Assembly (NCBI RefSeq): GCF_900102035.1
Contig: NZ_LT629689.1
Coordinates: forward strand, 3,580,001-3,644,000
Source: Pseudomonas extremaustralis
Lineage (GTDB): Bacteria > Pseudomonadota > Gammaproteobacteria > Pseudomonadales > Pseudomonadaceae
DNA: 64,000 nt
Reading direction: 5' to 3'
Positions 1 to 64,000 of this stretch are shown here, piece by piece (position 1 is the first letter of the stretch; every line of letters starts with the position of its first letter). A program made the translations under genes and the position numbers. Below the pieces are notes generated by a model. It was not told the DNA's origin, did not search any database, and saw only the letters and a program-made list of their open reading frames with translations.

Positions 1-677
1 GTCTTGCCGCTGCCGGGCGTTCCCGCCACCACCACGACGTGACCAGGACAGATGCCTGGGATGAATTCGTCCAACGACGGCAGGCCCGTATCAAATCCAA
101 GGCTTGCGGTCCGATTGAACCGGCGGTCAACGCCATCGATTGCCTCGGGCAGAATGTCCTTGATGAACCGGTACCGGCGGCGCGAGTCGAGCCCTTCCGC
201 CTCAAGCGACACCCAAGCCTGCTGGCCCTGGCTCATCACCTCGTCAAGCGGTTCGCCGTCGATCAGGCGCTGACTCATGATTCTCGCAGCAGCGATAACC
301 CGGCGGGCGACAGAGCGCTGCTTGACGACCCGGGCGTATTCGTCAAAGTTCGCGGCGCTCGGTGTGTTCTGCACCAGCAGCCCCACAACGGCCACTGAGC
401 TTTGCCCGTCAGCAAGGAAGGGGCGAGCCTCGCAGATGGTCACAACGTCCACCGCGCGACCTCTGGAGCGCAGCCCCAGCACCACTTCGAACAACTCGGC
501 GCAGGCGGGATGGTGGAAATCCGCAATGGACAGCTTCCCCCCGGCCTCATCGATCAAGTCAGATTGCTGGATCATGCTGCCGATCAGGGCGTATTCAGCC
601 TCATGGCTGTATAGCGCCGAGTCGGGAACCTGCTGGTAGGACGATGAAGAGTCGTCAATTTCAGGGAAATCCATCAT
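1..677 (-). CDS. dnaB: Replicative DNA helicase, DnaB family (partial, runs off left edge)
   Basis: This is the phage-encoded hexameric helicase that unwinds the replication fork. About 225 codons are present. The N-terminal helical domain contains SHEAEYALIGSMI near residue 25, and the fragment reaches the RecA-like ATPase core, ending in the Walker A motif GTPGSGKT at the window edge. The start is ATG at 677, overlapping the stop of the loader gene as ATGA; a second ATG follows immediately. The gene is downstream of a DnaC-type loader and an O-like initiator, which gives a lambda-style initiator/loader/helicase order. The family assignment is secure; the length and the rest of the protein are unseen. 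Confidence 0.88.
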   Translation of the reverse strand, partial: MMDFPEIDDSSSSYQQVPDSALYSHEAEYALIGSMIQQSDLIDEAGGKLSIADFHHPACAELFEVVLGLRSRGRAVDVVTICEARPFLADGQSSVAVVGLLVQNTPSAANFDEYARVVKQRSVARRVIAAARIMSQRLIDGEPLDEVMSQGQQAWVSLEAEGLDSRRRYRFIKDILPEAIDGVDRRFNRTASLGFDTGLPSLDEFIPGICPGHVVVVAGTPGSGK

Positions 678-1495
678 GCCAAGCCTCCCGACCGCGCCGA
701 ATTCCAGGTGAATGGCGCCAGCAGCCCACCATTTTCACGCAACCGGTCAGCTGCGCGTGGACCGATGAAGCTGTGCAGATCCTCAGGTTTCTGATTGCTC
801 ACCAGGATGGTCGGCTTGATCAATTGGTAGCGGCGGTCGACCACCTCATGCAACAGGCTTGGCGTGAAGTCCTTGCCAGCGCGAACGCTATGCACGCCAA
901 CCTCATCGATCACCAGTAGATCGACAGATGCCAGCTCGTTGATCAGATCCGTCTTGGATGGCCCCGAGTTATTGCGGAAGCTATCGGTCACGGCCTGTGT
1001 GATCGACTCCGCGGTGACGATCAACCCGGTATACCCACCAGTGTGGACAACGTGCTGCAGGATCGCGCAGGCCAGGTGCGTCTTGCCGGTACCGATCTCG
1101 CCCATCAGCATCAGGGCGCGGCCGGCGGTCAAGTGCTCCCCGAAGCCCTCGGCGTACTTGCGGCAGATGCTCAAGGCGCGCTGCTTGTCCTTGTCGTTGC
1201 CAGTGACGTAGCTGTCGAGGCTGCACTTGCGAAAGCGCGGAGTGATGCCGGTGGCCATGAGGTCGCTGTTGAGGCGATCAGCTTCGACTTGGGCCACGGC
1301 CTGCAAATGTTCCTCGCGATCCTTGGGCGTGTTGTACAGCGCTTGCCAGCGGCAGGCCGGGCAGGTGTTGAGCTTCCACGATCCGTCGAACTGCTCCACC
1401 AGCGACTGCTTGAACGCGTTGTGCCCAGGAGTACCGCACGACTTCTCGCGAGTTTCAGCCAGTTCCGGCTCCAGGATGAATTTAGAAACGGTCAT
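674..1495 (-). CDS. DnaC-like helicase loader (AAA+ ATPase)
   Basis: A 273-aa AAA+ protein expected to load the neighbouring DnaB helicase at the phage origin. Walker A is GEIGTGKT at 132-139 and Walker B is LLVIDE at 193-198. The N-terminus has Cys20, Cys45 and Cys48 (CPAC), as in zinc-binding DnaC/DnaI-type loaders. It overlaps the end of the initiator gene by 14 bp and its stop overlaps the helicase start, so the three are probably translationally coupled. It could equally be called an IstB/DnaC-family ATPase, but no transposase is nearby, which favours the replication role. Confidence 0.9.
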   Translation of the reverse strand: MTVSKFILEPELAETREKSCGTPGHNAFKQSLVEQFDGSWKLNTCPACRWQALYNTPKDREEHLQAVAQVEADRLNSDLMATGITPRFRKCSLDSYVTGNDKDKQRALSICRKYAEGFGEHLTAGRALMLMGEIGTGKTHLACAILQHVVHTGGYTGLIVTAESITQAVTDSFRNNSGPSKTDLINELASVDLLVIDEVGVHSVRAGKDFTPSLLHEVVDRRYQLIKPTILVSNQKPEDLHSFIGPRAADRLRENGGLLAPFTWNSARSGGLA

Positions 1496-2273
1496 TTGGG
1501 TACATCTCCTGGGTGTGTGTTGGCACGCTGAGGACGGCGCTCTGTTGATTGCCGGCTTTGGCGCCAGCCCCTGGCAGCACTGACTCGGGGTATATGTCCG
1601 ACCAACTGCTGGTGGTGGACTTATCCAGTACGGCGTCGGGCTCTGGGTGGTTGGCCAGCTTCTTGGCGATCAGTTCGCAAGCGCGCAGGGTCAGCGGTGC
1701 CCGTTTGGCTTTTCGCATTTCACAGAAGTCAGCCCAGGCTTGATCGGATGCATTTGTAGGCTTGGCAGCCAACGGATCGAACTTGCTCGACTTCCCTCGT
1801 GAGCCAGCAGACTTGCCTGCGCCTTCTTTTGGTTTATTAACGGATAGATGACGGATAGATGACGTATTGGGTGCAGCTGCTGCACCCCGTTCTGTCTTCA
1901 TTTGCACCCCGTTCTGTTCTGAGCTGCACCCCGTAGCGTTTTCATTTGCACCCCGTTCTGAGCGGGGTGCATCTGGTGCACCCCGTTTTTCGATGAGGTC
2001 GTACACCACCGGGCGCCGGTCGTGACGATCAATGTAAGCCGCCGCAATTGACTGGTTCCCGCGTTTGATCAGGCCTGCTGCCTCAAGGGCGTCCAGCTTG
2101 TAACGCACGGTGCGCTCAGATAGGCCGGTGTCATTGGCAAGGGTCAGCGCCGAAGGAAAAGCACCGCGCCCGTCACTGCCGGCGTAATTGGCCAGGCAGA
2201 GCAGGACGTGGCGGCAGGTGGAATCCTTTATCACCTGCTGCTCCAGAGCCCACACCATGGATTGGATACTCAT
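1482..2273 (-). CDS. Phage replication initiator-like protein (winged HTH, O-like) containing origin iterons
   Basis: 263 aa. Residues about 1-80 form a winged helix-turn-helix of the kind found in phage replication proteins (TGLSERTVRYKLDALEAAGL near residue 50). A low-complexity linker at about 90-150 is encoded by the iteron array at 1881-1986, and the C-terminal part is likely the loader/helicase interaction region. Position directly before a DnaC-type loader and a DnaB helicase, together with iterons inside the gene, is the same layout as lambda gene O. The initiator function is inferred from this context; the HTH is seen directly. Start ATG at 2273, two bases after the upstream gene's stop region. 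Confidence 0.72.
   Translation of the reverse strand: MSIQSMVWALEQQVIKDSTCRHVLLCLANYAGSDGRGAFPSALTLANDTGLSERTVRYKLDALEAAGLIKRGNQSIAAAYIDRHDRRPVVYDLIEKRGAPDAPRSERGANENATGCSSEQNGVQMKTERGAAAAPNTSSIRHLSVNKPKEGAGKSAGSRGKSSKFDPLAAKPTNASDQAWADFCEMRKAKRAPLTLRACELIAKKLANHPEPDAVLDKSTTSSWSDIYPESVLPGAGAKAGNQQSAVLSVPTHTQEMYPNDRF
1840..1861. repeat. Tandem 11-bp repeat in an AT-richer stretch beside the iterons
   Basis: Two perfect copies of ACGGATAGATG (1840-1850 and 1851-1861) lie next to the AT-richer stretch TTTTGGTTTATTAA. On the transcribed strand this follows the iterons, the same side as the AT-rich unwinding region of the lambda origin. It is a candidate unwinding element, proposed from position and base composition only. 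Confidence 0.5.
1881..1986. repeat. Iteron array, candidate phage replication origin
   Basis: The core TGCACCCCGT starts at 1881, 1903, 1925, 1947 and 1977. The first four copies are spaced exactly 22 bp, about two helical turns. Three copies (1881, 1903, 1947) extend to TGCACCCCGTTCTG, and an inverted copy (CGGGGTGCA) sits at 1963-1971. The array lies inside the initiator-like gene. Confidence 0.8.
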
Positions 2274-2497
2274 ATGTCGAGCTCCCGCGTTACCCGGCGC
2301 ACGAAGTCGTCATAGGCCTCACTCATGACGAAACCTGCTTGCTCCAGCATCTCGCGATGGGCCTTGGCGCCGCTGTACATCACCCAGCGCTCGCGCTCGG
2401 GCAGATCCTTGAAGTGGTCGTAGGTTGGCCAGGGCCCGACGATTACCGGCGCTGTACGGGCGTCCTGGGGGGGGGCATGAGGGTTGATGATGGTCAT
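2270..2497 (-). CDS. Small phage protein of unknown function
   Basis: 75 aa, not recognised. The start is ATG at 2497, preceded by a GGGGAG ribosome-binding site about 10 bases upstream and overlapping the upstream stop as ATGA; a longer in-frame version would overlap the upstream gene by about 100 bp and is less likely. The protein is mostly charged (PERERWVMYSGAKAHREML) with no signal peptide or membrane segment. Its place in the tightly overlapping early operon just before the initiator suggests a small accessory or host-takeover protein, but nothing in the sequence shows which. Confidence 0.65.
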   Translation of the reverse strand: MTIINPHAPPQDARTAPVIVGPWPTYDHFKDLPERERWVMYSGAKAHREMLEQAGFVMSEAYDDFVRRVTRELDI

Positions 2498-3018
2498 TGC
2501 AAAGTCTCCCCTGCCGGACGGACGAACAGTTCCTCGTCCGGCTCGCCCGGCATCTTGCCGCCGGACAATCGCATGATCAGCACGGTGAGGGCGTTGCACG
2601 AATTGATCATCGAGGCGTGCGCGTTCCAGATGGTGTCGTCATCGGGATCTGTACAGGCGAGCGACTCATGAGCGAAGTTCGTTCCGTTGCTCGCCATGCA
2701 GGCCAGCGTCAAGTCATCGAACTGCTCAAAGTGCGGCTCATTGAGGATCGCGAGCCGCTCAACGGCGACAGGCGGGACATCACCAGGGAACTCCAAGGGG
2801 AATTTGGAAGCGGTTATCCCCTGGACCAAAGTTTCGCGAGGGATGCCCTTGGCTTGCAGGACCGTGCTCAAGGAGAGGAAGCAGGCGAGCGCAACCATCT
2901 CGGTGGGATGCCCTTCAGCCTTGGCGTGACCAACCACCAGCGGCAGCAGGTCACCCAGCACGAACACTTCATGGGTAGCCATGTCGTTGGATGCGCCTTT
3001 CTGGATTGGCTTTTTCAT
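2494..3018 (-). CDS. Hypothetical phage protein
   Basis: 174 aa with no motif I recognise. It has no signal peptide or clear membrane helix; several Cys residues (ALACF, LACMAS, SLACTD, NSCNAL) are scattered rather than in metal-site spacing. Start ATG at 3018 overlaps the stop of the preceding gene as ATGA, and its own stop overlaps the next start, so it is embedded in the early operon. Consistent reading frame and overlaps on both sides support that it is a real gene. Confidence 0.7.
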   Translation of the reverse strand: MKKPIQKGASNDMATHEVFVLGDLLPLVVGHAKAEGHPTEMVALACFLSLSTVLQAKGIPRETLVQGITASKFPLEFPGDVPPVAVERLAILNEPHFEQFDDLTLACMASNGTNFAHESLACTDPDDDTIWNAHASMINSCNALTVLIMRLSGGKMPGEPDEELFVRPAGETLQ

Positions 3019-3320
3019 AGCGAACGCTCCAGGCGCTCGACGAGCATGCGCATCTTGCGTTTTAGCTTGGTCGTGAGATCTCGTTGGGTTTTCCAGCGTG
3101 TGTAAGCGACATCCGTGAAAGCAATCACCCCCGAGAACTCTTCGTCGTATGGGTTCACGCGCTTATTGGTATCGGCGAAGGGCCGCCCGTAGGCATCGAA
3201 GTACACGCGGTACATGGTGTTCAATTCGCGGCGCAGCGAGTTGCGCTTGGTCTCGGCCAGTTGATACTCAACCGCCGACTCGGCGATCTTGGTCATGAGC
3301 TGCTCTTGGGAAATCTTCAT
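3015..3320 (-). CDS. Hypothetical phage protein, helical
   Basis: 101 aa, not recognised. It is rich in Lys, Arg and Glu and looks helical at both ends (ESAVEYQLAETKRNSLRREL and KLKRKMRMLVERLERSL), with a short central region containing Tyr and Pro. Start ATG at 3320 overlaps the upstream stop (ATGA) and the stop overlaps the downstream start in the same way. It could be a small nucleic-acid-binding or coiled-coil protein; no specific function is supported. Confidence 0.68.
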   Translation of the reverse strand: MKISQEQLMTKIAESAVEYQLAETKRNSLRRELNTMYRVYFDAYGRPFADTNKRVNPYDEEFSGVIAFTDVAYTRWKTQRDLTTKLKRKMRMLVERLERSL

Positions 3321-4054
3321 GCTTGTTCTCCGTCGGCGCCAAACAGGTCAGCCAGGTCAATTTGGTAAACGTCCATCCAGGCAGCGGCGGGCCAGGCGAT
3401 GACCGAGCCGAAGGTGGGATGAATTACGTGAGGGGCGTTGATGCCACGTGCCTGGCACCACTTCTTGAGTGGGCGCCAACCGCTCCTGCCGAACTCGCGG
3501 CCGAGGGCCTTCTCTACGGCGACGATGGTTGCCTGGGTGACACCCATGCCAAGCAGCTCCCTGAGTTGGCGAGCCTCACGGACGGCGGCACTTGCCGTGG
3601 CCATCGCCGTTGCCTCACGGCGCGAACCGATCTCGGCTTTGGTTTCGATGGCGTAGTCACGCTGCTCAATTGCCAGTTTTTCTGAGCGTTTGGATTCCAG
3701 CAGGTGTTCCAGGGCACTGATGTAGTCGCCGGGCAAGGCCGGCGCAATTGGCTGCTGCTCAAGACGGTTGAGCTTGGTTGTGACCCGACGGCGAACAGCC
3801 TTTGACTCGCGCATCAGTACCCACATGCATTGATCGCGGGTCATGCGAAGTTCTACAGACTCGGTTTTGTTCAAATTTTGAACTACGAAAGTTTCGTAGT
3901 GCTCGCCGGCAAGCTCGTCCCGGCAGCGAGCGGTGAAGTCGTTGCGGCGGACATCCCCTTCGCCAAACTCAGCGCGGGCTTCGTTGACCAGCTCGAGCAA
4001 CTCGATGCTGGTCATGGTGACGGCATCGCCGCCTTGGAATTTGGCGATGGTCAT
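3317..4054 (-). CDS. Rha-like phage regulatory protein (putative antirepressor)
   Basis: 245 aa. The N-terminal about 90 residues resemble the Rha/antirepressor DNA-binding domain (TSIELLELVNEARAEFGEG, then MTRDQCMWVLMRESKAVRRR). Residues 115-160 are a helical, Ala/Glu/Arg-rich linker, and the C-terminal 80 residues (RQLRELLGMGVTQATIVAVE ... WPAAAWMDVYQIDLADLF) look like a second DNA-binding domain. This two-domain plan is typical of phage antirepressors. It lies in the early operon under the Cro-type promoter. Start is ATG at 4054 (ATGA overlap); an internal ATG 13 codons later is possible. Role inferred from domain resemblance. Confidence 0.6.
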   Translation of the reverse strand: MTIAKFQGGDAVTMTSIELLELVNEARAEFGEGDVRRNDFTARCRDELAGEHYETFVVQNLNKTESVELRMTRDQCMWVLMRESKAVRRRVTTKLNRLEQQPIAPALPGDYISALEHLLESKRSEKLAIEQRDYAIETKAEIGSRREATAMATASAAVREARQLRELLGMGVTQATIVAVEKALGREFGRSGWRPLKKWCQARGINAPHVIHPTFGSVIAWPAAAWMDVYQIDLADLFGADGEQA

Positions 4055-4557
4055 GGATTCACCTTTGAGTTGATGGCGGCATGGAAGGCTTCGTCCGTAC
4101 GCTCCAGGCTTTCATTTGCCTGCAGGACAAGCGAGCGCTCAGGGATGGCGTCGAAACAAGACCCGAGCCGTTCAGCTGCGGATTCCAGCCAGTAAGCGAT
4201 CTCGCCGATGAAGCCGGCACGCTGACCATCGAGAGACAGCTTTTCCTCATCAGTGGTAGTCACTTTGGCGTCCATGGAAGCGAGCACGCTTCGCAGGCTG
4301 CTGCTGCCGAGCCTTGTAGGGTTCTCGCGCTCGTCACGCAGGTATTTCAGGAACATGCGTCCAGCGATGCGCCCGACCTCGATTCCACCGAAGAAGCCAC
4401 CAGTGAGTGGAACATCCCAATTCGAAGAACTCTTGCTGTGATCCTTTCCAACAAATGGCAGGCGATCCCATGCGCACTTACCATCCGGCTTCGAGCGAAG
4501 GCCTACCGGCTTGCGCTTAGGTAATGGACGCTTGGATTTAGGGATGGATACCTTCAC
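4051..4557 (-). CDS. Hypothetical phage protein
   Basis: 168 aa with a GTG start at 4557 that overlaps the upstream stop as GTGA. The first 20 residues are strongly basic (KSKRPLPKRKPVGLRSK), suggesting nucleic-acid contact; a Gly/Phe patch (LTGGFFGGIEVGRIAGRMF) lies around residue 55. The C-terminal third is helical. I do not recognise the family. Overlaps on both sides place it in the same transcript as its neighbours. Confidence 0.65.
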   Translation of the reverse strand: MKVSIPKSKRPLPKRKPVGLRSKPDGKCAWDRLPFVGKDHSKSSSNWDVPLTGGFFGGIEVGRIAGRMFLKYLRDERENPTRLGSSSLRSVLASMDAKVTTTDEEKLSLDGQRAGFIGEIAYWLESAAERLGSCFDAIPERSLVLQANESLERTDEAFHAAINSKVNP

Positions 4558-4844
4558 TGGACACCCCCTACATGTACAGCATCATGCGCCGCGCCGGCAT
4601 GACGGCTCTTCCAGAAGAAGTTGCCGGTTGCTAAAGTGATCGACTCCAGACGGCTTTCGATCTCAGTGGCAATAGGATTGCTCCAGCCGCCGTCGAGCGA
4701 TGGGACGATCTGAGCCAAAAGGATCGTTCGCAATTCGTTGAAGGTGGCGCGGGCGGCATTCATCCGAGCCATTTGCTCGGCGGTGACAACGGCGTCATCC
4801 AACAATTCGCCATATATTTCCAATACGGCCGGAAGGTTATTCAT
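4554..4844 (-). CDS. Small hypothetical phage protein
   Basis: 96 aa counted from ATG at 4844; a longer frame exists but would overlap the upstream gene by more than 100 bp. Mostly helical and acidic (MNNLPAVLEIYGELLDDAVV at the start). It resembles the neighbouring gene products at 4837-5130 and 5127-5432 in size and in its helical, DUF-like character, but I cannot show homology. Stop overlaps the next gene's GTG start. Confidence 0.6.
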   Translation of the reverse strand: MNNLPAVLEIYGELLDDAVVTAEQMARMNAARATFNELRTILLAQIVPSLDGGWSNPIATEIESRLESITLATGNFFWKSRHAGAAHDAVHVGGVQ

Positions 4845-5130
4845 GCTGATCTCCGACTTCCCGCGCCACGTTTTCGGTATCCGCGTTTTGTGGCGCGAGT
4901 TCGTCAAGCTGGCGGCTAATGGTTTCGTAGCTGCACGACGCGTTATTGGCGGCATCCGCCACAAGGTTCCAGGCGATCTCGATCAGATTGCTTACGTGCG
5001 ATGGATGTGCCGAGCCAGTGGTCATGGAAAACAGCAGGCTCTCCAACTGGTTAAGTGCTGTCTTGGCGGTTTCGAGATCGAGTAAAGCGCCGTGGGCGAC
5101 GACAAGGGCGGTCTGGTGGAGGGCGGTCAT
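4837..5130 (-). CDS. Small hypothetical phage protein
   Basis: 97 aa from ATG at 5130, which overlaps the preceding stop as ATGA. Helical (LVVAHGALLDLETAKTALNQ near the start), one Cys, no signal or membrane segment. Not recognised. It overlaps the next gene by 8 bp, in keeping with the compact early operon. Confidence 0.6.
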   Translation of the reverse strand: MTALHQTALVVAHGALLDLETAKTALNQLESLLFSMTTGSAHPSHVSNLIEIAWNLVADAANNASCSYETISRQLDELAPQNADTENVAREVGDQHE

Positions 5131-5432
5131 CGGGCACCACCTTGGGCAAAAGCCCCGTTGCGGCGGAGAAGATCGCGGCAAGCCTCGCCATTGTCAGATA
5201 GCTTGCTGCCAATGATTGAAAGACCTGCCGCGAGACCGTCGGTAACGGATGCTGGCAGTAGCTCTTGCTCGACTTCATGGGCGTAAATGCCGCGAAGCAA
5301 GGCCCCCAGCGCCCAAACAAAAGCGCCGGCCTCCTGCATATCCTGCGAGCAATTCGCGAGCTGGCTTTCGTAGTCCGGACGCGGCAGTGCTTGCGCCTTT
5401 GGTGGTTTGTTGCTATTTTTTGGGTGTGACAT
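5127..5432 (-). CDS. Small hypothetical phage protein
   Basis: 101 aa. Start ATG at 5432 is preceded by a good ribosome-binding site (GGAGAAG, 6 bases upstream), so this is the entry point for ribosomes on the run of overlapping genes below it. The N-terminus is Lys/Pro/Asn-rich and the centre is hydrophobic (AGAFVWALGALLRGIYAHEV), not long enough to call a transmembrane helix with confidence. Function unknown. Confidence 0.65.
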   Translation of the reverse strand: MSHPKNSNKPPKAQALPRPDYESQLANCSQDMQEAGAFVWALGALLRGIYAHEVEQELLPASVTDGLAAGLSIIGSKLSDNGEACRDLLRRNGAFAQGGAR

Positions 5433-5460
5433 ATCGTCTTCTCCGACGAAAGATTCAAAG

Positions 5461-5513
5461 AAGTCCCTTGCAGGGGACTGATTAAGAAGCCAGCCTCGAC
5501 AGCTGGCTTTTTG
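5461..5513. other. Two hairpins in the gap between KilA-N gene and early operon
   Basis: The 125-bp gap 5433-5557 contains GTCCC(TTGCA)GGGGAC at 5463-5478 and a stronger stem, GCCAGC...GCTGGC, at about 5489-5508. Read on the minus strand, neither is followed by a clean T-run; the T-run is on the plus-strand side. They could be an attenuator, an antitermination site or an mRNA processing site. Confidence 0.4.
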
Positions 5514-5557
5514 CTGTCTGGTTTAACCTGACAGCAAATACAGGGATGGGCAGACCT

Positions 5558-6112
5558 TCATGGCAAGGTCCGCAAGCGTGGTTTATCAGGACGATTCAGT
5601 TCGAGCGCCATCTGGATAGAGTTGATCTTGCGCTCGACTTCGAGACTAAGAGTGGGCTCGTCACGCTGCCACTCCCACAGGCCGCGACCGCAAGCACTAG
5701 CAAGCGCCTTGCGATCATTGAAGTTTTTGCAGGTGCGATTTAGGTCTTCAAGGGCAGATGGCACGCGGTGCAAAATTTCCTCGATGCGCGTGTCACACCA
5801 CACCGAAAACTTAGCGCTGAGCCAGCGGGCAAAGTGAATGGCGAGTTTCGGATGCAGCCATGTACCGCCACCCCGATCAGCCCGAGCCTTACTGGTTTTT
5901 ACATACCCGGAATTCCGGGTATCTAGAATTTTCGACTCGGCGCCGGTCAGATGCTCATCAAGCGCCTGGATGTACTCAAGGGTGTCTGCGTTATCCAGCC
6001 AGTGGTCGATACGCTTGCCGAAACGGTCAGCCAGCTTTGTGGCATGAAGCCAACCATCTGCGCTGAAGCGGACCGGCTTGCCCTGATATTCGAAAGGGAT
6101 GACGTTGTTCAT
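5558..6112 (-). CDS. KilA-N domain DNA-binding protein
   Basis: 184 aa. The N-terminal domain has the KilA-N pattern: FSADGWLHATKLADRFGKRI, then WLHPKLAIHFARWLSAKFSV around residues 85-105. KilA-N proteins are phage regulators or antirepressors that bind DNA. The start is ATG at 6112, coupled to the upstream stop as TGATG; a GTG one codon earlier is possible. It is the second gene of the Cro-promoter transcript, as expected for an early regulator that may help switch to lytic growth. Family assignment is good; target unknown. Confidence 0.82.
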   Translation of the reverse strand: MNNVIPFEYQGKPVRFSADGWLHATKLADRFGKRIDHWLDNADTLEYIQALDEHLTGAESKILDTRNSGYVKTSKARADRGGGTWLHPKLAIHFARWLSAKFSVWCDTRIEEILHRVPSALEDLNRTCKNFNDRKALASACGRGLWEWQRDEPTLSLEVERKINSIQMALELNRPDKPRLRTLP

Positions 6113-6414
6113 CACGCCACCTCCGCAGCACTGGACAAAACACCAGCACCGTCAGTGGACTGACCATGGATCGGGTTTGGGCGTACATTTGCGTTCAAGG
6201 TCGGGCCGCAGCCTGACCTGCATTTGCGTTCAATGCGAGCGGGGAAGGCGCGGCGCTCTTCGGCAGAGAACGTGCCATCCAACTCTTGGGTGACGATAAT
6301 ATTTCGACCGATGCGTATTGCCTTGCTGAGCGCGCCCTGGGTGACGCCTAAAAGCATCGCTGCTTCAGGCTGCCCTCGCTCTTTTGCAAAATCTTTTAAA
6401 TGAACGTTGCTCAC
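6112..6414 (-). CDS. Cro-like repressor (HTH)
   Basis: 100 aa using the GTG at 6414, which has GGAGAAG five bases upstream; an ATG at 6435 would put the ribosome-binding site inside the gene. The HTH is DFAKERGQPEAAMLLGVTQG followed by ALSKAIRIGRN, the pattern of lambda Cro-type proteins where a small DNA-binding domain is followed by a tail. It is divergent from the CI-like gene across three operators and is the first gene of the early transcript. Role inferred from fold and position. Confidence 0.78.
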   Translation of the reverse strand: MSNVHLKDFAKERGQPEAAMLLGVTQGALSKAIRIGRNIIVTQELDGTFSAEERRAFPARIERKCRSGCGPTLNANVRPNPIHGQSTDGAGVLSSAAEVA

Positions 6415-6434
6415 GGTTCTTCTCCGAGGAGTCA

Positions 6435-6512
6435 TGCCCGGATAGTACCTATGGCATTATTCAAAGTAAATACTTTTGGCATTTGTCAAGATATTACCAA
6501 AAGGAATATTCT
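6435..6512. promoter_or_regulatory. Right operator region: three 11-bp operators, divergent cro/cI promoters
   Basis: Operators fit the palindrome TRCCWWWGGYA: TACCTATGGCA at 6446-6456, TACTTTTGGCA at 6471-6481 and TACCAAAAGGA at 6495-6505, spaced 25 and 24 bp. The minus-strand (cro) promoter reads TTTACT, 17 bp, TACTAT, with operators covering its -10 and flanking its -35. A plus-strand -10 (TATTCT, 6507-6512) with -35 TTGTCA (6483-6488) would start cI mRNA almost at its ATG. Confidence 0.75.
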
Positions 6513-6518
6513 CAGCGA

Positions 6519-7289
6519 ATGAGCAAACGACACCTACCCGATGACAGACAAGCTGAGTGCCTTCGGTTGAAGAGCATCTTCAATGCGAAGAAGCGTGACC
6601 TCGGCCTGACCCAAGAGAAGCTCGCTGAATATCTGGGGATAAATCAGAGTTCGGTTAGCCACTACCTGAATGCTGTAAATCCTCTTAACGCAACTGTTGC
6701 AGTTGCATTCGCTAGAATATTGGAGGTCAAGGTCTCAGACTTCAGCCCCCGTCTTGCAACCGAAATTGAGCTTCTGACTTCGCCCTCTGTTGAAGCAACT
6801 CGAGAATTTATCTCCAACCGAGTGGGGGCCCACAAAGCCAAAGGGGTCGTCCCGCACGAAGAGTACGTGCTGATCCCCCAATACATGCCTGAGGACCGCT
6901 TCGTCAAAGGAGTTAACGACGATCACGTAGGCCTGACTGAGGGCCTAGTCTTCAGGCGCGGGTGGTTGCGAAGGATGGGGGCATGGCCTGACAACTTGTT
7001 CGTTGTTTATGCAGATGGAAATGATATGGCGCCGCACATATGCGCCATGGACGTGATTCTGTTCGACACCTCAAAAAAGAATCCAGAGGATAGGCAGATA
7101 TACGTGGTTAAGCGAAGAGATGGCGGGATTACCGTGAAACGCATGATTCAGCAGCTGTCTGGATCGTGGATTCTCCGAAGCGAGAACGCCGATAAAAATC
7201 TTTTTCCAGACGAAATAGTCCCAGAATCGGAAGCTTCTGCATTACCAATCATTGGAAAGGTAATCTGGAGGGGTGGTAACGCAAGCTAG
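6519..7289 (+). CDS. CI-like repressor, S24/LexA fold with nucleophile serine replaced
   Basis: 256 aa from ATG at 6519, after a purine-rich AAGGAA. An N-terminal XRE-type HTH (LTQEKLAEYLGINQSSVSHY, residues 30-49) is followed by a C-terminal S24-peptidase-like domain (LVFRRGWLRRMGAWPDNLFV, then the active-site region). The family normally has GDSM with Ser as nucleophile; here it is GNDM (167-170), so Asp169 stands in the Ser position. The Lys partner is kept (TVKRM, Lys207), 38 residues on as expected. This protein should bind operators and dimerise but not self-cleave. It has operators on both sides, and its AT-richer base composition differs from neighbours. Confidence 0.85.
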   Translation: MSKRHLPDDRQAECLRLKSIFNAKKRDLGLTQEKLAEYLGINQSSVSHYLNAVNPLNATVAVAFARILEVKVSDFSPRLATEIELLTSPSVEATREFISNRVGAHKAKGVVPHEEYVLIPQYMPEDRFVKGVNDDHVGLTEGLVFRRGWLRRMGAWPDNLFVVYADGNDMAPHICAMDVILFDTSKKNPEDRQIYVVKRRDGGITVKRMIQQLSGSWILRSENADKNLFPDEIVPESEASALPIIGKVIWRGGNAS

Positions 7290-7302
7290 TTTCTCAATAC
7301 CA

Positions 7303-7329
7303 AAAGCCGCCCGCGAGGCGGTTTTTTTT
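7303..7329 (+). terminator. Rho-independent terminator after cI-like gene
   Basis: The stem CCGCC(CGCGA)GGCGG, flanked by AAAAG and a run of eight T, starts 14 bp after the repressor stop. Confidence 0.88.
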
Positions 7330-7348
7330 CGCCGATGCAAAATAATAG

Positions 7349-7388
7349 TGCCAAAGGTATTTACATCTAATATTGCCATAGGTAATGT
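7349..7388 (+). promoter_or_regulatory. Left-type operator pair and promoter
   Basis: TGCCAAAGGTA (7349-7359) and TGCCATAGGTA (7374-7384) are 25 bp apart and match the right operators in reverse orientation. The promoter is -35 TTTACA (7360-7365), a 17-bp spacer and -10 TAATGT (7383-7388), with the second operator overlapping the -10. The layout is the same as that of the cro promoter. Confidence 0.78.
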
Positions 7389-7421
7389 TTAGCCATCGCA
7401 TCCCGCCATGGAGTCCACAGC

Positions 7422-7745
7422 ATGAACGCACCAACCACAATCACAGCGCACGGCCTAACCGGTTTTCTCGGTCGTGGCGCAGCTCCGCGTGAGCTGGAGT
7501 GTCTGCTGGCGATTGCTGGTGGTGCTAGCGGCAAAGAAGCCGCGCGTGCTCTTGGAGTGACCGAGGACACCGTTAAAAAGCGCATCCTGTCGCTGACTAC
7601 GAAACTTGGCGTCACTCGCCGCGCAGCTCTTGTAGCGAAAGCGTTCTCGCTTGGCTTGATCAAGGTGGCGGGCGTAATCGCTCCTAACCCCGAGCCGCAA
7701 CATCAAGAAGACAGCGACCAGTTCCAGGGCGTCTTCATCGCCTAA
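7422..7745 (+). CDS. Small LuxR-type (GerE) HTH protein
   Basis: 107 aa. Residues about 18-70 match the GerE/LuxR HTH: LGRGAAPRELECLLAIAGGA, then ARALGVTEDTVKKRILSLTT and KLGVTRRAALVAKAFSLGLI. There is no receiver or autoinducer-binding domain, so it is a stand-alone DNA-binding unit. It is the first gene of the transcript controlled by the left-type operators, so it should be made when the repressor is lifted. GGAG precedes the ATG. It may regulate phage or host genes; the target is unknown. Confidence 0.7.
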   Translation: MNAPTTITAHGLTGFLGRGAAPRELECLLAIAGGASGKEAARALGVTEDTVKKRILSLTTKLGVTRRAALVAKAFSLGLIKVAGVIAPNPEPQHQEDSDQFQGVFIA

Positions 7746-7777
7746 CCCAACCTGATTTTCTGAGACAGGACCAACCC

Positions 7778-8053
7778 ATGATCAGCGTAACCATCTCGAT
7801 TGAATCCGAAGTTGGCGAACTGGCCGTGTCCAGCACGCACGTTGAGAGCTCAGTGCCGAAGTTGACCACGCTCAAAGAGCTGGCGGACAAGATCAAAATG
7901 GATCGCAGCGCGGCCCGGCGTTATGTGCTGCGCCTGGGTTTCGAGCCTAAACGTGCGCGTACCGCATCAAGCGGCTTTCAGTCAGCGCTGGTGTTCACCC
8001 CTGATCAAGTACGCCAGATCGTCAAGGCCAGAACGGCAGACGGTTACTGCTAA
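7778..8053 (+). CDS. Small phage protein, possible HTH
   Basis: 91 aa, with AGGA ahead of the ATG. Residues 27-60 (LTTLKELADKIKMDRSAARR, then YVLRLGF) look like a helix-turn-helix of the kind in excisionase or MerR-like small proteins, followed by a Ser/Arg-rich turn and a short C-terminal helix (TPDQVRQIVKARTADG). An excisionase-type role is possible but the gene is 3.5 kb from the integrase. It follows the LuxR-type gene by 32 bp in the same direction. Confidence 0.6.
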   Translation: MISVTISIESEVGELAVSSTHVESSVPKLTTLKELADKIKMDRSAARRYVLRLGFEPKRARTASSGFQSALVFTPDQVRQIVKARTADGYC

Positions 8054-8076
8054 CCATGCTCACAGTCGGAGGCAGC

Positions 8077-8748
8077 ATGAATCTTCAAGTGACCACATTT
8101 CGAGGCGAGCCACGGATTGATAGCCGCCTGATCGCCATGGACCTGGGCAACAATCACAAAAGCACGATTGAGCTGATCGAGAAGTACGAACCGAAGTTTC
8201 AGCGGTTCGGGGTTCTTCCGTTTCAAACGGATAAACCTAAAGCTGGTTCTGCTGGTGGTCGACCAGAGAAATTCGCGCTGCTCAACGAAGATCAGTCGTA
8301 CTACCTGTTGGCACTTTCCCGCAATACAGAAATAGTTGTCGACCTCAAGGCCGATTTGGTCATGGCCTTTCGTGAGGCGCGCAACAAGGAAACTGTCAGC
8401 AACTTGCAGTACTTGCCGCTGTACCGGGAAATGCACGACGAAGTTAAGGCCCTGGCACTTCGCGCAGAAGAGCGCGGAAGCACCACGCCAGAAAAGATTT
8501 TCCATATCAACGCCAACAAAGCGATCAATTCGGCAATGGGTATTGCCGCTGGCCAGCGTGAAAGTCTGACCCTTGATCAGCAACTACTGCTGACAACTTT
8601 GCAGGCAGTGTTCCGTAATCAGCTCAAGGTCAGTCTCGATGCTGGCGAGGGCCACAAGGAGGCAGCCAAGAAGGCAAGGGACGCAATAGTAGAGTTCGTC
8701 AAGTACGCCGGATCGCTACTTATCGGTAGTTCCAGCACGCAACACTAG
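8077..8748 (+). CDS. Rha family phage regulatory protein
   Basis: 223 aa. The start is ATG at 8077 with CGGAGG upstream; a longer frame from 8056 lacks this. The N-terminal part matches Phage_pRha: IDSRLIAMDLGNNHKSTIEL, then FALLNEDQSYYLLALSRN and VVDLKADLVMAFREAR. Lambdoid Rha proteins are regulators that interfere with growth in some hosts. The C-terminal half is helical and unassigned. This is the second Rha/antirepressor-type protein in the element, alongside 3317-4054 and the KilA-N protein. Confidence 0.82.
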   Translation: MNLQVTTFRGEPRIDSRLIAMDLGNNHKSTIELIEKYEPKFQRFGVLPFQTDKPKAGSAGGRPEKFALLNEDQSYYLLALSRNTEIVVDLKADLVMAFREARNKETVSNLQYLPLYREMHDEVKALALRAEERGSTTPEKIFHINANKAINSAMGIAAGQRESLTLDQQLLLTTLQAVFRNQLKVSLDAGEGHKEAAKKARDAIVEFVKYAGSLLIGSSSTQH

Positions 8749-8824
8749 CTCCACCAAGTAATACATCAACTTCCATTGATTGCCAAGTTAATCGGCACGC
8801 CCTCGGCTTGCCTGGAGAAAGTAA

Positions 8825-9424
8825 ATGAAAGCACCACTGCTCAACATCCGAACCTTGAACCTGACGGTCAACATTCTTGAGGCCGAGGCGCCGGCCGTTA
8901 CCATCTTGCCGAGCGTAAAAGATCAATTCACCGAGGCGCTCAAGAAGTTCGCACCGGATTCACTCACCCCGCCAGCCATCGGCGAATACTGGATCGGCCA
9001 AGGCGGGATCTACGCCGGTCGCCGCGAGTACCCCGAAGGCCTGTGCTACGTGATCTTCGCCGCTGCCGATGTCGGCAAGCATGCCTATGGCGAGCACGGT
9101 ACCGAGGTAGAAGCCATAAGCCGCCACGATGGACGCGAGAACACTGCCATCCTGGTCAACCGCGACGGTTCGCACCCAGCGGCCGACGCTGCATATGCCT
9201 ACACCTGCGATGGTCACAACGACTTCAGCCTGCCTTCGATTGGCGAGCTGAATCACGCCTGGCAGTTCATCCACGAGTCGTTCGAGAAGGACTGGTACAT
9301 CAGCAGCACGCAGCGCTCAGCCTACTACGCATTCGGCATGGTCTTCGGTGATGGCATTCAGGGCTACTACGGCAAGAACTGCGAGCGCCGTGTCCGCCCC
9401 GTCCGCAGACTGCCTATTCAATAA
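8825..9424 (+). CDS. DUF1566-type protein (paralogue A)
   Basis: 199 aa, start ATG with GGAG upstream. The C-terminal half follows the DUF1566/Lcl-C pattern: DFSLPSIGELNHAWQF, then WYISSTQ and a final RVRPVRRL. The fold is related to C-type lectins. The N-terminal segment (PPAIGEYWIGQGGIYAGR) recurs in the next gene product, so the two are tandem paralogues. There is no signal peptide, and function in phages is unclear; a binding or surface role is usually assumed for this domain. No reverse transcriptase or template repeat was seen nearby. Confidence 0.72.
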   Translation: MKAPLLNIRTLNLTVNILEAEAPAVTILPSVKDQFTEALKKFAPDSLTPPAIGEYWIGQGGIYAGRREYPEGLCYVIFAAADVGKHAYGEHGTEVEAISRHDGRENTAILVNRDGSHPAADAAYAYTCDGHNDFSLPSIGELNHAWQFIHESFEKDWYISSTQRSAYYAFGMVFGDGIQGYYGKNCERRVRPVRRLPIQ

Positions 9425-9469
9425 TTCATTTATTGCTTCTGCGGCTTTGGCCGCACTGGAGAACGCGTG

Positions 9470-10204
9470 ATGAAACGCCGCCAAATATCACCCGCCGCCC
9501 TGCCCGCCATTGGCCAGCCGTTCGCCGGCGGCTTCTACGCAGGCCGGATCTACTTCGACGGCGCCGAGTTCGCGCTGATCGATGCAGGTCAGGAATTTGA
9601 GACCGCCGCCCACTGGTGGGACCACGCAGGACCACGTCCACGTATCCGTGGTGCAACACACCGATTTGACGGGATGGCGAACACCCTGGCCATGAGCGCC
9701 GAGGGCAGCACCATCTCCACCAAGGTGCTGGGCATGAACATTCGCGGCTCGTGGGGCTGGCACATTCCTTCTATCGAAGAGCTGCAGGTGATTCGCGCCA
9801 ACCTGCTCCAACTGCCGGATTGGAATCACCGCATGTGTGAGGCCGCGCCGCAGGCGTTCCGTGGATCCCATCAATATTGGTCCAGCACCCAGAAAGAGAA
9901 CGCGGCTACGGCCTGGCTGATGGGCATGTATCCGTGGGCGATACCTGATACCAACTGGGTCAGTGGGTGCAACGGCATCCGCCCGGTGAAGGTCCTGCAG
10001 ATCAAGGCTGACGCCTTTGTGCATGAGCCCTCGACCGATATTGCTACGAACGTAGCGGTTTGCGACCTGAGCGGATTGACCGCCAGCCCAGCGGTGGCCG
10101 AGGTGCTCGGCCAATTCATCAACGAGGACACCGGCCGCTTCTATGGCCGTACTGATGACCTGCTGGCAAGGCTGGCGATGATCGCCGGGGAGGCGCGCCC
10201 ATGA
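9470..10204 (+). CDS. DUF1566-type protein (paralogue B)
   Basis: 244 aa from ATG at 9470 (TGGAG eight bases upstream; a GTG one codon earlier is possible). It shares the order of motifs with the preceding gene: LPAIGQPFAGGFYAGR, WHIPSIEELQVI, YWSSTQKENAATAWLMG and GIRPVKVL. It has about 60 extra C-terminal residues (VCDLSGLTASPAVAEVLGQF). The two proteins have diverged strongly outside these motifs. The stop overlaps the next start as ATGA. Function unknown. Confidence 0.7.
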   Translation: MKRRQISPAALPAIGQPFAGGFYAGRIYFDGAEFALIDAGQEFETAAHWWDHAGPRPRIRGATHRFDGMANTLAMSAEGSTISTKVLGMNIRGSWGWHIPSIEELQVIRANLLQLPDWNHRMCEAAPQAFRGSHQYWSSTQKENAATAWLMGMYPWAIPDTNWVSGCNGIRPVKVLQIKADAFVHEPSTDIATNVAVCDLSGLTASPAVAEVLGQFINEDTGRFYGRTDDLLARLAMIAGEARP

Positions 10205-10482
10205 AAACCATCATCACCATGATCCTGCTGCTGATCGTTGGCCAGGCCGCCGCCGGCGAGCAGTTGATCGACGTACAGCACGACAGCGCCCGCGGCGTCA
10301 CCTGCTGGATATTGAATAATACCGGTATCAGCTGCTTGCCGGACAGTTCGCTCATACAGACGCCCGCCAGCACCACCACCGACGAAAGCCAGCCTGCACG
10401 GGCTTCTCTGGCAACTTCCATGTGCCAAAGCGAGCAACTGACCGCCGCCCCACCCCCACGGCAAAATGGGCTCCAGTTATGA
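10201..10482 (+). CDS. Small exported phage-encoded protein
   Basis: 93 aa with a clear signal peptide (MKTIITMILLLIVGQAAAGE; likely cleavage after the AAA-G region). The mature part has two Cys close together (RGVTCWILNNTGISCLPDSS) that could form a disulphide, then a Thr/Ser/Pro-rich tail. No lipobox. A periplasmic protein within a non-structural phage region may be a lysogenic conversion or exclusion factor, but that is only a guess. It overlaps both neighbours by 4 bp. Confidence 0.6.
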   Translation: MKTIITMILLLIVGQAAAGEQLIDVQHDSARGVTCWILNNTGISCLPDSSLIQTPASTTTDESQPARASLATSMCQSEQLTAAPPPRQNGLQL

Positions 10483-10646
10483 GCCGCCGCAACGGTACAA
10501 AGGGCCAGCGCCTGATCGAGCTGTTCAACGCCCTGCAGCGCCGAGAAACCACGTTCGGCCAGATCTACGCGATGTCGGCATCGTGCGGAATCGACGCACG
10601 CAGGGTGCTGGCTGATCACTTTCAGAGAGGTGACAGCCATGACTGA
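10479..10646 (+). CDS. Small basic hypothetical protein
   Basis: 55 aa from ATG at 10479 (ATGA overlap with the upstream stop). It is basic (MSRRNGTKGQRLIELFNALQ) and ends in a helix. The next gene starts 8 bp before its stop. Too short to assign; kept because of the overlaps on both sides. Confidence 0.5.
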   Translation: MSRRNGTKGQRLIELFNALQRRETTFGQIYAMSASCGIDARRVLADHFQRGDSHD

Positions 10647-11316
10647 CCTGATCTGTCGTAAATCAATGACCAACTGCCTGACGCCGGGAATGTGTTCGCC
10701 GCACGGTGGTTGCCAAACGCCAGAAACGGCGCCTGCATTTCGCGCTCTGTTGGCCGAGCGTAACGCGCTGGCCTTCCTGCTCAAGCGCTTCGTGGATGGC
10801 GAACACGATCAGGACGAGAATCAGGCAGAGCGCCACATGTACCACGACGAGGCGCAGACCTTGCTGGCGTACCTGGGCGGCGAGTTGCACGGCCATACCC
10901 TGGTGCCGGACGAGAGCTTGCGGAAGCAGAGCGACGAGAGCGAGCGCCTGCAAACCCTGGCGCAGACCGAGATCGACAAAGCTTGCGAAAGTGCAAAGGA
11001 GGTTATGGGTGCGCGCATGACGCTCCACACGCTGGATAGGGAGCGCAATCAACTGAGAGCGTTCGCCGTTGACATGATCAACGCCAGTTTTGAGGGCGGC
11101 AGCTTCGACGGCGGCGACATTCAGGACATTGCGGTGAAGCATGGCCTGTTGGCGATTGAGCGGCGCGAGGTCGAGTGCGGCGAGGCCTGCGCCTGCCGTG
11201 AGTACGGATTCCCGGCTGAGTGCTATCGCAAGACGCCGATCCTTGGCGCCGTGACTGATGAGGTCGCGACACCATCCGCGAATACCGAAGACGTGTCGCG
11301 ACACGAAAGGAGGTAG
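10639..11316 (+). CDS. Hypothetical phage protein with N-terminal Cys-rich motif
   Basis: 225 aa from ATG at 10639, with GAGAGG upstream. The N-terminus has CRKSMTNCLTPGMCSPHGGC, four Cys that could bind a metal; a second Cys-rich patch (CGEACACREYGFPAEC) lies near residue 190. Between them is a charged, coiled-coil-like stretch (residues 35-130) and the phrase INASFEGGSFDGGDIQDIAV, which I associate with early-region proteins of Pseudomonas phages. Function unknown. Confidence 0.6.
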   Translation: MTDLICRKSMTNCLTPGMCSPHGGCQTPETAPAFRALLAERNALAFLLKRFVDGEHDQDENQAERHMYHDEAQTLLAYLGGELHGHTLVPDESLRKQSDESERLQTLAQTEIDKACESAKEVMGARMTLHTLDRERNQLRAFAVDMINASFEGGSFDGGDIQDIAVKHGLLAIERREVECGEACACREYGFPAECYRKTPILGAVTDEVATPSANTEDVSRHERR

Positions 11317-11318
11317 GT

Positions 11319-11513
11319 ATGTTTCTGACAGCAGAGGAAGTTGCCGACCTGACCGGCTACAAGAAGCCAGGGGCACAGATAAAGTGGCTGACCGCCGAAC
11401 GCTACGGGTTCGCGGTAGGTGGTGATGGTCACCCAAAGGTGCTGCGACAGGTTGTTATCGGGCGGCTGGGTGGTATTCAATCAAGGAAGGGGCCGGAGCT
11501 TCGGCTGGGTTGA
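11319..11513 (+). CDS. DUF4224 family protein
   Basis: 64 aa preceded by a very strong ribosome-binding site (AGGAGGT). It matches the DUF4224 pattern LTAEEVADLTGYKKPGAQIK, then WLTAERYGF. These small proteins are regularly found directly upstream of phage integrase genes and are thought to be DNA-binding, possibly excisionase-like. Here the integrase starts 11 bp downstream, so the two are probably co-transcribed. Confidence 0.85.
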   Translation: MFLTAEEVADLTGYKKPGAQIKWLTAERYGFAVGGDGHPKVLRQVVIGRLGGIQSRKGPELRLG

Positions 11514-11524
11514 GGTGAAGATCG

Positions 11525-12523
11525 ATGCGTCCGCGCAAGAAGGACCGGCACCTGCCGGCGTGCATGTACCAGAAGCATGGCGCTTATTACCTGGTCCGCA
11601 AGGGCAAGTGGAAACGCCTAGGCACTGACTTTCAGGCATCCCTGGCCGAGTACGCCAAGTTGCTGGACAAGGGTAGCCAGGGCGGAATGCCCAAGCTGAT
11701 CGATGACGCGCTCGATCACATGCGCACCCGGACGAAGCCGGCGCTGAAGCCGAACACGCTCAAGCAATACGAGGCAGCGGCCGAGCGACTGAAGGAAAAC
11801 TTCGCCGACTTCGAACCGCGTGAGGTGCTTCAGCGGCACGTCGTCGCGCTCAAGCTGCACATGGCAGACACGCCGAATATGTCGAACCGTGTGATCTCAG
11901 TGCTACGGGCGGTGTTCACCTACGCACTGGAGCAGCAGATCGTCGATTCGAATCCCTGCATTGGCGTGCGCCGGCACCTGGAACACAAGCGCGACCGATA
12001 CATCACCCACGGTGAATTCCAGGCCATCTGCGCCAACTCCAGCGCCAACATGCGGGTGATTTACGAGATGTGCTATCTGACCGGGCAGCGGATTGGTGAC
12101 GTCCTGGCTATCCGCCTGGCGGACATCAGCACCGAAGGGATCGCCTTCAAGCAGGAAAAGACCAACGCAAGGCTATTGGTACAGATGACACCCGACCTCG
12201 AGGAGCTGATTGCCCGGGTCAAGGCGCTACCACGGAAGATCCGGGGCCTTACACTATTCTGCTCCCCGCGCGGCGGCAAACCAGTGCATTACAGCTCGGT
12301 AAAGGATGCCTTCGCCATAAGTTGCCGGAAGGCCGGCGTGGAGGACGCCAGCCTTCACGACCTGCGCGCCAAATCCCTTTCCGATACCGACGACCAGGGC
12401 AACGATGCGCAAAAACTGGGTGGGCACACCGACGCCAAGATGACGCAGCGTTATCTGCGCCTGCGCAAAATCAACGTGGGCCTGCCGCCGACAATGCCGA
12501 AGAAGAAAGAGGTCGAACAGTAA
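11525..12523 (+). CDS. int: Phage integrase, tyrosine recombinase
   Basis: 332 aa. The N-terminal arm-binding domain (residues 1-35, CMYQKHGAYYLVRKGKWKRL) is followed by a core-binding helical domain (about 55-145) and the catalytic domain. The catalytic set is complete: Arg189 (TGQRIGDVL), Lys212, His278/Arg281 (HDLRAKSLSD), His301 (LGGHTDAKM) and Tyr310. It should integrate and excise the element by strand exchange at an att site, probably at the mutS side. The start has GAGGTGAAG upstream. Confidence 0.93.
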   Translation: MRPRKKDRHLPACMYQKHGAYYLVRKGKWKRLGTDFQASLAEYAKLLDKGSQGGMPKLIDDALDHMRTRTKPALKPNTLKQYEAAAERLKENFADFEPREVLQRHVVALKLHMADTPNMSNRVISVLRAVFTYALEQQIVDSNPCIGVRRHLEHKRDRYITHGEFQAICANSSANMRVIYEMCYLTGQRIGDVLAIRLADISTEGIAFKQEKTNARLLVQMTPDLEELIARVKALPRKIRGLTLFCSPRGGKPVHYSSVKDAFAISCRKAGVEDASLHDLRAKSLSDTDDQGNDAQKLGGHTDAKMTQRYLRLRKINVGLPPTMPKKKEVEQ

Positions 12524-13060
12524 ATGGAAGCTTTACCGAAGTGCGTTTACTTCAAGCACGGCAGCTACTACCTCGTTAAGCAAGGCAAGTGGCACTTCCT
12601 GACCAAGGATGTCGACCAGATCAGCAACCAGTTGCAACTCAGGTTCGGGTTCGCAGATGGAAAAGTCCCCCACGGGTGGAAGGAGCCGATGGCGCGATCA
12701 GCCCTGGAGACTCACCTGCTTTCCGTTCTTGGTAGGGCCAGGCAAAACGCCAAAGGCCGAAAGATCAAAGAGTTCGAGATCGATCAGGACTACGTGCTCG
12801 GTCTGCTGAAAGAGTGCGGTTACCGGTGCTCCGTCACTAACACTCCGTTCTCGCTCGAGGTGATTTCTCACGACGGGCGCAAGCCATTTGCCCCAAGTAT
12901 CGACCGGATCGACAGCGCTGCCGGGTACGTCGAGGGCAACTGCCGCATCGTCTGTTTGGCTGCAAATATCGCGATGAACACGTGGGGAGACAGCATCCTC
13001 CTGACCATGCTCAAATACGCCCGCAAGCGGCCGAGTATTGGACAACGTCAAATACTCTAA
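12524..13060 (+). CDS. HNH-type protein with integrase-like N-terminal domain
   Basis: 178 aa, starting directly after the integrase stop. Residues 7-29 (CVYFKHGSYYLVKQGKWHFL) match residues 13-32 of the integrase at most positions. The C-terminal half looks like an HNH/zinc nuclease: Cys98, Cys102, PSIDRIDS (124-131), then GNCRIVCLAANIAMN. The usual catalytic His is not obvious, so activity is uncertain. It lies at the extreme end of the element and may act at the att arms or in its mobility. Confidence 0.7.
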   Translation: MEALPKCVYFKHGSYYLVKQGKWHFLTKDVDQISNQLQLRFGFADGKVPHGWKEPMARSALETHLLSVLGRARQNAKGRKIKEFEIDQDYVLGLLKECGYRCSVTNTPFSLEVISHDGRKPFAPSIDRIDSAAGYVEGNCRIVCLAANIAMNTWGDSILLTMLKYARKRPSIGQRQIL

Positions 13061-13095
13061 TACTTTTTATTAGATGAGCAATCGTAAGTACCTGA

Positions 13096-15675
13096 ATGGA
13101 AAGCCTTTCTAGCCACACGCCGATGATGCAGCAGTACTGGCGCCTGAAAAACCAGCACCCTGATCAGTTGATGTTCTATCGCATGGGCGACTTCTACGAG
13201 ATCTTCTACGAAGACGCGAAGAAGGCCGCCAAGTTGCTGGACATCACCCTGACCGCGCGCGGGCAGTCGGCGGGGCAGTCGATTCCGATGTGTGGCATTC
13301 CTTACCATTCGCTCGAAGGCTATCTGGTCAAGCTGGTGAAGCTGGGCGAGTCGGTGGTGATCTGCGAGCAGATCGGCGATCCGGCCACCAGCAAAGGGCC
13401 GGTGGAGCGTCAGGTGGTGCGCATCATCACGCCGGGGACGGTGAGCGATGAGGCGCTGCTGGATGAGCGTCGCGATAATCTGATCGCCGCTGTGCTGGGC
13501 GACGAGCGTTTGTTCGGGCTTTCCGTGCTGGACATCACCAGCGGCAATTTCAGCGTGCAGGAGATCAAGGGCTGGGAGAACCTGCTGGCGGAACTTGAGC
13601 GTATCAATCCCGTGGAATTGCTGATCCCCGATGATTGGCCCAAGGATCTGCCGGCGGAAAAGCGTCGTGGGACCAAGCGTCGCGCGCCGTGGGATTTCGA
13701 GCGTGACTCGGCGCTGAAGAGTCTGTGCCAGCAATTCTCGGTGCAGGACCTCAAGGGTTTCGGCTGCGAAACCCTGACCCTGGCCATCGGCGCCGCCGGC
13801 TGTCTGCTCAGCTACGCCAAGGAAACCCAGCGCACCGCCCTGCCGCACTTGCGCAGCCTGCGCCATGAGCGCCTGGACGACACCGTGGTGCTCGACGGCG
13901 CCAGCCGCCGCAACCTGGAGCTGGACACCAACCTGTCCGGCGGACGTGACAACACCCTGCAATCGGTGGTCGACCGTTGCCAGACCGCCATGGGCAGTCG
14001 CTTGCTGACGCGTTGGCTGAACCGCCCGTTGCGGGACTTGACCGTGCTGCAGGCACGTCAGACATCCATTACCTGCCTGCTCGACAGCTACCGTTTTGAA
14101 AAGCTGCAGCCACAGCTCAAGGAAATCGGCGACATCGAGCGCATCCTGGCGCGGATCGGCCTGCGCAATGCGCGGCCTCGTGACCTGGCGCGCCTGCGCG
14201 ATGCCCTTGGCGCCCTGCCGCAGTTGCAGGTGGCGATGACCGAACTGGATACGCCGCACCTGCAACAATTGGCTAAAACCGCCGGTACCTACCCGGAACT
14301 GGCGGCGCTGCTGGAAAAAGCCATCATCGACAACCCGCCGGCGATCATCCGTGATGGCGGCGTGCTGAAGACCGGCTACGACAACGAGCTGGACGAACTG
14401 CAATCCCTGAGCGAGAACGCCGGGCAGTTCCTGATTGATCTGGAAGCCCGTGAAAAAGCGCGTACCGGCCTGGCCAACCTGAAAGTCGGCTATAACCGCG
14501 TGCACGGCTACTTTATCGAGCTGCCAAGCAAACAGGCCGAACAGGCCCCCATCGATTACCAGCGCCGCCAGACCCTCAAGGGTGCCGAGCGCTTTATCAC
14601 CCCGGAGCTCAAAGAATTCGAAGACAAGGCGCTGTCGGCCAAGAGCCGCGCCCTGGCCCGGGAAAAGATGCTCTACGAAGCCTTGCTCGAAGACCTGATC
14701 GGCCAGTTGGCGCCCCTGCAGGACACAGCTGCCGCCCTGGCGGAGCTGGATGTGCTGAGCAACCTTGCCGAACGAGCACTGAATCTTGACCTGAACTGCC
14801 CGCGCTTTGTCAGCGAGCCGTGCATGCGCATCGTGCAGGGTCGCCACCCGGTCGTTGAGCAGGTGCTGACCACGCCGTTCGTCGCCAACGACCTGTCGCT
14901 GGACGACGATACCCGCATGCTGGTGATCACCGGTCCCAACATGGGCGGTAAATCCACCTACATGCGCCAAACCGCGTTGATCGTGTTACTGGCGCATATC
15001 GGCAGCTTTGTGCCGGCGGCCAGTTGTGAGTTGTCCCTGGTGGATCGCATTTTCACCCGGATCGGTTCCAGCGATGACCTGGCCGGTGGCCGTTCGACCT
15101 TTATGGTGGAGATGAGCGAAACCGCCAATATCCTGCATAACGCCACCGAACGCAGCCTGGTGCTGATGGATGAAGTGGGTCGCGGCACCAGCACCTTCGA
15201 TGGACTTTCCCTGGCCTGGGCGGCGGCCGAGCGCCTGGCGCATTTGCGCGCCTATACGCTGTTCGCCACTCACTATTTCGAGCTGACCGTTCTGCCGGAA
15301 AGCGAGCCGCTGGTCGCCAACGTGCACCTCAATGCCACCGAGCACAACGAGCGCATCGTGTTCCTGCACCACGTGTTGCCGGGGCCCGCCAGCCAGAGTT
15401 ATGGCCTGGCGGTGGCGCAACTGGCCGGCGTGCCAAACGATGTCATCGCCCGCGCCCGCGAACACCTCAGCCGCCTGGAAGCCACGGCCCTGCCCCACGA
15501 AAACGTGGTCGTCAGCCCGAAAAAAACCCAGAGCAAACCCAGCGCGCCACACCAGAGCGATATGTTCGCCAGCCTGCCTCATCCGGTGCTGGATGAGTTG
15601 GCAAAGCTTGACCTGGACGACTTGACACCGCGCAAAGCGCTGGAATTGCTCTACTCACTGAAGACACGGGTCTAA
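13096..15675 (+). CDS. mutS: DNA mismatch repair protein MutS
   Basis: 859 aa, full length. It recognises mismatches and recruits MutL. The mismatch-binding FYE is at 33-35, Walker A GPNMGGKS at 613-620, the signature STFMVEMSE and Walker [17 protein letters not shown] follow, and the C-terminal tail ends in the beta-clamp/tetramer region. The first residues (MESLS) precede the conserved [10 protein letters not shown]. There is no purine-rich ribosome-binding site upstream, and an in-frame TGA lies immediately before the ATG. The phage border is here, so the native start and promoter may have been replaced. Confidence 0.97.
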
Positions 15676-15817
15676 CGCAGACGCGTGCAAGCTGATAGAA
15701 TCTCGCGCGGTTTGGGATGCTGCTGGCCTTTAGCCTGGCCCGCAGACTATCGCTCCCAAACTTCGCGAGCCCTGCTACAAAGGGTTTCGCTGCCGCCGCC
15801 TGAGGAGAAAATTAGAA

Positions 15818-16141
15818 ATGACCTTCGTCGTCACCGACAACTGCATCAAGTGCAAGTACACCGACTGCGTAGAAGTGTGTCCGGTGGACTGCTTTTACGA
15901 AGGCCCGAATTTCCTGGTCATCCACCCGGACGAGTGCATTGACTGCGCCCTGTGTGAGCCTGAATGCCCGGCCGTCGCCATTTTCTCCGAGGACGAAGTC
16001 CCCCAAGGGATGGAGTCATTCATCGAGCTGAACGCAGAGTTGGCGGAAATCTGGCCGAATATCACCGAGAAAAAAGACCCGCTGCCGGATGCCGCGGAGT
16101 GGGATGGCAAAACAGGGAAGATTGCAGACCTCGAACGCTGA
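15818..16141 (+). CDS. fdxA: Ferredoxin I, 7Fe-8S
   Basis: 107 aa. A seven-iron ferredoxin with two cluster motifs: [17 protein letters not shown] near the N-terminus (3Fe-4S/4Fe-4S) and [16 protein letters not shown] around residues 40-55. The C-terminal extension is typical of the Azotobacter ferredoxin I family. GAGGAGAAAATTAGAAATG gives a good start. Its place after mutS is the usual Pseudomonas order. It is an electron carrier; partners are not shown by the sequence. Confidence 0.95.
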
Positions 16142-16159
16142 TTGCGTCGTTGTTCCCTG

Positions 16160-16184
16160 AAAGGCCCCTTGCGGGCCTTTTTGC
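16160..16184 (+). terminator. Terminator of fdxA
   Basis: AAAGGCCCCTTGCGGGCCTTTTT, 18 bp after the fdxA stop. Confidence 0.9.
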
Positions 16185-16221
16185 GTTTCTGGAGAACGGG
16201 TTGCACTTTTCTGCAGGCAAA

Positions 16222-16353
16222 AAAAAGGGGCGGTATGACCCGCCCACATTTTATCCCTAGTCCCTGTATTCCTTTTCATCATCCTGATGAATCGCATCCT
16301 GCGACGTTCCTTCAAACCATCGTTCCGTGATGGCTGTGCCAATCCTTGGACAC
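16222..16353 (-). ncRNA. rsmZ: RsmZ small RNA
   Basis: About 130 nt on the minus strand, the usual RsmZ size, in the usual place next to fdxA. It has repeated GGA motifs (AAGGAT, ACGGAAC, AAGGAAC, CAGGAT twice, AAGGAA, AGGGAC, AGGGAT), several in hairpin loops, which bind and sequester RsmA/RsmE. The 3' end is the terminator GGGCGG(GTCATA)CCGCCC plus T-run at 16219-16246. The promoter reads TTGAAC (16383-16388), 16 bp, TAACAT (16361-16366); the start site near 16353 is inferred from that. The GacA box lies about 180 bp upstream. Confidence 0.9.
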
Positions 16354-16524
16354 GGGGCTGATGTTAAAGCGTTCCAAAGGAAGTTCAACGGGATGCAACC
16401 GACGCACCACCAAAAACATGCGCTGAATAATCGATAAATAATTGTTATTTTTCAACAACTTAGAAAACACTTTCGAGCATTCGAGACGTCCGTGCCCAAT
16501 AAAAAAACCATTCGCTTACGAAAA

Positions 16525-16542
16525 AGTAAGCGAATGCTTACA
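16525..16542 (-). promoter_or_regulatory. GacA upstream activating sequence of rsmZ
   Basis: TGTAAGCATTCGCTTACT fits TGTAAG-N6-CTTACA, with one mismatch at the end. Its centre is about 181 bp upstream of the inferred rsmZ start, as known for this gene. The region between box and promoter is AT-rich (about 16430-16520), as expected for DNA-bending protein sites. Confidence 0.85.
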
Positions 16543-16594
16543 CACACCATTGCCTAAAAGCGTAGCCGGACACCATTGACCGCCCCACGGGCAA

Positions 16595-16621
16595 GAAAAA
16601 GCCCCGACACAGTCGAGGCTT
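16595..16621 (-). terminator. Terminator of apbC
   Basis: Read on the minus strand: AGCCTCGAC(TGT)GTCGGGGCT followed by TTTTTC, 18 bp past the apbC stop. Confidence 0.8.
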
Positions 16622-16638
16622 CTTTCCCTCCAGACGGA

Positions 16639-17733
16639 TCAGTCGTCGCTGACCGTAATGGTCGGCATCGCAGGCGTAGCCGCTTCTTGCAGAACGATAC
16701 GCGCGCCCACATGACGGGCCAGCTCCTGGTAGATCATGGCAATCTGGCCATCAGGCTCTGCCGCCACGGTGGGCTTGCCGCCATCGGCCTGCTCACGAAT
16801 CTCCATCGACAGCGGCAACGAGGCCAGCAATTCGACGCCGTACTGGGTGGCCAACTTCTCACCACCGCCCTCACCGAACAAATGCTCGGCATGACCGCAG
16901 TTGGAGCAGATGTGCACCGCCATGTTTTCCACCACGCCCAACACCGGAATATTGACCTTGCGGAACATCTCCACGCCTTTCTTCGCGTCCAGCAGCGCCA
17001 GGTCCTGGGGCGTGGTCACGATCACCGAGCCGGCTACCGGGACTTTCTGCGCCAGGGTCAGCTGGATATCGCCGGTGCCTGGCGGCATGTCGATCACCAG
17101 GTAGTCCAGGTCGCCCCAGGCGGTCTGGGTAACCAACTGCAGCAACGCGCCGGAAACCATCGGCCCACGCCAGACCATTGGTGTGTTGTCATCGGTCAGG
17201 AAAGCCATGGACATGACTTCCACGCCCATGGATTCAATCGGCACGAACCACTTCTGGTCCTTGATTTTCGGGCGCGTGCCCTGCGCAATGCCAAACATCA
17301 CGCCTTGACTCGGGCCGTAGATATCGGCGTCGAGAATGCCGACCCGGGCGCCTTCACGGGCCAGGGCCAGGGCCAGGTTGGCTGCCGTGGTGGATTTACC
17401 CACGCCGCCCTTGCCGGAGGCCACCGCCACCACATTCTTGACATTGGCCAGGCCCGGGATCTGCGCCTGGGCCTTGTGCGGTGCGATCACACATTGAATG
17501 TCGACCTTGGCGCAAGCCACGCCGTCGATGCCTTCGATGGCCATTTGCAGCATCTGCGCCCAACCACGCTTGAACAGACCGGCCGCATAACCCAGTTCCA
17601 ACTGGACCGACACCCGATCCCCCTGGATCTCGATGGCGCGAACACAGCCGGCACTGACCGGGTCCTGGTTCAAATAGGGGTCGGTGTACTGGCGAAGAAC
17701 GGCTTCCACCGCTGCGCGATTGACGGCGCTCAT
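16639..17733 (-). CDS. apbC: Iron-sulfur cluster carrier ATPase ApbC/Mrp
   Basis: 364 aa. An N-terminal MIP18/DUF59-like domain (1-85) is followed by the P-loop ATPase: deviant Walker A SGKGGVGKST at 106-115 and the Mrp signature with CSNC (Cys276, Cys279), the cluster-binding pair. It delivers Fe-S clusters to apoproteins in the cytoplasm. The divergent neighbour metG starts 172 bp away; this apbC/metG divergent arrangement is conserved in pseudomonads. Confidence 0.95.
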   Translation of the reverse strand: MSAVNRAAVEAVLRQYTDPYLNQDPVSAGCVRAIEIQGDRVSVQLELGYAAGLFKRGWAQMLQMAIEGIDGVACAKVDIQCVIAPHKAQAQIPGLANVKNVVAVASGKGGVGKSTTAANLALALAREGARVGILDADIYGPSQGVMFGIAQGTRPKIKDQKWFVPIESMGVEVMSMAFLTDDNTPMVWRGPMVSGALLQLVTQTAWGDLDYLVIDMPPGTGDIQLTLAQKVPVAGSVIVTTPQDLALLDAKKGVEMFRKVNIPVLGVVENMAVHICSNCGHAEHLFGEGGGEKLATQYGVELLASLPLSMEIREQADGGKPTVAAEPDGQIAMIYQELARHVGARIVLQEAATPAMPTITVSDD

Positions 17734-17905
17734 GGGCTACTCCCGAAAAAAGACTGACTGAAACAGGCGGCTATCCTAACCGTTCCAGCGGCATTACGGC
17801 ATGCTTTCGCTGGTGAGGAAGATGCTGAAACAGCGCCACGGGGTGAAATATATTTCGCGGCGCTTTATAGTGGCCGACCTCCGTTTCATCAAGTAGCCGA
17901 GCCCC

Positions 17906-19957
17906 ATGTCCGAGCCACGCAAGATCCTCGTCACCAGCGCCCTGCCCTATGCCAATGGTTCCATCCATCTTGGCCATATGCTTGAGTACATCCAGACCGA
18001 TATGTGGGTGCGCTTCCAGAAGCATCGCGGCAATCAATGCATTTATGTCTGCGCGGACGACGCCCACGGTTCGGCCATCATGTTGCGCGCCGAAAAGGAA
18101 GGCATCACCCCGGAACAACTGATCGCCAATGTACAGGCTGAACACAGCGCCGACTTTGCCGAATTCCTGGTGGATTTCGACAACTTCCACTCGACCCACT
18201 CCGATGAAAACCGCGAGTTGTCGAGCCAGATCTACCTACGGCTGAAAGACGCCGGGCACATTGCCACGCGCTCGATCACCCAGTATTTCGACCCGGAAAA
18301 GAAAATGTTCCTGGCCGACCGCTTCATCAAGGGCACCTGCCCGAAATGCGGCACCGAGGACCAGTACGGCGACAATTGCGAGAAATGCGGTGCCACTTAC
18401 GCACCGACCGACCTGAAAGATCCTAAGTCGGCCATTTCCGGCGCCACCCCGGTGCTCAAGGATTCCCAGCATTTCTTCTTCAAACTCCCGGATTTCCAGC
18501 AGATGCTGCAAACCTGGACCCGCAGCGGCACCCTGCAGGACGCCGTGGCGAACAAGATCGCCGAATGGCTGGATGCCGGCCTGCAACAGTGGGATATCTC
18601 CCGCGATGCGCCGTACTTCGGCTTTGAAATCCCAGGCGAACCGGGCAAGTACTTCTATGTGTGGCTGGATGCGCCGATCGGCTACATGGCCAGCTTCAAG
18701 AACCTGTGCAGCCGCACGCCGGGGCTGGACTTCGACGCGTTCTGGGGCAAGGACTCCACCGCTGAGCTGTACCACTTCATCGGCAAGGACATCGTCAACT
18801 TCCATGCCCTGTTCTGGCCGGCCATGCTCGAAGGTTCGGGCTACCGCACGCCGACCGGCATCAACGTACACGGCTACCTGACCGTCAACGGCCAGAAGAT
18901 GTCCAAGTCCCGTGGCACCTTTATCAAGGCGCGCACCTACCTGGATCACCTGTCGCCCGAATACCTGCGCTACTACTATGCGTCCAAGCTGGGCCGTGGC
19001 GTCGACGACCTCGACCTGAACTTGGAAGACTTCGTACAGAAGGTCAACTCCGACCTGGTCGGCAAAGTCGTCAACATCGCCAGCCGTTGCGCCGGTTTCA
19101 TCCACAAGGGCAACGCCGGTGTGCTGGTGGCAGAGAACGCCGCGCCGGAGCTGACTGAAGCCTTCCTGGCCGCCGCGCCTGGCATCGCCGACGCCTATGA
19201 AGCCCGCGATTTTGCCCGCGCCATGCGCGAGATCATGGGCCTGGCCGACCGTGCCAACGCCTGGATCGCCGACAAGGCGCCGTGGTCGCTGAACAAGCAG
19301 GAAGGCAAGCAGGCTGAAGTCCAGGCGATCTGCGCCACCGGCGTCAACCTGTTCCGCCAGTTGGTGATCTTCCTCAAGCCAGTGCTGCCATTGCTGGCCG
19401 CCGATGCCGAGGCGTTCCTCAACGTCGCGCCGCTGACCTGGAACGACCACGCCACCTTGCTCAGCAACCATCAACTGAACGAGTTCAAGCCGCTGATGAC
19501 CCGTATCGATCCGGTCAAGGTCCAGGCCATGACCGACGCATCGAAAGAAGACCTGGTCGCCAGCCAGACCGATACCGGCGAATCGCAACCCGCGGGCAAC
19601 GGCGAATTGGCCAAGGACCCGCTCTCGCCCGAGATCGACTTCGACGCCTTTGCTGCCGTGGACCTGCGCGTTGCGCTGATCATCAAGGCCGAAGCCGTTG
19701 AAGGTGCCGACAAGCTGCTGCGCCTGACATTGGATATCGGTGACGAGCAACGCAATGTGTTCTCCGGGATCAAGAGCGCTTATCCGGACCCGTCCAAGCT
19801 CAATGGTCGCCTGACCATGATGATCGCCAACCTCAAGCCGCGGAAAATGAAGTTCGGTGTTTCCGAAGGCATGGTGATGGCGGCTGGCCCTGGCGGCGAA
19901 GAGATCTACCTGCTGAGCCCTGACAGCGGCGCCAAGCCGGGCCAGCGTATCAAGTAA
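17906..19957 (+). CDS. metG: Methionyl-tRNA synthetase
   Basis: 683 aa, class I synthetase. HIGH-like HLGH follows PYANGSI near residue 20; a zinc knuckle is present ([18 protein letters not shown], near 147-165); KMSKS starts at Lys331; and the C-terminal EMAP/Trbp111 tRNA-binding domain ([20 protein letters not shown]) occupies the last 110 residues. It charges tRNA-Met. The start ATG at 17906 fits the family N-terminus ([19 protein letters not shown]). Confidence 0.98.
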
Positions 19958-19968
19958 GCCCGCAAGAC

Positions 19969-19997
19969 AGCCCTGTCGTCACGGCGACAGGGCTTTT
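19969..19997 (+). terminator. Terminator of metG
   Basis: AGCCCTGTCG(TCA)CGGCGACAGGGCT followed by TTTC. Confidence 0.88.
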
Positions 19998-20059
19998 CAG
20001 CTAGTACCCCCTTCTCGCTTGCCGGATAATCAGGCCCTGTTTGCTTAACCGGCATGCCC

Positions 20060-20632
20060 ATGACCGATATGCTCTTCACCGTTCTCAGCGCCGCCCTTGT
20101 CAGCAACCTCGTGTTGCAGATGCCGCTGGCTATCGGCTCGACGCTGGCCACTGAGTCACGCCCGCAGTTGCATGCCATGGGGCTGGCCACCACCGTGGTG
20201 GTGGTATTGAGCGGCATAGCGGGTTATCTGCTAGACCACTATGTGCTGCGGCCACTGGAACTGACTGCCCTGCGGCTGTGGGTATTTCTACCGCTCATCG
20301 CGCTGCTGATCAGCCCGGTGCTCAGCCTGTTGACCCGCCTGCGACCGAACATGCATTGGCACGGCCTGTGGCTATTGCTGCTGGGCAACGCGGGCGTCCT
20401 GGGTGTGGTGCTGCTGGACACTAGGGACGATCAGGGCCTGGCGCACATGACCGCGCTGAGCCTGGGTGCCGGGCTCGGTTTCTGGCTGGTGCTGAGCCTG
20501 TTCAGCGACCTGCGCGAGCGCATCGCCGAAAACGATATCCCCCCGCCCTTTCGCGGTCTGCCGGTCGAGCTGATCAGTGCCGGACTGATGGCGCTGGCTT
20601 TCCTGGGTTTCAACGCAATGATCAAAGCATGA
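20060..20632 (+). CDS. rnfA: Rnf/Rsx electron transport complex subunit A
   Basis: 190 aa, integral membrane protein with about six hydrophobic segments. It aligns with the start of RnfA ([20 protein letters not shown]), although it is divergent: the usual FLG/C motif after the first helix is replaced by [13 protein letters not shown] at 20060 fits the family start; ATG at 20054 is also possible. The stop overlaps rnfB as ATGA. In the complex, RnfA and RnfE form the core that holds a [2Fe-2S] cluster between Cys residues; I do not see a clear Cys here, which is unusual. Confidence 0.8.
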
Positions 20633-21777
20633 ACCTGATTCAACGTATCGACGCACTGCTGCCGCAGACCCAATGCGGCAAGTGCGGACACCCTGGCTGC
20701 AAGCCTTACGCCGAGGGCATTGCCCAGGGCGAGGCTATCAACAAGTGTCCGCCGGGCGGGCAGGAAACCATCGTCGGGCTGGCCCGGTTGCTGAACGTGC
20801 CGGTCCTGCAGGTAGATACCAGCCGCGGCGAGGCCCCGGCGCAGATCGCTTATATCCGCGAGGCCGAGTGCATCGGATGCACCAAATGCATCCAGGCTTG
20901 CCCGGTGGATGCGATTGTCGGTGCCGCCAAGCTCATGCACACCGTGATCGCCGACGAATGCACCGGCTGCGACCTGTGCGTCGCACCCTGCCCGGTCGAC
21001 TGTATCGAGATGCGTCCATCGCTTGTGGGGGGCCTGGCCGCCAACGAACGTGAACGCCATGCACGCGACCTCAAGCGTGACCGCGCGCGGCGCCGCTACG
21101 AGCAACGCAATGCGCGCCTGCAACGGGAGGAAGAACACAAGCTCGCCGAACGCCTGGCACGGGCCAAGCGCGCGACACCGGTACAAGCGCCACAAACCGA
21201 TCCCCACCAGGCGGCTCGGGATGCGGCGATCAAGAAAGCCAAGATCGGCGTTGCAATGAGCCGCGCCCAGTTGCACAAATCCTTGAAGGCATTTGGTCAT
21301 CCCCCGACCTTTGAACAGCAGTCGCAACTGATTGTGCTGCAACAACAGTTCGAAGCCGCAGAGCAGGCGCTCGCTACGCTGGAGATCAACTCCCCGCCAT
21401 CACCGCCGATCTACAAAGACCCGGAACTCAAACGCGCGAAAATCCAACTGGCCATGCGCCGCGCCGAGTTGAAAAAAGCCCAGGACCTGAATGCGGATGC
21501 TCAGCAACTGGCCACCTTGAGCGCGGCGCTGGCCGCCGCCGATCAAGCCTTGCATGACGCCGAAGCCGTGTCCGAACAACCTCGCCCCAACTTGCAGCGC
21601 GTGGAAAAACGCCCCATCGACAGCCAGTTGCGCCAACTCAAAACCGCCCTGGCATATGCGCGTGCCGATGTCAGTAAACTGCAACGCCAGCCAGGCGTCA
21701 GCCCGGATGAACTGAACGCCGCACAACGCAAGCTCGAAGAAGCCCAGCGCCAGGTGGACGCCCATGTCGATAGCTGA
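20629..21777 (+). CDS. rnfB: RnfB with an RnfC-like C-terminal tail
   Basis: 382 aa, about twice the usual RnfB length. Residues 16-40 form the Fe-S motif (Cys16, 19, 24, 40), and two ferredoxin sites follow (Cys81/84/87/91 and Cys111/114/117/121). From residue 140 the protein continues as a long charged, Ala-rich helical tail ([20 protein letters not shown], then repeated DPxxAxxAAIxKAK-type units) of the kind found at the end of RnfC. No rnfC gene lies between rnfB and rnfD. The N-terminal membrane anchor of classical RnfB is also absent. Confidence 0.82.
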
Positions 21778-22723
21778 CCCACAGCAAGCGCTGCGCCGCG
21801 TATTGCTGGCAACGCTACCGGGTGTGGCGGCGATGTTCTGGCTTTATGGATGGGGCGTGCTGATCAATCTATCCCTGGCGACAGCAAGCGCACTGCTGGT
21901 AGACACACTCGTCCATCGCCTTAGGGGCCGGCGCGTCAGTGATCTGAGCAGTCTGGTCAGCGCAGTGCTGTTGGCGCTGGCGCTGCCCCCCTATTGCCCC
22001 TGGTGGCTCAGCGTCGCGGCCGTTACCGGCGGGTTGCTGTTGGGTAAACACCTGTATGGCGGCAACCGTAACCCGTTCAACCCGGCAATGGTCGGTTATG
22101 CCCTGATGCTGGTGATGTTTGCGCAGCCGATGAGCCAGTGGCCGGGCATCCACGGCCTGGACCTGCTCACCGGGTTGCAGCGCGTATTGGGCCTGCACGG
22201 CGATGCGCCGGATGCCTGGGCCCAGGCCACCGCACTCGATACATTGCGGACCAATAAGAGCCTGACAATCGACGAGCTGTTTTCCGGCAACCCGGCGTTC
22301 GGTTATTTCGGTGCCAGGGGCATTGAATGGGTGAGCCTGGCGTATCTGGCAGGCGGCCTCTTGCTGCTACGCCAACGGGTGTTCAGTTGGCATGCGCCCG
22401 TCGGCATGCTGGGCAGTCTCTTCGTGGTCAGCTTGCTTTGCTGGAACGGCTCCGGGTCCGACTCACATGGCTCGCCGTTATTTCATCTGCTGAGCGGCGC
22501 CACCCTGCTCGGCGCGTTTTTCATCGTCACCGAGCCGGTGTCCGGTCCTCGAACGGCACGGGCTCGCTTGCTGTTCGGCGTAGGGGTCGGCTTGCTGACT
22601 TATCTGATTCGTACGTGGGGCGGCTACCCGGACGGTGTAGCCTTTGCGGTGCTGCTGATGAACCTGGCGGTCCCCACGCTGGAGCGCCTGGTGGCGCCAA
22701 AACAAACTGCGGTGACGCCATGA
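21764..22723 (+). CDS. rnfD: Rnf complex subunit D
   Basis: 319 aa, about nine hydrophobic segments, with [17 protein letters not shown] typical of RnfD/NqrB. The flavinylation region is altered: the usual SGAT motif for covalent FMN reads WAQATAL, so Thr is kept but the preceding Ser-Gly is not. It overlaps rnfB by 14 bp and rnfG by 4 bp, so it is in the operon. Confidence 0.85.
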
Positions 22724-23289
22724 AGGGTTGGCCGCTGGTGCTGCTGATTGCACTTCTGGGAATCGCCTTGCCCCTCGGATTTCAACACCTGACCGCTGAT
22801 CGCGCCGCCCACCAGGCCCAGATGCTGCAACGCCAAGCCTTGCTTGACCTGCTGCCCGCCGAGCGCTACGACAACCTTCCCATGGACCACCCCCTGGCAA
22901 TCCCTGCGCAACCGTTGGCGTCCAGCCAATTGCAGGGCGGCTATCTCGCGACGCTGTCAGGCCAACCCAGTGCCGTGCTGCTGCACGTACAAGCCAGCGG
23001 CTACGCCGGGCCGATCGAGTTGCTGATCGCCATCGACCGCGATGGCAGGTTGCTAGGGCTCAAAACCCTGGAGCAAACCGAAACCCCGAGCCTCGGCGGC
23101 CATATCGGTGAACCGGGCAACCCTTGGATGGCGGCGTTCAAAGGCTATTCCAGTAATGACCCGCCCCGTTTCGATCAAATAGCAGGCGCCACGGTGACGT
23201 CCCGTGCCGTGATCAACGCCGTTCACGACGCGTTGCGCTATTTCGATGAACATCGGCCGACTCTGCTGGAGCCTGGTCCCCATGCGTAA
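22720..23289 (+). CDS. rnfG: Rnf complex subunit G
   Basis: 189 aa. It has one N-terminal membrane helix (WPLVLLIALLGIALPLGF) and an FMN-binding domain with the flavinylation motif AGATVTS near residue 150 (Thr receives FMN through ApbE). The start is ATG at 22720 in an ATGA overlap with rnfD. Periplasmic flavin carrier of the complex. Confidence 0.88.
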   Translation: MKGWPLVLLIALLGIALPLGFQHLTADRAAHQAQMLQRQALLDLLPAERYDNLPMDHPLAIPAQPLASSQLQGGYLATLSGQPSAVLLHVQASGYAGPIELLIAIDRDGRLLGLKTLEQTETPSLGGHIGEPGNPWMAAFKGYSSNDPPRFDQIAGATVTSRAVINAVHDALRYFDEHRPTLLEPGPHA

Positions 23290-23776
23290 ACCTTCTGGCC
23301 TGGTGACCTCGTTGATGCTCGCACCGTTGCTTGGAGTAACGGACACGCTGCCCAAAGCCTTGAGTTTCCTCGGGCTGTCGACCTTGATCGTGGCGCTTTA
23401 CGCTGGCGCCATGCATGTCGTGCGCGCGCGTCTGAGTCCGCCAATGCGCTTAATCGCCAGCCTGATGCTGGCCGCTACGTTGGTCGCCAGCGCACAGGTC
23501 CTGCTGACGGCTTTCGCGCTGTCTCTGTGCCTGCAATTGGGGGGGTATCTGGCGCTGATCAGCGTGCAATGCGTGGTACTGGAATATTCCGGCTTTTTTG
23601 ACGCCGGCCAGCATCAGGGCCGCCTGCAGTTGTTCGGCCTGTTTGGTGCATCAATGCTGATCCTGGGGTTGTTACGCGACGTGACTGACATCACATTAGT
23701 GCCTGCCGGGTTTATCCTGCTCGGCTTATTGCTCGCAGGGTGCCAGGCCTGGACCCAATATTTGAAATCACGCTGA
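23282..23776 (+). CDS. rnfE: Rnf complex subunit E (short form)
   Basis: 164 aa from ATG at 23282, overlapping rnfG by 8 bp. It has several membrane helices and the RnfE/NqrD-type start (SGLVTSLMLAPLLGVTDTLP). Usual RnfE proteins are about 200-230 aa, so this is short. Last gene of the operon; nth follows 25 bp later, the same junction as in other gammaproteobacteria. Confidence 0.8.
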   Translation: MRKPSGLVTSLMLAPLLGVTDTLPKALSFLGLSTLIVALYAGAMHVVRARLSPPMRLIASLMLAATLVASAQVLLTAFALSLCLQLGGYLALISVQCVVLEYSGFFDAGQHQGRLQLFGLFGASMLILGLLRDVTDITLVPAGFILLGLLLAGCQAWTQYLKSR

Positions 23777-23801
23777 CTGCCTGCAAGGAAACCACCGCAC
23801 C

Positions 23802-24440
23802 ATGAACGCCGCAAAACGCCTGGAAATTTTCCGCAGGCTTCACGAAGACAACCCGGAACCCAAGACGGAACTGGCCTACTCCTCTCCATTCGAGTTGCTG
23901 ATTGCGGTCATCCTGTCGGCCCAATCCACGGATGTTGGCGTCAACAAGGCCACGGCCAAGCTGTATCCCGTGGCAAACACACCTGAAGCGATCTATGCCC
24001 TGGGCGTGGAAGGCTTATCGGAATACATCAAGACTATCGGGCTGTATAACAGCAAGGCCAAGAACGTTATCGAAACCTGCCGCTTGCTGATAGAACGGCA
24101 TGGCAGCGAAGTACCGCAGACCCGCGAGGCCCTGGAGGCGTTACCGGGAGTCGGCCGTAAAACCGCTAACGTGGTGCTCAACACCGCATTCCGCCAACTG
24201 ACCATGGCCGTGGACACCCACATTTTCCGGGTCAGCAACCGAACCGGCATCGCCCGAGGCAAAAACGTGGTGGAGGTGGAAAAACAGCTGATGAAGTTCG
24301 TGCCCAAGCAGTACCTGCTTGACTCGCACCACTGGCTGATCCTTCACGGGCGCTATGTTTGCCAGGCCCGCAAGCCACGTTGTGGCAGCTGTCGCATCGA
24401 AGACCTGTGTGAATACAAGAACAAGACGTCCGACGATTGA
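23802..24440 (+). CDS. nth: Endonuclease III
   Basis: 212 aa DNA glycosylase/AP lyase for oxidised pyrimidines. The HhH motif LPGVGRKTANVV contains catalytic Lys120; Asp138 follows in AVDTHIFRV; the [4Fe-4S] cluster loop is Cys188-X6-Cys195-X2-Cys198-X5-Cys204. All key residues are present. It is co-directional with rnfE 25 bp upstream and probably co-transcribed. Confidence 0.97.
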   Translation: MNAAKRLEIFRRLHEDNPEPKTELAYSSPFELLIAVILSAQSTDVGVNKATAKLYPVANTPEAIYALGVEGLSEYIKTIGLYNSKAKNVIETCRLLIERHGSEVPQTREALEALPGVGRKTANVVLNTAFRQLTMAVDTHIFRVSNRTGIARGKNVVEVEKQLMKFVPKQYLLDSHHWLILHGRYVCQARKPRCGSCRIEDLCEYKNKTSDD

Positions 24441-24547
24441 GAGATCATCAGTTTTCCCGGGCAGTCGATTGAAAAAATCTTTTTTACCCACTCGAGGAAT
24501 ATCGTTATAAGGGGCGCCAACGGCAGTCTTAGCCTGGAGTTAGCCTT

Positions 24548-24730
24548 ATGAGCACTGACAAAGAACAATTGGAAGTGGAAGACGACCTCGTTGAGTCGGA
24601 TGACGATGGGACAGAAGTCCCTGTCGCAGAGGTGGCCAAGACCAATCTGAGCAAACGTCGCACTATCGACAATCTCCTGGAAGAACGACGCTTGCAGAAA
24701 CAACTGGCCGATTACGACTTCGATCTCTGA
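24548..24730 (+). CDS. PA3496-like small acidic protein
   Basis: 60 aa, very acidic N-terminal half (VEDDLVESDDDGTEV) and a basic helical C-terminal half (LSKRRTIDNLLEERRLQKQL). It matches in position (next to nth) and composition the conserved Pseudomonas protein PA3496, annotated as a putative envelope integrity protein. GGAGTTAGCC precedes the ATG. Function is not established by the sequence. Confidence 0.82.
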   Translation: MSTDKEQLEVEDDLVESDDDGTEVPVAEVAKTNLSKRRTIDNLLEERRLQKQLADYDFDL

Positions 24731-24748
24731 TCGAGCAGTCCACGGCCG

Positions 24749-24776
24749 GAAGCCTCCCTGACGGAGGCTTTTTTAT
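24749..24776 (+). terminator. Terminator after PA3496-like gene
   Basis: AAGCCTCC(CTGAC)GGAGGCTTTTTT, close to the convergent response regulator gene as well. Confidence 0.88.
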
Positions 24777-24814
24777 GCCGGTTAGCCTGGCTATGCGCGA
24801 TGCTGCGCCTTCCT

Positions 24815-25447
24815 CTATACCAAGCCGTTACGCTGGGCCAGTTCGATGAGATCCACGAGCGAGCGTGCATTGAGTTTGAGCAACAGGCGGGTCTTGTAGG
24901 TACTGACGGTCTTGTTGCTGAGAAACATACCGTCGGCAATCTCCTTGTTGGTCTTGCCGCGAGCCAATTGCTGCAGCACCATCATTTCCCGCCCCGACAG
25001 GCGCTCGACCATATCGGCCTCGCTGGCATTGCCCATGGTGGAGCGCACCGAGTTGAGAGCCTGGTTAGGGAAGTAGCTGTAGCCCGACAGGACGGCCTTG
25101 ATCGCGCTCAGCAACTCGGTCAGGTCCTGTTGCTTGCACACATAGCCTGCGGCCCCCGCCTGCATGCAGCGCATGGAAAAATGCCCCGGCGCCTGGGACG
25201 TGAGCACCAGCACCTTGAAGGGTACCGGTTGTTTGGTCGATGACAGCCGGCAAATAACTTCCAGCCCATCGAGTTTGGGGATTCCAATATCCAGTATGAC
25301 AATGTCCGGCATATGCTCACGCGCAAGTTGCAACGCATCGACACCGTTATCGGTCTCGGCAACGACCTCATAACCATGACGCTCCATTAGCATACGCACA
25401 GCAAGACGAATGACAGGATGATCATCCACGATCAGCACTTTATTCAT
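24815..25447 (-). CDS. BvgA-like response regulator (NarL/FixJ family)
   Basis: 210 aa from ATG at 25447. Receiver domain: acidic pair Asp8/Asp9, phosphorylation site Asp53, then the conserved Lys in GAAGYVCKQ. The C-terminal GerE HTH carries GKTNKEIADGMFLSNKTVST and YKTRLLLKLNARSLVDLIEL. It is strikingly close to Bordetella BvgA over its length, including the phrase LDIGIPKLDGLEVI. No sensor kinase is adjacent, so it is an orphan. In BvgA-type systems the partner is a hybrid sensor kinase. Confidence 0.9.
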   Translation of the reverse strand: MNKVLIVDDHPVIRLAVRMLMERHGYEVVAETDNGVDALQLAREHMPDIVILDIGIPKLDGLEVICRLSSTKQPVPFKVLVLTSQAPGHFSMRCMQAGAAGYVCKQQDLTELLSAIKAVLSGYSYFPNQALNSVRSTMGNASEADMVERLSGREMMVLQQLARGKTNKEIADGMFLSNKTVSTYKTRLLLKLNARSLVDLIELAQRNGLV

Positions 25448-25507
25448 GAGAAAGTCCAATTTCGCTGTTCGAATTATTTAGAGCAAGCACAATAGCCTAG
25501 TCGTTTC

Positions 25508-25786
25508 CTAGTTGGCATAGCATTCCCCCCAAGCAACAGCAAGCAGAGACCCAACCCACAACGATAAAGGAATTGCCCTACAAAAATAGGCCAACTCGGA
25601 TGTATCCAGTTTTATGGAGCCTTTCAGACCTTTCCGGGGGATTACATATTTTGAGTGATATTTCCCCAGTCCAGGGGGTGGGTAGTAAACGTGCCGCACA
25701 CAACTTTCAGGAAATGCCCCTTGCTTGCTGGCCTCCAGCGACGAAGCCAAGGTAAAAAAATCGACTGTTTTAGTTCCATTTAACAT
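25508..25786 (-). CDS. Doubtful small ORF in AT-richer gap
   Basis: 92 codons (ATG at 25786), no good ribosome-binding site and no recognised domain. It has a hydrophobic stretch near the end (IPLSLWVGSLLAVAWG). It sits upstream of the response regulator in DNA that is clearly less GC-rich than its surroundings. It may be a foreign or decaying gene, or chance. Confidence 0.2.
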   Translation of the reverse strand: MLNGTKTVDFFTLASSLEASKQGAFPESCVRHVYYPPPGLGKYHSKYVIPRKGLKGSIKLDTSELAYFCRAIPLSLWVGSLLAVAWGECYAN

Positions 25787-26021
25787 ATTTATTTACACCC
25801 ATAAGTCCTACAGACCATTCAGCGATTTTCGCCTTAGCTGTACTTTCATGAGTGAATTTTCTGTAAGACTAGTTCCTACACAGGTGTAAAAAATTCATTC
25901 ACCCTACGAGGCTTTAATAACAATTCATTCCAGAGCTTCACAACGGAGCGCTTTTATTCCATCGACATCAACAGATGTTTAATACTTATAAACATTACCT
26001 CTTCGCGCTAATAGCGCAGGC
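25787..26021. other. AT-rich gap with a possible regulator palindrome, no gene seen
   Basis: The space between the response regulator region and argG is AT-rich and has no convincing gene. At 25862-25880 it contains TGTAAG-N7-CCTACA, an imperfect dyad similar to the sites of NarL-type regulators, and near 26000 the hairpin GCGCTAATAGCGC. Nothing else is recognised. Confidence 0.4.
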
Positions 26022-26056
26022 AAAAAAAATGGCCCCTTGAACAAGGGGCCATTTTT
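26022..26056. terminator. Terminator of argG (bidirectional)
   Basis: ATGGCCCCTTG(AA)CAAGGGGCCAT is flanked by A-run and T-run on both sides. Confidence 0.92.
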
Positions 26057-26073
26057 CATAACCGTTTAAACAC

Positions 26074-27291
26074 TCAGAACAACGAGCGGCCTTTGTTGGC
26101 GGCGATGCGCATGCGCAGTGCGTTCAACTTGATAAAGCCCGCTGCGTCCGCCTGGTTGTAGGCGCCGCCATCTTCTTCGAAGGTGGCGATATTGGCGTCG
26201 AACAGCGAGTCATCGGACTTGCGACCGGTCACAATCACGTTGCCCTTGTACAGCTTCAGGCGCACAACGCCGTTCACGTGGGCCTGGGAAGCGTCAATCA
26301 TCTGTTGCAGCATCAGACGCTCAGGGCTCCACCAGTAGCCGGTGTAGATCAGGCTGGCGTACTTGGGCATCAGCTCGTCTTTGAGATGAGCCACTTCGCG
26401 GTCCAGGGTGATGGACTCGATGGCGCGGTGAGCGCGCAGCATGATGGTGCCGCCCGGGGTTTCGTAGCAGCCACGGGACTTCATGCCCACGTAGCGGTTC
26501 TCGACGATGTCGAGGCGGCCGATACCGTGTGCGCCACCGATACGGTTCAGGGTCGCCAGCACGGTGGCCGGGGTCATTTCGACGCCGTCCAGTGCGACGA
26601 TGTCGCCATTGCGGTAGGTCAGCTCCAGGTACTGCGGTTTGTCGGGAGCGTTCTCCGGGGAGACGGTCCAACGCCACATGTCTTCTTCGTGCTCGGTCCA
26701 GGTGTCTTCCAGCACGCCGCCTTCATAGGAGATGTGCAGCAGGTTGGCGTCCATCGAGTACGGGGACTTTTTCTTGCCGTGACGCTCGATCGGGATACCG
26801 TGCTTTTCAGCGTAATCCATCAGCTTCTCACGGGACAGCAGGTCCCACTCACGCCAAGGGGCAATCACTTTCACGCCCGGCTTGAGGGCATAGGCGCCCA
26901 GTTCGAAACGTACCTGGTCGTTACCCTTGCCGGTGGCGCCATGGGAAATGGCGTCAGCACCGGTTTCGTTGGCGATTTCGATCAGGCGCTTGGCGATCAG
27001 CGGACGTGCGATGGAGGTACCCAGCAGGTACTCGCCTTCGTAGACGGTGTTGGCGCGAAACATCGGGAAAACGAAATCGCGGACGAACTCTTCGCGCAGG
27101 TCGTCAATGTAGATCTCTTTCACGCCCATGGCTTGCGCCTTGGCACGTGCAGGTTCGACCTCTTCGCCCTGACCCAGGTCAGCGGTGAAGGTCACCACTT
27201 CACAGTTATAAGTATCCTGCAGCCACTTGAGGATCACCGAAGTGTCCAGGCCGCCGGAATACGCGAGAACGACCTTGTTTACGTCGGCCAT
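26074..27291 (-). CDS. argG: Argininosuccinate synthase
   Basis: 405 aa. Condenses citrulline and aspartate with ATP in arginine synthesis. The N-terminal ATP-binding P-loop [15 protein letters not shown] (residues 9-23) is intact, and the substrate region [14 protein letters not shown] and the C-terminal domain follow family order and length. Regulation by ArgR is suggested by tandem half-sites 60-96 bp upstream of the start. Confidence 0.98.
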
Positions 27292-27350
27292 GCCATCACT
27301 CCACGGGGTTGTACGGAAAGGCGTCGATTCTACCGACCAAAACCGTGAAT

Positions 27351-27387
27351 TTACAGGGGCGCGACAGCAAATGAAGATAAAGCGACA
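27351..27387 (-). promoter_or_regulatory. Tandem ArgR half-sites upstream of argG
   Basis: On the minus strand TGTCGC-N8-AA (27366 to 27351) matches the Pseudomonas ArgR half-site exactly. A second TGTCGC begins 21 bp upstream (27387 to 27382), with one mismatch in its AA. A 21-bp repeat is the spacing expected for two half-sites. Confidence 0.6.
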
Positions 27388-27420
27388 GATTATGTCGAGC
27401 GCGCGACCCTGGGGGACGCG

Positions 27421-28329
27421 TTACGACGTGTGCGCCGGATTGCTCGGTACAGCAGCCTGGGGCGCGGGTTTCTCGGGGGCGGCCACCCGCTCGAGCTGAA
27501 CATTCACGCGGCGGTTGCGGGCGCGATTGGCCGCATTGGTGTTGGGCGCCAAGGGGTAGCTTTCGCCGTAGAAACGCAGGGTGATCTGCGACTCGGGGAT
27601 ACCGTTGGCCTTGAAGTAGTCCATCACCGCCAGTGCACGACGGCGCGAGACATCGCGATTGGTCAGGCGGTTGCCGCTGTTGTCCGAGTGCCCGTTCAAC
27701 TCGATATGGTTGACCGTGGGATCGGCTTTCATGAAGGCGAGTATGACTGACAGCTTCTTCTTGGCCGCCGCGTCCAGCTCAATGCCTCCCCCTGGGAAGC
27801 CGACTTCGGTCTGTTTGACCTGGTCATAATTCATCGGCAGCAGCTTGGTAGTGCACAACTGATAGTCGCTATACGCCTTGTTGAACTTCACCGGCAGCAG
27901 GCGGATTTCCGAATAGCCGCCCTCACGCCCGTAATGCCGCACGGTCGGGCTGCGCCCTTCGAGCAAGCCATTGAACAAGCGTCCGGCCTGGGCCTGGGAG
28001 CTGTTGAACAGCACATCCCCGCTGCCGGCGCGCACGGCGCCGAGGTTGATATCACCTCGACCCGGTTGCCACGGGGCAGCCGCCGCCAACAAGGTGGCAG
28101 AGCCTGCGCCCAGCGCGCCGCCATAGGCTTTCAGACGAAACGTTGCCTGCTCACCGGCCCGGCGCACGAACTCACCCGAACCGAAATCGGTGATCGGCTG
28201 GGTCAGGCGGCACTCGAACTGGTCGCCTTCCACCTTCCACTCAATATTCTCCAGACGTGTCTGGAACGTGAGGGCCATCGCAGGCAGGCTGGCGAACACA
28301 CTGAGCAGGGCTAAATAATGCTGGCGCAC
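27421..28329 (-). CDS. motY: Flagellar motor protein MotY (OmpA family)
   Basis: 302 aa from GTG at 28329, which has GGAG six bases upstream. Signal peptide LALLSVFASLPAMA; N-terminal MotY domain (TFQTRLENIEWKVEGDQFEC); C-terminal OmpA-like peptidoglycan-binding domain (IELNGHSDNSGNRLTNRDVS, then RRVNVQLE). In Pseudomonas MotY is needed for the stator system and its gene lies alone, away from the flagellar clusters, next to pyrC as here. The protein acts in the periplasm. Confidence 0.88.
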   Translation of the reverse strand: MRQHYLALLSVFASLPAMALTFQTRLENIEWKVEGDQFECRLTQPITDFGSGEFVRRAGEQATFRLKAYGGALGAGSATLLAAAAPWQPGRGDINLGAVRAGSGDVLFNSSQAQAGRLFNGLLEGRSPTVRHYGREGGYSEIRLLPVKFNKAYSDYQLCTTKLLPMNYDQVKQTEVGFPGGGIELDAAAKKKLSVILAFMKADPTVNHIELNGHSDNSGNRLTNRDVSRRRALAVMDYFKANGIPESQITLRFYGESYPLAPNTNAANRARNRRVNVQLERVAAPEKPAPQAAVPSNPAHTS

Positions 28330-28485
28330 GGGAGGCTCCACTGGTTTCTACAACACTTCAAAGCGTCATACATCGTTAAGGCATACAAAAGGCTATCGGA
28401 TGCATCCTGCAAAACTTGATAGCGAGTGCCTGCAAGAGTCTTTTCCGGTAGCATTCCCACCAGATTGACCCGCCTGGAATCCCCA

Positions 28486-29532
28486 ATGTCCGACCGCCTG
28501 ACCCTGCTGCGTCCCGACGACTGGCATATTCATCTTCGCGATGGTGCTGCGTTACCCCAAACCGTGGCCGATGTGGCGCGCACGTTCGGCCGCGCCATCA
28601 TCATGCCTAACCTGGTACCTCCGGTGCGTAATGCCGCAGAAGCCGATGCCTATCGCCAGCGTATCCTCGCTGTACGGCCGGCCGGCAGCCGCTTCGAACC
28701 GTTGATGGTGCTCTACCTCACCGACCGCACTCAGCCCGACGAGATTCGCCAGGCGAAGGCCAGCGGTTTCGTGCATGCCGCCAAGCTGTACCCGGCGGGC
28801 GCAACCACCAACTCCGATTCCGGCGTGACCAGTATCGACAAGATCCTGCCGGCCATCGAAGCCATGGCTGAAGTCGGCATGCCGCTGCTGATCCACGGCG
28901 AAGTAACCCGTGGCGATGTGGACGTGTTCGACCGCGAGAAGATCTTCATCGACGAACACATGCGCCGCGTGGTCGAGCTGTTTCCGACCCTCAAGGTGGT
29001 GTTCGAACACATCACCACGGCCGATGCGGTGCAGTTCGTCACCGAGGCCCCGGCCAACGTCGGTGCGACCATCACCGTCCATCACCTGCTCTACAACCGC
29101 AACCACATGCTGGTGGGCGGGATTCGGCCACACTTCTATTGCCTGCCGATCCTCAAGCGCAACACCCACCAGGTGGCCTTGCTGGATGCCGCGACCAGCG
29201 GCAACCCGAAGTTCTTCCTCGGCACCGACTCGGCCCCCCACGCCCAGCATGCCAAGGAAGCCGCCTGCGGCTGTGCCGGTTGCTATACCGCGTTTGCCGC
29301 CATCGAGTTGTATGCCGAAGCGTTCGAACAACGTAACGCCCTGGACAAACTCGAAGGCTTCGCCAGCCTCAACGGCCCGCGTTTCTATGGCCTGCCGGCG
29401 AATACCGACCGCATTACCCTGGTCCGTGAAGACTGGACCGCCCCTGCCAGCCTGCCGTTCGGCGAGCTGACTGTTATCCCGCTGCGCGCCGGTGAAACAC
29501 TGCGCTGGCGCCTGCTGGAGGAAAGCAAGTGA
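28486..29532 (+). CDS. pyrC: Dihydroorotase
   Basis: 348 aa, class II dihydroorotase of pyrimidine synthesis. Zinc ligands are His14 and His16 (HIHLRDG) and the carboxylated Lys99 ([13 protein letters not shown]), with further His in IHGE and FEHITT and Asp in LGTDSAPH. The start is ATG at 28486 ([13 protein letters not shown]), not the upstream in-frame start. The stop overlaps the GTG of rnt. Confidence 0.97.
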
Positions 29533-30200
29533 GTGAAGACCATTACGATGACGAACACGAGCACAGCGGTGGCGGTTCCCGTCACCCGATGGCCGAGCGG
29601 TTTCGCGGCTATCTGCCGGTGGTCATCGACGTAGAGACCGGTGGCTTCAACTGCGCCACCGACGCGCTGCTGGAAATCGCCGCGACGACCATCGGCATGG
29701 ACGAGCAGGGTTTTGTGTTCCCGGAACACACCCACTTCTTCCGCGTCGAACCGTTCGAAGGCGCGAACATCGAAGCAGCGGCCCTTGAATTCACAGGCAT
29801 CAAGCTTGACCACCCACTGCGCATGGCCGTCAGCGAAGAAGCGGCGCTGACCGATATCTTCCGTGGCGTGCGCAAGGCGTTGAAGGCCAATGGCTGCAAA
29901 CGCGCAATCCTGGTGGGTCACAACAGCAGTTTCGACCTGGGCTTCCTCAATGCCGCCGTCGCGCGGTTGGACATGAAGCGCAACCCGTTCCACCCGTTCT
30001 CCAGCTTCGACACCGCCACCCTTGCGGGCCTGGCTTATGGCCAGACCGTATTGGCCAAAGCCTGCCAGGCCGCCGGTATCGACTTTGACGGCCGCGAGGC
30101 CCACTCGGCACGCTACGACACCGAGAAGACCGCCGAGCTGTTCTGCGGCATCGTCAACCGTTGGAAGCAGATGGGCGGCTGGGAAGACTTCAACGACTGA
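29529..30200 (+). CDS. rnt: Ribonuclease T
   Basis: 223 aa, DEDD-family 3'-5' exoribonuclease that trims tRNA and other stable RNA 3' ends. Exo I motif [10 protein letters not shown] (Asp34, Glu36), later [10 protein letters not shown] and the HxxxxD segment [18 protein letters not shown] start at 29529 overlaps pyrC as GTGA, so it is translationally coupled to it; the same pair is found in P. aeruginosa. Confidence 0.96.
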
Positions 30201-30217
30201 GGTCGAACTCCCGCGCA

Positions 30218-30250
30218 TAAAAAAACCGGCCTTCTCAGGCCGGTTTTTTT
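30218..30250. terminator. Bidirectional terminator between rnt and peroxiredoxin
   Basis: AAAAAAACCGGCCT(TCTC)AGGCCGGTTTTTTT; serves the two convergent genes. Confidence 0.93.
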
Positions 30251-30268
30251 GTACCGCGAAACAGGCGC

Positions 30269-30871
30269 TTACAGCTTGCCGGCGTTCTCGGTCAGGTAAG
30301 CCGCAACGCCTTCTGGCGAAGCGTTCATGCCTTTGTCGCCTTTTTTCCAGTTGGCTGGGCAGACTTCACCATGCTCTTCGTGGAATTGCAGGGCGTCGAC
30401 CAGGCGGATCAGCTCTTCCATGTTACGGCCCAGCGGCAGATCGTTGATGATCTGGGAGCGTACAACGCCCTTGTCGTCGATCAGGAACGCGCCACGGAAA
30501 GCCACGCCGCCTTCGGACTCAACGTCGTAGGCCTTGGCGATGTCGTGCTTCATGTCGGCAGCCATGGTGTATTTGACTTTGCCGATGCCGCCATCGTTGA
30601 TGGCCGTGTTGCGCCAGGCGTTGTGGGTGAAATGGGAGTCGATGGAAACGGCGACCACTTCAACATTACGCGCCTTGAAATCGTCCATGCGGTGGTCCAG
30701 GGCGATCAGTTCCGAAGGGCAGACGAAAGTGAAGTCCAGCGGGTAGAAGAACACCAGGCCGTATTTGCCTTTGATGGCTTCGGACAGTTTGAAGCTGTCA
30801 ACGATTTCGCCATTGCCGAGGACGGCTGGGACGTCGAAATCCGGGGCTTGTTTGCCGACGAGTACGCTCAT
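30269..30871 (-). CDS. 2-Cys peroxiredoxin (AhpC/TSA family)
   Basis: 200 aa from ATG at 30871 (AGGAGATACCCC upstream; a longer frame lacks this). Peroxidatic Cys51 in FTFVCPSEL, resolving Cys171 in GEVCPANW. Reduces peroxides using thioredoxin or AhpF-type partners. It corresponds in position to PA3529 of P. aeruginosa, beside bfd. No regulatory partner such as OxyR is in the window. Confidence 0.95.
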   Translation of the reverse strand: MSVLVGKQAPDFDVPAVLGNGEIVDSFKLSEAIKGKYGLVFFYPLDFTFVCPSELIALDHRMDDFKARNVEVVAVSIDSHFTHNAWRNTAINDGGIGKVKYTMAADMKHDIAKAYDVESEGGVAFRGAFLIDDKGVVRSQIINDLPLGRNMEELIRLVDALQFHEEHGEVCPANWKKGDKGMNASPEGVAAYLTENAGKL

Positions 30872-31046
30872 GGGGTATCTCCTGATGTAAGGGTGACGAT
30901 TGAAGTAAAAGGACCGGCCTTGAGTCTGCCGCATTCAAACGACAGACCTGTGACGCAGTCACGCTTCGTGAAGACCGACCATCATACACGGAAAAAACCG
31001 TTCGTCAGCGCACGGGCGGTGCCCGACAATTCCCTGCGATTCTACT

Positions 31047-31075
31047 TTGACAATCATTCTCGTTAACATTAAGAT
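31047..31075 (+). promoter_or_regulatory. bfd promoter with Fur-like site
   Basis: -35 TTGACA (31047-31052), 17-bp spacer, -10 TAAGAT (31070-31075). The spacer contains GACAATCATTCTCGTTA, a partial Fur-box match, as expected for an iron-starvation-induced bfd. Confidence 0.6.
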
Positions 31076-31114
31076 CCACCGCACTCAAGCCTTAAACCGC
31101 GACGGTTCTCCCTT

Positions 31115-31333
31115 ATGTATGTGTGCCTGTGTACCGGCGTCACCGACGGACAAATCCGCGAAGCAATCTACGAAGGTTGCTGCAGCTACAAGGAAGTGCG
31201 TGAAACCACTGGCGTTGCCAGCCAGTGCGGCAAATGTGCTTGCCTTGCCAAGCAAGTGGTACGGGAAACCCTGACGCAGTTGCAAACAGCTCAGGCCGCG
31301 CTCCCCTATTCAGCAGAATTTACACACGCTTAA
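31115..31333 (+). CDS. bfd: Bacterioferritin-associated ferredoxin Bfd
   Basis: 72 aa, [2Fe-2S] protein with ligands Cys4, Cys6, Cys38 and Cys41 (MYVCLCTGVTD, QCGKCACLAK). It donates electrons to BfrB to release stored iron. The neighbouring bfrB and the Fur-like promoter fit that role. Full length for the family. The ribosome-binding site is weak. Confidence 0.95.
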   Translation: MYVCLCTGVTDGQIREAIYEGCCSYKEVRETTGVASQCGKCACLAKQVVRETLTQLQTAQAALPYSAEFTHA

Positions 31334-31349
31334 ATAGACGTATTTTGAA

Positions 31350-31377
31350 GAACCGGACTTATGTCCGGTTTTTTTAT
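31350..31377 (+). terminator. Terminator of bfd
   Basis: AACCGGAC(TTAT)GTCCGGTTTTTTT, so bfd and bfrB are not simply one transcript. Confidence 0.92.
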
Positions 31378-31533
31378 GCCCGCAATTCAATCAGTTAGCC
31401 CCAAGACGCGGAATACAAACATTCTTATTCCGATTAATTTCCATTTACTATTCAATAACTTAGGTTTGACACTCGAGTGTGCGCCGCTCAAACTCCGGCC
31501 TATATACAGCTATTACAGGGCAGGACCCCAGTC

Positions 31534-32004
31534 ATGAAAGGCGACATCTCAGTCATCCAGCAACTCAACAAAATCCTTGCCAATGAACTGGTCGCGATCA
31601 ATCAGTACTTCCTGCATGCGCGCATGTATGACGACTGGGGCCTGGAAAAGCTCGGCAAACGTGAATACAAAGAATCCATCAAGGCCATGAAGGACGCCGA
31701 CGCGCTGATCAAGCGCATCCTGTTCCTGGAAGGCCTGCCGAACGTGCAGGACCTGGGCAAGCTGAACATCGGCGAGCACACCCAGGAAATGATCAGCAGC
31801 GACCTGGGTTTTGAGCGCAAGAGCCACAGCGACATCAAGGCCGCCATTGCGCATTGCGAAACCAAAGCCGACTTCGGCAGCCGCGAACTGCTGGAAGATA
31901 TCCTGGAAGACCAGGAAGAACATATCGACTGGCTGGAAACCCAACTGGGCCTGATCGACAAAGTCAGCCTGGAAAACTACCTGCAATCGCAGATGGGCGA
32001 ATAA
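31534..32004 (+). CDS. bfrB: Bacterioferritin BfrB
   Basis: 156 aa from ATG at 31534 ([20 protein letters not shown]). Haem ligand Met52 is present (KAMKDADAL). Ferroxidase residues are in place: Glu18 (ANELVAIN), Glu51 region, Glu94, Glu127 and His130 ([17 protein letters not shown]). A 24-mer iron store; Bfd is its electron donor. Own upstream region has TTTGACA but no clear -10. Confidence 0.96.
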
Positions 32005-32016
32005 CCCCTATTCATT

Positions 32017-32114
32017 GTAGGAGCGAGCTTGCTCGCGAAGAGCGTCAACGATAACGCGTGCATTCAGGATGAACGCGGCGTCTTTGAGTATTTCGCGAGC
32101 AAGCTCGCTCCTAC
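32017..32114. repeat. REPIN, GAGCGAGCTTGCTCGCGA type
   Basis: Two inverted copies of a REP with core GAGCGAGCTTGCTCGCGA (32017-32039 and 32092-32114) flank a 52-bp spacer. The spacer resembles that of the copy at 46681-46779. Confidence 0.88.
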
Positions 32115-32125
32115 ATTGAAAGCAT

Positions 32126-32163
32126 GAAAAAGCCCCGCTCTCGGATGAGAAGCGGGGCTTTTC
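32126..32163. terminator. Bidirectional terminator between bfrB and grxD
   Basis: AAAAAGCCCCGCTT-type stem (AGCCCCGCTCTC...GAAGCGGGGCT) with A-run and T-run flanks, between convergent genes. Confidence 0.88.
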
Positions 32164-32175
32164 ATTGCAGGTCGA

Positions 32176-32514
32176 TCAAGCTTCAGTCTTGGCTGCCGCT
32201 TTTGCTGCTGCGTCTTTGACCAACGTCTGCAACTCACCGTTCTCGAACATTTCAGTGATGATGTCGCTGCCGCCGACCAGTTCACCGGCTACCCACAGTT
32301 GCGGGAACGTCGGCCAGTTGGCGTACTTCGGCAGGTTGGCGCGAATTTCCGGGTTTTGCAGGATATCCACATAAGCGAATTTCTCGCCACATTTCATGAT
32401 GGCTTGGGACGCCTTCGCGGAGAAACCGCACTGCGGGGCATTGGGAGAGCCCTTCATGTAAAGCAGAATGGTGTTGTTGGCAATCTGCTCTTTGATCGTT
32501 TCGATGATATCCAT
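32176..32514 (-). CDS. grxD: Monothiol glutaredoxin, Grx4 type
   Basis: 112 aa with the active-site CGFS (Cys29) and the conserved KGSPNAPQ before it, WPTFPQLW and GGSDI motifs. CGFS glutaredoxins dimerise around a [2Fe-2S] cluster and pass it on. Context with bfd/bfrB fits iron homeostasis. An Ala/Lys-rich C-terminal tail is a minor extension. Confidence 0.95.
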   Translation of the reverse strand: MDIIETIKEQIANNTILLYMKGSPNAPQCGFSAKASQAIMKCGEKFAYVDILQNPEIRANLPKYANWPTFPQLWVAGELVGGSDIITEMFENGELQTLVKDAAAKAAAKTEA

Positions 32515-32600
32515 GGAACACCTCGGCTGGAACTTTGCGACTCACAGGTCGGCACGGTGGCGCATTGTAACGCAAAATCCCAGCGCGGTGCTCAGGCGCC

Positions 32601-34709
32601 TTAAGCGGCCGCTACCTGTACCGGCACGCCATTCAACGCCGCGTTGCCCGACAATTCGTCCAATTGCCGCTCGTCGGTCAAGTCGTTGGCGCTCGCCCCC
32701 GGCTGACCGCTGGCGATGGTCATCTGCACCCCAGGGCGACCGTGGCCCCAGCCGTGAGGCAGGCTGACCACACCGGGCATCATGTCCAGGCTGGCCACGA
32801 CTTCCACCTCGATCATGCCGATCCGCGAACTCACCCGCACCCGCTGGCCATCACTCAACTGCCGATGGGCAAGGTCATCGGGATGCATGTGCAACTGGTG
32901 CCGAGGCTTACCTTTCACCAGCCGGTGATAGTTATGCATCCAGGAATTATTGCTGCGCACATGCCGCCGACCGATCAATAGCAGTTCGTCGACCAGTGGC
33001 AACGGTTGCGCCGCAAAGCGCGCGAGGTCCGCCAGGATCACCGCCGGCGCTGCCTGCACTTTGCCATCGGCGGTTTTCAAGCGTGCGGCCAGATTGGGCT
33101 TGAGCGGCCCCAAATCCACGCCATGGGGGTATTCGGCGAGCATCGCCACCGACAATTTGTGGCTGGACGCATCGCCATACACGCCAGCGCGCAGCCCCAA
33201 GTCGATCATTTGCGCCGGTGACAGGGTCGGCTTGAGCGCAATCCCTGTGTGCGCGGCAAACGCCTCGGCCAAGCCGACGAAGATTTCCCAGTCATGCAAC
33301 GCGCCCGCAGGTTTGGGCAAGATCGCACGATTGAAACGGGTTACATTGCGCACCGCGAACATATTGAAGGTGGTGTCGTAATGATCGTTTTCCAGCGCCG
33401 ACGTGGACGGCAGGATCAGGTCGGCATAACGCGTCGTTTCGTTGATATAGAGGTCGACGCTGACCATGAATTCCAGCCCGTCCAGGGCCTGCTCCAACTG
33501 GCGACCATTCGGCGTCGACAGCACCGGATTGCCAGCCACAGTGATCAGGGCGCGGATCTGCCCTTCGCCATCGGTGAGCATTTCTTCAGCCAAGGCCGAC
33601 ACCGGCAACTCGCCACCATACTCCGGACGCCCCGACACACGGCTCTGCCAGCGATTGAAATGCCCGCCGCCGGTCGACGCCACCAAGTCCACCGCCGGCG
33701 TCGTGCATAACGCGCCGCCGACCCGATCCAGGTTCCCTGTCACCAGGTTGATCAACTGCACCAACCAATGACACAAAGTGCCAAACGCCTGGGTCGATAC
33801 CCCCATGCGTCCATAACACACCGCTTTGTCCGCTGCGGCAAAGTCACGCGCCAATTGGCGAATCTGCTCGGCAGGCACCGCACACTGGCGGCTCATGGCC
33901 TCGGCGGTAAACCCGGCGATTGCGCGGCGCACGTCCTCCAGGCCGTCGACTGGCAAGTGACTGTCACGGGTCAGGTTTTCGGCAAACAATGTGTTGAGCA
34001 CCCCGAACAGCAGCGCCGCATCGCCGCCAGGTCGCACGAAAAGATGCTGATCGGCAATCGCGGCCGTCTCGCTGCGCCGTGGATCGACCACTACCACTTT
34101 GCCGCCACGGGCCTGAATGGCCTTGAGGCGCTTCTCCACGTCGGGCACGGTCATGATGCTGCCGTTGGATGCCAGCGGGTTGCCACCCAGGATCAGCATG
34201 AAGTCGGTATGGTCGATGTCCGGGATCGGCAATAACAGGCCATGACCGTACATGAGGTGGCTGGTGAGGTGATGGGGCAACTGGTCGACCGACGTCGCGG
34301 AAAACCGGTTACGTGTCTTGAGCAGGCCAAGGAAGTAGTTGCTGTGGGTCATCAACCCGTAGTTGTGCACGCTGGGGTTGCCTTGGTACACCGCCACCGC
34401 ATTCTGTCCATGCCGCGCCTGAATGCCGGCCAGTCGCTCGGCGACCAGTGCAAAGGCGTCCTCCCACGGGATCGGCCGCCATTCGCTGCCCACCCGCAAC
34501 ATGGGTTGGTGCAGGCGGTCGGGATCATTCTGAATGTCCTGCAGCGCCACGGCCTTGGGGCAGATATGCCCGCGGCTGAACGTATCCAGCGCATCGCCCT
34601 TGATCGAGGTGATCGCCAGGCTGCCGTCGTCGGCTTGGGTGGTTTCCAGGGTCAGGCCACAGATGGCTTCACACAGATGGCAGGCACGGTGATGGAGAGT
34701 CTTGGTCAT
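32601..34709 (-). CDS. Molybdopterin oxidoreductase (formate dehydrogenase/nitrate reductase-like)
   Basis: 702 aa from ATG at 34709. N-terminal [4Fe-4S] site Cys10, Cys13, Cys17 and Cys50 (CHLCEAIC, SRGHICPKA), then the Mo-bisMGD domains and the C-terminal molydopterin dinucleotide-binding domain (LPLVDELLLIGRRHVRSNNS, HMHPDDL). No Tat signal, so it should be cytoplasmic. No electron-transfer subunit or accessory gene is next to it. It corresponds in position to a probable oxidoreductase near grxD and argF in P. aeruginosa. Substrate unknown. Confidence 0.85.
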   Translation of the reverse strand: MTKTLHHRACHLCEAICGLTLETTQADDGSLAITSIKGDALDTFSRGHICPKAVALQDIQNDPDRLHQPMLRVGSEWRPIPWEDAFALVAERLAGIQARHGQNAVAVYQGNPSVHNYGLMTHSNYFLGLLKTRNRFSATSVDQLPHHLTSHLMYGHGLLLPIPDIDHTDFMLILGGNPLASNGSIMTVPDVEKRLKAIQARGGKVVVVDPRRSETAAIADQHLFVRPGGDAALLFGVLNTLFAENLTRDSHLPVDGLEDVRRAIAGFTAEAMSRQCAVPAEQIRQLARDFAAADKAVCYGRMGVSTQAFGTLCHWLVQLINLVTGNLDRVGGALCTTPAVDLVASTGGGHFNRWQSRVSGRPEYGGELPVSALAEEMLTDGEGQIRALITVAGNPVLSTPNGRQLEQALDGLEFMVSVDLYINETTRYADLILPSTSALENDHYDTTFNMFAVRNVTRFNRAILPKPAGALHDWEIFVGLAEAFAAHTGIALKPTLSPAQMIDLGLRAGVYGDASSHKLSVAMLAEYPHGVDLGPLKPNLAARLKTADGKVQAAPAVILADLARFAAQPLPLVDELLLIGRRHVRSNNSWMHNYHRLVKGKPRHQLHMHPDDLAHRQLSDGQRVRVSSRIGMIEVEVVASLDMMPGVVSLPHGWGHGRPGVQMTIASGQPGASANDLTDERQLDELSGNAALNGVPVQVAAA

Positions 34710-35000
34710 GGCCAGTCTCTTTATAGGGGCTTTGGCCCAACTATGGCCTGCGACTGACAGGGGCGCCAGTAAGGTTCGTCCCGTGAATCCATGGGCATCA
34801 GGCCAGGCCATGGGTAAGGGTTAGCAAATGTTTCAAAAGCGCCCACACCCGCCATCAAACCGACGCGATCCAGCCTGGGCTCGCCTCCGCGCATTGCAAA
34901 AGGTTGCGACGCCAGTGTACAAATGACCCGCTGCTGTCTGGAAATCGTCTTCAAAAGCGCTTTCGCGCCCTTCTTGAACGCCCCCGAAACCGTAGCCCTA
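34710..35000. other. Gap upstream of oxidoreductase and argF, no gene seen
   Basis: This space holds one short minus-strand open frame (34721-35017) without ribosome-binding site or recognisable domain, which I judge to be chance. It should contain the promoters of the two divergent genes. Confidence 0.5.
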
Positions 35001-35028
35001 TTGGTAAGACGCGACATTTAATTATAAG
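35001..35028 (+). promoter_or_regulatory. argF promoter with ArgR half-site
   Basis: On the minus strand TGTCGC-N8-AA spans 35016 to 35001, a perfect ArgR half-site. It covers a plus-strand promoter, -35 TTGGTA (35001-35006), 16 bp, -10 TATAAG (35023-35028), so bound ArgR would block it. A second half-site 21 bp away is not clear. Confidence 0.55.
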
Positions 35029-35139
35029 ATCGCGCCTTCCCCCATTTCGTCGCCCCGTGCGGCTTTCGCCGCAGGTCTCGCCCGTTTTCACAATAAACAA
35101 GGCTTTGAGTATCTGCGGTCTGTTGCAAAAAGGTAGTTA

Positions 35140-36063
35140 ATGATGAGCGCAAGGCACTTTCTCTCCCTGATGGATTGCACGCCCGAAGAGCTGGTCAGCG
35201 TGATCCGTCGAGGCATTGAGCTTAAAGACCTGCGTAACCGCGGCGTACTGTTCGAGCCGTTGAAAAACCGCGTACTCGGCATGATTTTCGAGAAGTCGTC
35301 GACCCGCACCCGCTTGTCCTTCGAGGCCGGCATGATCCAGCTGGGCGGCCAGGCGATTTTCCTGTCGCCCCGTGACACCCAACTGGGCCGTGGCGAGCCG
35401 ATCAGCGATTGCGCGATCGTCATGTCGCGCATGCTCGATGCGGTGATGATCCGTACCTTCGCCCACAGCACCCTGACCGAATTCGCCGCCAACTCCCGCG
35501 TACCGGTGATCAACGGCCTGTCCGATGACCTGCACCCCTGCCAGTTGCTGGCCGACATGCAGACCTTCCTCGAGCACCGTGGCTCGATCCAGGGCAAGAC
35601 CGTGGCCTGGATCGGCGACGGCAACAACATGTGCAACAGCTATATAGAAGCGGCGATCCAGTTCGACTTCCACCTGCGCATCGCCTGCCCGGAAGGCTTC
35701 GAACCGTCCGCCGAATTCCTCGCCAAGGCAGGTGCCCGCGTGCAAATCCTGCGCGATCCAAAGGATGCAGTGGTGGGCGCGCACCTGGTCAGCACCGACG
35801 TCTGGACCTCCATGGGCCAGGAAGACGAAACCGCCAAGCGCCTGAAGCTGTTTGCGCCGTTCCAGGTCACCCGCGCCCTGCTCGACCTGGCCGCGCCGGA
35901 CGTGCTCTTCATGCACTGCCTGCCTGCCCACCGTGGCGAAGAAATCAGCCTCGACCTGCTCGACGATCCGCGCTCGGTAGCCTGGGACCAAGCGGAAAAC
36001 CGCCTGCACGCGCAAAAGGCCCTGCTCGAATTTCTCGTCCCGCCTTCATACCACCACGCATGA
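35140..36063 (+). CDS. argF: Ornithine carbamoyltransferase, anabolic
   Basis: 307 aa. Makes citrulline from ornithine and carbamoyl phosphate. Carbamoyl-phosphate motif STRTRLSFE (residues 55-63), HPCQLLAD, ornithine loop and the C-terminal [12 protein letters not shown] are all present. ATG at 35140 is followed directly by another ATG. Stop overlaps the next gene (ATGA). ArgR-type site upstream. Confidence 0.97.
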
Positions 36064-37166
36064 GCCAGCCGTTACTGCTGAATCTGCGCAATCTGGCATG
36101 CGGCTATCAGGACCAACGGGTGGTGCAGAACCTCAATCTGCACCTCAACGCCGGCGACATCGGCTGCCTGTTGGGCTCATCGGGATGCGGCAAAACCACG
36201 ACCTTGCGCGCGATCGCCGGATTCGAGCCGGTGCACGAAGGCGAGATCAGCCTGGCCGGTGAAGTCATCTCCAGTGCCGGATTTACCCTGGCACCGGAGA
36301 AACGTCGTATCGGCATGGTGTTCCAGGACTACGCACTGTTTCCCCACCTCAGCGTGGCCGACAACATTGCCTTCGGTATCCGCAAACACCCGCAAAAAGA
36401 TCGAGTGGTCGCCGAACTGCTGGAACTGGTCAACCTGAAGAGCCTGGGCAAGCGTTTCCCCCATGAGCTTTCCGGTGGCCAGCAGCAACGCGTCGCCCTT
36501 GCCCGTGCATTGGCACCGGAACCACAACTGCTGCTGCTGGACGAACCGTTCTCCAACCTCGACGGCGAACTGCGACGCAAGCTCAGCCTCGAGGTGCGCG
36601 AGATCCTCAAGGCACGGGGCACCAGCGCGATCCTGGTGACCCATGATCAGGAAGAGGCGTTCGCTGTCAGTGATCAGGTCGGCGTTTTCAAGGAAGGTCG
36701 CCTTGAGCAGTGGGACACGCCCTACAACCTCTATCACGAACCGCAGACGCCCTACGTCGCCAGCTTTATCGGCCAGGGCTATTTCATTCGCGGTCAATTG
36801 AGTTCGCCAGAGTCCGTGAGCACCGAGCTGGGCGATCTGCGCGGTAATCGCGCGTACACCTGGCCGACCGGCGGCGCGGTGGATGTATTACTGCGTCCGG
36901 ATGACATCGTCTATGCGCCCGACAGTCCGTTGAACGCGCGGATCGTCGGCAAGACATTCCTCGGCGCATCGACCTTGTACCGCCTGCAGCTGCCGACCGG
37001 CGCACAGCTGGAATCGATTTTTCCCAGCCATGCCGATCATCAGGTGGGCGCGCTGGTGGGCATTCGTGTCGCCGCCGAACACCTGGTGCTGTTCCAGGCT
37101 TCCGGCAGCGTCGCGGCGCAGATACCTCGATCCGACTCCGGCGTGAGACGCTACAGCCCGGCCTGA
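36060..37166 (+). CDS. ABC transporter ATP-binding protein (FbpC/PotA-like)
   Basis: 368 aa from ATG at 36060 in an ATGA overlap with argF. Walker A GSSGCGKT (39-46), signature [15 protein letters not shown], Walker [14 protein letters not shown]-loop VTHDQ. The C-terminal 100 residues form a TOBE-type regulatory domain, as in iron(III) or polyamine importers. No permease or binding protein is adjacent, so its partners are elsewhere; pairing with argF is conserved in pseudomonads. Confidence 0.9.
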
Positions 37167-37173
37167 TACCCAC

Positions 37174-37644
37174 TCATGCCCGGCCAATTTCCGCGAATTT
37201 GGCTTGGGTATGCTCAGCCAGCACCGCAGCGGGCAGTTCGACTTCCAACCCCCGCCTCCCGGCACTGACAAAAATCGTCGCGAACGGCTGCGCACTGACA
37301 TCGATAAAGGTGCGCAAACGCTTCTTCTGTCCCAGCGGGCTGATGCCTCCCAACAGGTAACCGGTCGAGCGCTGCGCCGCCGCCGGATCGGCCATCTCGA
37401 CTTTCTTCACCCCTGCCGCGTGGGCCAGCGCTTTCAAGTCCAGACTTCCGACGACCGGCACCACGGCCACCAATAATTCGCCCTTTTCGCTGCTGGCCAG
37501 CAAGGTCTTGAATACCTGTGCCGGGTCGAGGCCCAATTTTTCCGCGGCCTCCAGGCCATATGAAGCGGCCTTGGGATCGTGTTCATAACTGTGGATGCGA
37601 TGTTCGGCGCGAACTTTTTTCAACAAATCCAATGCAGGGGTCAT
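37174..37644 (-). CDS. ybaK: Cys-tRNA(Pro)/Cys-tRNA(Cys) deacylase YbaK/EbsC
   Basis: 156 aa from ATG at 37644 (a 17-codon longer frame is less likely). YbaK pattern: [32 protein letters not shown] with the catalytic Lys, [11 protein letters not shown], and [15 protein letters not shown]. It clears mischarged Cys-tRNA-Pro. Convergent to the ABC gene with only 7 bp between. Confidence 0.93.
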
Positions 37645-37970
37645 GGCGTCTCCAGGCGTGGCAAACAGGTGGCCAATTCTAGGCCAAGCGCGCACAAAAC
37701 GCTCTAGCGCGCCCGTGCCTGGGGTACGCCTTGGATGGAATAAGCGTGATCATTCATCAGGCTAATACTTTGAAAGTGACCGATGGTTCACTTTCGACCT
37801 TTGACAGCCGTGATTCTTGTCTATATTTTTTCGTTTCCGAATCCTGTAGGAATAGACTCACGGGATTCGAGCAGTAAGCCGTGTCGGAGATGGGGATCTC
37901 CTCCACGGTGAAAATCGCGCATGGCACGATGAGGCCAAACGCCAGACAAGAACAACAATCGAGGTTTTCC
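37645..37970. other. glpF upstream region
   Basis: 326 bp between ybaK and glpF. Contains TTTTTTCGTTTCCGAATCC (37825-37843), similar to GlpR-type half-sites, and an SD (GAGG) before glpF. A minus-strand open frame (37757-37972) covers this promoter and is judged to be chance. The glpF promoter itself was not pinned down. Confidence 0.4.
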
Positions 37971-38825
37971 ATGACAACTGCTCTTCAACAGCCTTCACTT
38001 TCGAGCCAATGCATGGCCGAATTCCTGGGGACTGCGCTTCTGATCTTCTTCGGTACCGGCTGTGTCGCTGCGCTCAAGGTCGCGGGTGCCAGCTTTGGCT
38101 TGTGGGAAATCAGTATCATCTGGGGGATCGGCGTGAGCATGGCGATCTACCTGAGCGCCGGGATTTCCGGGGCTCACCTCAACCCGGCGGTGAGTATCGC
38201 CCTGTGTATTTTCGCCGACTTCGACAAGCGCAAACTGCCCTTCTATATCCTCGCCCAAGTCGCCGGCGCCTTTTGTTCGGCGGCCTTGGTGTACACCCTC
38301 TACAGCAACCTGTTTTTCGATTACGAACAAACCCACCACTTGGTACGCGGCACTCAAGCCAGCCTGGAATTGGCCTCGGTGTTCTCCACCTACCCCCATG
38401 CCCTGCTGAGCACGGCCCAAGCGTTCCTGGTGGAAGTGGTCATCACGGCGATCCTCATGGGCGTGATCATGGCCCTGACCGACGATAACAACGGCTTGCC
38501 CCGCGGCCCGCTGGCGCCCCTACTGATCGGCCTGCTGATCGCGGTGATTGGCAGCGCCATGGGCCCCTTGACCGGCTTTGCGATGAACCCGGCGCGGGAC
38601 TTCGGGCCCAAGCTGATGACCTTTTTCGCCGGCTGGGGTGAAATAGCCTTTACCGGCGGCCGTGATATTCCTTACTTCCTGATTCCGATCTTCGCGCCGA
38701 TTGTCGGCGCATGCCTCGGCGCCGCGGCCTATCGCGGGCTGATCGCCCGCCATCTGCCGAGCGCCGCACCTGCTATCGCTGAAACAACTGACACGGCTGT
38801 CAACGGCAAAACTCGTATTTCCTGA
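37971..38825 (+). CDS. glpF: Glycerol uptake facilitator GlpF (aquaglyceroporin)
   Basis: 284 aa with six membrane segments and the two NPA boxes HLNPAVSIAL and AMNPARDFGP; the Asp after the second NPAR marks a glycerol-type channel. Start ATG at 37971 with GAGG; an upstream in-frame ATG lacks family support. First of the glpFKRD genes, with glpK 77 bp downstream. Confidence 0.96.
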   Translation: MTTALQQPSLSSQCMAEFLGTALLIFFGTGCVAALKVAGASFGLWEISIIWGIGVSMAIYLSAGISGAHLNPAVSIALCIFADFDKRKLPFYILAQVAGAFCSAALVYTLYSNLFFDYEQTHHLVRGTQASLELASVFSTYPHALLSTAQAFLVEVVITAILMGVIMALTDDNNGLPRGPLAPLLIGLLIAVIGSAMGPLTGFAMNPARDFGPKLMTFFAGWGEIAFTGGRDIPYFLIPIFAPIVGACLGAAAYRGLIARHLPSAAPAIAETTDTAVNGKTRIS

Positions 38826-38839
38826 AAGCGCCAGCCTGA

Positions 38840-40408
<1,569 letters not shown>

Positions 40409-40503
40409 GCACTGCGCCGACCCCATATAGGGTTGTAACTGGCAGGGAGCGGATTCCTGCGTCATCATGGGCCACTTTTGTATGGCAGCCCAAAGGACGC
40501 CCC

Positions 40504-41259
40504 ATGAATCTGCCTCCCCGCCAGCAACAAATCCTCGAACTGGTCCGCGAACGCGGCTATGTCAGTATCGAGGAAATGGCGCAGCTATTCGTTGTCACCC
40601 CGCAAACCATCCGCCGCGATATCAACCAACTGGCGGACGCCAATCTGCTGCGTCGCTACCACGGCGGCGCGGCCTATGACTCCAGCGTCGAGAACACCGC
40701 GTACGCCATGCGGGCCGACCAGATGCGCGACGAGAAACAGCGCATCGGCGAAGCCATCGCCGCGCAAATCCCCGATAACGCCTCGCTGTTCATCAACATT
40801 GGCACCACCACCGAATCCATCGCGCGGGCGCTGCTCAATCACAACCACCTGAAAATCATCACCAACAACCTCAATGTCGCCACCATGCTCAGTGCCAAGG
40901 ACGACTTCGATGTGCTGCTGACCGGCGGTAACGTGCGCCGTGACGGCGGCGTGGTGGGCCAGGCCAGTGTCGACTTCATCAACCAGTTCAAGGTCGACTT
41001 CGCCCTGGTGGGGATCAGCGGTATCGACGAAGACGGCAGCCTGCTCGACTTCGATTACCAGGAAGTACGGGTTTCCCAAGCGATCATCGCCAATGCGCGC
41101 AAGGTGATCCTGGCGGCCGACTCCAGCAAGTTCGGGCGCAATGCCATGATTCGCCTGGGGCCGATCAGCCTGGTGGACTGCCTGGTGACTGATCAGGAGC
41201 CGGTGCCGGCGCTGGTGCAGCTGTTGAACCAGCATAAGGTTCGGCTGGAGGTCGTGTAG
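40504..41259 (+). CDS. glpR: Glycerol-3-phosphate regulon repressor GlpR (DeoR family)
   Basis: 251 aa. N-terminal DeoR HTH ([33 protein letters not shown]), C-terminal sugar-phosphate sensor domain with the [10 protein letters not shown] and [10 protein letters not shown] motifs. Represses the glp genes and is released by glycerol-3-phosphate. It lies 95 bp after glpK. Confidence 0.96.
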
Positions 41260-41275
41260 CGCCTGTACTGACGCT

Positions 41276-41348
41276 ATCGGGAGTAGCCCCCCTCCCACAC
41301 CGAGCCCCCATGTCGGAACCTAGTCGAATGTGGGGGCTTGCTCCCGAT
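41276..41348. repeat. REPIN, GGGGGCTTGCTCCCGAT type
   Basis: Inverted pair: ATCGGGAGTAGCCCCCC... at 41276-41298 and GTGGGGGCTTGCTCCCGAT at 41330-41348. The left copy has TA for CA in the loop. Lies after glpR. Confidence 0.85.
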
Positions 41349-41489
41349 GATGCGCCATCAGAAAGCCCATTTCTGAATCCTGCCCCTGAGCTCATGTTCA
41401 TAAATTTTCCTTTTCCTGCCCTTCGATGAGTATTTTCAATCGAATGCGGGTGGCTGTGTTCGCGTTTATCAGCTACCATTTTCGCAAAT

Positions 41490-41503
41490 GAACATTAATG
41501 TTC
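41490..41503. promoter_or_regulatory. Palindrome upstream of glpD, candidate GlpR operator
   Basis: GAACATTAATGTTC is a perfect 14-bp palindrome, and with the following GA it gives ATGTTCGA, close to GlpR half-sites known from E. coli. It ends 34 bp before glpD. Confidence 0.5.
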
Positions 41504-41537
41504 GATTTCCAATACGAAAAGATCGCGAGGCCAGCCG

Positions 41538-43076
41538 ATGAACCCTTTTACCTTGCCTGCTCCACCGCTTGCCGAAGTCTATGACGTCGCCGTTATCGGC
41601 GGCGGGATCAATGGCGTCGGTATTGCAGCAGACGCAGCCGGGCGCGGTTTGTCGGTATTCCTTTGCGAAAAGGACGACCTGGCCAGCCACACCTCTTCGG
41701 CCAGCAGCAAGCTGATCCACGGTGGCCTGCGTTACCTCGAACATTACGAGTTCCGCCTGGTGCGCGAAGCCCTCGCCGAACGTGAAGTGCTATTGGCCAA
41801 GGCCCCGCACATCGTCAAACAGATGCGCTTCGTGCTGCCGCACCAACCGCACCTGCGCCCGGCGTGGATGATCCGTGCAGGTCTGTTCCTGTATGACCAC
41901 CTGGGCAAACGCGAAAAACTGGCCGGCTCGAAAAGCCTCAAGTTCGGCCCCGACAGCCCACTGAAAAGCGAAATCACCAAAGGTTTCGAGTACTCCGACT
42001 GCTGGGTCGACGACGCCCGCCTGGTGGTACTCAACGCCATGGCCGCCCGGGAAAAAGGCGCACACATTCATACCCAGACCCGTTGCATCGGTGCACACCG
42101 CAGCAGAGGCCTGTGGGAAATGAACATGGAACGCGCCGATGGCAGCCTGTTCTCGATCCGCGCCAAGGCGCTGGTGAACGCCGCCGGGCCGTGGGTGGCC
42201 AAGTTCATCAAGGAAGACTTGAAGCTGGATTCGCCCTACGGCATCCGTCTGATCCAGGGCAGCCACCTGATCGTGCCGAAACTGTACGAAGGCGCCCACG
42301 CGCATATCCTGCAGAACGAAGACCAACGCATCGTGTTCACGATTCCGTACCTGAACGACCTGACCATCATCGGCACCACCGACCGCGAATACACCGGCGA
42401 CCCGGCAAAAGTGGCGATTACCGAGGGCGAGACCGACTACATGCTCAAGGTGGTCAACGCGCACTTCAAGAAGCAGCTGAGCCGCGATGACATCGTCCAC
42501 ACCTACTCCGGTGTGCGTCCACTGTGCAACGACGAGTCGGATAACCCCTCGGCCATCACCCGCGACTACACCTTGTCGCTTTCCGGCACCGCGGGCGAGG
42601 CGCCGATCCTGTCGGTGTTCGGTGGCAAGCTGACCACTTACCGCAAGCTCGCCGAGTCGGCCATGGCACAGTTGGCGCCCTACTTCCCCCAGATGCGTCC
42701 CAGCTGGACCGCTACCGCCAGCCTGCCCGGCGGCGAAGACATGACCACGCCAGAAGCCCTGGCCGAAGCGATTCGCAGCAAATTCGACTGGGTTCCCAAG
42801 GAAATTGCGCGGCGCTGGTCCACTACTTATGGCAGCCGTACCTGGCGCCTGCTGGAGGGTGTGCAATCGCTGGCTGACCTGGGCGACCATCTGGGTGGTG
42901 GCCTGTACACCCGCGAAGTCGACTACCTGTGTGCCGAAGAATGGGCCACCCAACCGCAGGACATACTGTGGCGCCGTACCAAACTCGGCCTGTTCACCAC
43001 CCCGCAAGAACAGGACAACCTGCAGCGTTATCTGTGCAAGGTCGAACAAAGCCGCAGCAAGATCGAAGCAGCCTGA
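41538..43076 (+). CDS. glpD: Aerobic glycerol-3-phosphate dehydrogenase
   Basis: 512 aa, FAD enzyme that feeds electrons to the quinone pool. FAD motif DVAVIGGGINGVGIAADAAG (residues 15-34), then SSKLIHGGLRYLE and the FAD-dependent oxidoreductase C-terminal domain. GATCGCGAGG precedes the start region. Its own promoter region with the palindrome suggests separate control from glpFK. Confidence 0.97.
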   Translation: MNPFTLPAPPLAEVYDVAVIGGGINGVGIAADAAGRGLSVFLCEKDDLASHTSSASSKLIHGGLRYLEHYEFRLVREALAEREVLLAKAPHIVKQMRFVLPHQPHLRPAWMIRAGLFLYDHLGKREKLAGSKSLKFGPDSPLKSEITKGFEYSDCWVDDARLVVLNAMAAREKGAHIHTQTRCIGAHRSRGLWEMNMERADGSLFSIRAKALVNAAGPWVAKFIKEDLKLDSPYGIRLIQGSHLIVPKLYEGAHAHILQNEDQRIVFTIPYLNDLTIIGTTDREYTGDPAKVAITEGETDYMLKVVNAHFKKQLSRDDIVHTYSGVRPLCNDESDNPSAITRDYTLSLSGTAGEAPILSVFGGKLTTYRKLAESAMAQLAPYFPQMRPSWTATASLPGGEDMTTPEALAEAIRSKFDWVPKEIARRWSTTYGSRTWRLLEGVQSLADLGDHLGGGLYTREVDYLCAEEWATQPQDILWRRTKLGLFTTPQEQDNLQRYLCKVEQSRSKIEAA

Positions 43077-43090
43077 CAGACCGTTCGTAC

Positions 43091-43125
43091 AAAAGCCCCT
43101 GCACCGCGAGGTCCAGGGGCTTTTT
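43091..43125 (+). terminator. Terminator of glpD
   Basis: AAAAGCCCCTG(CACCGCGAGGTC)CAGGGGCTTTTT. Confidence 0.9.
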
Positions 43126-43141
43126 CATGCACAGGCTTTCA

Positions 43142-43186
43142 TTCGGTTTTCCGAACGCGATACATCAGCCTATTCGGTTTGCCGTA
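43142..43186 (+). promoter_or_regulatory. Two AauR-type operators
   Basis: TTCGGTTTTCCGAA (43142-43155) fits TTCGG-N4-CCGAA exactly; a second site TTCGGTTTGCCGTA (43173-43186) has one mismatch. They lie 77-121 bp upstream of the sigma-54 promoter, the usual place for enhancer sites. Confidence 0.82.
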
Positions 43187-43262
43187 CCCAACAGCTGAAA
43201 ATTCGTCGCAACCAAAACTTAATATACTTACAAATCAAATAGTTAGTCTTTTACACCGGGTC

Positions 43263-43278
43263 TGGCACGACTCATGCT
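43263..43278 (+). promoter_or_regulatory. Sigma-54 promoter of gltI operon
   Basis: TGGCACGACTCATGCT matches TGGCACGRNNNTTGCW except the first T of the -12 element. It should start transcription near 43290, about 100 bp before gltI. Confidence 0.82.
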
Positions 43279-43388
43279 CTACACTGCTAGACGATGCCCT
43301 GGACGCCTCAGGAGCCGTCACGGGCATTCGCTGTACAAGAGAGCCGTTCAGCGGCTTCATAAAAAAAACAAATGTCGAGGAAGTATTG

Positions 43389-44315
43389 ATGCGCATCGTT
43401 CCCCACATCCTGGGCGCAGCTATCGCTGCTGCTCTGATCAGCACTCCAGTATTCGCCGCCGAACTCACCGGCACGCTGAAAAAAATCAACGACTCCGGCA
43501 CCATCACCCTCGGGCACCGCGACAGTTCCATTCCGTTTTCCTACATCGCGGATGGTTCGGGTAAACCCGTGGGCTACTCCCACGACATTCAGCTGGCCAT
43601 CGTTGAAGCCCTGAAAAAAGACCTGAACAAACCCGACCTGAAGGCCAAGTACAACCTGGTCACTTCGCAGACCCGTATTCCGCTGGTCCAGAACGGCACC
43701 GTCGACATCGAGTGCGGTTCCACCACCAACAACGCCGAACGCGCCCAGCAAGTCGCGTTCACCACCAACATCTTTGAAATCGGCACCCGCCTGCTGGTCA
43801 AGAAAGACAAGGATGGCAAGCCGTCCTACAGCGATTTCGCTGATCTGAAAGGCAAGAACGTCGTGACCACCGCCGGTACCACCTCCGAGCGCATCATCAA
43901 GGCGATGAACGCCGACAAGCAGATGGGCATGAACGTCATCTCCGCCAAAGACCACGGCGAGTCCTTCCAGATGCTGGAAAGCGGCCGCGCCGTCGCATTC
44001 ATGATGGACGACGCCCTGCTGGCCGGTGAAGAAGCCAAGGCCAAGAAGCCGGACGACTGGGTCATCACCGGCACGCCACAGTCCTTTGAAGCCTACGCGT
44101 GCATGGTTCGCAAAGACGACCCAGCCTTCAAGAAAGCCGTGGACGACGCCATTGTCGGCCTGTACAAATCCGGCGAAATCAACAAGATCTACAGCCGCTG
44201 GTTCGAAAGCCCGATCCCGCCCAAGAACCTGAACCTCAACTTCCCGATGAGCGACAAGGTCAAGGAACTGATCAAGAACCCGAGCGACAAACCGGCTCCG
44301 GAAGTAAAGATCTAA
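43389..44315 (+). CDS. gltI: Glutamate/aspartate ABC transporter substrate-binding protein
   Basis: 308 aa from ATG at 43389 (GAGGAAG upstream). Signal peptide ILGAAIAAALISTPVFAAE, cleaved near residue 23. Family 3 periplasmic binding protein: GTITLGHRDSSIPFSYI at the start of the mature part, then VDIECGSTTNN. Binds acidic amino acids in the periplasm and hands them to GltJKL. A hairpin follows its stop, probably favouring this mRNA segment. Confidence 0.95.
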   Translation: MRIVPHILGAAIAAALISTPVFAAELTGTLKKINDSGTITLGHRDSSIPFSYIADGSGKPVGYSHDIQLAIVEALKKDLNKPDLKAKYNLVTSQTRIPLVQNGTVDIECGSTTNNAERAQQVAFTTNIFEIGTRLLVKKDKDGKPSYSDFADLKGKNVVTTAGTTSERIIKAMNADKQMGMNVISAKDHGESFQMLESGRAVAFMMDDALLAGEEAKAKKPDDWVITGTPQSFEAYACMVRKDDPAFKKAVDDAIVGLYKSGEINKIYSRWFESPIPPKNLNLNFPMSDKVKELIKNPSDKPAPEVKI

Positions 44316-44334
44316 ATCCTGACTAACCTTATCT

Positions 44335-44359
44335 CCTGAGGGAGCCCTGCTTCCTCAGG
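44335..44359 (+). other. Intercistronic hairpin after gltI
   Basis: CCTGAGG(11-nt loop)CCTCAGG without a T-run, in a 194-bp gap before gltJ. Likely mRNA-stabilising or partially terminating, so that the binding protein is made in excess. Confidence 0.6.
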
Positions 44360-44509
44360 CGTCTGTTATTACCTGCTGGCTTTATTTTTTGGAACACTCG
44401 ACTGGCGGTTTTCGAGCCGATCGTGTGTGCCTGGCGTTCACCGCCAGGTGGGAATGGATTTTCCCCAAGCGGGTGCTTGTACATCGATCGATTTCGAGGG
44501 GAGACCCTA

Positions 44510-45256
44510 ATGAATTACAACTGGGACTGGGGCGTGTTCTTCAAGTCCACCGGCGTTGGCAGCGAGACATATCTCGACTGGTACATCGCCGGCCTGGGCT
44601 GGACCATCGCCATCGCCGTCGTGGCATGGATCATCGCCTTGCTGCTGGGCTCCATTCTGGGGGTCATGCGCACCGTGCCAAACCGCATCGTATCGGGCAT
44701 CGCGACCTGCTACGTGGAGCTGTTTCGTAACGTGCCGCTGCTGGTTCAGCTGTTCATCTGGTATTTCCTGATACCCGACCTGCTGCCGCAAAACCTGCAG
44801 GACTGGTACAAGCAGGACCTGAACCCGACCACCTCGGCCTACCTGAGCGTCGTCGTGTGCCTGGGCCTGTTCACCGCCGCCCGTGTGTGCGAACAGGTGC
44901 GTACCGGCATCCAGGCGCTGCCCCGTGGCCAGGAAGCCGCCGCACGGGCGATGGGCTTCAAGCTGCCGCAGATCTACTGGAACGTGCTGCTGCCCCAGGC
45001 GTATCGGATCATCATTCCGCCGCTTACCTCGGAATTCCTCAACGTGTTCAAGAACTCCTCCGTGGCGTCCTTGATCGGCCTGATGGAACTGCTGGCGCAA
45101 ACCAAACAGACCGCCGAATTCTCGGCCAACCTGTTCGAAGCCTTCACCCTGGCCACGCTGATCTACTTCACCCTGAACATGAGCCTGATGCTGCTGATGC
45201 GCGTGGTGGAGAAGAAAGTCGCCGTGCCCGGCCTGATCTCCGTGGGGGGTAAATAA
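44510..45256 (+). CDS. gltJ: Glutamate/aspartate ABC transporter permease GltJ
   Basis: 248 aa from ATG at 44510 with GAGGGGAG upstream; the longer frame is unlikely. HisM-type permease with about five membrane segments and the EAA loop GQEAAARAMGFKLPQIYWNV. Ends TAATG with gltK. Confidence 0.94.
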   Translation: MNYNWDWGVFFKSTGVGSETYLDWYIAGLGWTIAIAVVAWIIALLLGSILGVMRTVPNRIVSGIATCYVELFRNVPLLVQLFIWYFLIPDLLPQNLQDWYKQDLNPTTSAYLSVVVCLGLFTAARVCEQVRTGIQALPRGQEAAARAMGFKLPQIYWNVLLPQAYRIIIPPLTSEFLNVFKNSSVASLIGLMELLAQTKQTAEFSANLFEAFTLATLIYFTLNMSLMLLMRVVEKKVAVPGLISVGGK

Positions 45257-45927
45257 TGGAATTCGATTTCAGCGGCATCATCCCCGCCATCCCCGGCCTG
45301 TGGAACGGCATGCTCATGACCTTGCAGTTGATGGTCATGGGCGTGGTCGGCGGTATCGCCCTCGGCACGGTCCTGGCGTTGATGCGCCTGTCTTCCAACA
45401 AGCTGCTGTCGCGCCTGGCCGGCGCCTATGTGAACTACTTCCGCTCGATCCCGCTGCTGCTGGTGATCACTTGGTTCTACCTGGCGGTGCCGTTCGTACT
45501 GCGCTGGATCACCGGCGAAGACACCCCGATCGGTGCGTTCACGTCCTGCGTCGTGGCCTTCATGATGTTCGAGGCCGCGTACTTCTGTGAAATCGTGCGG
45601 GCCGGCGTGCAGTCGATCCCCAAGGGCCAGATGGCCGCCGCACAAGCGATGGGCATGACCTACGGCCAGACCATGCGCCTGATCATCCTGCCCCAGGCGT
45701 TCCGCAAGATGACCCCGCTGCTGCTGCAACAGAGCATCATCCTGTTCCAGGACACCTCGCTGGTCTACACCGTGGGCCTGGTGGACTTCCTCAACTCCGC
45801 CCGCTCCAACGGCGACATCATCGGGCGCTCCAACGAGTTCCTGATCTTCGCCGGTGTCGTCTACTTCATCATCAGCTTTTCCGCTTCGCTGCTGGTCAAG
45901 CGTCTGCAAAAAAGGTTTGCCGTATGA
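45256..45927 (+). CDS. gltK: Glutamate/aspartate ABC transporter permease GltK
   Basis: 223 aa, second HisM-type permease. EAA loop [20 protein letters not shown]. Start overlaps the gltJ stop (TAATG) and its stop overlaps gltL (ATGA), which ensures equal synthesis. Confidence 0.94.
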
Positions 45928-46658
45928 TCTCTATCAAGCACATCAACAAGTGGTATGGCGACTTCCAGGTGCTGACCGATTGCAGCACCGAGGTTAAAAA
46001 AGGCGAAGTGATCGTGGTGTGCGGGCCGTCTGGCTCGGGCAAGTCCACCCTGATCAAGTGCGTCAACGCGCTGGAACCGTTCCAGAAAGGCGACGTGATC
46101 GTCGACGGCACGTCCATCGCCGACCCGAAGACAGACCTGCCGAAATTGCGCTCGCGCGTGGGCATGGTGTTCCAGCACTTCGAGCTGTTCCCGCACCTGA
46201 CCATTACCGAAAACCTGACCATCGCGCAGATCAAGGTGCTCGGCCGCAGCAAGGAAGAAGCCACCAAGAAGGGCCTGCAACTGCTGGAGCGCGTCGGCCT
46301 GTCGGCGCACGCCCACAAGCACCCTGGCCAGCTTTCCGGTGGTCAGCAGCAACGTGTGGCGATTGCCCGCGCCCTGGCCATGGACCCGATCGTCATGCTG
46401 TTCGACGAGCCGACCTCGGCCCTCGACCCGGAAATGGTCAACGAAGTGCTGGACGTGATGGTGCAACTGGCCCAGGAAGGCATGACCATGATGTGCGTGA
46501 CCCACGAAATGGGTTTCGCCCGCAAAGTGGCCGACCGGGTGATCTTTATGGACGCCGGCAAGATCATCGAAGACTGCCCGAAAGAAGAGTTCTTCGGCGA
46601 CATCAGCGCCCGCTCCGAGCGCGCGCAGCACTTCCTTGAGAAAATCCTGCAGCACTAA
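45924..46658 (+). CDS. gltL: Glutamate/aspartate ABC transporter ATP-binding protein GltL
   Basis: 244 aa. Walker A GPSGSGKS (34-41), signature [15 protein letters not shown], Walker [15 protein letters not shown]-loop VTHEMGFA. Powers uptake by GltIJK. Last gene of the operon; the REPIN at 46681 follows. Confidence 0.96.
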
Positions 46659-46680
46659 AAAGCCGCAGCTCGCTCCTCCC

Positions 46681-46779
46681 GTAGGAGCGAGCTTGCTCGC
46701 GAAAAAGCCAAGGACACCGCGTTCATCCAGGATGTGCGCGTCATCATTGTCGTTTTTCGCGAGCAAGCTCGCTTCTACA
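46681..46779. repeat. REPIN, GAGCGAGCTTGCTCGCGA type
   Basis: Inverted pair of the same REP family as at 32017-32114, with a related spacer (compare CGCGTTCATCCAGGATG with CGCGTGCATTCAGGATG). Lies between gltL and aauS. Confidence 0.88.
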
Positions 46780-46816
46780 GGAAGGGGTGAGCGGTAGCTG
46801 ACCCAAGGCATCTGTG

Positions 46817-48718
46817 ATGAAATGCGACCCCAACCTCTATCGCGCCGCACCGCCATCACTTGCCGTGAAGCCTCGTCTGATCCGCCAATTGTTCCTGCCG
46901 CCGTTGGTCATCGCCCTGATGATCGGCCTGGGTTATATCGGCTTCTGGGTCAGCGAGTACTATGGCATCCGCACCCTCAGCGATACCGGCGAACGCCAGC
47001 TGGAGCTGCATGCCCGCACCGTCGAAAGTGAAATCAGCAAATACACCTACCTGCCCAGCCTGCTGGAGCTGGAGTCCAGCGTCTCCAAGCTGCTAGCCGA
47101 GCCGAATCAGGAAAACCGCAAGACCGTCAACGATTACCTCGAAGGCCTGAACCGACGCAGTCGCAGCCGGGCCATCTACGTGATGGACACCACCGGCCGA
47201 GTGCTGGCCACCAGTAACTGGCGCGACGCCGACAGTTACCAGGGTGAAGACCTGTCCTTCCGCGCCTATTTCCAGAATGCCGTACGCGGCCAGCCCGGAC
47301 GCTTCTACGGCATCGGCAGCACCAACGGCGAACCCGGTTACTACCTGGCCCACGGCCTGGAAGAGCACGGCAAGATCATCGGCGTCGCCGTGGTCAAGGT
47401 GCGTCTCGAAGCCTTGGAAGAACGCTGGCAACGTGCCCGCCTCGAAGCCTTTGTCAGCGATGAGAACGGCATCATCATCCTCTCCAGCGACCCGGCCCGC
47501 CGCCTCAAGGCCGTGCGCCCGCTGAGCGACGACACCAAGGAACGCCTGGCCCACAGCCTGCAATATTACTGGGCCACGCTGAACGAGCTGGAACCCCTGG
47601 CCCGTGAGCGCTTGAACGCGGGCACCGAGAAACTGACCTTTCCGGCCAACAGCGAAGTGGTGAACGACGAGCACGAAGTCAGCTACCTCGCCCAGACCCG
47701 CCCGCTCAACGACACGCCGTGGAATTTCACCCTGCTCACCCCGCTCAACGACCTGCGCCGCGCGGCGATCAACCAAGGCATCCTGGTGGCCGTCGCCTTT
47801 GGCCTGGTAGCCCTTCTGCTGATTGCCTGGAACGAACGGCGCAAGGTTATCGCCACGCGCCTCGCCGCACGGGAAGCCCTGCAGGAAGCCAACAGCCAAC
47901 TGGAGCGGCGGATTGCCGAACGCACCGCTGACCTGCGCGCCAGCAACGAACGGCTCAAGGGCCAGATCCGCGAACGGCGCCAGGCCGAAGAAACCCTGCG
48001 CCGCGCCCAGGACGAACTGGTGCAGGCCGGCAAGCTGGCGGCCATCGGGCAGATGTCCACCAGCATCGCCCATGAATTGAACCAACCGCTGGCCGCGCTG
48101 CGCACCTTGTCCGGCAACACCGTGCGCTTCCTCGAACGCGGCGCCCTGGACACCGCCAGCGCCAACCTCAAGACCATCAACGAACTGATCGACCGCATGG
48201 GCCGCATCACCGCCAGCCTGCGCTCGTTCGCCCGACGCGGCGATGATCAGGGCGAAGCCAGCCTGGGCAAAGCGGTGGACGCCGCGTTCCAGGTGCTCGG
48301 CGCACGCCTGGACAGCCTGCCGCTGACCCTGCACCGCGACTTCGCCCCGGCCCACGTGCAGATCGACCAGACACGCCTGGAACAGATCCTCGTCAACCTG
48401 ATCGGCAATGCCCTCGACGCCATGCAGGCGCAGCCGGCCCCCGAACTGTGGCTGGAAGGCAGCGCCGCCGACGGCAAATACCGCCTGCTGGTGCGTGACA
48501 ACGGCCACGGCATCGACGCCGAGGCCCGCAAGCATCTGTTCGAACCGTTCTTCACCACCAAACCCGGCGAGCAAGGCCTGGGCCTGGGCCTCACATTGTC
48601 CGCCAGCCTGGCCGCGGCCACCGGCGGCAACCTCGCCGTGGAACACCCCGCCGGTGGTGGTACTGCCTTTGTCCTCTGCCTGCCGCTGGCGGGCGCTCAA
48701 AAAGCCGAGTCGACATGA
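46817..48718 (+). CDS. aauS: Sensor histidine kinase AauS (DctB family)
   Basis: 633 aa. Two membrane helices (about 24-45 and 317-337) enclose a periplasmic double-Cache sensor; a coiled coil (355-395) follows, then the H-box IAHELNQPLAAL with His419, N-box NLIGNALDAM and G-boxes DNGHGI and GLGLGLTLS. By position next to gltIJKL and by family it is the acidic amino acid sensor. ATG at 46817; a GTG one codon before is possible. Confidence 0.9.
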   Translation: MKCDPNLYRAAPPSLAVKPRLIRQLFLPPLVIALMIGLGYIGFWVSEYYGIRTLSDTGERQLELHARTVESEISKYTYLPSLLELESSVSKLLAEPNQENRKTVNDYLEGLNRRSRSRAIYVMDTTGRVLATSNWRDADSYQGEDLSFRAYFQNAVRGQPGRFYGIGSTNGEPGYYLAHGLEEHGKIIGVAVVKVRLEALEERWQRARLEAFVSDENGIIILSSDPARRLKAVRPLSDDTKERLAHSLQYYWATLNELEPLARERLNAGTEKLTFPANSEVVNDEHEVSYLAQTRPLNDTPWNFTLLTPLNDLRRAAINQGILVAVAFGLVALLLIAWNERRKVIATRLAAREALQEANSQLERRIAERTADLRASNERLKGQIRERRQAEETLRRAQDELVQAGKLAAIGQMSTSIAHELNQPLAALRTLSGNTVRFLERGALDTASANLKTINELIDRMGRITASLRSFARRGDDQGEASLGKAVDAAFQVLGARLDSLPLTLHRDFAPAHVQIDQTRLEQILVNLIGNALDAMQAQPAPELWLEGSAADGKYRLLVRDNGHGIDAEARKHLFEPFFTTKPGEQGLGLGLTLSASLAAATGGNLAVEHPAGGGTAFVLCLPLAGAQKAEST

Positions 48719-50055
48719 ACGTAGAAAAAAACACTGACCTGACCGTGCTGATCGTCGAGGACGATCCCCATGTCCTGCTCGGCTGCCAGCAAGCCCTGGC
48801 GCTGGAAGACATCGCCAGCGTGGGCGTGGGCAGTGCCGAAGAAGCGTTGAAGCGTATCGGCGAGAACTTCGCCGGCATTGTCATCAGCGATATCCGCCTG
48901 CCCGGCATCGACGGCCTGGAGCTGCTCACTCGCCTCAAGGCCCTGGATAAAAGCCTGCCGGTGGTGCTGATCACCGGGCATGGGGATATTTCCATGGCGG
49001 TCGGCGCCATGCGTAACGGCGCCTACGACTTCATGGAAAAACCCTTCTCCCCCGAACGCCTGGTGGACGTGGCCCGCCGCGCCCTGGAACAGCGCGGGCT
49101 GGCGCGGGAAGTCTGGTCGCTGCGCCGGCAACTGGCGGAGCGTGACTCGTTGGAAGGCCGCATCATCGGCCGCTCGCCCGCCATGGAGAACCTGCGCGAA
49201 CTGATCGCCAACGTCGCCGATACGTCCGCCAACGTGCTGATCGAAGGCGAGACCGGCACCGGCAAGGAACTGGTTGCGCGCTGCCTGCATGATTTCAGCC
49301 GCCGCCATGCCCACCCATTCGTCGCGCTGAACTGCGGCGGTTTGCCGGAGAACCTCTTCGAAAGCGAGATTTTCGGCCACGAAGCCAACGCCTTCACCGG
49401 TGCCGGCAAGCGCCGCATCGGCAAGATCGAACATGCCCACGAAGGCACGTTGTTCCTCGACGAAGTGGAGAGCATGCCGATCAACCTGCAGATCAAATTG
49501 CTGCGGGTCTTGCAGGAGCGCACCCTGGAGCGGCTGGGGTCGAACCAGAGCGTGGCGGTGGATTGCCGGGTGATCGCCGCCACCAAGTCCGACCTTGACG
49601 AATTGAGCCGCGCCAACCAGTTCCGCAGCGACCTCTACTACCGCCTCAACGTGGTGACCCTGGAGCTGCCGCCCCTGCGCGAACGCCGCGAAGACATCCT
49701 GCAACTGTTCGAACATTTCCTGCAGCAATCGTCGCTGCGCTTTGACCGCACCGCACCGGAACTGGACAACCAGACCCTGTCCAGCCTGATGAGCCACGAC
49801 TGGCCCGGCAATGTGCGCGAACTGCGCAACGTCGCCGAACGCTTTGCCCTCGGCCTGCCCGCCTTCAAGAAAAGCGGCGCCAGCAGCGGCAGCCAGGGCC
49901 TGGCGTTTACCGAGGCGGTGGAAGCCTTCGAACGCAACCTGCTCGTGGATGCACTGCAGCGCAGCGGCGGCAACCTGACCCAGGCCAGCCAGGAACTGGG
50001 AATGGCCAAGACCACCCTGTTCGACAAGGTCAAGAAATACGGTTTGAGCCACTAA
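48715..50055 (+). CDS. aauR: Sigma-54 response regulator AauR
   Basis: 446 aa. Receiver with Asp59 (VISDIRLPG), AAA+ domain with GETGTGKE, and a Fis-type HTH at the end (NLTQASQELGMAKTTLFDKV). The sigma-54 contact loop reads NAFTGA instead of GAFTGA; the key FTGA residues are kept, and variants at the first position occur in the DctD branch. Overlaps aauS by 4 bp. It should bind the TTCGG-N4-CCGAA sites upstream of gltI. Confidence 0.92.
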   Translation: MNVEKNTDLTVLIVEDDPHVLLGCQQALALEDIASVGVGSAEEALKRIGENFAGIVISDIRLPGIDGLELLTRLKALDKSLPVVLITGHGDISMAVGAMRNGAYDFMEKPFSPERLVDVARRALEQRGLAREVWSLRRQLAERDSLEGRIIGRSPAMENLRELIANVADTSANVLIEGETGTGKELVARCLHDFSRRHAHPFVALNCGGLPENLFESEIFGHEANAFTGAGKRRIGKIEHAHEGTLFLDEVESMPINLQIKLLRVLQERTLERLGSNQSVAVDCRVIAATKSDLDELSRANQFRSDLYYRLNVVTLELPPLRERREDILQLFEHFLQQSSLRFDRTAPELDNQTLSSLMSHDWPGNVRELRNVAERFALGLPAFKKSGASSGSQGLAFTEAVEAFERNLLVDALQRSGGNLTQASQELGMAKTTLFDKVKKYGLSH

Positions 50056-50065
50056 GGAGCGCAGT

Positions 50066-50404
50066 GTGGATCTGCTAGTGAAGGCCGCCCTGGGCGCGGC
50101 GGTGGTGTTGATATTGGCCGCGCTGGCCAAGACCAAGAACTATTACATCGCAGGGCTGGTGCCGCTGTTTCCGACCTTTGCCCTGATCGCCCACTACATC
50201 GTCGGCAAGGGCCGTTCGGTGGAGGATTTGAAGACCACGATCCTGTTCGGGATGTGGTCGATCATTCCGTATTTTGTGTACCTGGCGACGCTCTACGTGA
50301 TGGTCGACCGGATGCGCCTGGAAGCGTCGCTCGCCGTGGCGGCGGTGGCATGGCTGATGGCAGCCACCGTGCTGGTCAGCGTGTGGGTACGCCTGCACAC
50401 CTGA
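50066..50404 (+). CDS. glpM: GlpM family membrane protein
   Basis: 112 aa with four hydrophobic segments (LLVKAALGAAVVLILAAL, IAGLVPLFPTFALIAHYIV and two more). Matches GlpM, linked in P. aeruginosa to alginate. GTG start at 50066. In P. aeruginosa glpM follows glpD directly; here the glt/aau locus lies between them. Confidence 0.9.
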   Translation: MDLLVKAALGAAVVLILAALAKTKNYYIAGLVPLFPTFALIAHYIVGKGRSVEDLKTTILFGMWSIIPYFVYLATLYVMVDRMRLEASLAVAAVAWLMAATVLVSVWVRLHT

Positions 50405-50432
50405 CACACCCCACAGGTTTAATCGCGGTGGG

Positions 50433-51830
50433 TCAGCGGACGATCTTGCCCACTTGAATCCCCAGCTTCTTCAAGCGATACCAGAAGCTGCGCTCGGAAA
50501 TCCCGATCTTCGCTGCCGCCGTTGCCTGTACGCCATTGCTCTCCTGCAAGGCCGCCAATATGTAGGCTTTTTCCACCTCGGCCAGCGCCGCATCGAGGTC
50601 GTGGGGAATGCCCGGCCCGTCGCTGAGGATCGCCGTCACGTCACCCTCGCGGGGTTTTGACGCAAACAGATAACCGGGCAAGTCGATATCCTCGATCACC
50701 GAGGATGCCGCCACGATAGTCGCGCGTTCAACGCAGTTCTGCAGTTCGCGGATATTGCCCGGCCAGTGATATGCCGCCATGGCCTGCAACGCCTCGGGGC
50801 TGAAGCCGGTGATGCGTTTGCCGGTGGTGGCGCTCAGGCTCTGGGCAAAGTGCCGGGCCAGGGGCGCGATGTCTTCCACCCGCTCGCGCAACGGTGGCAG
50901 CGGAATCGGGAACACGTTGAGACGGTAATACAGGTCTTCGCGAAACTCTTTGTTGGCCACCGCCTCCAGCAAGTTCTTGTTGGTGGCGGCGATGACCCGC
51001 ACATCCACCTTGCGCTCGCGGGGGTCGCCCACCGGTTCGATCACCCGTTCCTGCAACGCACGCAGAATCTTGGCCTGCAACGCCAAGGGCATATCGCCCA
51101 CTTCATCGAGAAACAGCGTGCCCTGATCGGCCTGCTGGAAGCGCCCTATCCGGTCGGCCACGGCGCCGGTAAAGGCGCCCTTGCGGTGGCCGAACATTTC
51201 GCTTTCCAGCAGCCCTTCCGGGATGGCCGCGCAGTTGACCGCCACGAAGGGCTTGTCGGCACGGCTGCCATGCTTGTGGATGGCGCGGGCGACCATTTCC
51301 TTGCCGGTGCCGCTTTCGCCGGTCAGCAGGATAGTGGCGCTGCTGTCGCGCACCGAGTCCACCGCTTGCAGCACTTTGCGAAACGCCGGGCTGTCGCCCA
51401 CCAGGCTGTCGAACTGGGCGTGTTCGTCCAGCTCGGCGCGCAGGCGCGCGTTGTCGCGCAGGATGTCGCGAAACTGCAGGGCCTTGGCCACGGTGATGTC
51501 CAGCTCGTCGATATCGAAGGGCTTGGCGATGTAGTCGTAAGCGCCGTTGCGAATCGACTGTACGGCGTTTTTCACCGTGCTGTAGGCCGTCATCACGATC
51601 ACCGGCACCTGGGGATAGCGCACCTTGATCTCGGCCAGCAGCGCCGGCCCGTCCATGCCCGGCATGCGCCAGTCGCTGATCACCAGGTCGATGTCTTCCT
51701 GCTCCAGCACCTTGAGTGCATGCAGGCCGTTGCCGGCAATGAACACCTGCACGTCGTTCTGGGCCAGGGCCGAGGCCAGCAGGTCGCAGAGCTTGGGTTC
51801 GTCGTCGACCACCAGAATGTTATGCGTCAT
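50433..51830 (-). CDS. Sigma-54 response regulator (NtrC family), locus activator
   Basis: 465 aa from ATG at 51830. Receiver: Asp9/Asp10, phosphorylation Asp53 (ISDWRMPGMDG). AAA+ domain: Walker A GESGTGKE (171-178), intact GAFTGA (218-223), FLDEVGDMPL. C-terminal Fis-type HTH NGVQATAAAKIGISERSFWY. Overlaps the kinase gene by 11 bp and is the last gene of the six-gene operon starting at 57766. The operon's own -24/-12 promoter suggests self-activation. Target list unknown. Confidence 0.93.
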   Translation of the reverse strand: MTHNILVVDDEPKLCDLLASALAQNDVQVFIAGNGLHALKVLEQEDIDLVISDWRMPGMDGPALLAEIKVRYPQVPVIVMTAYSTVKNAVQSIRNGAYDYIAKPFDIDELDITVAKALQFRDILRDNARLRAELDEHAQFDSLVGDSPAFRKVLQAVDSVRDSSATILLTGESGTGKEMVARAIHKHGSRADKPFVAVNCAAIPEGLLESEMFGHRKGAFTGAVADRIGRFQQADQGTLFLDEVGDMPLALQAKILRALQERVIEPVGDPRERKVDVRVIAATNKNLLEAVANKEFREDLYYRLNVFPIPLPPLRERVEDIAPLARHFAQSLSATTGKRITGFSPEALQAMAAYHWPGNIRELQNCVERATIVAASSVIEDIDLPGYLFASKPREGDVTAILSDGPGIPHDLDAALAEVEKAYILAALQESNGVQATAAAKIGISERSFWYRLKKLGIQVGKIVR

Positions 51831-53589
51831 GACTGTCCTCGTCGTCTTCGCCCACCGCCGGAATGTACAGGCTGAAGGTCGCACCGGCATCTTTCTCGCT
51901 GACGCATTCGATGCTGCCGTCGTGACTTTCCATGATCGAATAGACTTTGGCCAGACCCAGGCCCGTGCCCGAGGCCTTGGTGGTGACGAACGGCGTGAAG
52001 ATGCGCTCGATCATCTCGGCGGCAATCCCCTGGCCGGTGTCGGCAATGCTGATCACGGTGTTGTCGCCCACGCTGCGAATGCCCAAGGTCAGGCGCCCGC
52101 CGTCGGGCATGGCGTCGATGGCGTTGAGAATCAGATTGAGACAGGCCTGCTTGAGCTGCCGGGCATCCGCGTAGATCGTCGCGCCGGGGGCCTGGTCATC
52201 GATCTGCGCGTCGATGTTATGGGTGGCCAGTTCCGGCGCGCAGAAGCCCAGGATCTCTTCCACCAGCGCGCGGGCCGGCTGCACCACGCGCAACGGCGGG
52301 TTGGGCTTGGCGAAGTCGAGAAATTCAGTGATCAGGTCGTTGATGCGGCTGACTTCGCTGATCACGTATTCCAGGTGGCGCTTGTCGGTTTCCGCCAGGT
52401 CAGCGCGGCGGTGCAGCAACTGGGTGGCGGTCTTGATGATACCCAGCGGGTTGCGGATCTCGTGGGCCAGGCCCATGGCGACTTCGCCCAGGGCGTGCAG
52501 GCGGTCGCGGCGGCGCAGTTGGGCTTCGAGGTGATGCAACTCGCCCAGGCGCTCGGTCATGTGGTTGAAGGTGCTACTCAGTTGTGCCAGCTCATCGCCG
52601 CCGCTGACGGCGACGCGATGGTTGTAATTGCCGGAAATCACCGCGCTCACGCCCTGGGATAAATCCCGTAGCGGTTTGGTCAGGCGCCGCGACACCAGCA
52701 CCCCCGCCGCCAGCGACAGCGCCGAACTGAGCAGGAAAATCAGTACGAACAAATTGCTCTGGTTCACCAGCCCCATCAGGCTGGTATGACGCAGCAGCCC
52801 GCTGAAGATCACGCCTTGCAAGTCGCCGGCATCATTGAAGATCGGCCAGTACAGACCACTGTACTTGTTGGTGAACTGCTCGCTGGGCTGCCGGGTGCTG
52901 CGCATCGCGGCTTCGACACTCTTGGGGATGCGCGAAGGGTGATCCTGGAAGCGCTGGGTCGCGAAAATTTCCGAGAACCCGTCGGGATTGGCCAGGTACA
53001 GGCGCAAGTCGAGGGAGTGCACATCGGCCACACTGGTCAGGAAGCCGCTGTCCAGGTACGTGCCGACCAGCAACTGGTAATCGACGCCGTCCTGGGTGGT
53101 CTCGAAGGTCGAGACCACGATGCCGGTAGTGACCCCGGCCACCTGGACGGTCTGCAACACCGTGTTATTGGCCACATTGATCTGTTTGACGATGTCATCG
53201 GCCGCGGTGCTGAACACCACTTTGTGATCGCTGGCGCGGATCAGCGCGACCACGTCGATATTGCTGGCATCGGCAATGTCGGCGGTGAGCCTGTCGTGCT
53301 TGGCCGCCTGGCGGCTGGAGGGCGGGCTGGTGTAGCGCAGGAACAGTTTGGCCATGCGCGCGTTGTCGTGAAGGATGTCACCGATCTCGTCCTTGACGAT
53401 CTTGGTCGACTCCTGCAGCCAGATGCGCACGTTACTGTCGAAGATCTGCGACAGCGTGGTGGCGGCCAGCTCCGCCGCGATCATGGTGGGAATCACACTG
53501 ACCAACCAGAACGCCAGCACCAGCTTGCGCTGGACGCTCCAACGCGAAATGGCCAATGGGCGGGCTTTCTGGCGGGTCTTGGTGATCAT
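51820..53589 (-). CDS. Sensor histidine kinase with HAMP domain
   Basis: 589 aa. TM1 at about 21-43, a large periplasmic sensor domain (44-278, Cache-like), TM2 at about 279-299, HAMP at 300-352, H-box GLAHEIRNPLGIIKTA with His376, N-box LNLILNAIDAM and G-boxes DTGQGI and GTGLGLAKV. Cognate kinase of the adjacent sigma-54 activator. The signal is not predictable from sequence. Overlaps the upstream GNAT gene by 4 bp. Confidence 0.92.
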   Translation of the reverse strand: MITKTRQKARPLAISRWSVQRKLVLAFWLVSVIPTMIAAELAATTLSQIFDSNVRIWLQESTKIVKDEIGDILHDNARMAKLFLRYTSPPSSRQAAKHDRLTADIADASNIDVVALIRASDHKVVFSTAADDIVKQINVANNTVLQTVQVAGVTTGIVVSTFETTQDGVDYQLLVGTYLDSGFLTSVADVHSLDLRLYLANPDGFSEIFATQRFQDHPSRIPKSVEAAMRSTRQPSEQFTNKYSGLYWPIFNDAGDLQGVIFSGLLRHTSLMGLVNQSNLFVLIFLLSSALSLAAGVLVSRRLTKPLRDLSQGVSAVISGNYNHRVAVSGGDELAQLSSTFNHMTERLGELHHLEAQLRRRDRLHALGEVAMGLAHEIRNPLGIIKTATQLLHRRADLAETDKRHLEYVISEVSRINDLITEFLDFAKPNPPLRVVQPARALVEEILGFCAPELATHNIDAQIDDQAPGATIYADARQLKQACLNLILNAIDAMPDGGRLTLGIRSVGDNTVISIADTGQGIAAEMIERIFTPFVTTKASGTGLGLAKVYSIMESHDGSIECVSEKDAGATFSLYIPAVGEDDEDSHDA

Positions 53590-54713
53590 CGGGTTTCGCT
53601 TATCGCAGCAGCCATGGCAGGGTCGGAACGATCCGGTCGAATAAACAGTTTTACAAGCTTGAGCAGGCCGTTGACCAGCCGGTTGCGATGGCGGAAAAAC
53701 ACCATATTGCCCTCGAATTCGCAGCCCAGGCGCAGCTTACTGGCATACCCGGCCTGACCGCACTCGTACAGCGCAATATTGTGTTGAATACAGTAGTCGA
53801 CATTGGTCAGCCAACTGCGAAAGTACAGGTTGTAGTCACGGGTGAAGGCCGCGTCGTGCCCGAAGAACTTGTCCACCAGCCGGTGCTCGTCCACCAGGAT
53901 CAGGTTGAACGCCACCAGTTGCGCGTCGACCCAGTAAAGCGCACACACCGCGCGGTCCCCGAGCCGTTCGAGCACGCCAGTGAAATAACCGGCGGGCAGG
54001 CGCTCGAACTGCAACTCGGCACGTGTCAGGGTCGCTTCGTACAGGCGCATGAGCTCGGGGAGTACGTCATCGACGTTGCGCCGCCACTCCACCCGCGGCC
54101 CCGGTGCGCGCAGTTTGCGACGCAGGTCCTTGCGCGTGGATTTGCCCAGGGAGCCAAGGTAGGCGTCCACCGAACCGTAGGGCAACGGCAACACACCCGT
54201 AGGCAGACTCGGCATGCTTTGAAAGCCCGCGGCGCGACAGCTGTCGAGCCAGTGCGGGTCCTGGCTGGGTGCGTCTTTGACCGCTACGAGGCCGATCCCG
54301 AAATCGTCGGCATCCTGGCGCGCGGCCTCCAGCAAGTGCCTGAACAGCAGCGCGCGGCGCGACGCGGGGACGTGGCTGGCCACCCCGGCGTCGCACCGTT
54401 CGGCCACCGGTGAACCGATGGCGTACAGCCCCAATTGCATGAGACCGGGCCACAGCCGCGCAAGACGCTCGGTCAAGCGCTTGCCGGCGCCCGACACCGT
54501 GGTGTCGAGCCGATAATGAGTGATGAACGCAGCGGCCACGGCCACCAGCGTTCCATCTTCGTAAACCGCCAGGTAACGCCATTGGAAATCAGCGATGGCG
54601 GCGTTTTCCACAGCAACGTAGTAGTCCCAGTCCTCCAGGGCACCGGGAAAGCAGTCATTCCAGGCACTACGCTGGAGTGCCCGGATGGTTGGGAAGGCTT
54701 GGGTGGTTATCAC
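53586..54713 (-). CDS. GNAT/FemAB-like acyltransferase
   Basis: 375 aa from GTG at 54713, with AAGGGAAAC just upstream; a longer frame would run into the hydrolase gene. The C-terminal half fits the acetyltransferase-6 (BioF2/FemAB-like) group: LGSLGKSTRKDLRRKL, then YWVDAQLVAFNLILVDEHRL and DYCIQHNIALYECGQAGYAS. Such enzymes transfer acyl or aminoacyl groups in envelope or secondary metabolite pathways. It lies between the hydrolase (92 bp gap) and the kinase. Substrate unknown. Confidence 0.72.
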   Translation of the reverse strand: MITTQAFPTIRALQRSAWNDCFPGALEDWDYYVAVENAAIADFQWRYLAVYEDGTLVAVAAAFITHYRLDTTVSGAGKRLTERLARLWPGLMQLGLYAIGSPVAERCDAGVASHVPASRRALLFRHLLEAARQDADDFGIGLVAVKDAPSQDPHWLDSCRAAGFQSMPSLPTGVLPLPYGSVDAYLGSLGKSTRKDLRRKLRAPGPRVEWRRNVDDVLPELMRLYEATLTRAELQFERLPAGYFTGVLERLGDRAVCALYWVDAQLVAFNLILVDEHRLVDKFFGHDAAFTRDYNLYFRSWLTNVDYCIQHNIALYECGQAGYASKLRLGCEFEGNMVFFRHRNRLVNGLLKLVKLFIRPDRSDPAMAAAISETR

Positions 54714-54805
54714 GTGTTTCCCTTTTTTTCTGTATCCATCGGCCTTGTTGCAGTGGGTGGGCCTGTGGTGATGGGGTGGGCTTGTCCCGCCACCACAAAA
54801 AACCG

Positions 54806-55681
54806 CTAGCCACAAAGGGCCGCCTGGCCCTCCAGGTAGCCGGCATCCACAGCCGAGGTGTGTTGCTCGACGAACTGCGCACTCAACTCGATCACCCGGC
54901 GGTACTGCAGGTCGACGGTGATCATGTGATAGCAGTTGTCCAGCAGGATCTTGGTCACCGGCCCGCCGAGGTGGCGTTCCACGTAGTCGGCGTTCCAGCG
55001 GCTGGTGATGTCATCCTCGATCGAATGCAGCACCAACGCCGGCACCTTGACCTGGGGCATGCGTTTCTTGACCACGGCGTTCATCCGGTGCAATTCGCGC
55101 ACGGTGATGCCTTCCATGGTCAGCAACCCCGCCTCGCTGCTCTCCCCTTCCTTCATCTGCCGTTCGACGATGGCCCGCAGGCGTTCATTCTTGATGCCGT
55201 AGGGCGGTTTCTCTTCGAAACTGCAGATGTGCACGCCGAACGGGATTTTCATCAGCAACGGCGTGAGGAACGCCAGTTTGTTGATGCTCCAGCCGTCGTA
55301 CTTCAAGGTGGTGGAATACATCAGCAGACCGGCGACTTGCCCGGGGTGCTCGGCGGCCACGTACATCGACATCACCGCGCCCATGGACAAGCCACCGACG
55401 AATACCTGCGCATGCCGCCGACGGATTTGCACGAAGGTCTTGCGCACGCCTTCGTACCAGTCACGCCAGCCGGTGGCCTGCAAGTCGCTGTTGTCGCCGC
55501 AGTGCCCGGCCAGGGTCGGCACGTACACCGTGCAATTGCCCGCTTTGGCCAGGCCTTTGGCAACCTGGCGCAATTCCGTCGGGGTGCCGGTCAGGCCGTG
55601 GATCAACAGAATCCCGACCGGACCGTCACCGAGAACGAAGCCGGCATCACCTTCACCGAGGTCGATCTCGAGGTTGTTCAC
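54806..55681 (-). CDS. Alpha/beta hydrolase (S33/carboxylesterase type)
   Basis: 291 aa. Nucleophile Ser99 in GGLSMG, oxyanion region IHGLTGTPTE, acid Asp in LHSIEDDIT, His in LDNCYHMITVD; this matches bacterial monoacylglycerol lipase/Est30-like carboxylesterases. No signal peptide, so cytoplasmic. Start ATG at 55681 overlaps the aminotransferase stop by 4 bp. Could release or transfer an acyl chain in the pathway encoded by the operon. Confidence 0.85.
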   Translation of the reverse strand: MNNLEIDLGEGDAGFVLGDGPVGILLIHGLTGTPTELRQVAKGLAKAGNCTVYVPTLAGHCGDNSDLQATGWRDWYEGVRKTFVQIRRRHAQVFVGGLSMGAVMSMYVAAEHPGQVAGLLMYSTTLKYDGWSINKLAFLTPLLMKIPFGVHICSFEEKPPYGIKNERLRAIVERQMKEGESSEAGLLTMEGITVRELHRMNAVVKKRMPQVKVPALVLHSIEDDITSRWNADYVERHLGGPVTKILLDNCYHMITVDLQYRRVIELSAQFVEQHTSAVDAGYLEGQAALCG

Positions 55682-57072
55682 CGATTGGTCGCCCGCACCA
55701 GCAATTGCTCGAGCAGCTTCAGGCCCAGTTCGATTTCCGGGTAGCTGATTTCCAGGGACGGCGCCAGGGTGATCACGTTTTTGTAGTAACCGCCCACGTC
55801 GAGGATCAGGCCGAGTTTCTGGCCGTCCACCACCATGTCGCCTTTCATGCCTTCTTCGACCATGTAGTCCAGGGTCGCCTTGTCTGGCGTGAAGCCGTCC
55901 GGGCCGCAGATTTCGCAGCGCAGGGCCAGGCCCAGGCCATCGACATCACCGATGATCGGGAAGCGTTTTTGCAGGTCCTGCAGGCCTTCGAGGAAGAACT
56001 TGCCCTTGGCCATGACCATCGCGCCGTAGTCGACTTCGTTGGTCATCTTGAACATTTCCAGGCCTACCGCCGTCCCCAATGGGTTGGAGGCGAAGGTGGA
56101 GTGGGTCGAACCTGGCGGGAAGATTTTCGGGTTGATCAACTCTTCACGGGCCCAGATGCCGCCCAGTGGGTTGAGGCCGTTGGTCAGCGCCTTGCCGAAT
56201 ACGATCACGTCCGGTTGTACGTCGAAGTGTTCGATCGACCACAGCTTGCCGGTGCGGTAGAAGCCCATCTGGATTTCGTCGGACACCATCAGGATGCCGT
56301 GCTGGTCCAGTACCTGCTTGAGTTCGCGGTAGAAGTTCATCGGCGGGATCACGTAGCCGCCGGTGCCCTGGATCGGCTCGACGTAAAACGCTGCGTATTC
56401 GCTCTGGCCGACTTTCGGGTCCCACACGCCGTTGTATTCAGTCTCGAACAGACGGGCGAATTGCTGCACGCAGTGGCTGCCGTATTCTTCCTTGGTCATG
56501 CCTTTAGGGCCGCGGAAGTGGTACGGGAACGGGATGAACTGCGCGCGCTCGCCGAAGTGGCCGTAGCGGCGACGGTAGCGGTAGCTGGAGGTGATCGACG
56601 AAGCGCCGAGGGTACGCCCGTGGTAGCCGCCTTCGAAGGCGAACATCAGGCTCTTGCCGTTGGTGGCGTTACGCACCACTTTCAGGGAGTCCTCGATGGA
56701 CTGCGAACCGCCGACGTTGAAGTGCACGCGACCGTCGAGGCCGAATTTTTTCTTGGCGTCGACCGCGATCATTTCCGACAGCTCGATCTTGCCTTTGTGC
56801 AGGTACTGGCTGGCGATTTGCGGCAGGGTGTCGATCTGCTGTTTCAGCGCGTTGTTCAGGCGCGGGTTGGCATAGCCGAAGTTGACCGCCGAGTACCACA
56901 TTTGCAGGTCGAGGTAGGCCTGGTCTTCGGTGTCCCACACGTAGGAGCCTTCGCAACGGCTGAAAATACGCGGTGGTTCGATGTAGTGAACGGTGTCGCC
57001 GTAGGAGCAGTACTTGGCTTCTTTATCCAGAAGAATCTGGTCTTCGGCGCTCGCGATTCGGATATCAGACAT
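55678..57072 (-). CDS. Class III PLP-dependent aminotransferase
   Basis: 464 aa from ATG at 57072. PLP Lys294 in FGKALTNGLNPLGG, Asp265 in SDEIQ, GGYHGRT phosphate loop near 148-154, and an N-terminal SYGDTVHYIEPPRI. It transfers an amino group to or from an omega-amine or related carbonyl. Overlaps the phosphatase gene by 8 bp. The substrate cannot be read from the sequence; it could be an aldehyde or keto intermediate made elsewhere in the operon. Confidence 0.9.
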   Translation of the reverse strand: MSDIRIASAEDQILLDKEAKYCSYGDTVHYIEPPRIFSRCEGSYVWDTEDQAYLDLQMWYSAVNFGYANPRLNNALKQQIDTLPQIASQYLHKGKIELSEMIAVDAKKKFGLDGRVHFNVGGSQSIEDSLKVVRNATNGKSLMFAFEGGYHGRTLGASSITSSYRYRRRYGHFGERAQFIPFPYHFRGPKGMTKEEYGSHCVQQFARLFETEYNGVWDPKVGQSEYAAFYVEPIQGTGGYVIPPMNFYRELKQVLDQHGILMVSDEIQMGFYRTGKLWSIEHFDVQPDVIVFGKALTNGLNPLGGIWAREELINPKIFPPGSTHSTFASNPLGTAVGLEMFKMTNEVDYGAMVMAKGKFFLEGLQDLQKRFPIIGDVDGLGLALRCEICGPDGFTPDKATLDYMVEEGMKGDMVVDGQKLGLILDVGGYYKNVITLAPSLEISYPEIELGLKLLEQLLVRATNR

Positions 57073-57766
57073 GGTGGAAGAGTTCCTGGTTGTCAGCAGC
57101 AGTAAAGGAGGTAGCGTTGGCGGCAATGCCCTGGGGCAGTTGGGCCAGCAGTGCGGCCACTTCGGCAAAGGTGTCGAAGCGCGCGTGAGGAATGTCATGG
57201 GCCACGCAATAGTCGGCGAGGCTGCCCTTGGCGAACACAAAGTCGGCGGTGGAGGCCACGCACATGTCGGACTTGCCGTCACCGATCACCAGCACGCGCT
57301 TGTTGCGCGGCGTGGATTTGCACTTGCAGTTGCCGGAGGCGGCACGGCAGGCATCGCTGGCGTAGGGGAAGTCGATGCGCCAGCTGTCCTGGTCGACCTG
57401 ACGCAGACGGTTGGCGATGATCGGCAGCAAGGTCACGTAGTTGCGCGACAGAATGCGCGCGATGCCTTGCTCGATGCCGTCGCTGACCACTTCGATGGAC
57501 GCGCCCAGGCCCATGACGTGATCGACGAAATCGGGGAAGTCCGGGTCGATCTCGACGCTGTCGAAATACGCCAACAGTTCCGCCGGGGTGGCTTTGATCA
57601 GCGCCAGTTGACGGCTCAGGCATTCGCGTGAACCGATATGCCCATCCAGCCATTGCTGTTCGATGGTTTCCCATTCGGGGCCGGCGAAGCGTTGGAGGAC
57701 GTTGTCGATGACATCGGTGGGGGTAATGGTCCCGTCGAAGTCACACACGATATGCCAGTGGATCAT
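57065..57766 (-). CDS. HAD family phosphatase (MtnX/phosphoserine phosphatase-like)
   Basis: 233 aa. HAD motif I CDFDGTIT with nucleophile Asp9 and acid Asp11; motif II VSDG; motif IV VIGDGKSDMC. A cap domain lies between. Similar to MtnX-type and phosphoserine phosphatases, but no other methionine-salvage genes are nearby. First gene of the sigma-54-type operon. A CKCKS stretch (near residue 146-150) is an odd Cys pair in the cap. Confidence 0.85.
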   Translation of the reverse strand: MIHWHIVCDFDGTITPTDVIDNVLQRFAGPEWETIEQQWLDGHIGSRECLSRQLALIKATPAELLAYFDSVEIDPDFPDFVDHVMGLGASIEVVSDGIEQGIARILSRNYVTLLPIIANRLRQVDQDSWRIDFPYASDACRAASGNCKCKSTPRNKRVLVIGDGKSDMCVASTADFVFAKGSLADYCVAHDIPHARFDTFAEVAALLAQLPQGIAANATSFTAADNQELFHHV

Positions 57767-57815
57767 CTGCGTTTACCTAAGAGGAGCGCGCTGTATGCGC
57801 TTGCAACTGGGCTAG

Positions 57816-57831
57816 AGCAGAGACTGTGCCA
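57816..57831 (-). promoter_or_regulatory. Sigma-54-type promoter of the phosphatase-to-activator operon
   Basis: Minus strand TGGCACAGTCTCTGCT: the -24 TGGCAC is perfect and the -12 reads CTGCT. Predicted start near 57805, about 40 bp before the first gene. Confidence 0.7.
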
Positions 57832-57891
57832 ACTGGCCATTACCCAGCGGGGCTGGGGCCTTGCGGGGTGTTTCGGGTAATTTATGTCGCC

Positions 57892-57914
57892 CAAGCTACA
57901 ATTTTTGTAGCTTG
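57892..57914. promoter_or_regulatory. Perfect palindrome, candidate enhancer site
   Basis: Arms CAAGCTACAA and TTGTAGCTTG around a 3-nt centre, followed by a further GCTACAA. Centre about 74 bp upstream of the -24 element (about -98 from the start), typical for a sigma-54 activator site. Confidence 0.7.
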
Positions 57915-57991
57915 CTACAAACAAGATGAGTGCTTGCGCCAGGGATGCCCTTCGCGCGTTCATGCGCGCATACCAGATAAGGAAAAGCTTC

Positions 57992-58762
57992 ATGTTCAAG
58001 GTTACTTCTGCTGTTTTCGCCGGTTTATTGGGCCTTTGGGGCTTTTCCAGCCCCGTCCTGGCGGAAGCAATCACCGGTGAAGCCGGCGCAGGCATCAGCT
58101 ATCAACCCCACGACCCCACCGGCAGCCGCTACGAAACACGCCCGGTCCCGTACCTGGACCTGGACTGGGGCGACGTCAGCCTGAGCACCGACGACGGCCT
58201 GACCTGGAGCGCCCTGAAGACCCACGGTTTTACCGCCGGCCCGTACATCAATTACCTGCAAGGGCGCACGTCCAACGGCTCGTTGCAGGGGCTGCGCAAT
58301 GTGTCGGATATGGCTGAAGTGGGCGGTTTCATCCAATACGCCCCGGTCGACTTCTGGCGCGTGTACGCACAACTGGGCCAGGCCGTCGGCGGCGGCCACT
58401 CGCAGAGCGGCGCGCTGGGCAAGATCGGCGGCGAGCTGGGCTACCCGTTGGGCGGCGGGATCATCGGCAGCAGCGGCCTGGTCGCGCACTTCGCCGATGC
58501 GCGCCAGACCCAGACGTTTTTCGGGGTAGACAATAACGAAGCTGCCGCCACGGGGTTCAAGGCCTACAACGCCAGCGGCGGGTTCCAGAACCTCACCCTG
58601 ACCCAGAGCTTCGAATTCCCGCTGGCACCCCACTGGTCACTGCTGACCAGCGCCAGTTGGGTCCACCTGGTGGGCTCGGCATCGAACAGCAGCATCGTCA
58701 AGCAGACCGGCGACGTGAACCAGGGCCAGGTACAGACGGCAATTAGCTATAAGTTCGATTAG
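57992..58762 (+). CDS. MipA/OmpV family outer membrane protein
   Basis: 256 aa from ATG at 57992 (AAGGAAAAG upstream; a longer frame is unlikely). Signal peptide FKVTSAVFAGLLGLWGFSSP ... VLAEA. The body is an alternating beta-barrel pattern ending in YKFD, a C-terminal aromatic suitable for BAM insertion. MipA-like proteins are 12-strand barrels linked to murein hydrolase scaffolding or export. Divergent from the phosphatase operon. Confidence 0.85.
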   Translation: MFKVTSAVFAGLLGLWGFSSPVLAEAITGEAGAGISYQPHDPTGSRYETRPVPYLDLDWGDVSLSTDDGLTWSALKTHGFTAGPYINYLQGRTSNGSLQGLRNVSDMAEVGGFIQYAPVDFWRVYAQLGQAVGGGHSQSGALGKIGGELGYPLGGGIIGSSGLVAHFADARQTQTFFGVDNNEAAATGFKAYNASGGFQNLTLTQSFEFPLAPHWSLLTSASWVHLVGSASNSSIVKQTGDVNQGQVQTAISYKFD

Positions 58763-58764
58763 GT

Positions 58765-58780
58765 TGGTCTGAGCTTTGCA
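58765..58780 (+). promoter_or_regulatory. Sigma-54-type promoter of the desaturase gene
   Basis: TGGTCTGAGCTTTGCA: GG and GC correctly spaced, perfect TTGCA, weaker -24 (TGGTCTG). Predicted start near 58791, 27 bp before the gene. Confidence 0.55.
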
Positions 58781-58817
58781 ATAACGCCCCGGAATCCATT
58801 TTTCCAGGACATTTTTC

Positions 58818-59684
58818 ATGGCTCGCCCCGCTTACCGCCTGCTGCAACATTCGCTCTGGGACTTGGTGCCCATCGCCTTGGCCCTGGCGCATTTCGCTTT
58901 TGTCATCTGGCTGGTCACCGCCTTCCACGACCTGAGCGGATGGGCCCTGGTGCCCCTGTCGCTGGTCTACGCCGTGAGCCTGTCGTGGAGCATCAACAGC
59001 ATCTCCCACAACCAGATCCACAACGCCTACTTCAGCCATCACGCGATGAACCGGGCCTTCGACCTGTTGCTGTCGGTGACCATCGGGTTTTCCCAGACGC
59101 TCTACCGCGATATCCACAACCGCCATCACCGTGGCAACAGCGACCTGCCGGGGCTGGACGGACGCACCGTCGACCCGCTGTCGATCTACCAGCGCGGTAA
59201 GAATGGCCAGCCGGAGAACCCGTGGGCCTACACCTTCCTGAGTTTTTTCCGCGACGATCCCAAGCCGTTCTACGACGAAATGAAACGCAAGCGCCCGGCG
59301 GACGCGCGCTGGGTCAAGGTCGAGATCGCCGTGACCGTGGCGTTCTATATCGCCCTGGCCTTCTATCACTGGCAGGCGGTGCTGTGGCTGCTGCCGTTCT
59401 GGTATTTGGGCCAGTGCCTGTCCTCGCTCAACGGCTACTACGAACACTTCGGCGCCAACCCCGACCTGCCGATCGCCTGGGGCGTGAGTTCCTACAGCGT
59501 GCTGTACAACCTGATCTGGATGAACAACGGCTACCACGCCGAGCATCACTACCGGCCGAAAATGCACTGGACCAAGATGAAGGCGTTTCATCGGGAGATC
59601 GCCGAGCAGCAGCGCGCGGCGGGGGTCAAAGTGATTGCGGTGTCCCATGGCCTGGGCTTTTTGGTAGCGAACCGCAAACCCTGA
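58818..59684 (+). CDS. Membrane fatty acid desaturase
   Basis: 288 aa with four hydrophobic segments and the three histidine boxes of di-iron membrane desaturases: HNQIHNAYFSHH (64-75), HNRHH (100-104) and GYHAEHHYRPKMHW near residue 240. It inserts a double bond or hydroxyl into a lipid or long-chain substrate. The neighbourhood (hydrolase, aminotransferase, transporters) suggests a role in a dedicated lipid-like product rather than in membrane homeostasis. GGACATTTTTCATG gives the start. Confidence 0.9.
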   Translation: MARPAYRLLQHSLWDLVPIALALAHFAFVIWLVTAFHDLSGWALVPLSLVYAVSLSWSINSISHNQIHNAYFSHHAMNRAFDLLLSVTIGFSQTLYRDIHNRHHRGNSDLPGLDGRTVDPLSIYQRGKNGQPENPWAYTFLSFFRDDPKPFYDEMKRKRPADARWVKVEIAVTVAFYIALAFYHWQAVLWLLPFWYLGQCLSSLNGYYEHFGANPDLPIAWGVSSYSVLYNLIWMNNGYHAEHHYRPKMHWTKMKAFHREIAEQQRAAGVKVIAVSHGLGFLVANRKP

Positions 59685-59690
59685 GCACCC

Positions 59691-59716
59691 GCGGGAGCCG
59701 GCTTGCCGGCTCCCAC
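59691..59716. repeat. REP hairpin between convergent genes
   Basis: GGAGCCGGCTTGCCGGCTCC, a near-perfect palindrome in the 39-bp gap between the desaturase and the transporter gene; a third REP type in the window. May act as terminator. Confidence 0.8.
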
Positions 59717-59723
59717 GACGGGG

Positions 59724-60128
59724 TCAGTTTTCTTCGCCTTCGGCCAACAGCGCGATACCGACGATAATCACCGCCACCCCCAACCAGTGCAGCGGGCTGA
59801 TATGTTCCCCCAGCCCCAGCCACGAACCGAGCAGCACCCCCACAAACACCAGCGAACTCAGGGGAAACGCCAGGGACAGGCTGCTGCGCCGCAGGATCAG
59901 CATCCACACGAAAAACGCGCCGATGTAACAGGCGATCGCCGCCAGGATCCCAGGGTTGCGCGCCACCTCGGCCAGCCACTGCCAGGTGAACGCCATCTGT
60001 CCCAGTTGATCCCCGGCAACCTTGGTAAACAACTGGCCGGCGCTCTCGGTGCAGATCAGCAAGGCCCACAGCACTGCCGTGCCCAGGCGCCCATGCAACC
60101 AACCGCCATTGATCGTGTGCGTACTCAT
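59724..60128 (-). CDS. Small EamA/SMR-like transporter subunit B
   Basis: 134 aa from ATG at 60128 in an ATGA overlap with its partner. Four membrane segments, half the length of a DMT transporter; pattern AVLWALLICTESAGQLFTKV and a final LLAEGEEN. Such proteins work as dimers; the adjacent gene probably supplies the other half, as in the ArnE/ArnF or MdtI/MdtJ pairs. Exporter role inferred. Confidence 0.82.
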   Translation of the reverse strand: MSTHTINGGWLHGRLGTAVLWALLICTESAGQLFTKVAGDQLGQMAFTWQWLAEVARNPGILAAIACYIGAFFVWMLILRRSSLSLAFPLSSLVFVGVLLGSWLGLGEHISPLHWLGVAVIIVGIALLAEGEEN

Positions 60129-60505
60129 ACCTGACTCCCGGAAATAGCCACCAGCATCACGCCACAAGTAATCACCAGCGTGCCCAGCCAACGACGACGG
60201 CTGACGTTTTCCCCCAGCACCACTTTGCCCGCCAGCACCACACCGCAATACGCCAGCGCCGCGGATGGAAACAACAGACTCAACGGCGCGCGGGACAAGG
60301 CTTCGAGCCAGACGAAAAACTCCACCGCGTAGGCCCCGATGCCCGCCCACAGCAACGGCGCATTGAACACCTGGCCCCAGAACGCATTCAGGCGGAACTC
60401 ACCCTCCAGCTCCGGCAAACGGTCCAGGCCGATCTTGAAACACAACTGGCCGATCACATCGAGCACGATGGAAAACGCCACCAGCAACACCACGATAAAG
60501 CTCAC
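60125..60505 (-). CDS. Small EamA/SMR-like transporter subunit A
   Basis: 126 aa, four membrane segments (IVVLLVAFSIVLDVIGQLCF and three more). Related to the next gene product but clearly different, so a heterodimer is likely. Overlaps the arginase-like gene and its partner by 4 bp each. Substrate unknown; the pair fits export of an amine or lipid-linked product. Confidence 0.82.
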   Translation of the reverse strand: MSFIVVLLVAFSIVLDVIGQLCFKIGLDRLPELEGEFRLNAFWGQVFNAPLLWAGIGAYAVEFFVWLEALSRAPLSLLFPSAALAYCGVVLAGKVVLGENVSRRRWLGTLVITCGVMLVAISGSQV

Positions 60506-61422
60506 GGGAACAGCTCCTCGAACAGGTCGATCAGGGCGGCATTGGTCGCCGCGTTACGCTGCAAATCTTCAGCGCTCCAGCGCTCCGGCGGCGGCTGGTC
60601 GGACTTGGCTTCCCAACGCTTGAACGCGTTGCTGAACGCCGGCTGGGCGAATTCGCCGCACACGTCGATGCCGATGATGCGCTTGCGCGCCGCCAACGCC
60701 CGCAGGGCTTGCAGCAAGTGGCTCAGGCGCATGCCGCCCTGGTCCCAGTTGGTGGCCGCGTCTTCGCTGGCGAGCACGTCTTTGTCGATGGTGATCCAGA
60801 TCGCTTCGGTGGGCAGGCTGGCGATCATCTGCTCGAGGAATGCCGCCCAATCCAGCTCCGCCAGGTTGCGCCAGTGCAGATGGTTTTCCTGCTGCTGATG
60901 CCCGGCGCCATCGCCGATCCGACCCCAGACTTTCGACGGCGCGTGCTGCCAGGGAAACAGCTGCAACTGCCCGCGCTTGAGGGCGCCGAGGTTGCCGCCG
61001 CGCAGTTGCGGGTTATGCAGGTCATCGCTGCAGGGACCGAGGGTGACGACACGCTTGATCGCCGGCATCTTCAGCGCGCGATTGACCCACGACCCGCAGT
61101 GACGCTTAGGCGCAAAGCGCACCCAGTCAGGGTGGTTGTCGAAGTGGATCAGGCTGACGGGTTCTTTGAGATCGGCAAGAAACGCCGGCGTGAGGTGGTG
61201 ATAATCGCCGGAGCCGACAAACAGGATTTCCGGTCGCGCATCCGTGGGCCGGGGCCGCTGGGCCAGGCGTTCGGCGAAGCGCTTCCAGGTTTTTTCGGTG
61301 GACCACAGGCGTAGCTTCGGCCCCAGGTCCAGCAGGTCGATGCGTGTGGCACGGCCACTGGCCAAACGCCGGGCAATCGGGGCCTGACCGGTGAGGCTGT
61401 GGTCGAGGTCAAGAATATTCAA
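60502..61422 (-). CDS. Arginase/ureohydrolase-fold protein (UPF0489-like)
   Basis: 306 aa. Metal-site motifs of the ureohydrolase fold: GSGDYHHLTP, IHFDNHPDW (Asp, His, Asp) and ITIDKDVL (Asp, Asp). It lacks close similarity to arginase, agmatinase or deacetylase that I can name. First gene of the transporter operon, under a sigma-54-type promoter. It may hydrolyse a guanidino or amide group of the locus product. Confidence 0.8.
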   Translation of the reverse strand: MNILDLDHSLTGQAPIARRLASGRATRIDLLDLGPKLRLWSTEKTWKRFAERLAQRPRPTDARPEILFVGSGDYHHLTPAFLADLKEPVSLIHFDNHPDWVRFAPKRHCGSWVNRALKMPAIKRVVTLGPCSDDLHNPQLRGGNLGALKRGQLQLFPWQHAPSKVWGRIGDGAGHQQQENHLHWRNLAELDWAAFLEQMIASLPTEAIWITIDKDVLASEDAATNWDQGGMRLSHLLQALRALAARKRIIGIDVCGEFAQPAFSNAFKRWEAKSDQPPPERWSAEDLQRNAATNAALIDLFEELFP

Positions 61423-61484
61423 GGTAATGTTTCACCCCTAGTGGCAGCGCCCAGCCGGATACCGGATGGGCTTTAGGGGGTCAA

Positions 61485-61500
61485 TGCAAGGGGCGGGCCA
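61485..61500 (-). promoter_or_regulatory. Sigma-54-type promoter of the arginase-transporter operon
   Basis: Minus strand TGGCCCGCCCCTTGCA: perfect TTGCA at -12, one mismatch in the -24 (TGGCCCG for TGGCACG). Predicted start near 61473, about 50 bp before the first gene. Confidence 0.7.
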
Positions 61501-61531
61501 GGGGGTCTCTTGAAGCCAGTGTGCACTCCAT

Positions 61532-61616
61532 GTGGGAGGGGGCTTGCTCCCGATGACAATGGCACATTCAACATCGTCGTTGACTGACAGACCGCTATCG
61601 GGAGCAAGCCCTACAT
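61532..61616. repeat. REPIN, GGGGGCTTGCTCCCGAT type, right arm shortened
   Basis: Left copy GTGGGAGGGGGCTTGCTCCC... at 61532-61554; right inverted copy ATCGGGAGCAAGCCCTACAT at 61597-61616 lacks five bases of the CCCCCTCCCAC arm. Lies between the arginase operon and the FrnE-like gene. Confidence 0.8.
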
Positions 61617-61626
61617 TGGACCCGCG

Positions 61627-62280
61627 TCAGGATCGGGATTCGCGGATGATCTGGCGGATCGCACCGACAAAGGTTTCGACCGGCTGGCCACCGCTGACGG
61701 CGTACTGGTCGTTGAACACAATGGTCGGCACCGAGCTGACGCCACGGGAGACCCACAGTTGCTCCTGCTCGCGCACCTCGGCGGCGTATTCGTCGCTGGC
61801 CAGAATCTCGGCCGCACGCTTGATATCCAGGCCGACGCTCTCGGCGATGATCGCCAGGGTGGCGTGATCGGAGGGGTCCTGGCCGTCGCTGAAATACGCC
61901 TTGAACAGCGCTTCCTTGAGGTTGAACTGCAGGCCTTCCAACCCGGCCCAATGCAGCAGGCGATGGGCGTCGAAGGTGTTGTAGATGCGGCTCTGGCCAT
62001 CGGTGCGGAAGGCAAAGCCCAGCTCGGCGCCCATGTCGCGGATGCGCGCGCGGTTGGCTTGGGACTCTTCGGCGCTGGAGCCGTATTTTTCACTGATGTG
62101 TTCGACGATGTTCTGCCCCTCGGCGGGCATGTCCGGGTTCAGTTCGAACGGCTGGAAATGGATCTCGGCCTGCACCTCGTCGCCCAACTGGTCGAGGGCT
62201 TCGGTCAGGCCGCGCAGGCCGATGACGCACCAGGGGCAGGACACGTCGCTGACGAAATCGATTTTCAGGGGAGTACTCAT
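61627..62280 (-). CDS. DsbA family oxidoreductase, FrnE-like
   Basis: 217 aa from ATG at 62280. Thioredoxin fold with CPWC (Cys15, Cys18), cis-Pro in SSVPTIVF and an inserted helical domain. No signal peptide, so cytoplasmic; FrnE-type proteins act as disulphide isomerases or in stress tolerance, and some relatives are hydroxychromene carboxylate isomerases. Its GTG/ATG alternatives upstream look weaker. Confidence 0.9.
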
Positions 62281-62334
62281 GGTAGGCAACCTCGCTGGCA
62301 TTCATGCGCCACAAAGGTTGCACGATACACCACC

Positions 62335-63354
62335 TCACAACACCTTCGCTGGCGCCACCGTATCGATCTGCGCCCAATGGGCGGTGTCCGCGCGATGGGC
62401 TTGCAGGTACGGCAACACCGCCGTCAGCAACGGCGCCTTGAAAGCTTCCTGGAAACGATGGGCCATGCCGGGAATCAGCTTCAATTGGCTGCCCTGGATA
62501 TGCGCGGCCAGGTGCACGCCGTGCATCACCGGCAACAACGGGTCGGCGGTGCCGTGGACCACCAGGGTCGGCACCCGCAGTTGGTTGAGCAACGGCACGC
62601 GACTCGGTTCGGCAAGGATCGCCATGATCTGGCGTTTCACCCCCTCCGGGTTGAAGGCGCGGTCGTAGGACAGCGCCGCCTGGTGCAGCAACGCCTGGCG
62701 ATCGTCCTGCACATTCGGGCTGCCCAGCGCCGCGAGCAGGTCGGCCTGTTGTTCCAGGGCCACTTCACGGTTGGGCGCGCTGCGCCGCGACAGCAACTGC
62801 ACCAGCGCCGCATTCGGCGCCGGCAGGCCTTCGGCACCGGAGCTGGTCATGACCAGCGTGAGGCTTTCCACCCGCTGCGGCGCCATGGCCGCCAGGTGCT
62901 GGGCGATCATGCCGCCCATGCTCGCGCCCAGGACGTGGAATTGCTGGATCTGCAACGCGTCCATCAAGCCCAGGGCGTCATCGGCCATGTCCGTCAAGGT
63001 ATACGGCGCCGCCACCGGCAGGCCGAGTTTGTAGCGCAGCACCTCGAAGGTCAGGTTGGCGCTGGCCGGGGCCTGGCGCCAGGTGGACAGGCCGACATCG
63101 CGGTTGTCGTAGCGGATCACCCGGAAACCCTGCTGGCACAGCGCGACGACGACTTCGTCGGGCCAATGGATCAACTGCCCGCCCAGGCCCATCACCAGCA
63201 GCAAGGCCGGGTCGGACGCCCGACCGATACTCTGGTAGGCAATGCTGACCTGAGCGAGGTCGACCGTTTGGGTCGGGACATTGACATCACATCGAGACGC
63301 CGCAAAAGACGGCAGGCCGAACAGTAGAGCGGCCAGTAGAACGAACACACGCAT
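62335..63354 (-). CDS. Exported alpha/beta hydrolase
   Basis: 339 aa from ATG at 63354. Signal peptide [18 protein letters not shown]. Catalytic Ser in GASMGGMIA, oxyanion MGLGGQ, acid in [11 protein letters not shown], His in GMAHRF. Resembles epoxide hydrolase or haloperoxidase-type esterases of the periplasm. It has its own start; distance to the FrnE gene is 54 bp, so they could be co-transcribed. Confidence 0.85.
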
Positions 63355-63536
63355 GAAAAACACCAAAACGCAGAACCCCAGTAGAGCGCGAGTCTGATGA
63401 AGTTCGTTCAAGCGCGCTGCCACACTTGCATGACAGTTTGATGAAGAATGCCCAGCGGTCATGGTCGACACGAGCGACAACATGAGACAAACTCACGTCA
63501 TCCGACTTTGTCACAAATTGTATTCATGGAGAGCCC

Positions 63537-64000
63537 GTGCTCGAGATCCGTCACCTCAAGACCCTGCACGCCCTGCGCGAAGCCGACAGCCTGGTGGAAG
63601 CCGCCGAACGCCTGCACCTGACGCAATCGGCGCTGTCCCACCAGTTCAAGGAGCTGGAAGAGCGCCTGGGCCTGCCGCTGTTCGTGCGCAAGACCAAGCC
63701 GTTGCGCTTCACCAGCGCCGGCCTGCGCCTGCTGCAACTGGCCGACGCCACCCTGCCCCTGCTGCGCGGCGCCGAGCGTGATATTGCGCGGTTGGCCGGC
63801 GGCACCGCCGGGCGCCTGCACATGGCGATCGAGTGCCACAGTTGCTTCCAGTGGCTGATGCCGACCATCGACCAGTTCCGCGATGCCTGGCCGGAAGTCG
63901 AGCTGGACCTGGCCTCCGGTTTCGCCTTCGCCCCGCTGCCGGCCCTGGCCCGTGGCGACCTGGACCTGGTGGTGACCTCCGACCCGCTGGAACTGCCGGG
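63537..64000 (+). CDS. metR: LysR-type regulator MetR (partial, runs off right edge)
   Basis: The first 154 codons of a LysR-type regulator. GTG start at 63537 with GGAGAGCC upstream. HTH: HLKTLHALREADSLVEAAER, LHLTQSALSHQFKELEERLG. The following IECHSCFQWLMPTIDQFRDA matches MetR, which controls methionine synthesis with homocysteine as co-inducer. The effector domain is cut by the window edge. Confidence 0.88.
   Translation, partial: MLEIRHLKTLHALREADSLVEAAERLHLTQSALSHQFKELEERLGLPLFVRKTKPLRFTSAGLRLLQLADATLPLLRGAERDIARLAGGTAGRLHMAIECHSCFQWLMPTIDQFRDAWPEVELDLASGFAFAPLPALARGDLDLVVTSDPLELP

Follow-up and report, generated by a model that had tools for sequence, protein, structure and literature searches.

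A recurring sigma-54-linked gene set of Pseudomonas extremaustralis with a probable role in making and transporting an amine-bearing envelope lipid

The locus occupies positions 50433 to 61500 of the window, which is the whole stretch of 64,000 nucleotides that was analysed. A long minus-strand operon encodes, in the order of its coordinates, an NtrC-type sigma-54 response regulator (50433..51830; Pfam receiver, Sigma54_activat and HTH_8 domains), a sensor histidine kinase (51820..53589; HAMP, HisKA and HATPase), a FemAB-like tandem-GNAT transferase (53586..54713; FemAB_like/Acetyltransf_6, with a GTG start picked by homology), an alpha/beta hydrolase (54806..55681), a class-III aminotransferase that is the marker gene of the locus (AT; 55678..57072) and an MtnX-like HAD-IB phosphatase (HAD; 57065..57766), with junctions of -11, -4, +92, -4 and -8 bp. 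On the plus strand follow a MipA/OmpV family outer-membrane protein (57992..58762; PF06629) and a membrane enzyme of the FA_desaturase family (58818..59684; PF00487). Beyond these, a short minus-strand operon with junctions of -4 and -4 bp contains two short EamA transporters (59724..60128 and 60125..60505) and an arginase-fold hydrolase (ARG; 60502..61422). Every open reading frame listed in the initial annotation is present in its place and matches the family given for it, and the overlaps of 4-11 bp and the lone 92-bp gap were all recovered. The two small transporters, which had been described as SMR-like, score as EamA and ArnE/ArnF proteins below the curated cut-offs; both halves give their best scores to ArnE/ArnF, with 41.4 and 37.2 bits for ArnE (cut-off 92) and 34.9 and 52.6 bits for ArnF (cut-off 99).

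The aminotransferase matches PF00202 with 243.6 bits (cut-off 30.5), and K295 is invariant in an alignment of 18 rows of chosen homologs with a mean column identity of 79%, in keeping with a class-III aminotransferase; we take this residue to be the PLP lysine in its usual motif. Five relatives have E, D or S at the place of the protein's T238, and Arg replaces its T436 in the four relatives for which that column is aligned; the counterparts in E. coli GABA-AT are presumably those numbered E211 and R398. HAD scores 82.9 bits with TIGR01489 (cut-off 81.55), and D9, D11, S95, K148, D163 and D167, which presumably form the catalytic motifs, are conserved in at least 97% of 101 sequences; a trial cysteine pattern matched 0 of 100 sequences. 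The nearest solved relative of the alpha/beta hydrolase is a bacterial monoacylglycerol lipase (PDB 4lhe, E 5.2e-30), and its nucleophile motif is GLSMG here, with Cys in 7 of 38 sequences. The predicted fold of the FemAB-like enzyme is nearest to the aminoacyl-tRNA-dependent transferases FemX, Sbb17 and MprF, with streptothricin-type synthases also among the nearest folds, and its profile gave no match to the sequences of solved structures at E 0.01. The predicted fold of ARG is nearest to the ureohydrolases. It matches PF00491 with 38.4 bits (cut-off 22) and its metal ligands are retained, the motifs being invariant in 19 of 19 rows, as expected of that family; against the PDB the single sequence gave one non-significant match and the profile gave weak agmatinase and arginase matches. 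The desaturase retains its histidine boxes, with the His residues conserved across 16 sequences. Hypergeometric values computed alongside these residue counts take no account of phylogeny and serve as description.

HAD, AT, the alpha/beta hydrolase, the FemAB-like enzyme, ARG and the paired short EamA proteins recur together outside Pseudomonas, in Rhizobium, Agrobacterium, Bosea, Bartonella, Xanthomonas, Wohlfahrtiimonas and others. The set forms a single gene run in Rhizobium, Agrobacterium and Sinorhizobium, with one further locus without the desaturase, and stands in rearranged order in Xanthomonas, Bartonella and others. In relatives the families are linked, which counts against the refutation that the initial annotation had tied to their being scattered. 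The locus is real and old, and the AT-bearing loci of other genera rule out a private oddity of Pseudomonas. AT was found in 58 of 199 Pseudomonas genomes and in 25 of the 398 genomes of a phylum sample (12 of 212 sampled genera), and the carriers named among the matches listed include Rhizobium, Bartonella and Pseudomonas fragi. The list of related loci is mostly Pseudomonas because it holds the best 80 of 580 confirmed.

Presence in these loci was counted by tblastn with thresholds set in this analysis; the ORF calls mislabelled several high-GC genes. FemAB was found in 29 of the 39 non-Pseudomonas loci, ARG in 29 and both in 28, and the counts stayed the same after the source locus of the query was left out. 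ARG is tied to AT, as its family matches in the phylum sample (398 searched) are confined to AT-bearing genomes in 16 of 16 cases and its orthologs in Pseudomonas (199 searched) in 36 of 36. Eight AT-bearing Pseudomonas genomes without an ARG ortholog have a diverged ARG (37-39%) elsewhere in the genome; at each of the seven places inspected a FemAB'-ARG' pair adjoins at least one EamA gene, and a DegT aminotransferase was called at five of them. Among Pseudomonas loci of at least 19 kb, 55 of 56 contain MipA and 10 of 56 the desaturase; in the non-Pseudomonas loci, counted from 14 kb upward, the figures are 7 of 39 and 5 of 39. The desaturase is therefore optional in the set. CFA synthase, EptA and DgkA join the locus in Agrobacterium pAt2788a, and a FabF-like KAS and an ACP in Xanthomonas; counts for the first three include the Agrobacterium locus that supplied the queries, and those for DegT, KAS, ACP, HlyD and ABC include the Xanthomonas locus that supplied theirs.

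Three -24/-12 sites had been proposed, and all three were located: upstream of HAD (TGGCACAGTCTCTGCT, 57816..57831, minus strand), of ARG (TGGCCCGCCCCTTGCA, 61485..61500, minus strand) and of the desaturase (TGGTCTGAGCTTTGCA, 58765..58780, plus strand), the first two being conserved in Pseudomonas loci and the third weaker. As lone matches such sites are without significance in the whole window (39 observed, 43.9 expected), and the credibility of those at HAD and ARG comes from their conservation across loci. Scored with an approximate sigma-54 matrix and against a null of shuffled sequence that ignores the kinship of strains, the best site exceeds the 99% level of that null upstream of HAD in 63 of 64 Pseudomonas loci and upstream of ARG in 36 of 36. 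The HAD promoter is also present in all seven non-Pseudomonas loci having the sigma-54 regulator. Upstream of the desaturase the mean score over 11 loci is 11.1 (null 95%, 8.0; null 99%, 11.2), one of the 11 lies above the 99% level, and in the 9 of 11 loci listed the top-scoring sequence fits TGGTC[TC]. A sigma-54 site is absent upstream of MipA (1 of 63 loci above null 99%), and control genes of the same loci gave 1 of 60 (RR), 0 of 31 (DsbA), 0 of 45 (second hydrolase) and 0 of 52 (GlpM). The EamA gene next after ARG has a site upstream in 9 of 47 cases; at the diverged FemAB'-ARG' places 1 of 16 rows scores above 10. Conservation thus rules out chance promoters, although single matches are not enriched.

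Upstream of both HAD and MipA lie the overlapping dyads CTACAAAAATTGTAG and TTGTAGCTTGCTACAA (57896..57920, no strand assigned), whose conservation marks them as the likely, predicted binding site of the activator. The dyad precedes HAD in 61 of 64 loci and MipA in 61 of 63, and it does not accompany every promoter, being found upstream of ARG in 0 of 36 and of the desaturase in 0 of 11 loci. Its absence there implies that the activator works from afar (for ARG, over 2.6-5.0 kb in 34 loci) or that another activator is used. The site is conserved alongside the activator gene: with a consensus derived from the same loci that were later counted, scores of at least 10 occur in 64 of 64 Pseudomonas loci. 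Outside Pseudomonas, a score of at least 11 is reached in six of the seven loci that have the sigma-54 regulator and in 0 of the remaining 26, three loci (L117, L121 and L126) having been separated by hand after the sigma-54 scan of this group. A score of 11 is reached upstream of EamA (SMR2) in 2 of 47 cases, and ARG upstream regions reach at most 10. In the 6.67-Mb genome the dyad core has a single exact occurrence; with one mismatch allowed the pattern occurs at 2 places and the reversed pattern, a control, gives 14 matches. The NtrC-type activator gene is linked to the sigma-54 promoters, and relatives of the regulator (53-58%) occur in 7 of the 39 loci outside Pseudomonas that span 14 kb or more. 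In the sensor kinase, two membrane spans appear to flank about 230 residues, which we read as putatively periplasmic. The conserved promoters, dyad and linkage give good support to the earlier proposal of a single regulon that has a two-component system to itself and a conserved gene set for biosynthesis and export. A known defence system was ruled out, as PADLOC, run with the first EamA protein left out, matched the regulator only, to RtcR-type AAA/HTH models.

The AT-marked set, the likely regulator site that occurs once in this genome and the tied ARG family most likely point to a metabolite or envelope lipid that has not been described, and the gene set probably makes and transports an envelope lipid bearing an amine. 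We infer the chemistry, the signal and the product as follows. The sensor kinase would detect an envelope signal and phosphorylate the activator, which, bound to the HAD-MipA dyad, would turn on the sigma-54 promoters of the synthesis and translocation operons. AT and HAD may convert a phosphorylated keto precursor into an amino alcohol or amino-lipid head, in line with aminotransferase and phosphatase pairs of the serinol-phosphate type, which yield amino alcohols. The FemAB-like enzyme would place an aminoacyl (or acyl) group on this amine, and the arginase-fold enzyme may trim the attached group, arginine, if transferred, becoming ornithine. The desaturase or cyclopropane synthase, where present, could tailor the chains, the lipase-like hydrolase could recycle or transfer acyl groups, and the EamA pair would carry the product over the inner membrane. 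Linkage of the set, co-occurrence of ARG with AT, the likeness of FemAB and EamA to their nearest relatives and the CFA, EptA, DgkA, KAS and ACP neighbours all count for such an inducible modification of the envelope, in which an aminoacylated amphiphile would be made and translocated; we would put this model as a whole somewhat short of an even chance.

The same transferase leaves room for an N-acylated amino-alcohol (ceramide-like) lipid, in which FemAB would take acyl-CoA or acyl-ACP as its donor, not aminoacyl-tRNA, with the chain as substrate of the desaturase or CFA synthase. This is a real if minor possibility; no serine palmitoyltransferase-like gene, as in the bacterial ceramide (bCerS) pathway, was noticed among the annotated neighbours of the related loci read. 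Rather unlikely is a secreted soluble amine-containing metabolite, such as an antibiotic or signal, that would leave the cell through the EamA pair, joined in some hosts by an ABC-HlyD-TolC pump. ABC and HlyD matches in 10 of the 39 non-Pseudomonas loci each (own thresholds, a source locus among them), the annotation of TolC in two of the related regions read and the streptothricin-type synthases would suit such a product, but an assembly-line enzyme or adenylation domain is absent among the annotated neighbours of the related loci read, and the EamA halves look like flippases. Catabolism or detoxification of an amine or guanidino compound by aminotransferase and ureohydrolase is very unlikely: both families are frequently catabolic, and catabolic genes are commonly governed by sigma-54 two-component systems, but the desaturase, FemAB, EamA pair, MipA, CFA synthase and KAS/ACP fit it poorly, as does an AT without the Arg of its four relatives aligned there.

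Returning to the aminoacylated amphiphile, the best reading is a system functionally like MprF or Arn yet differently built. Searches of the open-licence PMC literature gave no description of the gene set, an absence that is weak evidence because only that literature was covered. AT and HAD resemble the serinol-phosphate aminotransferase/phosphatase pairs of the Campylobacter capsule by analogy of logic. ARG has 12-21% identity to the arginase and agmatinase chains listed and no match in NCBIfam at 0.001; it differs from ureohydrolases by a divergent TNWDQG stretch and by its restriction to AT-bearing genomes of the phylum sample. In PMC10936184 the MipA of P. aeruginosa is described as a polymyxin-binding (co)sensor that acts with MipB and ParRS, and not with the present gene set. 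AcvB and VirJ are hydrolases of aminoacyl lipids according to PMC13135905, and both reports count for the envelope-modification model.

MprF is an aminoacyl-phosphatidylglycerol synthase and flippase, and its tandem-GNAT aminoacyl transferase fold appears, from the predicted structure, to be common to the FemAB-like enzyme. In contrast to MprF, the locus has a soluble transferase, with a separate EamA pair in place of the flippase domain; neither LPG_synthase_C (PF09924) nor that domain (PF03706) was matched by Pfam among the locus proteins, and the MprF-type domains of this genome lie elsewhere. AT, HAD and the arginase-fold enzyme are extra when compared with MprF, AcvB and VirJ. With the Arn (L-Ara4N) system the locus shares a pair of short EamA proteins, for which ArnE/ArnF are the nearest match, and in 14 of the 39 non-Pseudomonas loci (query source included) a DegT aminotransferase, whose Xanthomonas member scores 45.2 with an ArnB-type model (cut-off 631). 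ArnA, ArnC, ArnD and ArnT are absent among the annotated neighbours of the related loci read, a class-III aminotransferase stands in place, and the EamA proteins score below the ArnE/F cut-offs. A new bacterial class of cationic lipid, combining an AT/HAD amino alcohol, tRNA-dependent aminoacylation, arginyl to ornithyl trimming, stand-alone EamA flipping and one enhancer for up to three sigma-54 promoters, is distinctly unlikely in this full form. If the aminoacylated lipid is real, the locus would offer a test of ureohydrolase action on transferred amino acids and would represent a further architecture beside MprF and Arn for altering surface charge.

The genes and junctions listed in the initial annotation were all found, with the families given there, by open reading frame analysis and family profile matches between window positions 50433 and 61500. 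A long operon on the minus strand runs from an MtnX-like HAD phosphatase (HAD) through a class-III aminotransferase (AT), an alpha/beta hydrolase, a FemAB-like tandem-GNAT transferase (FemAB) and a kinase to a sigma-54 regulator; the MipA/OmpV outer-membrane protein (MipA) and a desaturase are encoded in the opposite direction, and a second minus-strand operon comprises an arginase-fold protein (ARG) followed by a pair of short ArnE/ArnF-like transporter halves (EamA). The host genome is a single contig of 6.67 Mb, and among the best 80 of 580 matches P. sivasensis and P. marginalis records carry an AT 99% identical to that of the window. The adjoining stretch (46814–50404) carries a GlpM gene and another pair of kinase and sigma-54 regulator, which are found close to the locus, on either side, in many of the Pseudomonas loci.

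The locus is conserved beyond Pseudomonas, where there are AT relatives with 71–78% identity. Agrobacterium plasmid pAt2788a, Rhizobium sp. BG4 and Sinorhizobium sp. B11 share the order regulator-kinase-HAD-AT-ARG-EamA-desaturase-hydrolase-GNAT-EamA, together with MipA; Agrobacterium pAt1D132a has the set without the desaturase, and MipA is absent from its gene listing. On pAt2788a the locus (L104) is followed at 16142–19371 by genes for MipA, for a phosphoethanolamine transferase resembling EptA and for diacylglycerol kinase. Bosea has HAD-AT-ARG-EamA-hydrolase-FemAB-EamA-kinase-regulator, and rearranged sets occur in Bartonella, Wohlfahrtiimonas, Oleiagrimonas and Xanthomonas. The set is not always complete: on a Bartonella plasmid, AT is accompanied by GNAT and by a protein annotated as hypothetical that is related to ARG (47% to Xanthomonas ARG), but HAD, hydrolase and EamA were unmatched within the 21 kb read. 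Of 43 non-Pseudomonas loci, 39 span 14 kb or more; among these, HAD is present in 32, hydrolase in 33, FemAB and ARG in 29 each, and each EamA in 26, followed by a DegT aminotransferase (14), MipA (7), sigma-54 regulator (7), FabF-like ketoacyl synthase (KAS, 6), cyclopropane synthase (CFA, 6) and desaturase (5). FemAB and ARG occur together in 28 of these 39; L117 has FemAB without ARG, and L121, cut by a contig end, ARG without FemAB. Of 64 Pseudomonas loci, that of the window included, 56 span 19 kb or more and hold HAD (56), hydrolase (56), regulator (55), MipA (55), EamA (46), FemAB (42), ARG (35) and desaturase (10). P. libanensis DSM 17149 has two AT loci on separate contigs, L033 and L043, the former matching HAD, AT and hydrolase only; around one diverged AT (55%, L123) no other cluster gene was recognised in the 20 kb fetched.

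AT is present in 58 of 199 Pseudomonas genomes, and all 36 with an ARG ortholog (identity at least 74%) are AT-positive, as are 47 of the 48 with a FemAB ortholog (at least 63%), the sole exception being G551. In the phylum sample AT occurs in 25 of 398 genomes (12 of 212 genera), and the ARG-positive genomes are AT-positive in 16/16, with the two genes within 5 kb in 14, about 11.5 kb apart in G207 and on separate contigs in G290. A diverged ARG (37–39%) exists in nine further Pseudomonas genomes, eight of them AT-positive without an ARG ortholog and the ninth, G551, AT-negative at the cut-off. Eight of these nine second, unlinked loci were fetched (L127–L134; seven from AT-positive genomes lacking an ARG ortholog, one from G551; G463 left out), and in all eight the diverged FemAB-ARG pair stands next to at least one EamA gene, with DegT called in six. 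A large gene also adjoins the pair, of the penicillin-amidase family in L130. The FemAB-ARG-EamA part is thus replaceable by an unlinked version of Xanthomonas type, which argues for joint function with AT.

Scored with an approximate matrix, sigma-54 sites exceed the shuffled 99% level before HAD in 63/64 and before ARG in 36/36 Pseudomonas loci, upstream of MipA in 1/63 and of the desaturase in 1/11 (mean score 11.1, as against 3.5 for the null). Ahead of the ARG promoter, at 61531–61620, lies an inverted repeat of the GGGAGCAAGC type that resembles Pseudomonas REP elements. Where ARG is missing from the locus, TGGCCC-N5-TTGCA is kept upstream of EamA in four of six loci shown; in L044 and L076 it is altered at the first base and otherwise little. 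All seven non-Pseudomonas loci with a sigma-54 regulator have a site before HAD (0/100 shuffles as good), as do four of the other 29 HAD rows at p ≤ 0.01: L117, with another NtrC-type match close by (32%), L121 and L126, both cut near the locus, and L090. The dyad GCTnCAAnnnTTGnAGC, whose consensus was drawn from the loci on which it was then counted, scores at least 10 before HAD in 64/64 Pseudomonas loci (12–13 in 62) and at least 11 of 13 in six of the seven regulator-bearing loci (L109 falls below); L121 scores 11, L117 and L126 score 7, and none of 26 other non-Pseudomonas loci reaches 11, three reaching 10. Its core CTACAANNNTTGTAG has one exact occurrence in the genome, at this locus, and one more with one mismatch. 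In Agrobacterium, Rhizobium and Sinorhizobium the kinase and the response regulator beside HAD are both of other types; the pAt2788a pair scores best against QseBC, and Bartonella loci also match its regulator.

The nearest solved relatives of AT include amino-acid racemases and an archaeal-type aminotransferase. T238 and T436 are invariant in 18 alignment rows; at the first position the aligned relatives have E, D or S, and at the second the four that align have R. AT therefore probably acts on something other than an ordinary amino acid. HAD, KAS and DegT retain their catalytic residues. Monoacylglycerol lipase is the closest solved relative of the hydrolase, whose nucleophile is Ser in 31 of 38 sequences and Cys in six rhizobial loci (L090, L091, L102, L104–L106) and L117, a replacement that may favour acyl transfer instead of hydrolysis. 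ARG has the arginase metal motifs in 19/19 rows and a predicted arginase fold, and the FemAB model is a tandem GNAT nearest FemX, Sbb17 and MprF.

As judged from conservation, a signal would pass through kinase and regulator to the dyad and the sigma-54 promoters. On the proposed route AT and HAD would make an amine, FemAB would aminoacylate it, ARG would trim the product and EamA would move it. An aminoacylated amphiphile of the envelope is our leading, tentative candidate; a ceramide-like lipid appears rather unlikely, and a secreted metabolite slightly more so. The component families are already known. The gene combination and the limitation of the ARG family to AT-bearing genomes within the sample are undescribed in the open-licence PMC literature searched; nor did the dyad come up there, in searches aimed at other features. 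The product may be a novel lipid class. MipA, which in P. aeruginosa is a polymyxin-binding (co)sensor (PMC10936184), suggests an envelope context, as do the genes for CFA synthase, EptA and DgkA in a single Agrobacterium locus and the known enzymes that hydrolyse aminoacyl lipids (PMC13135905).
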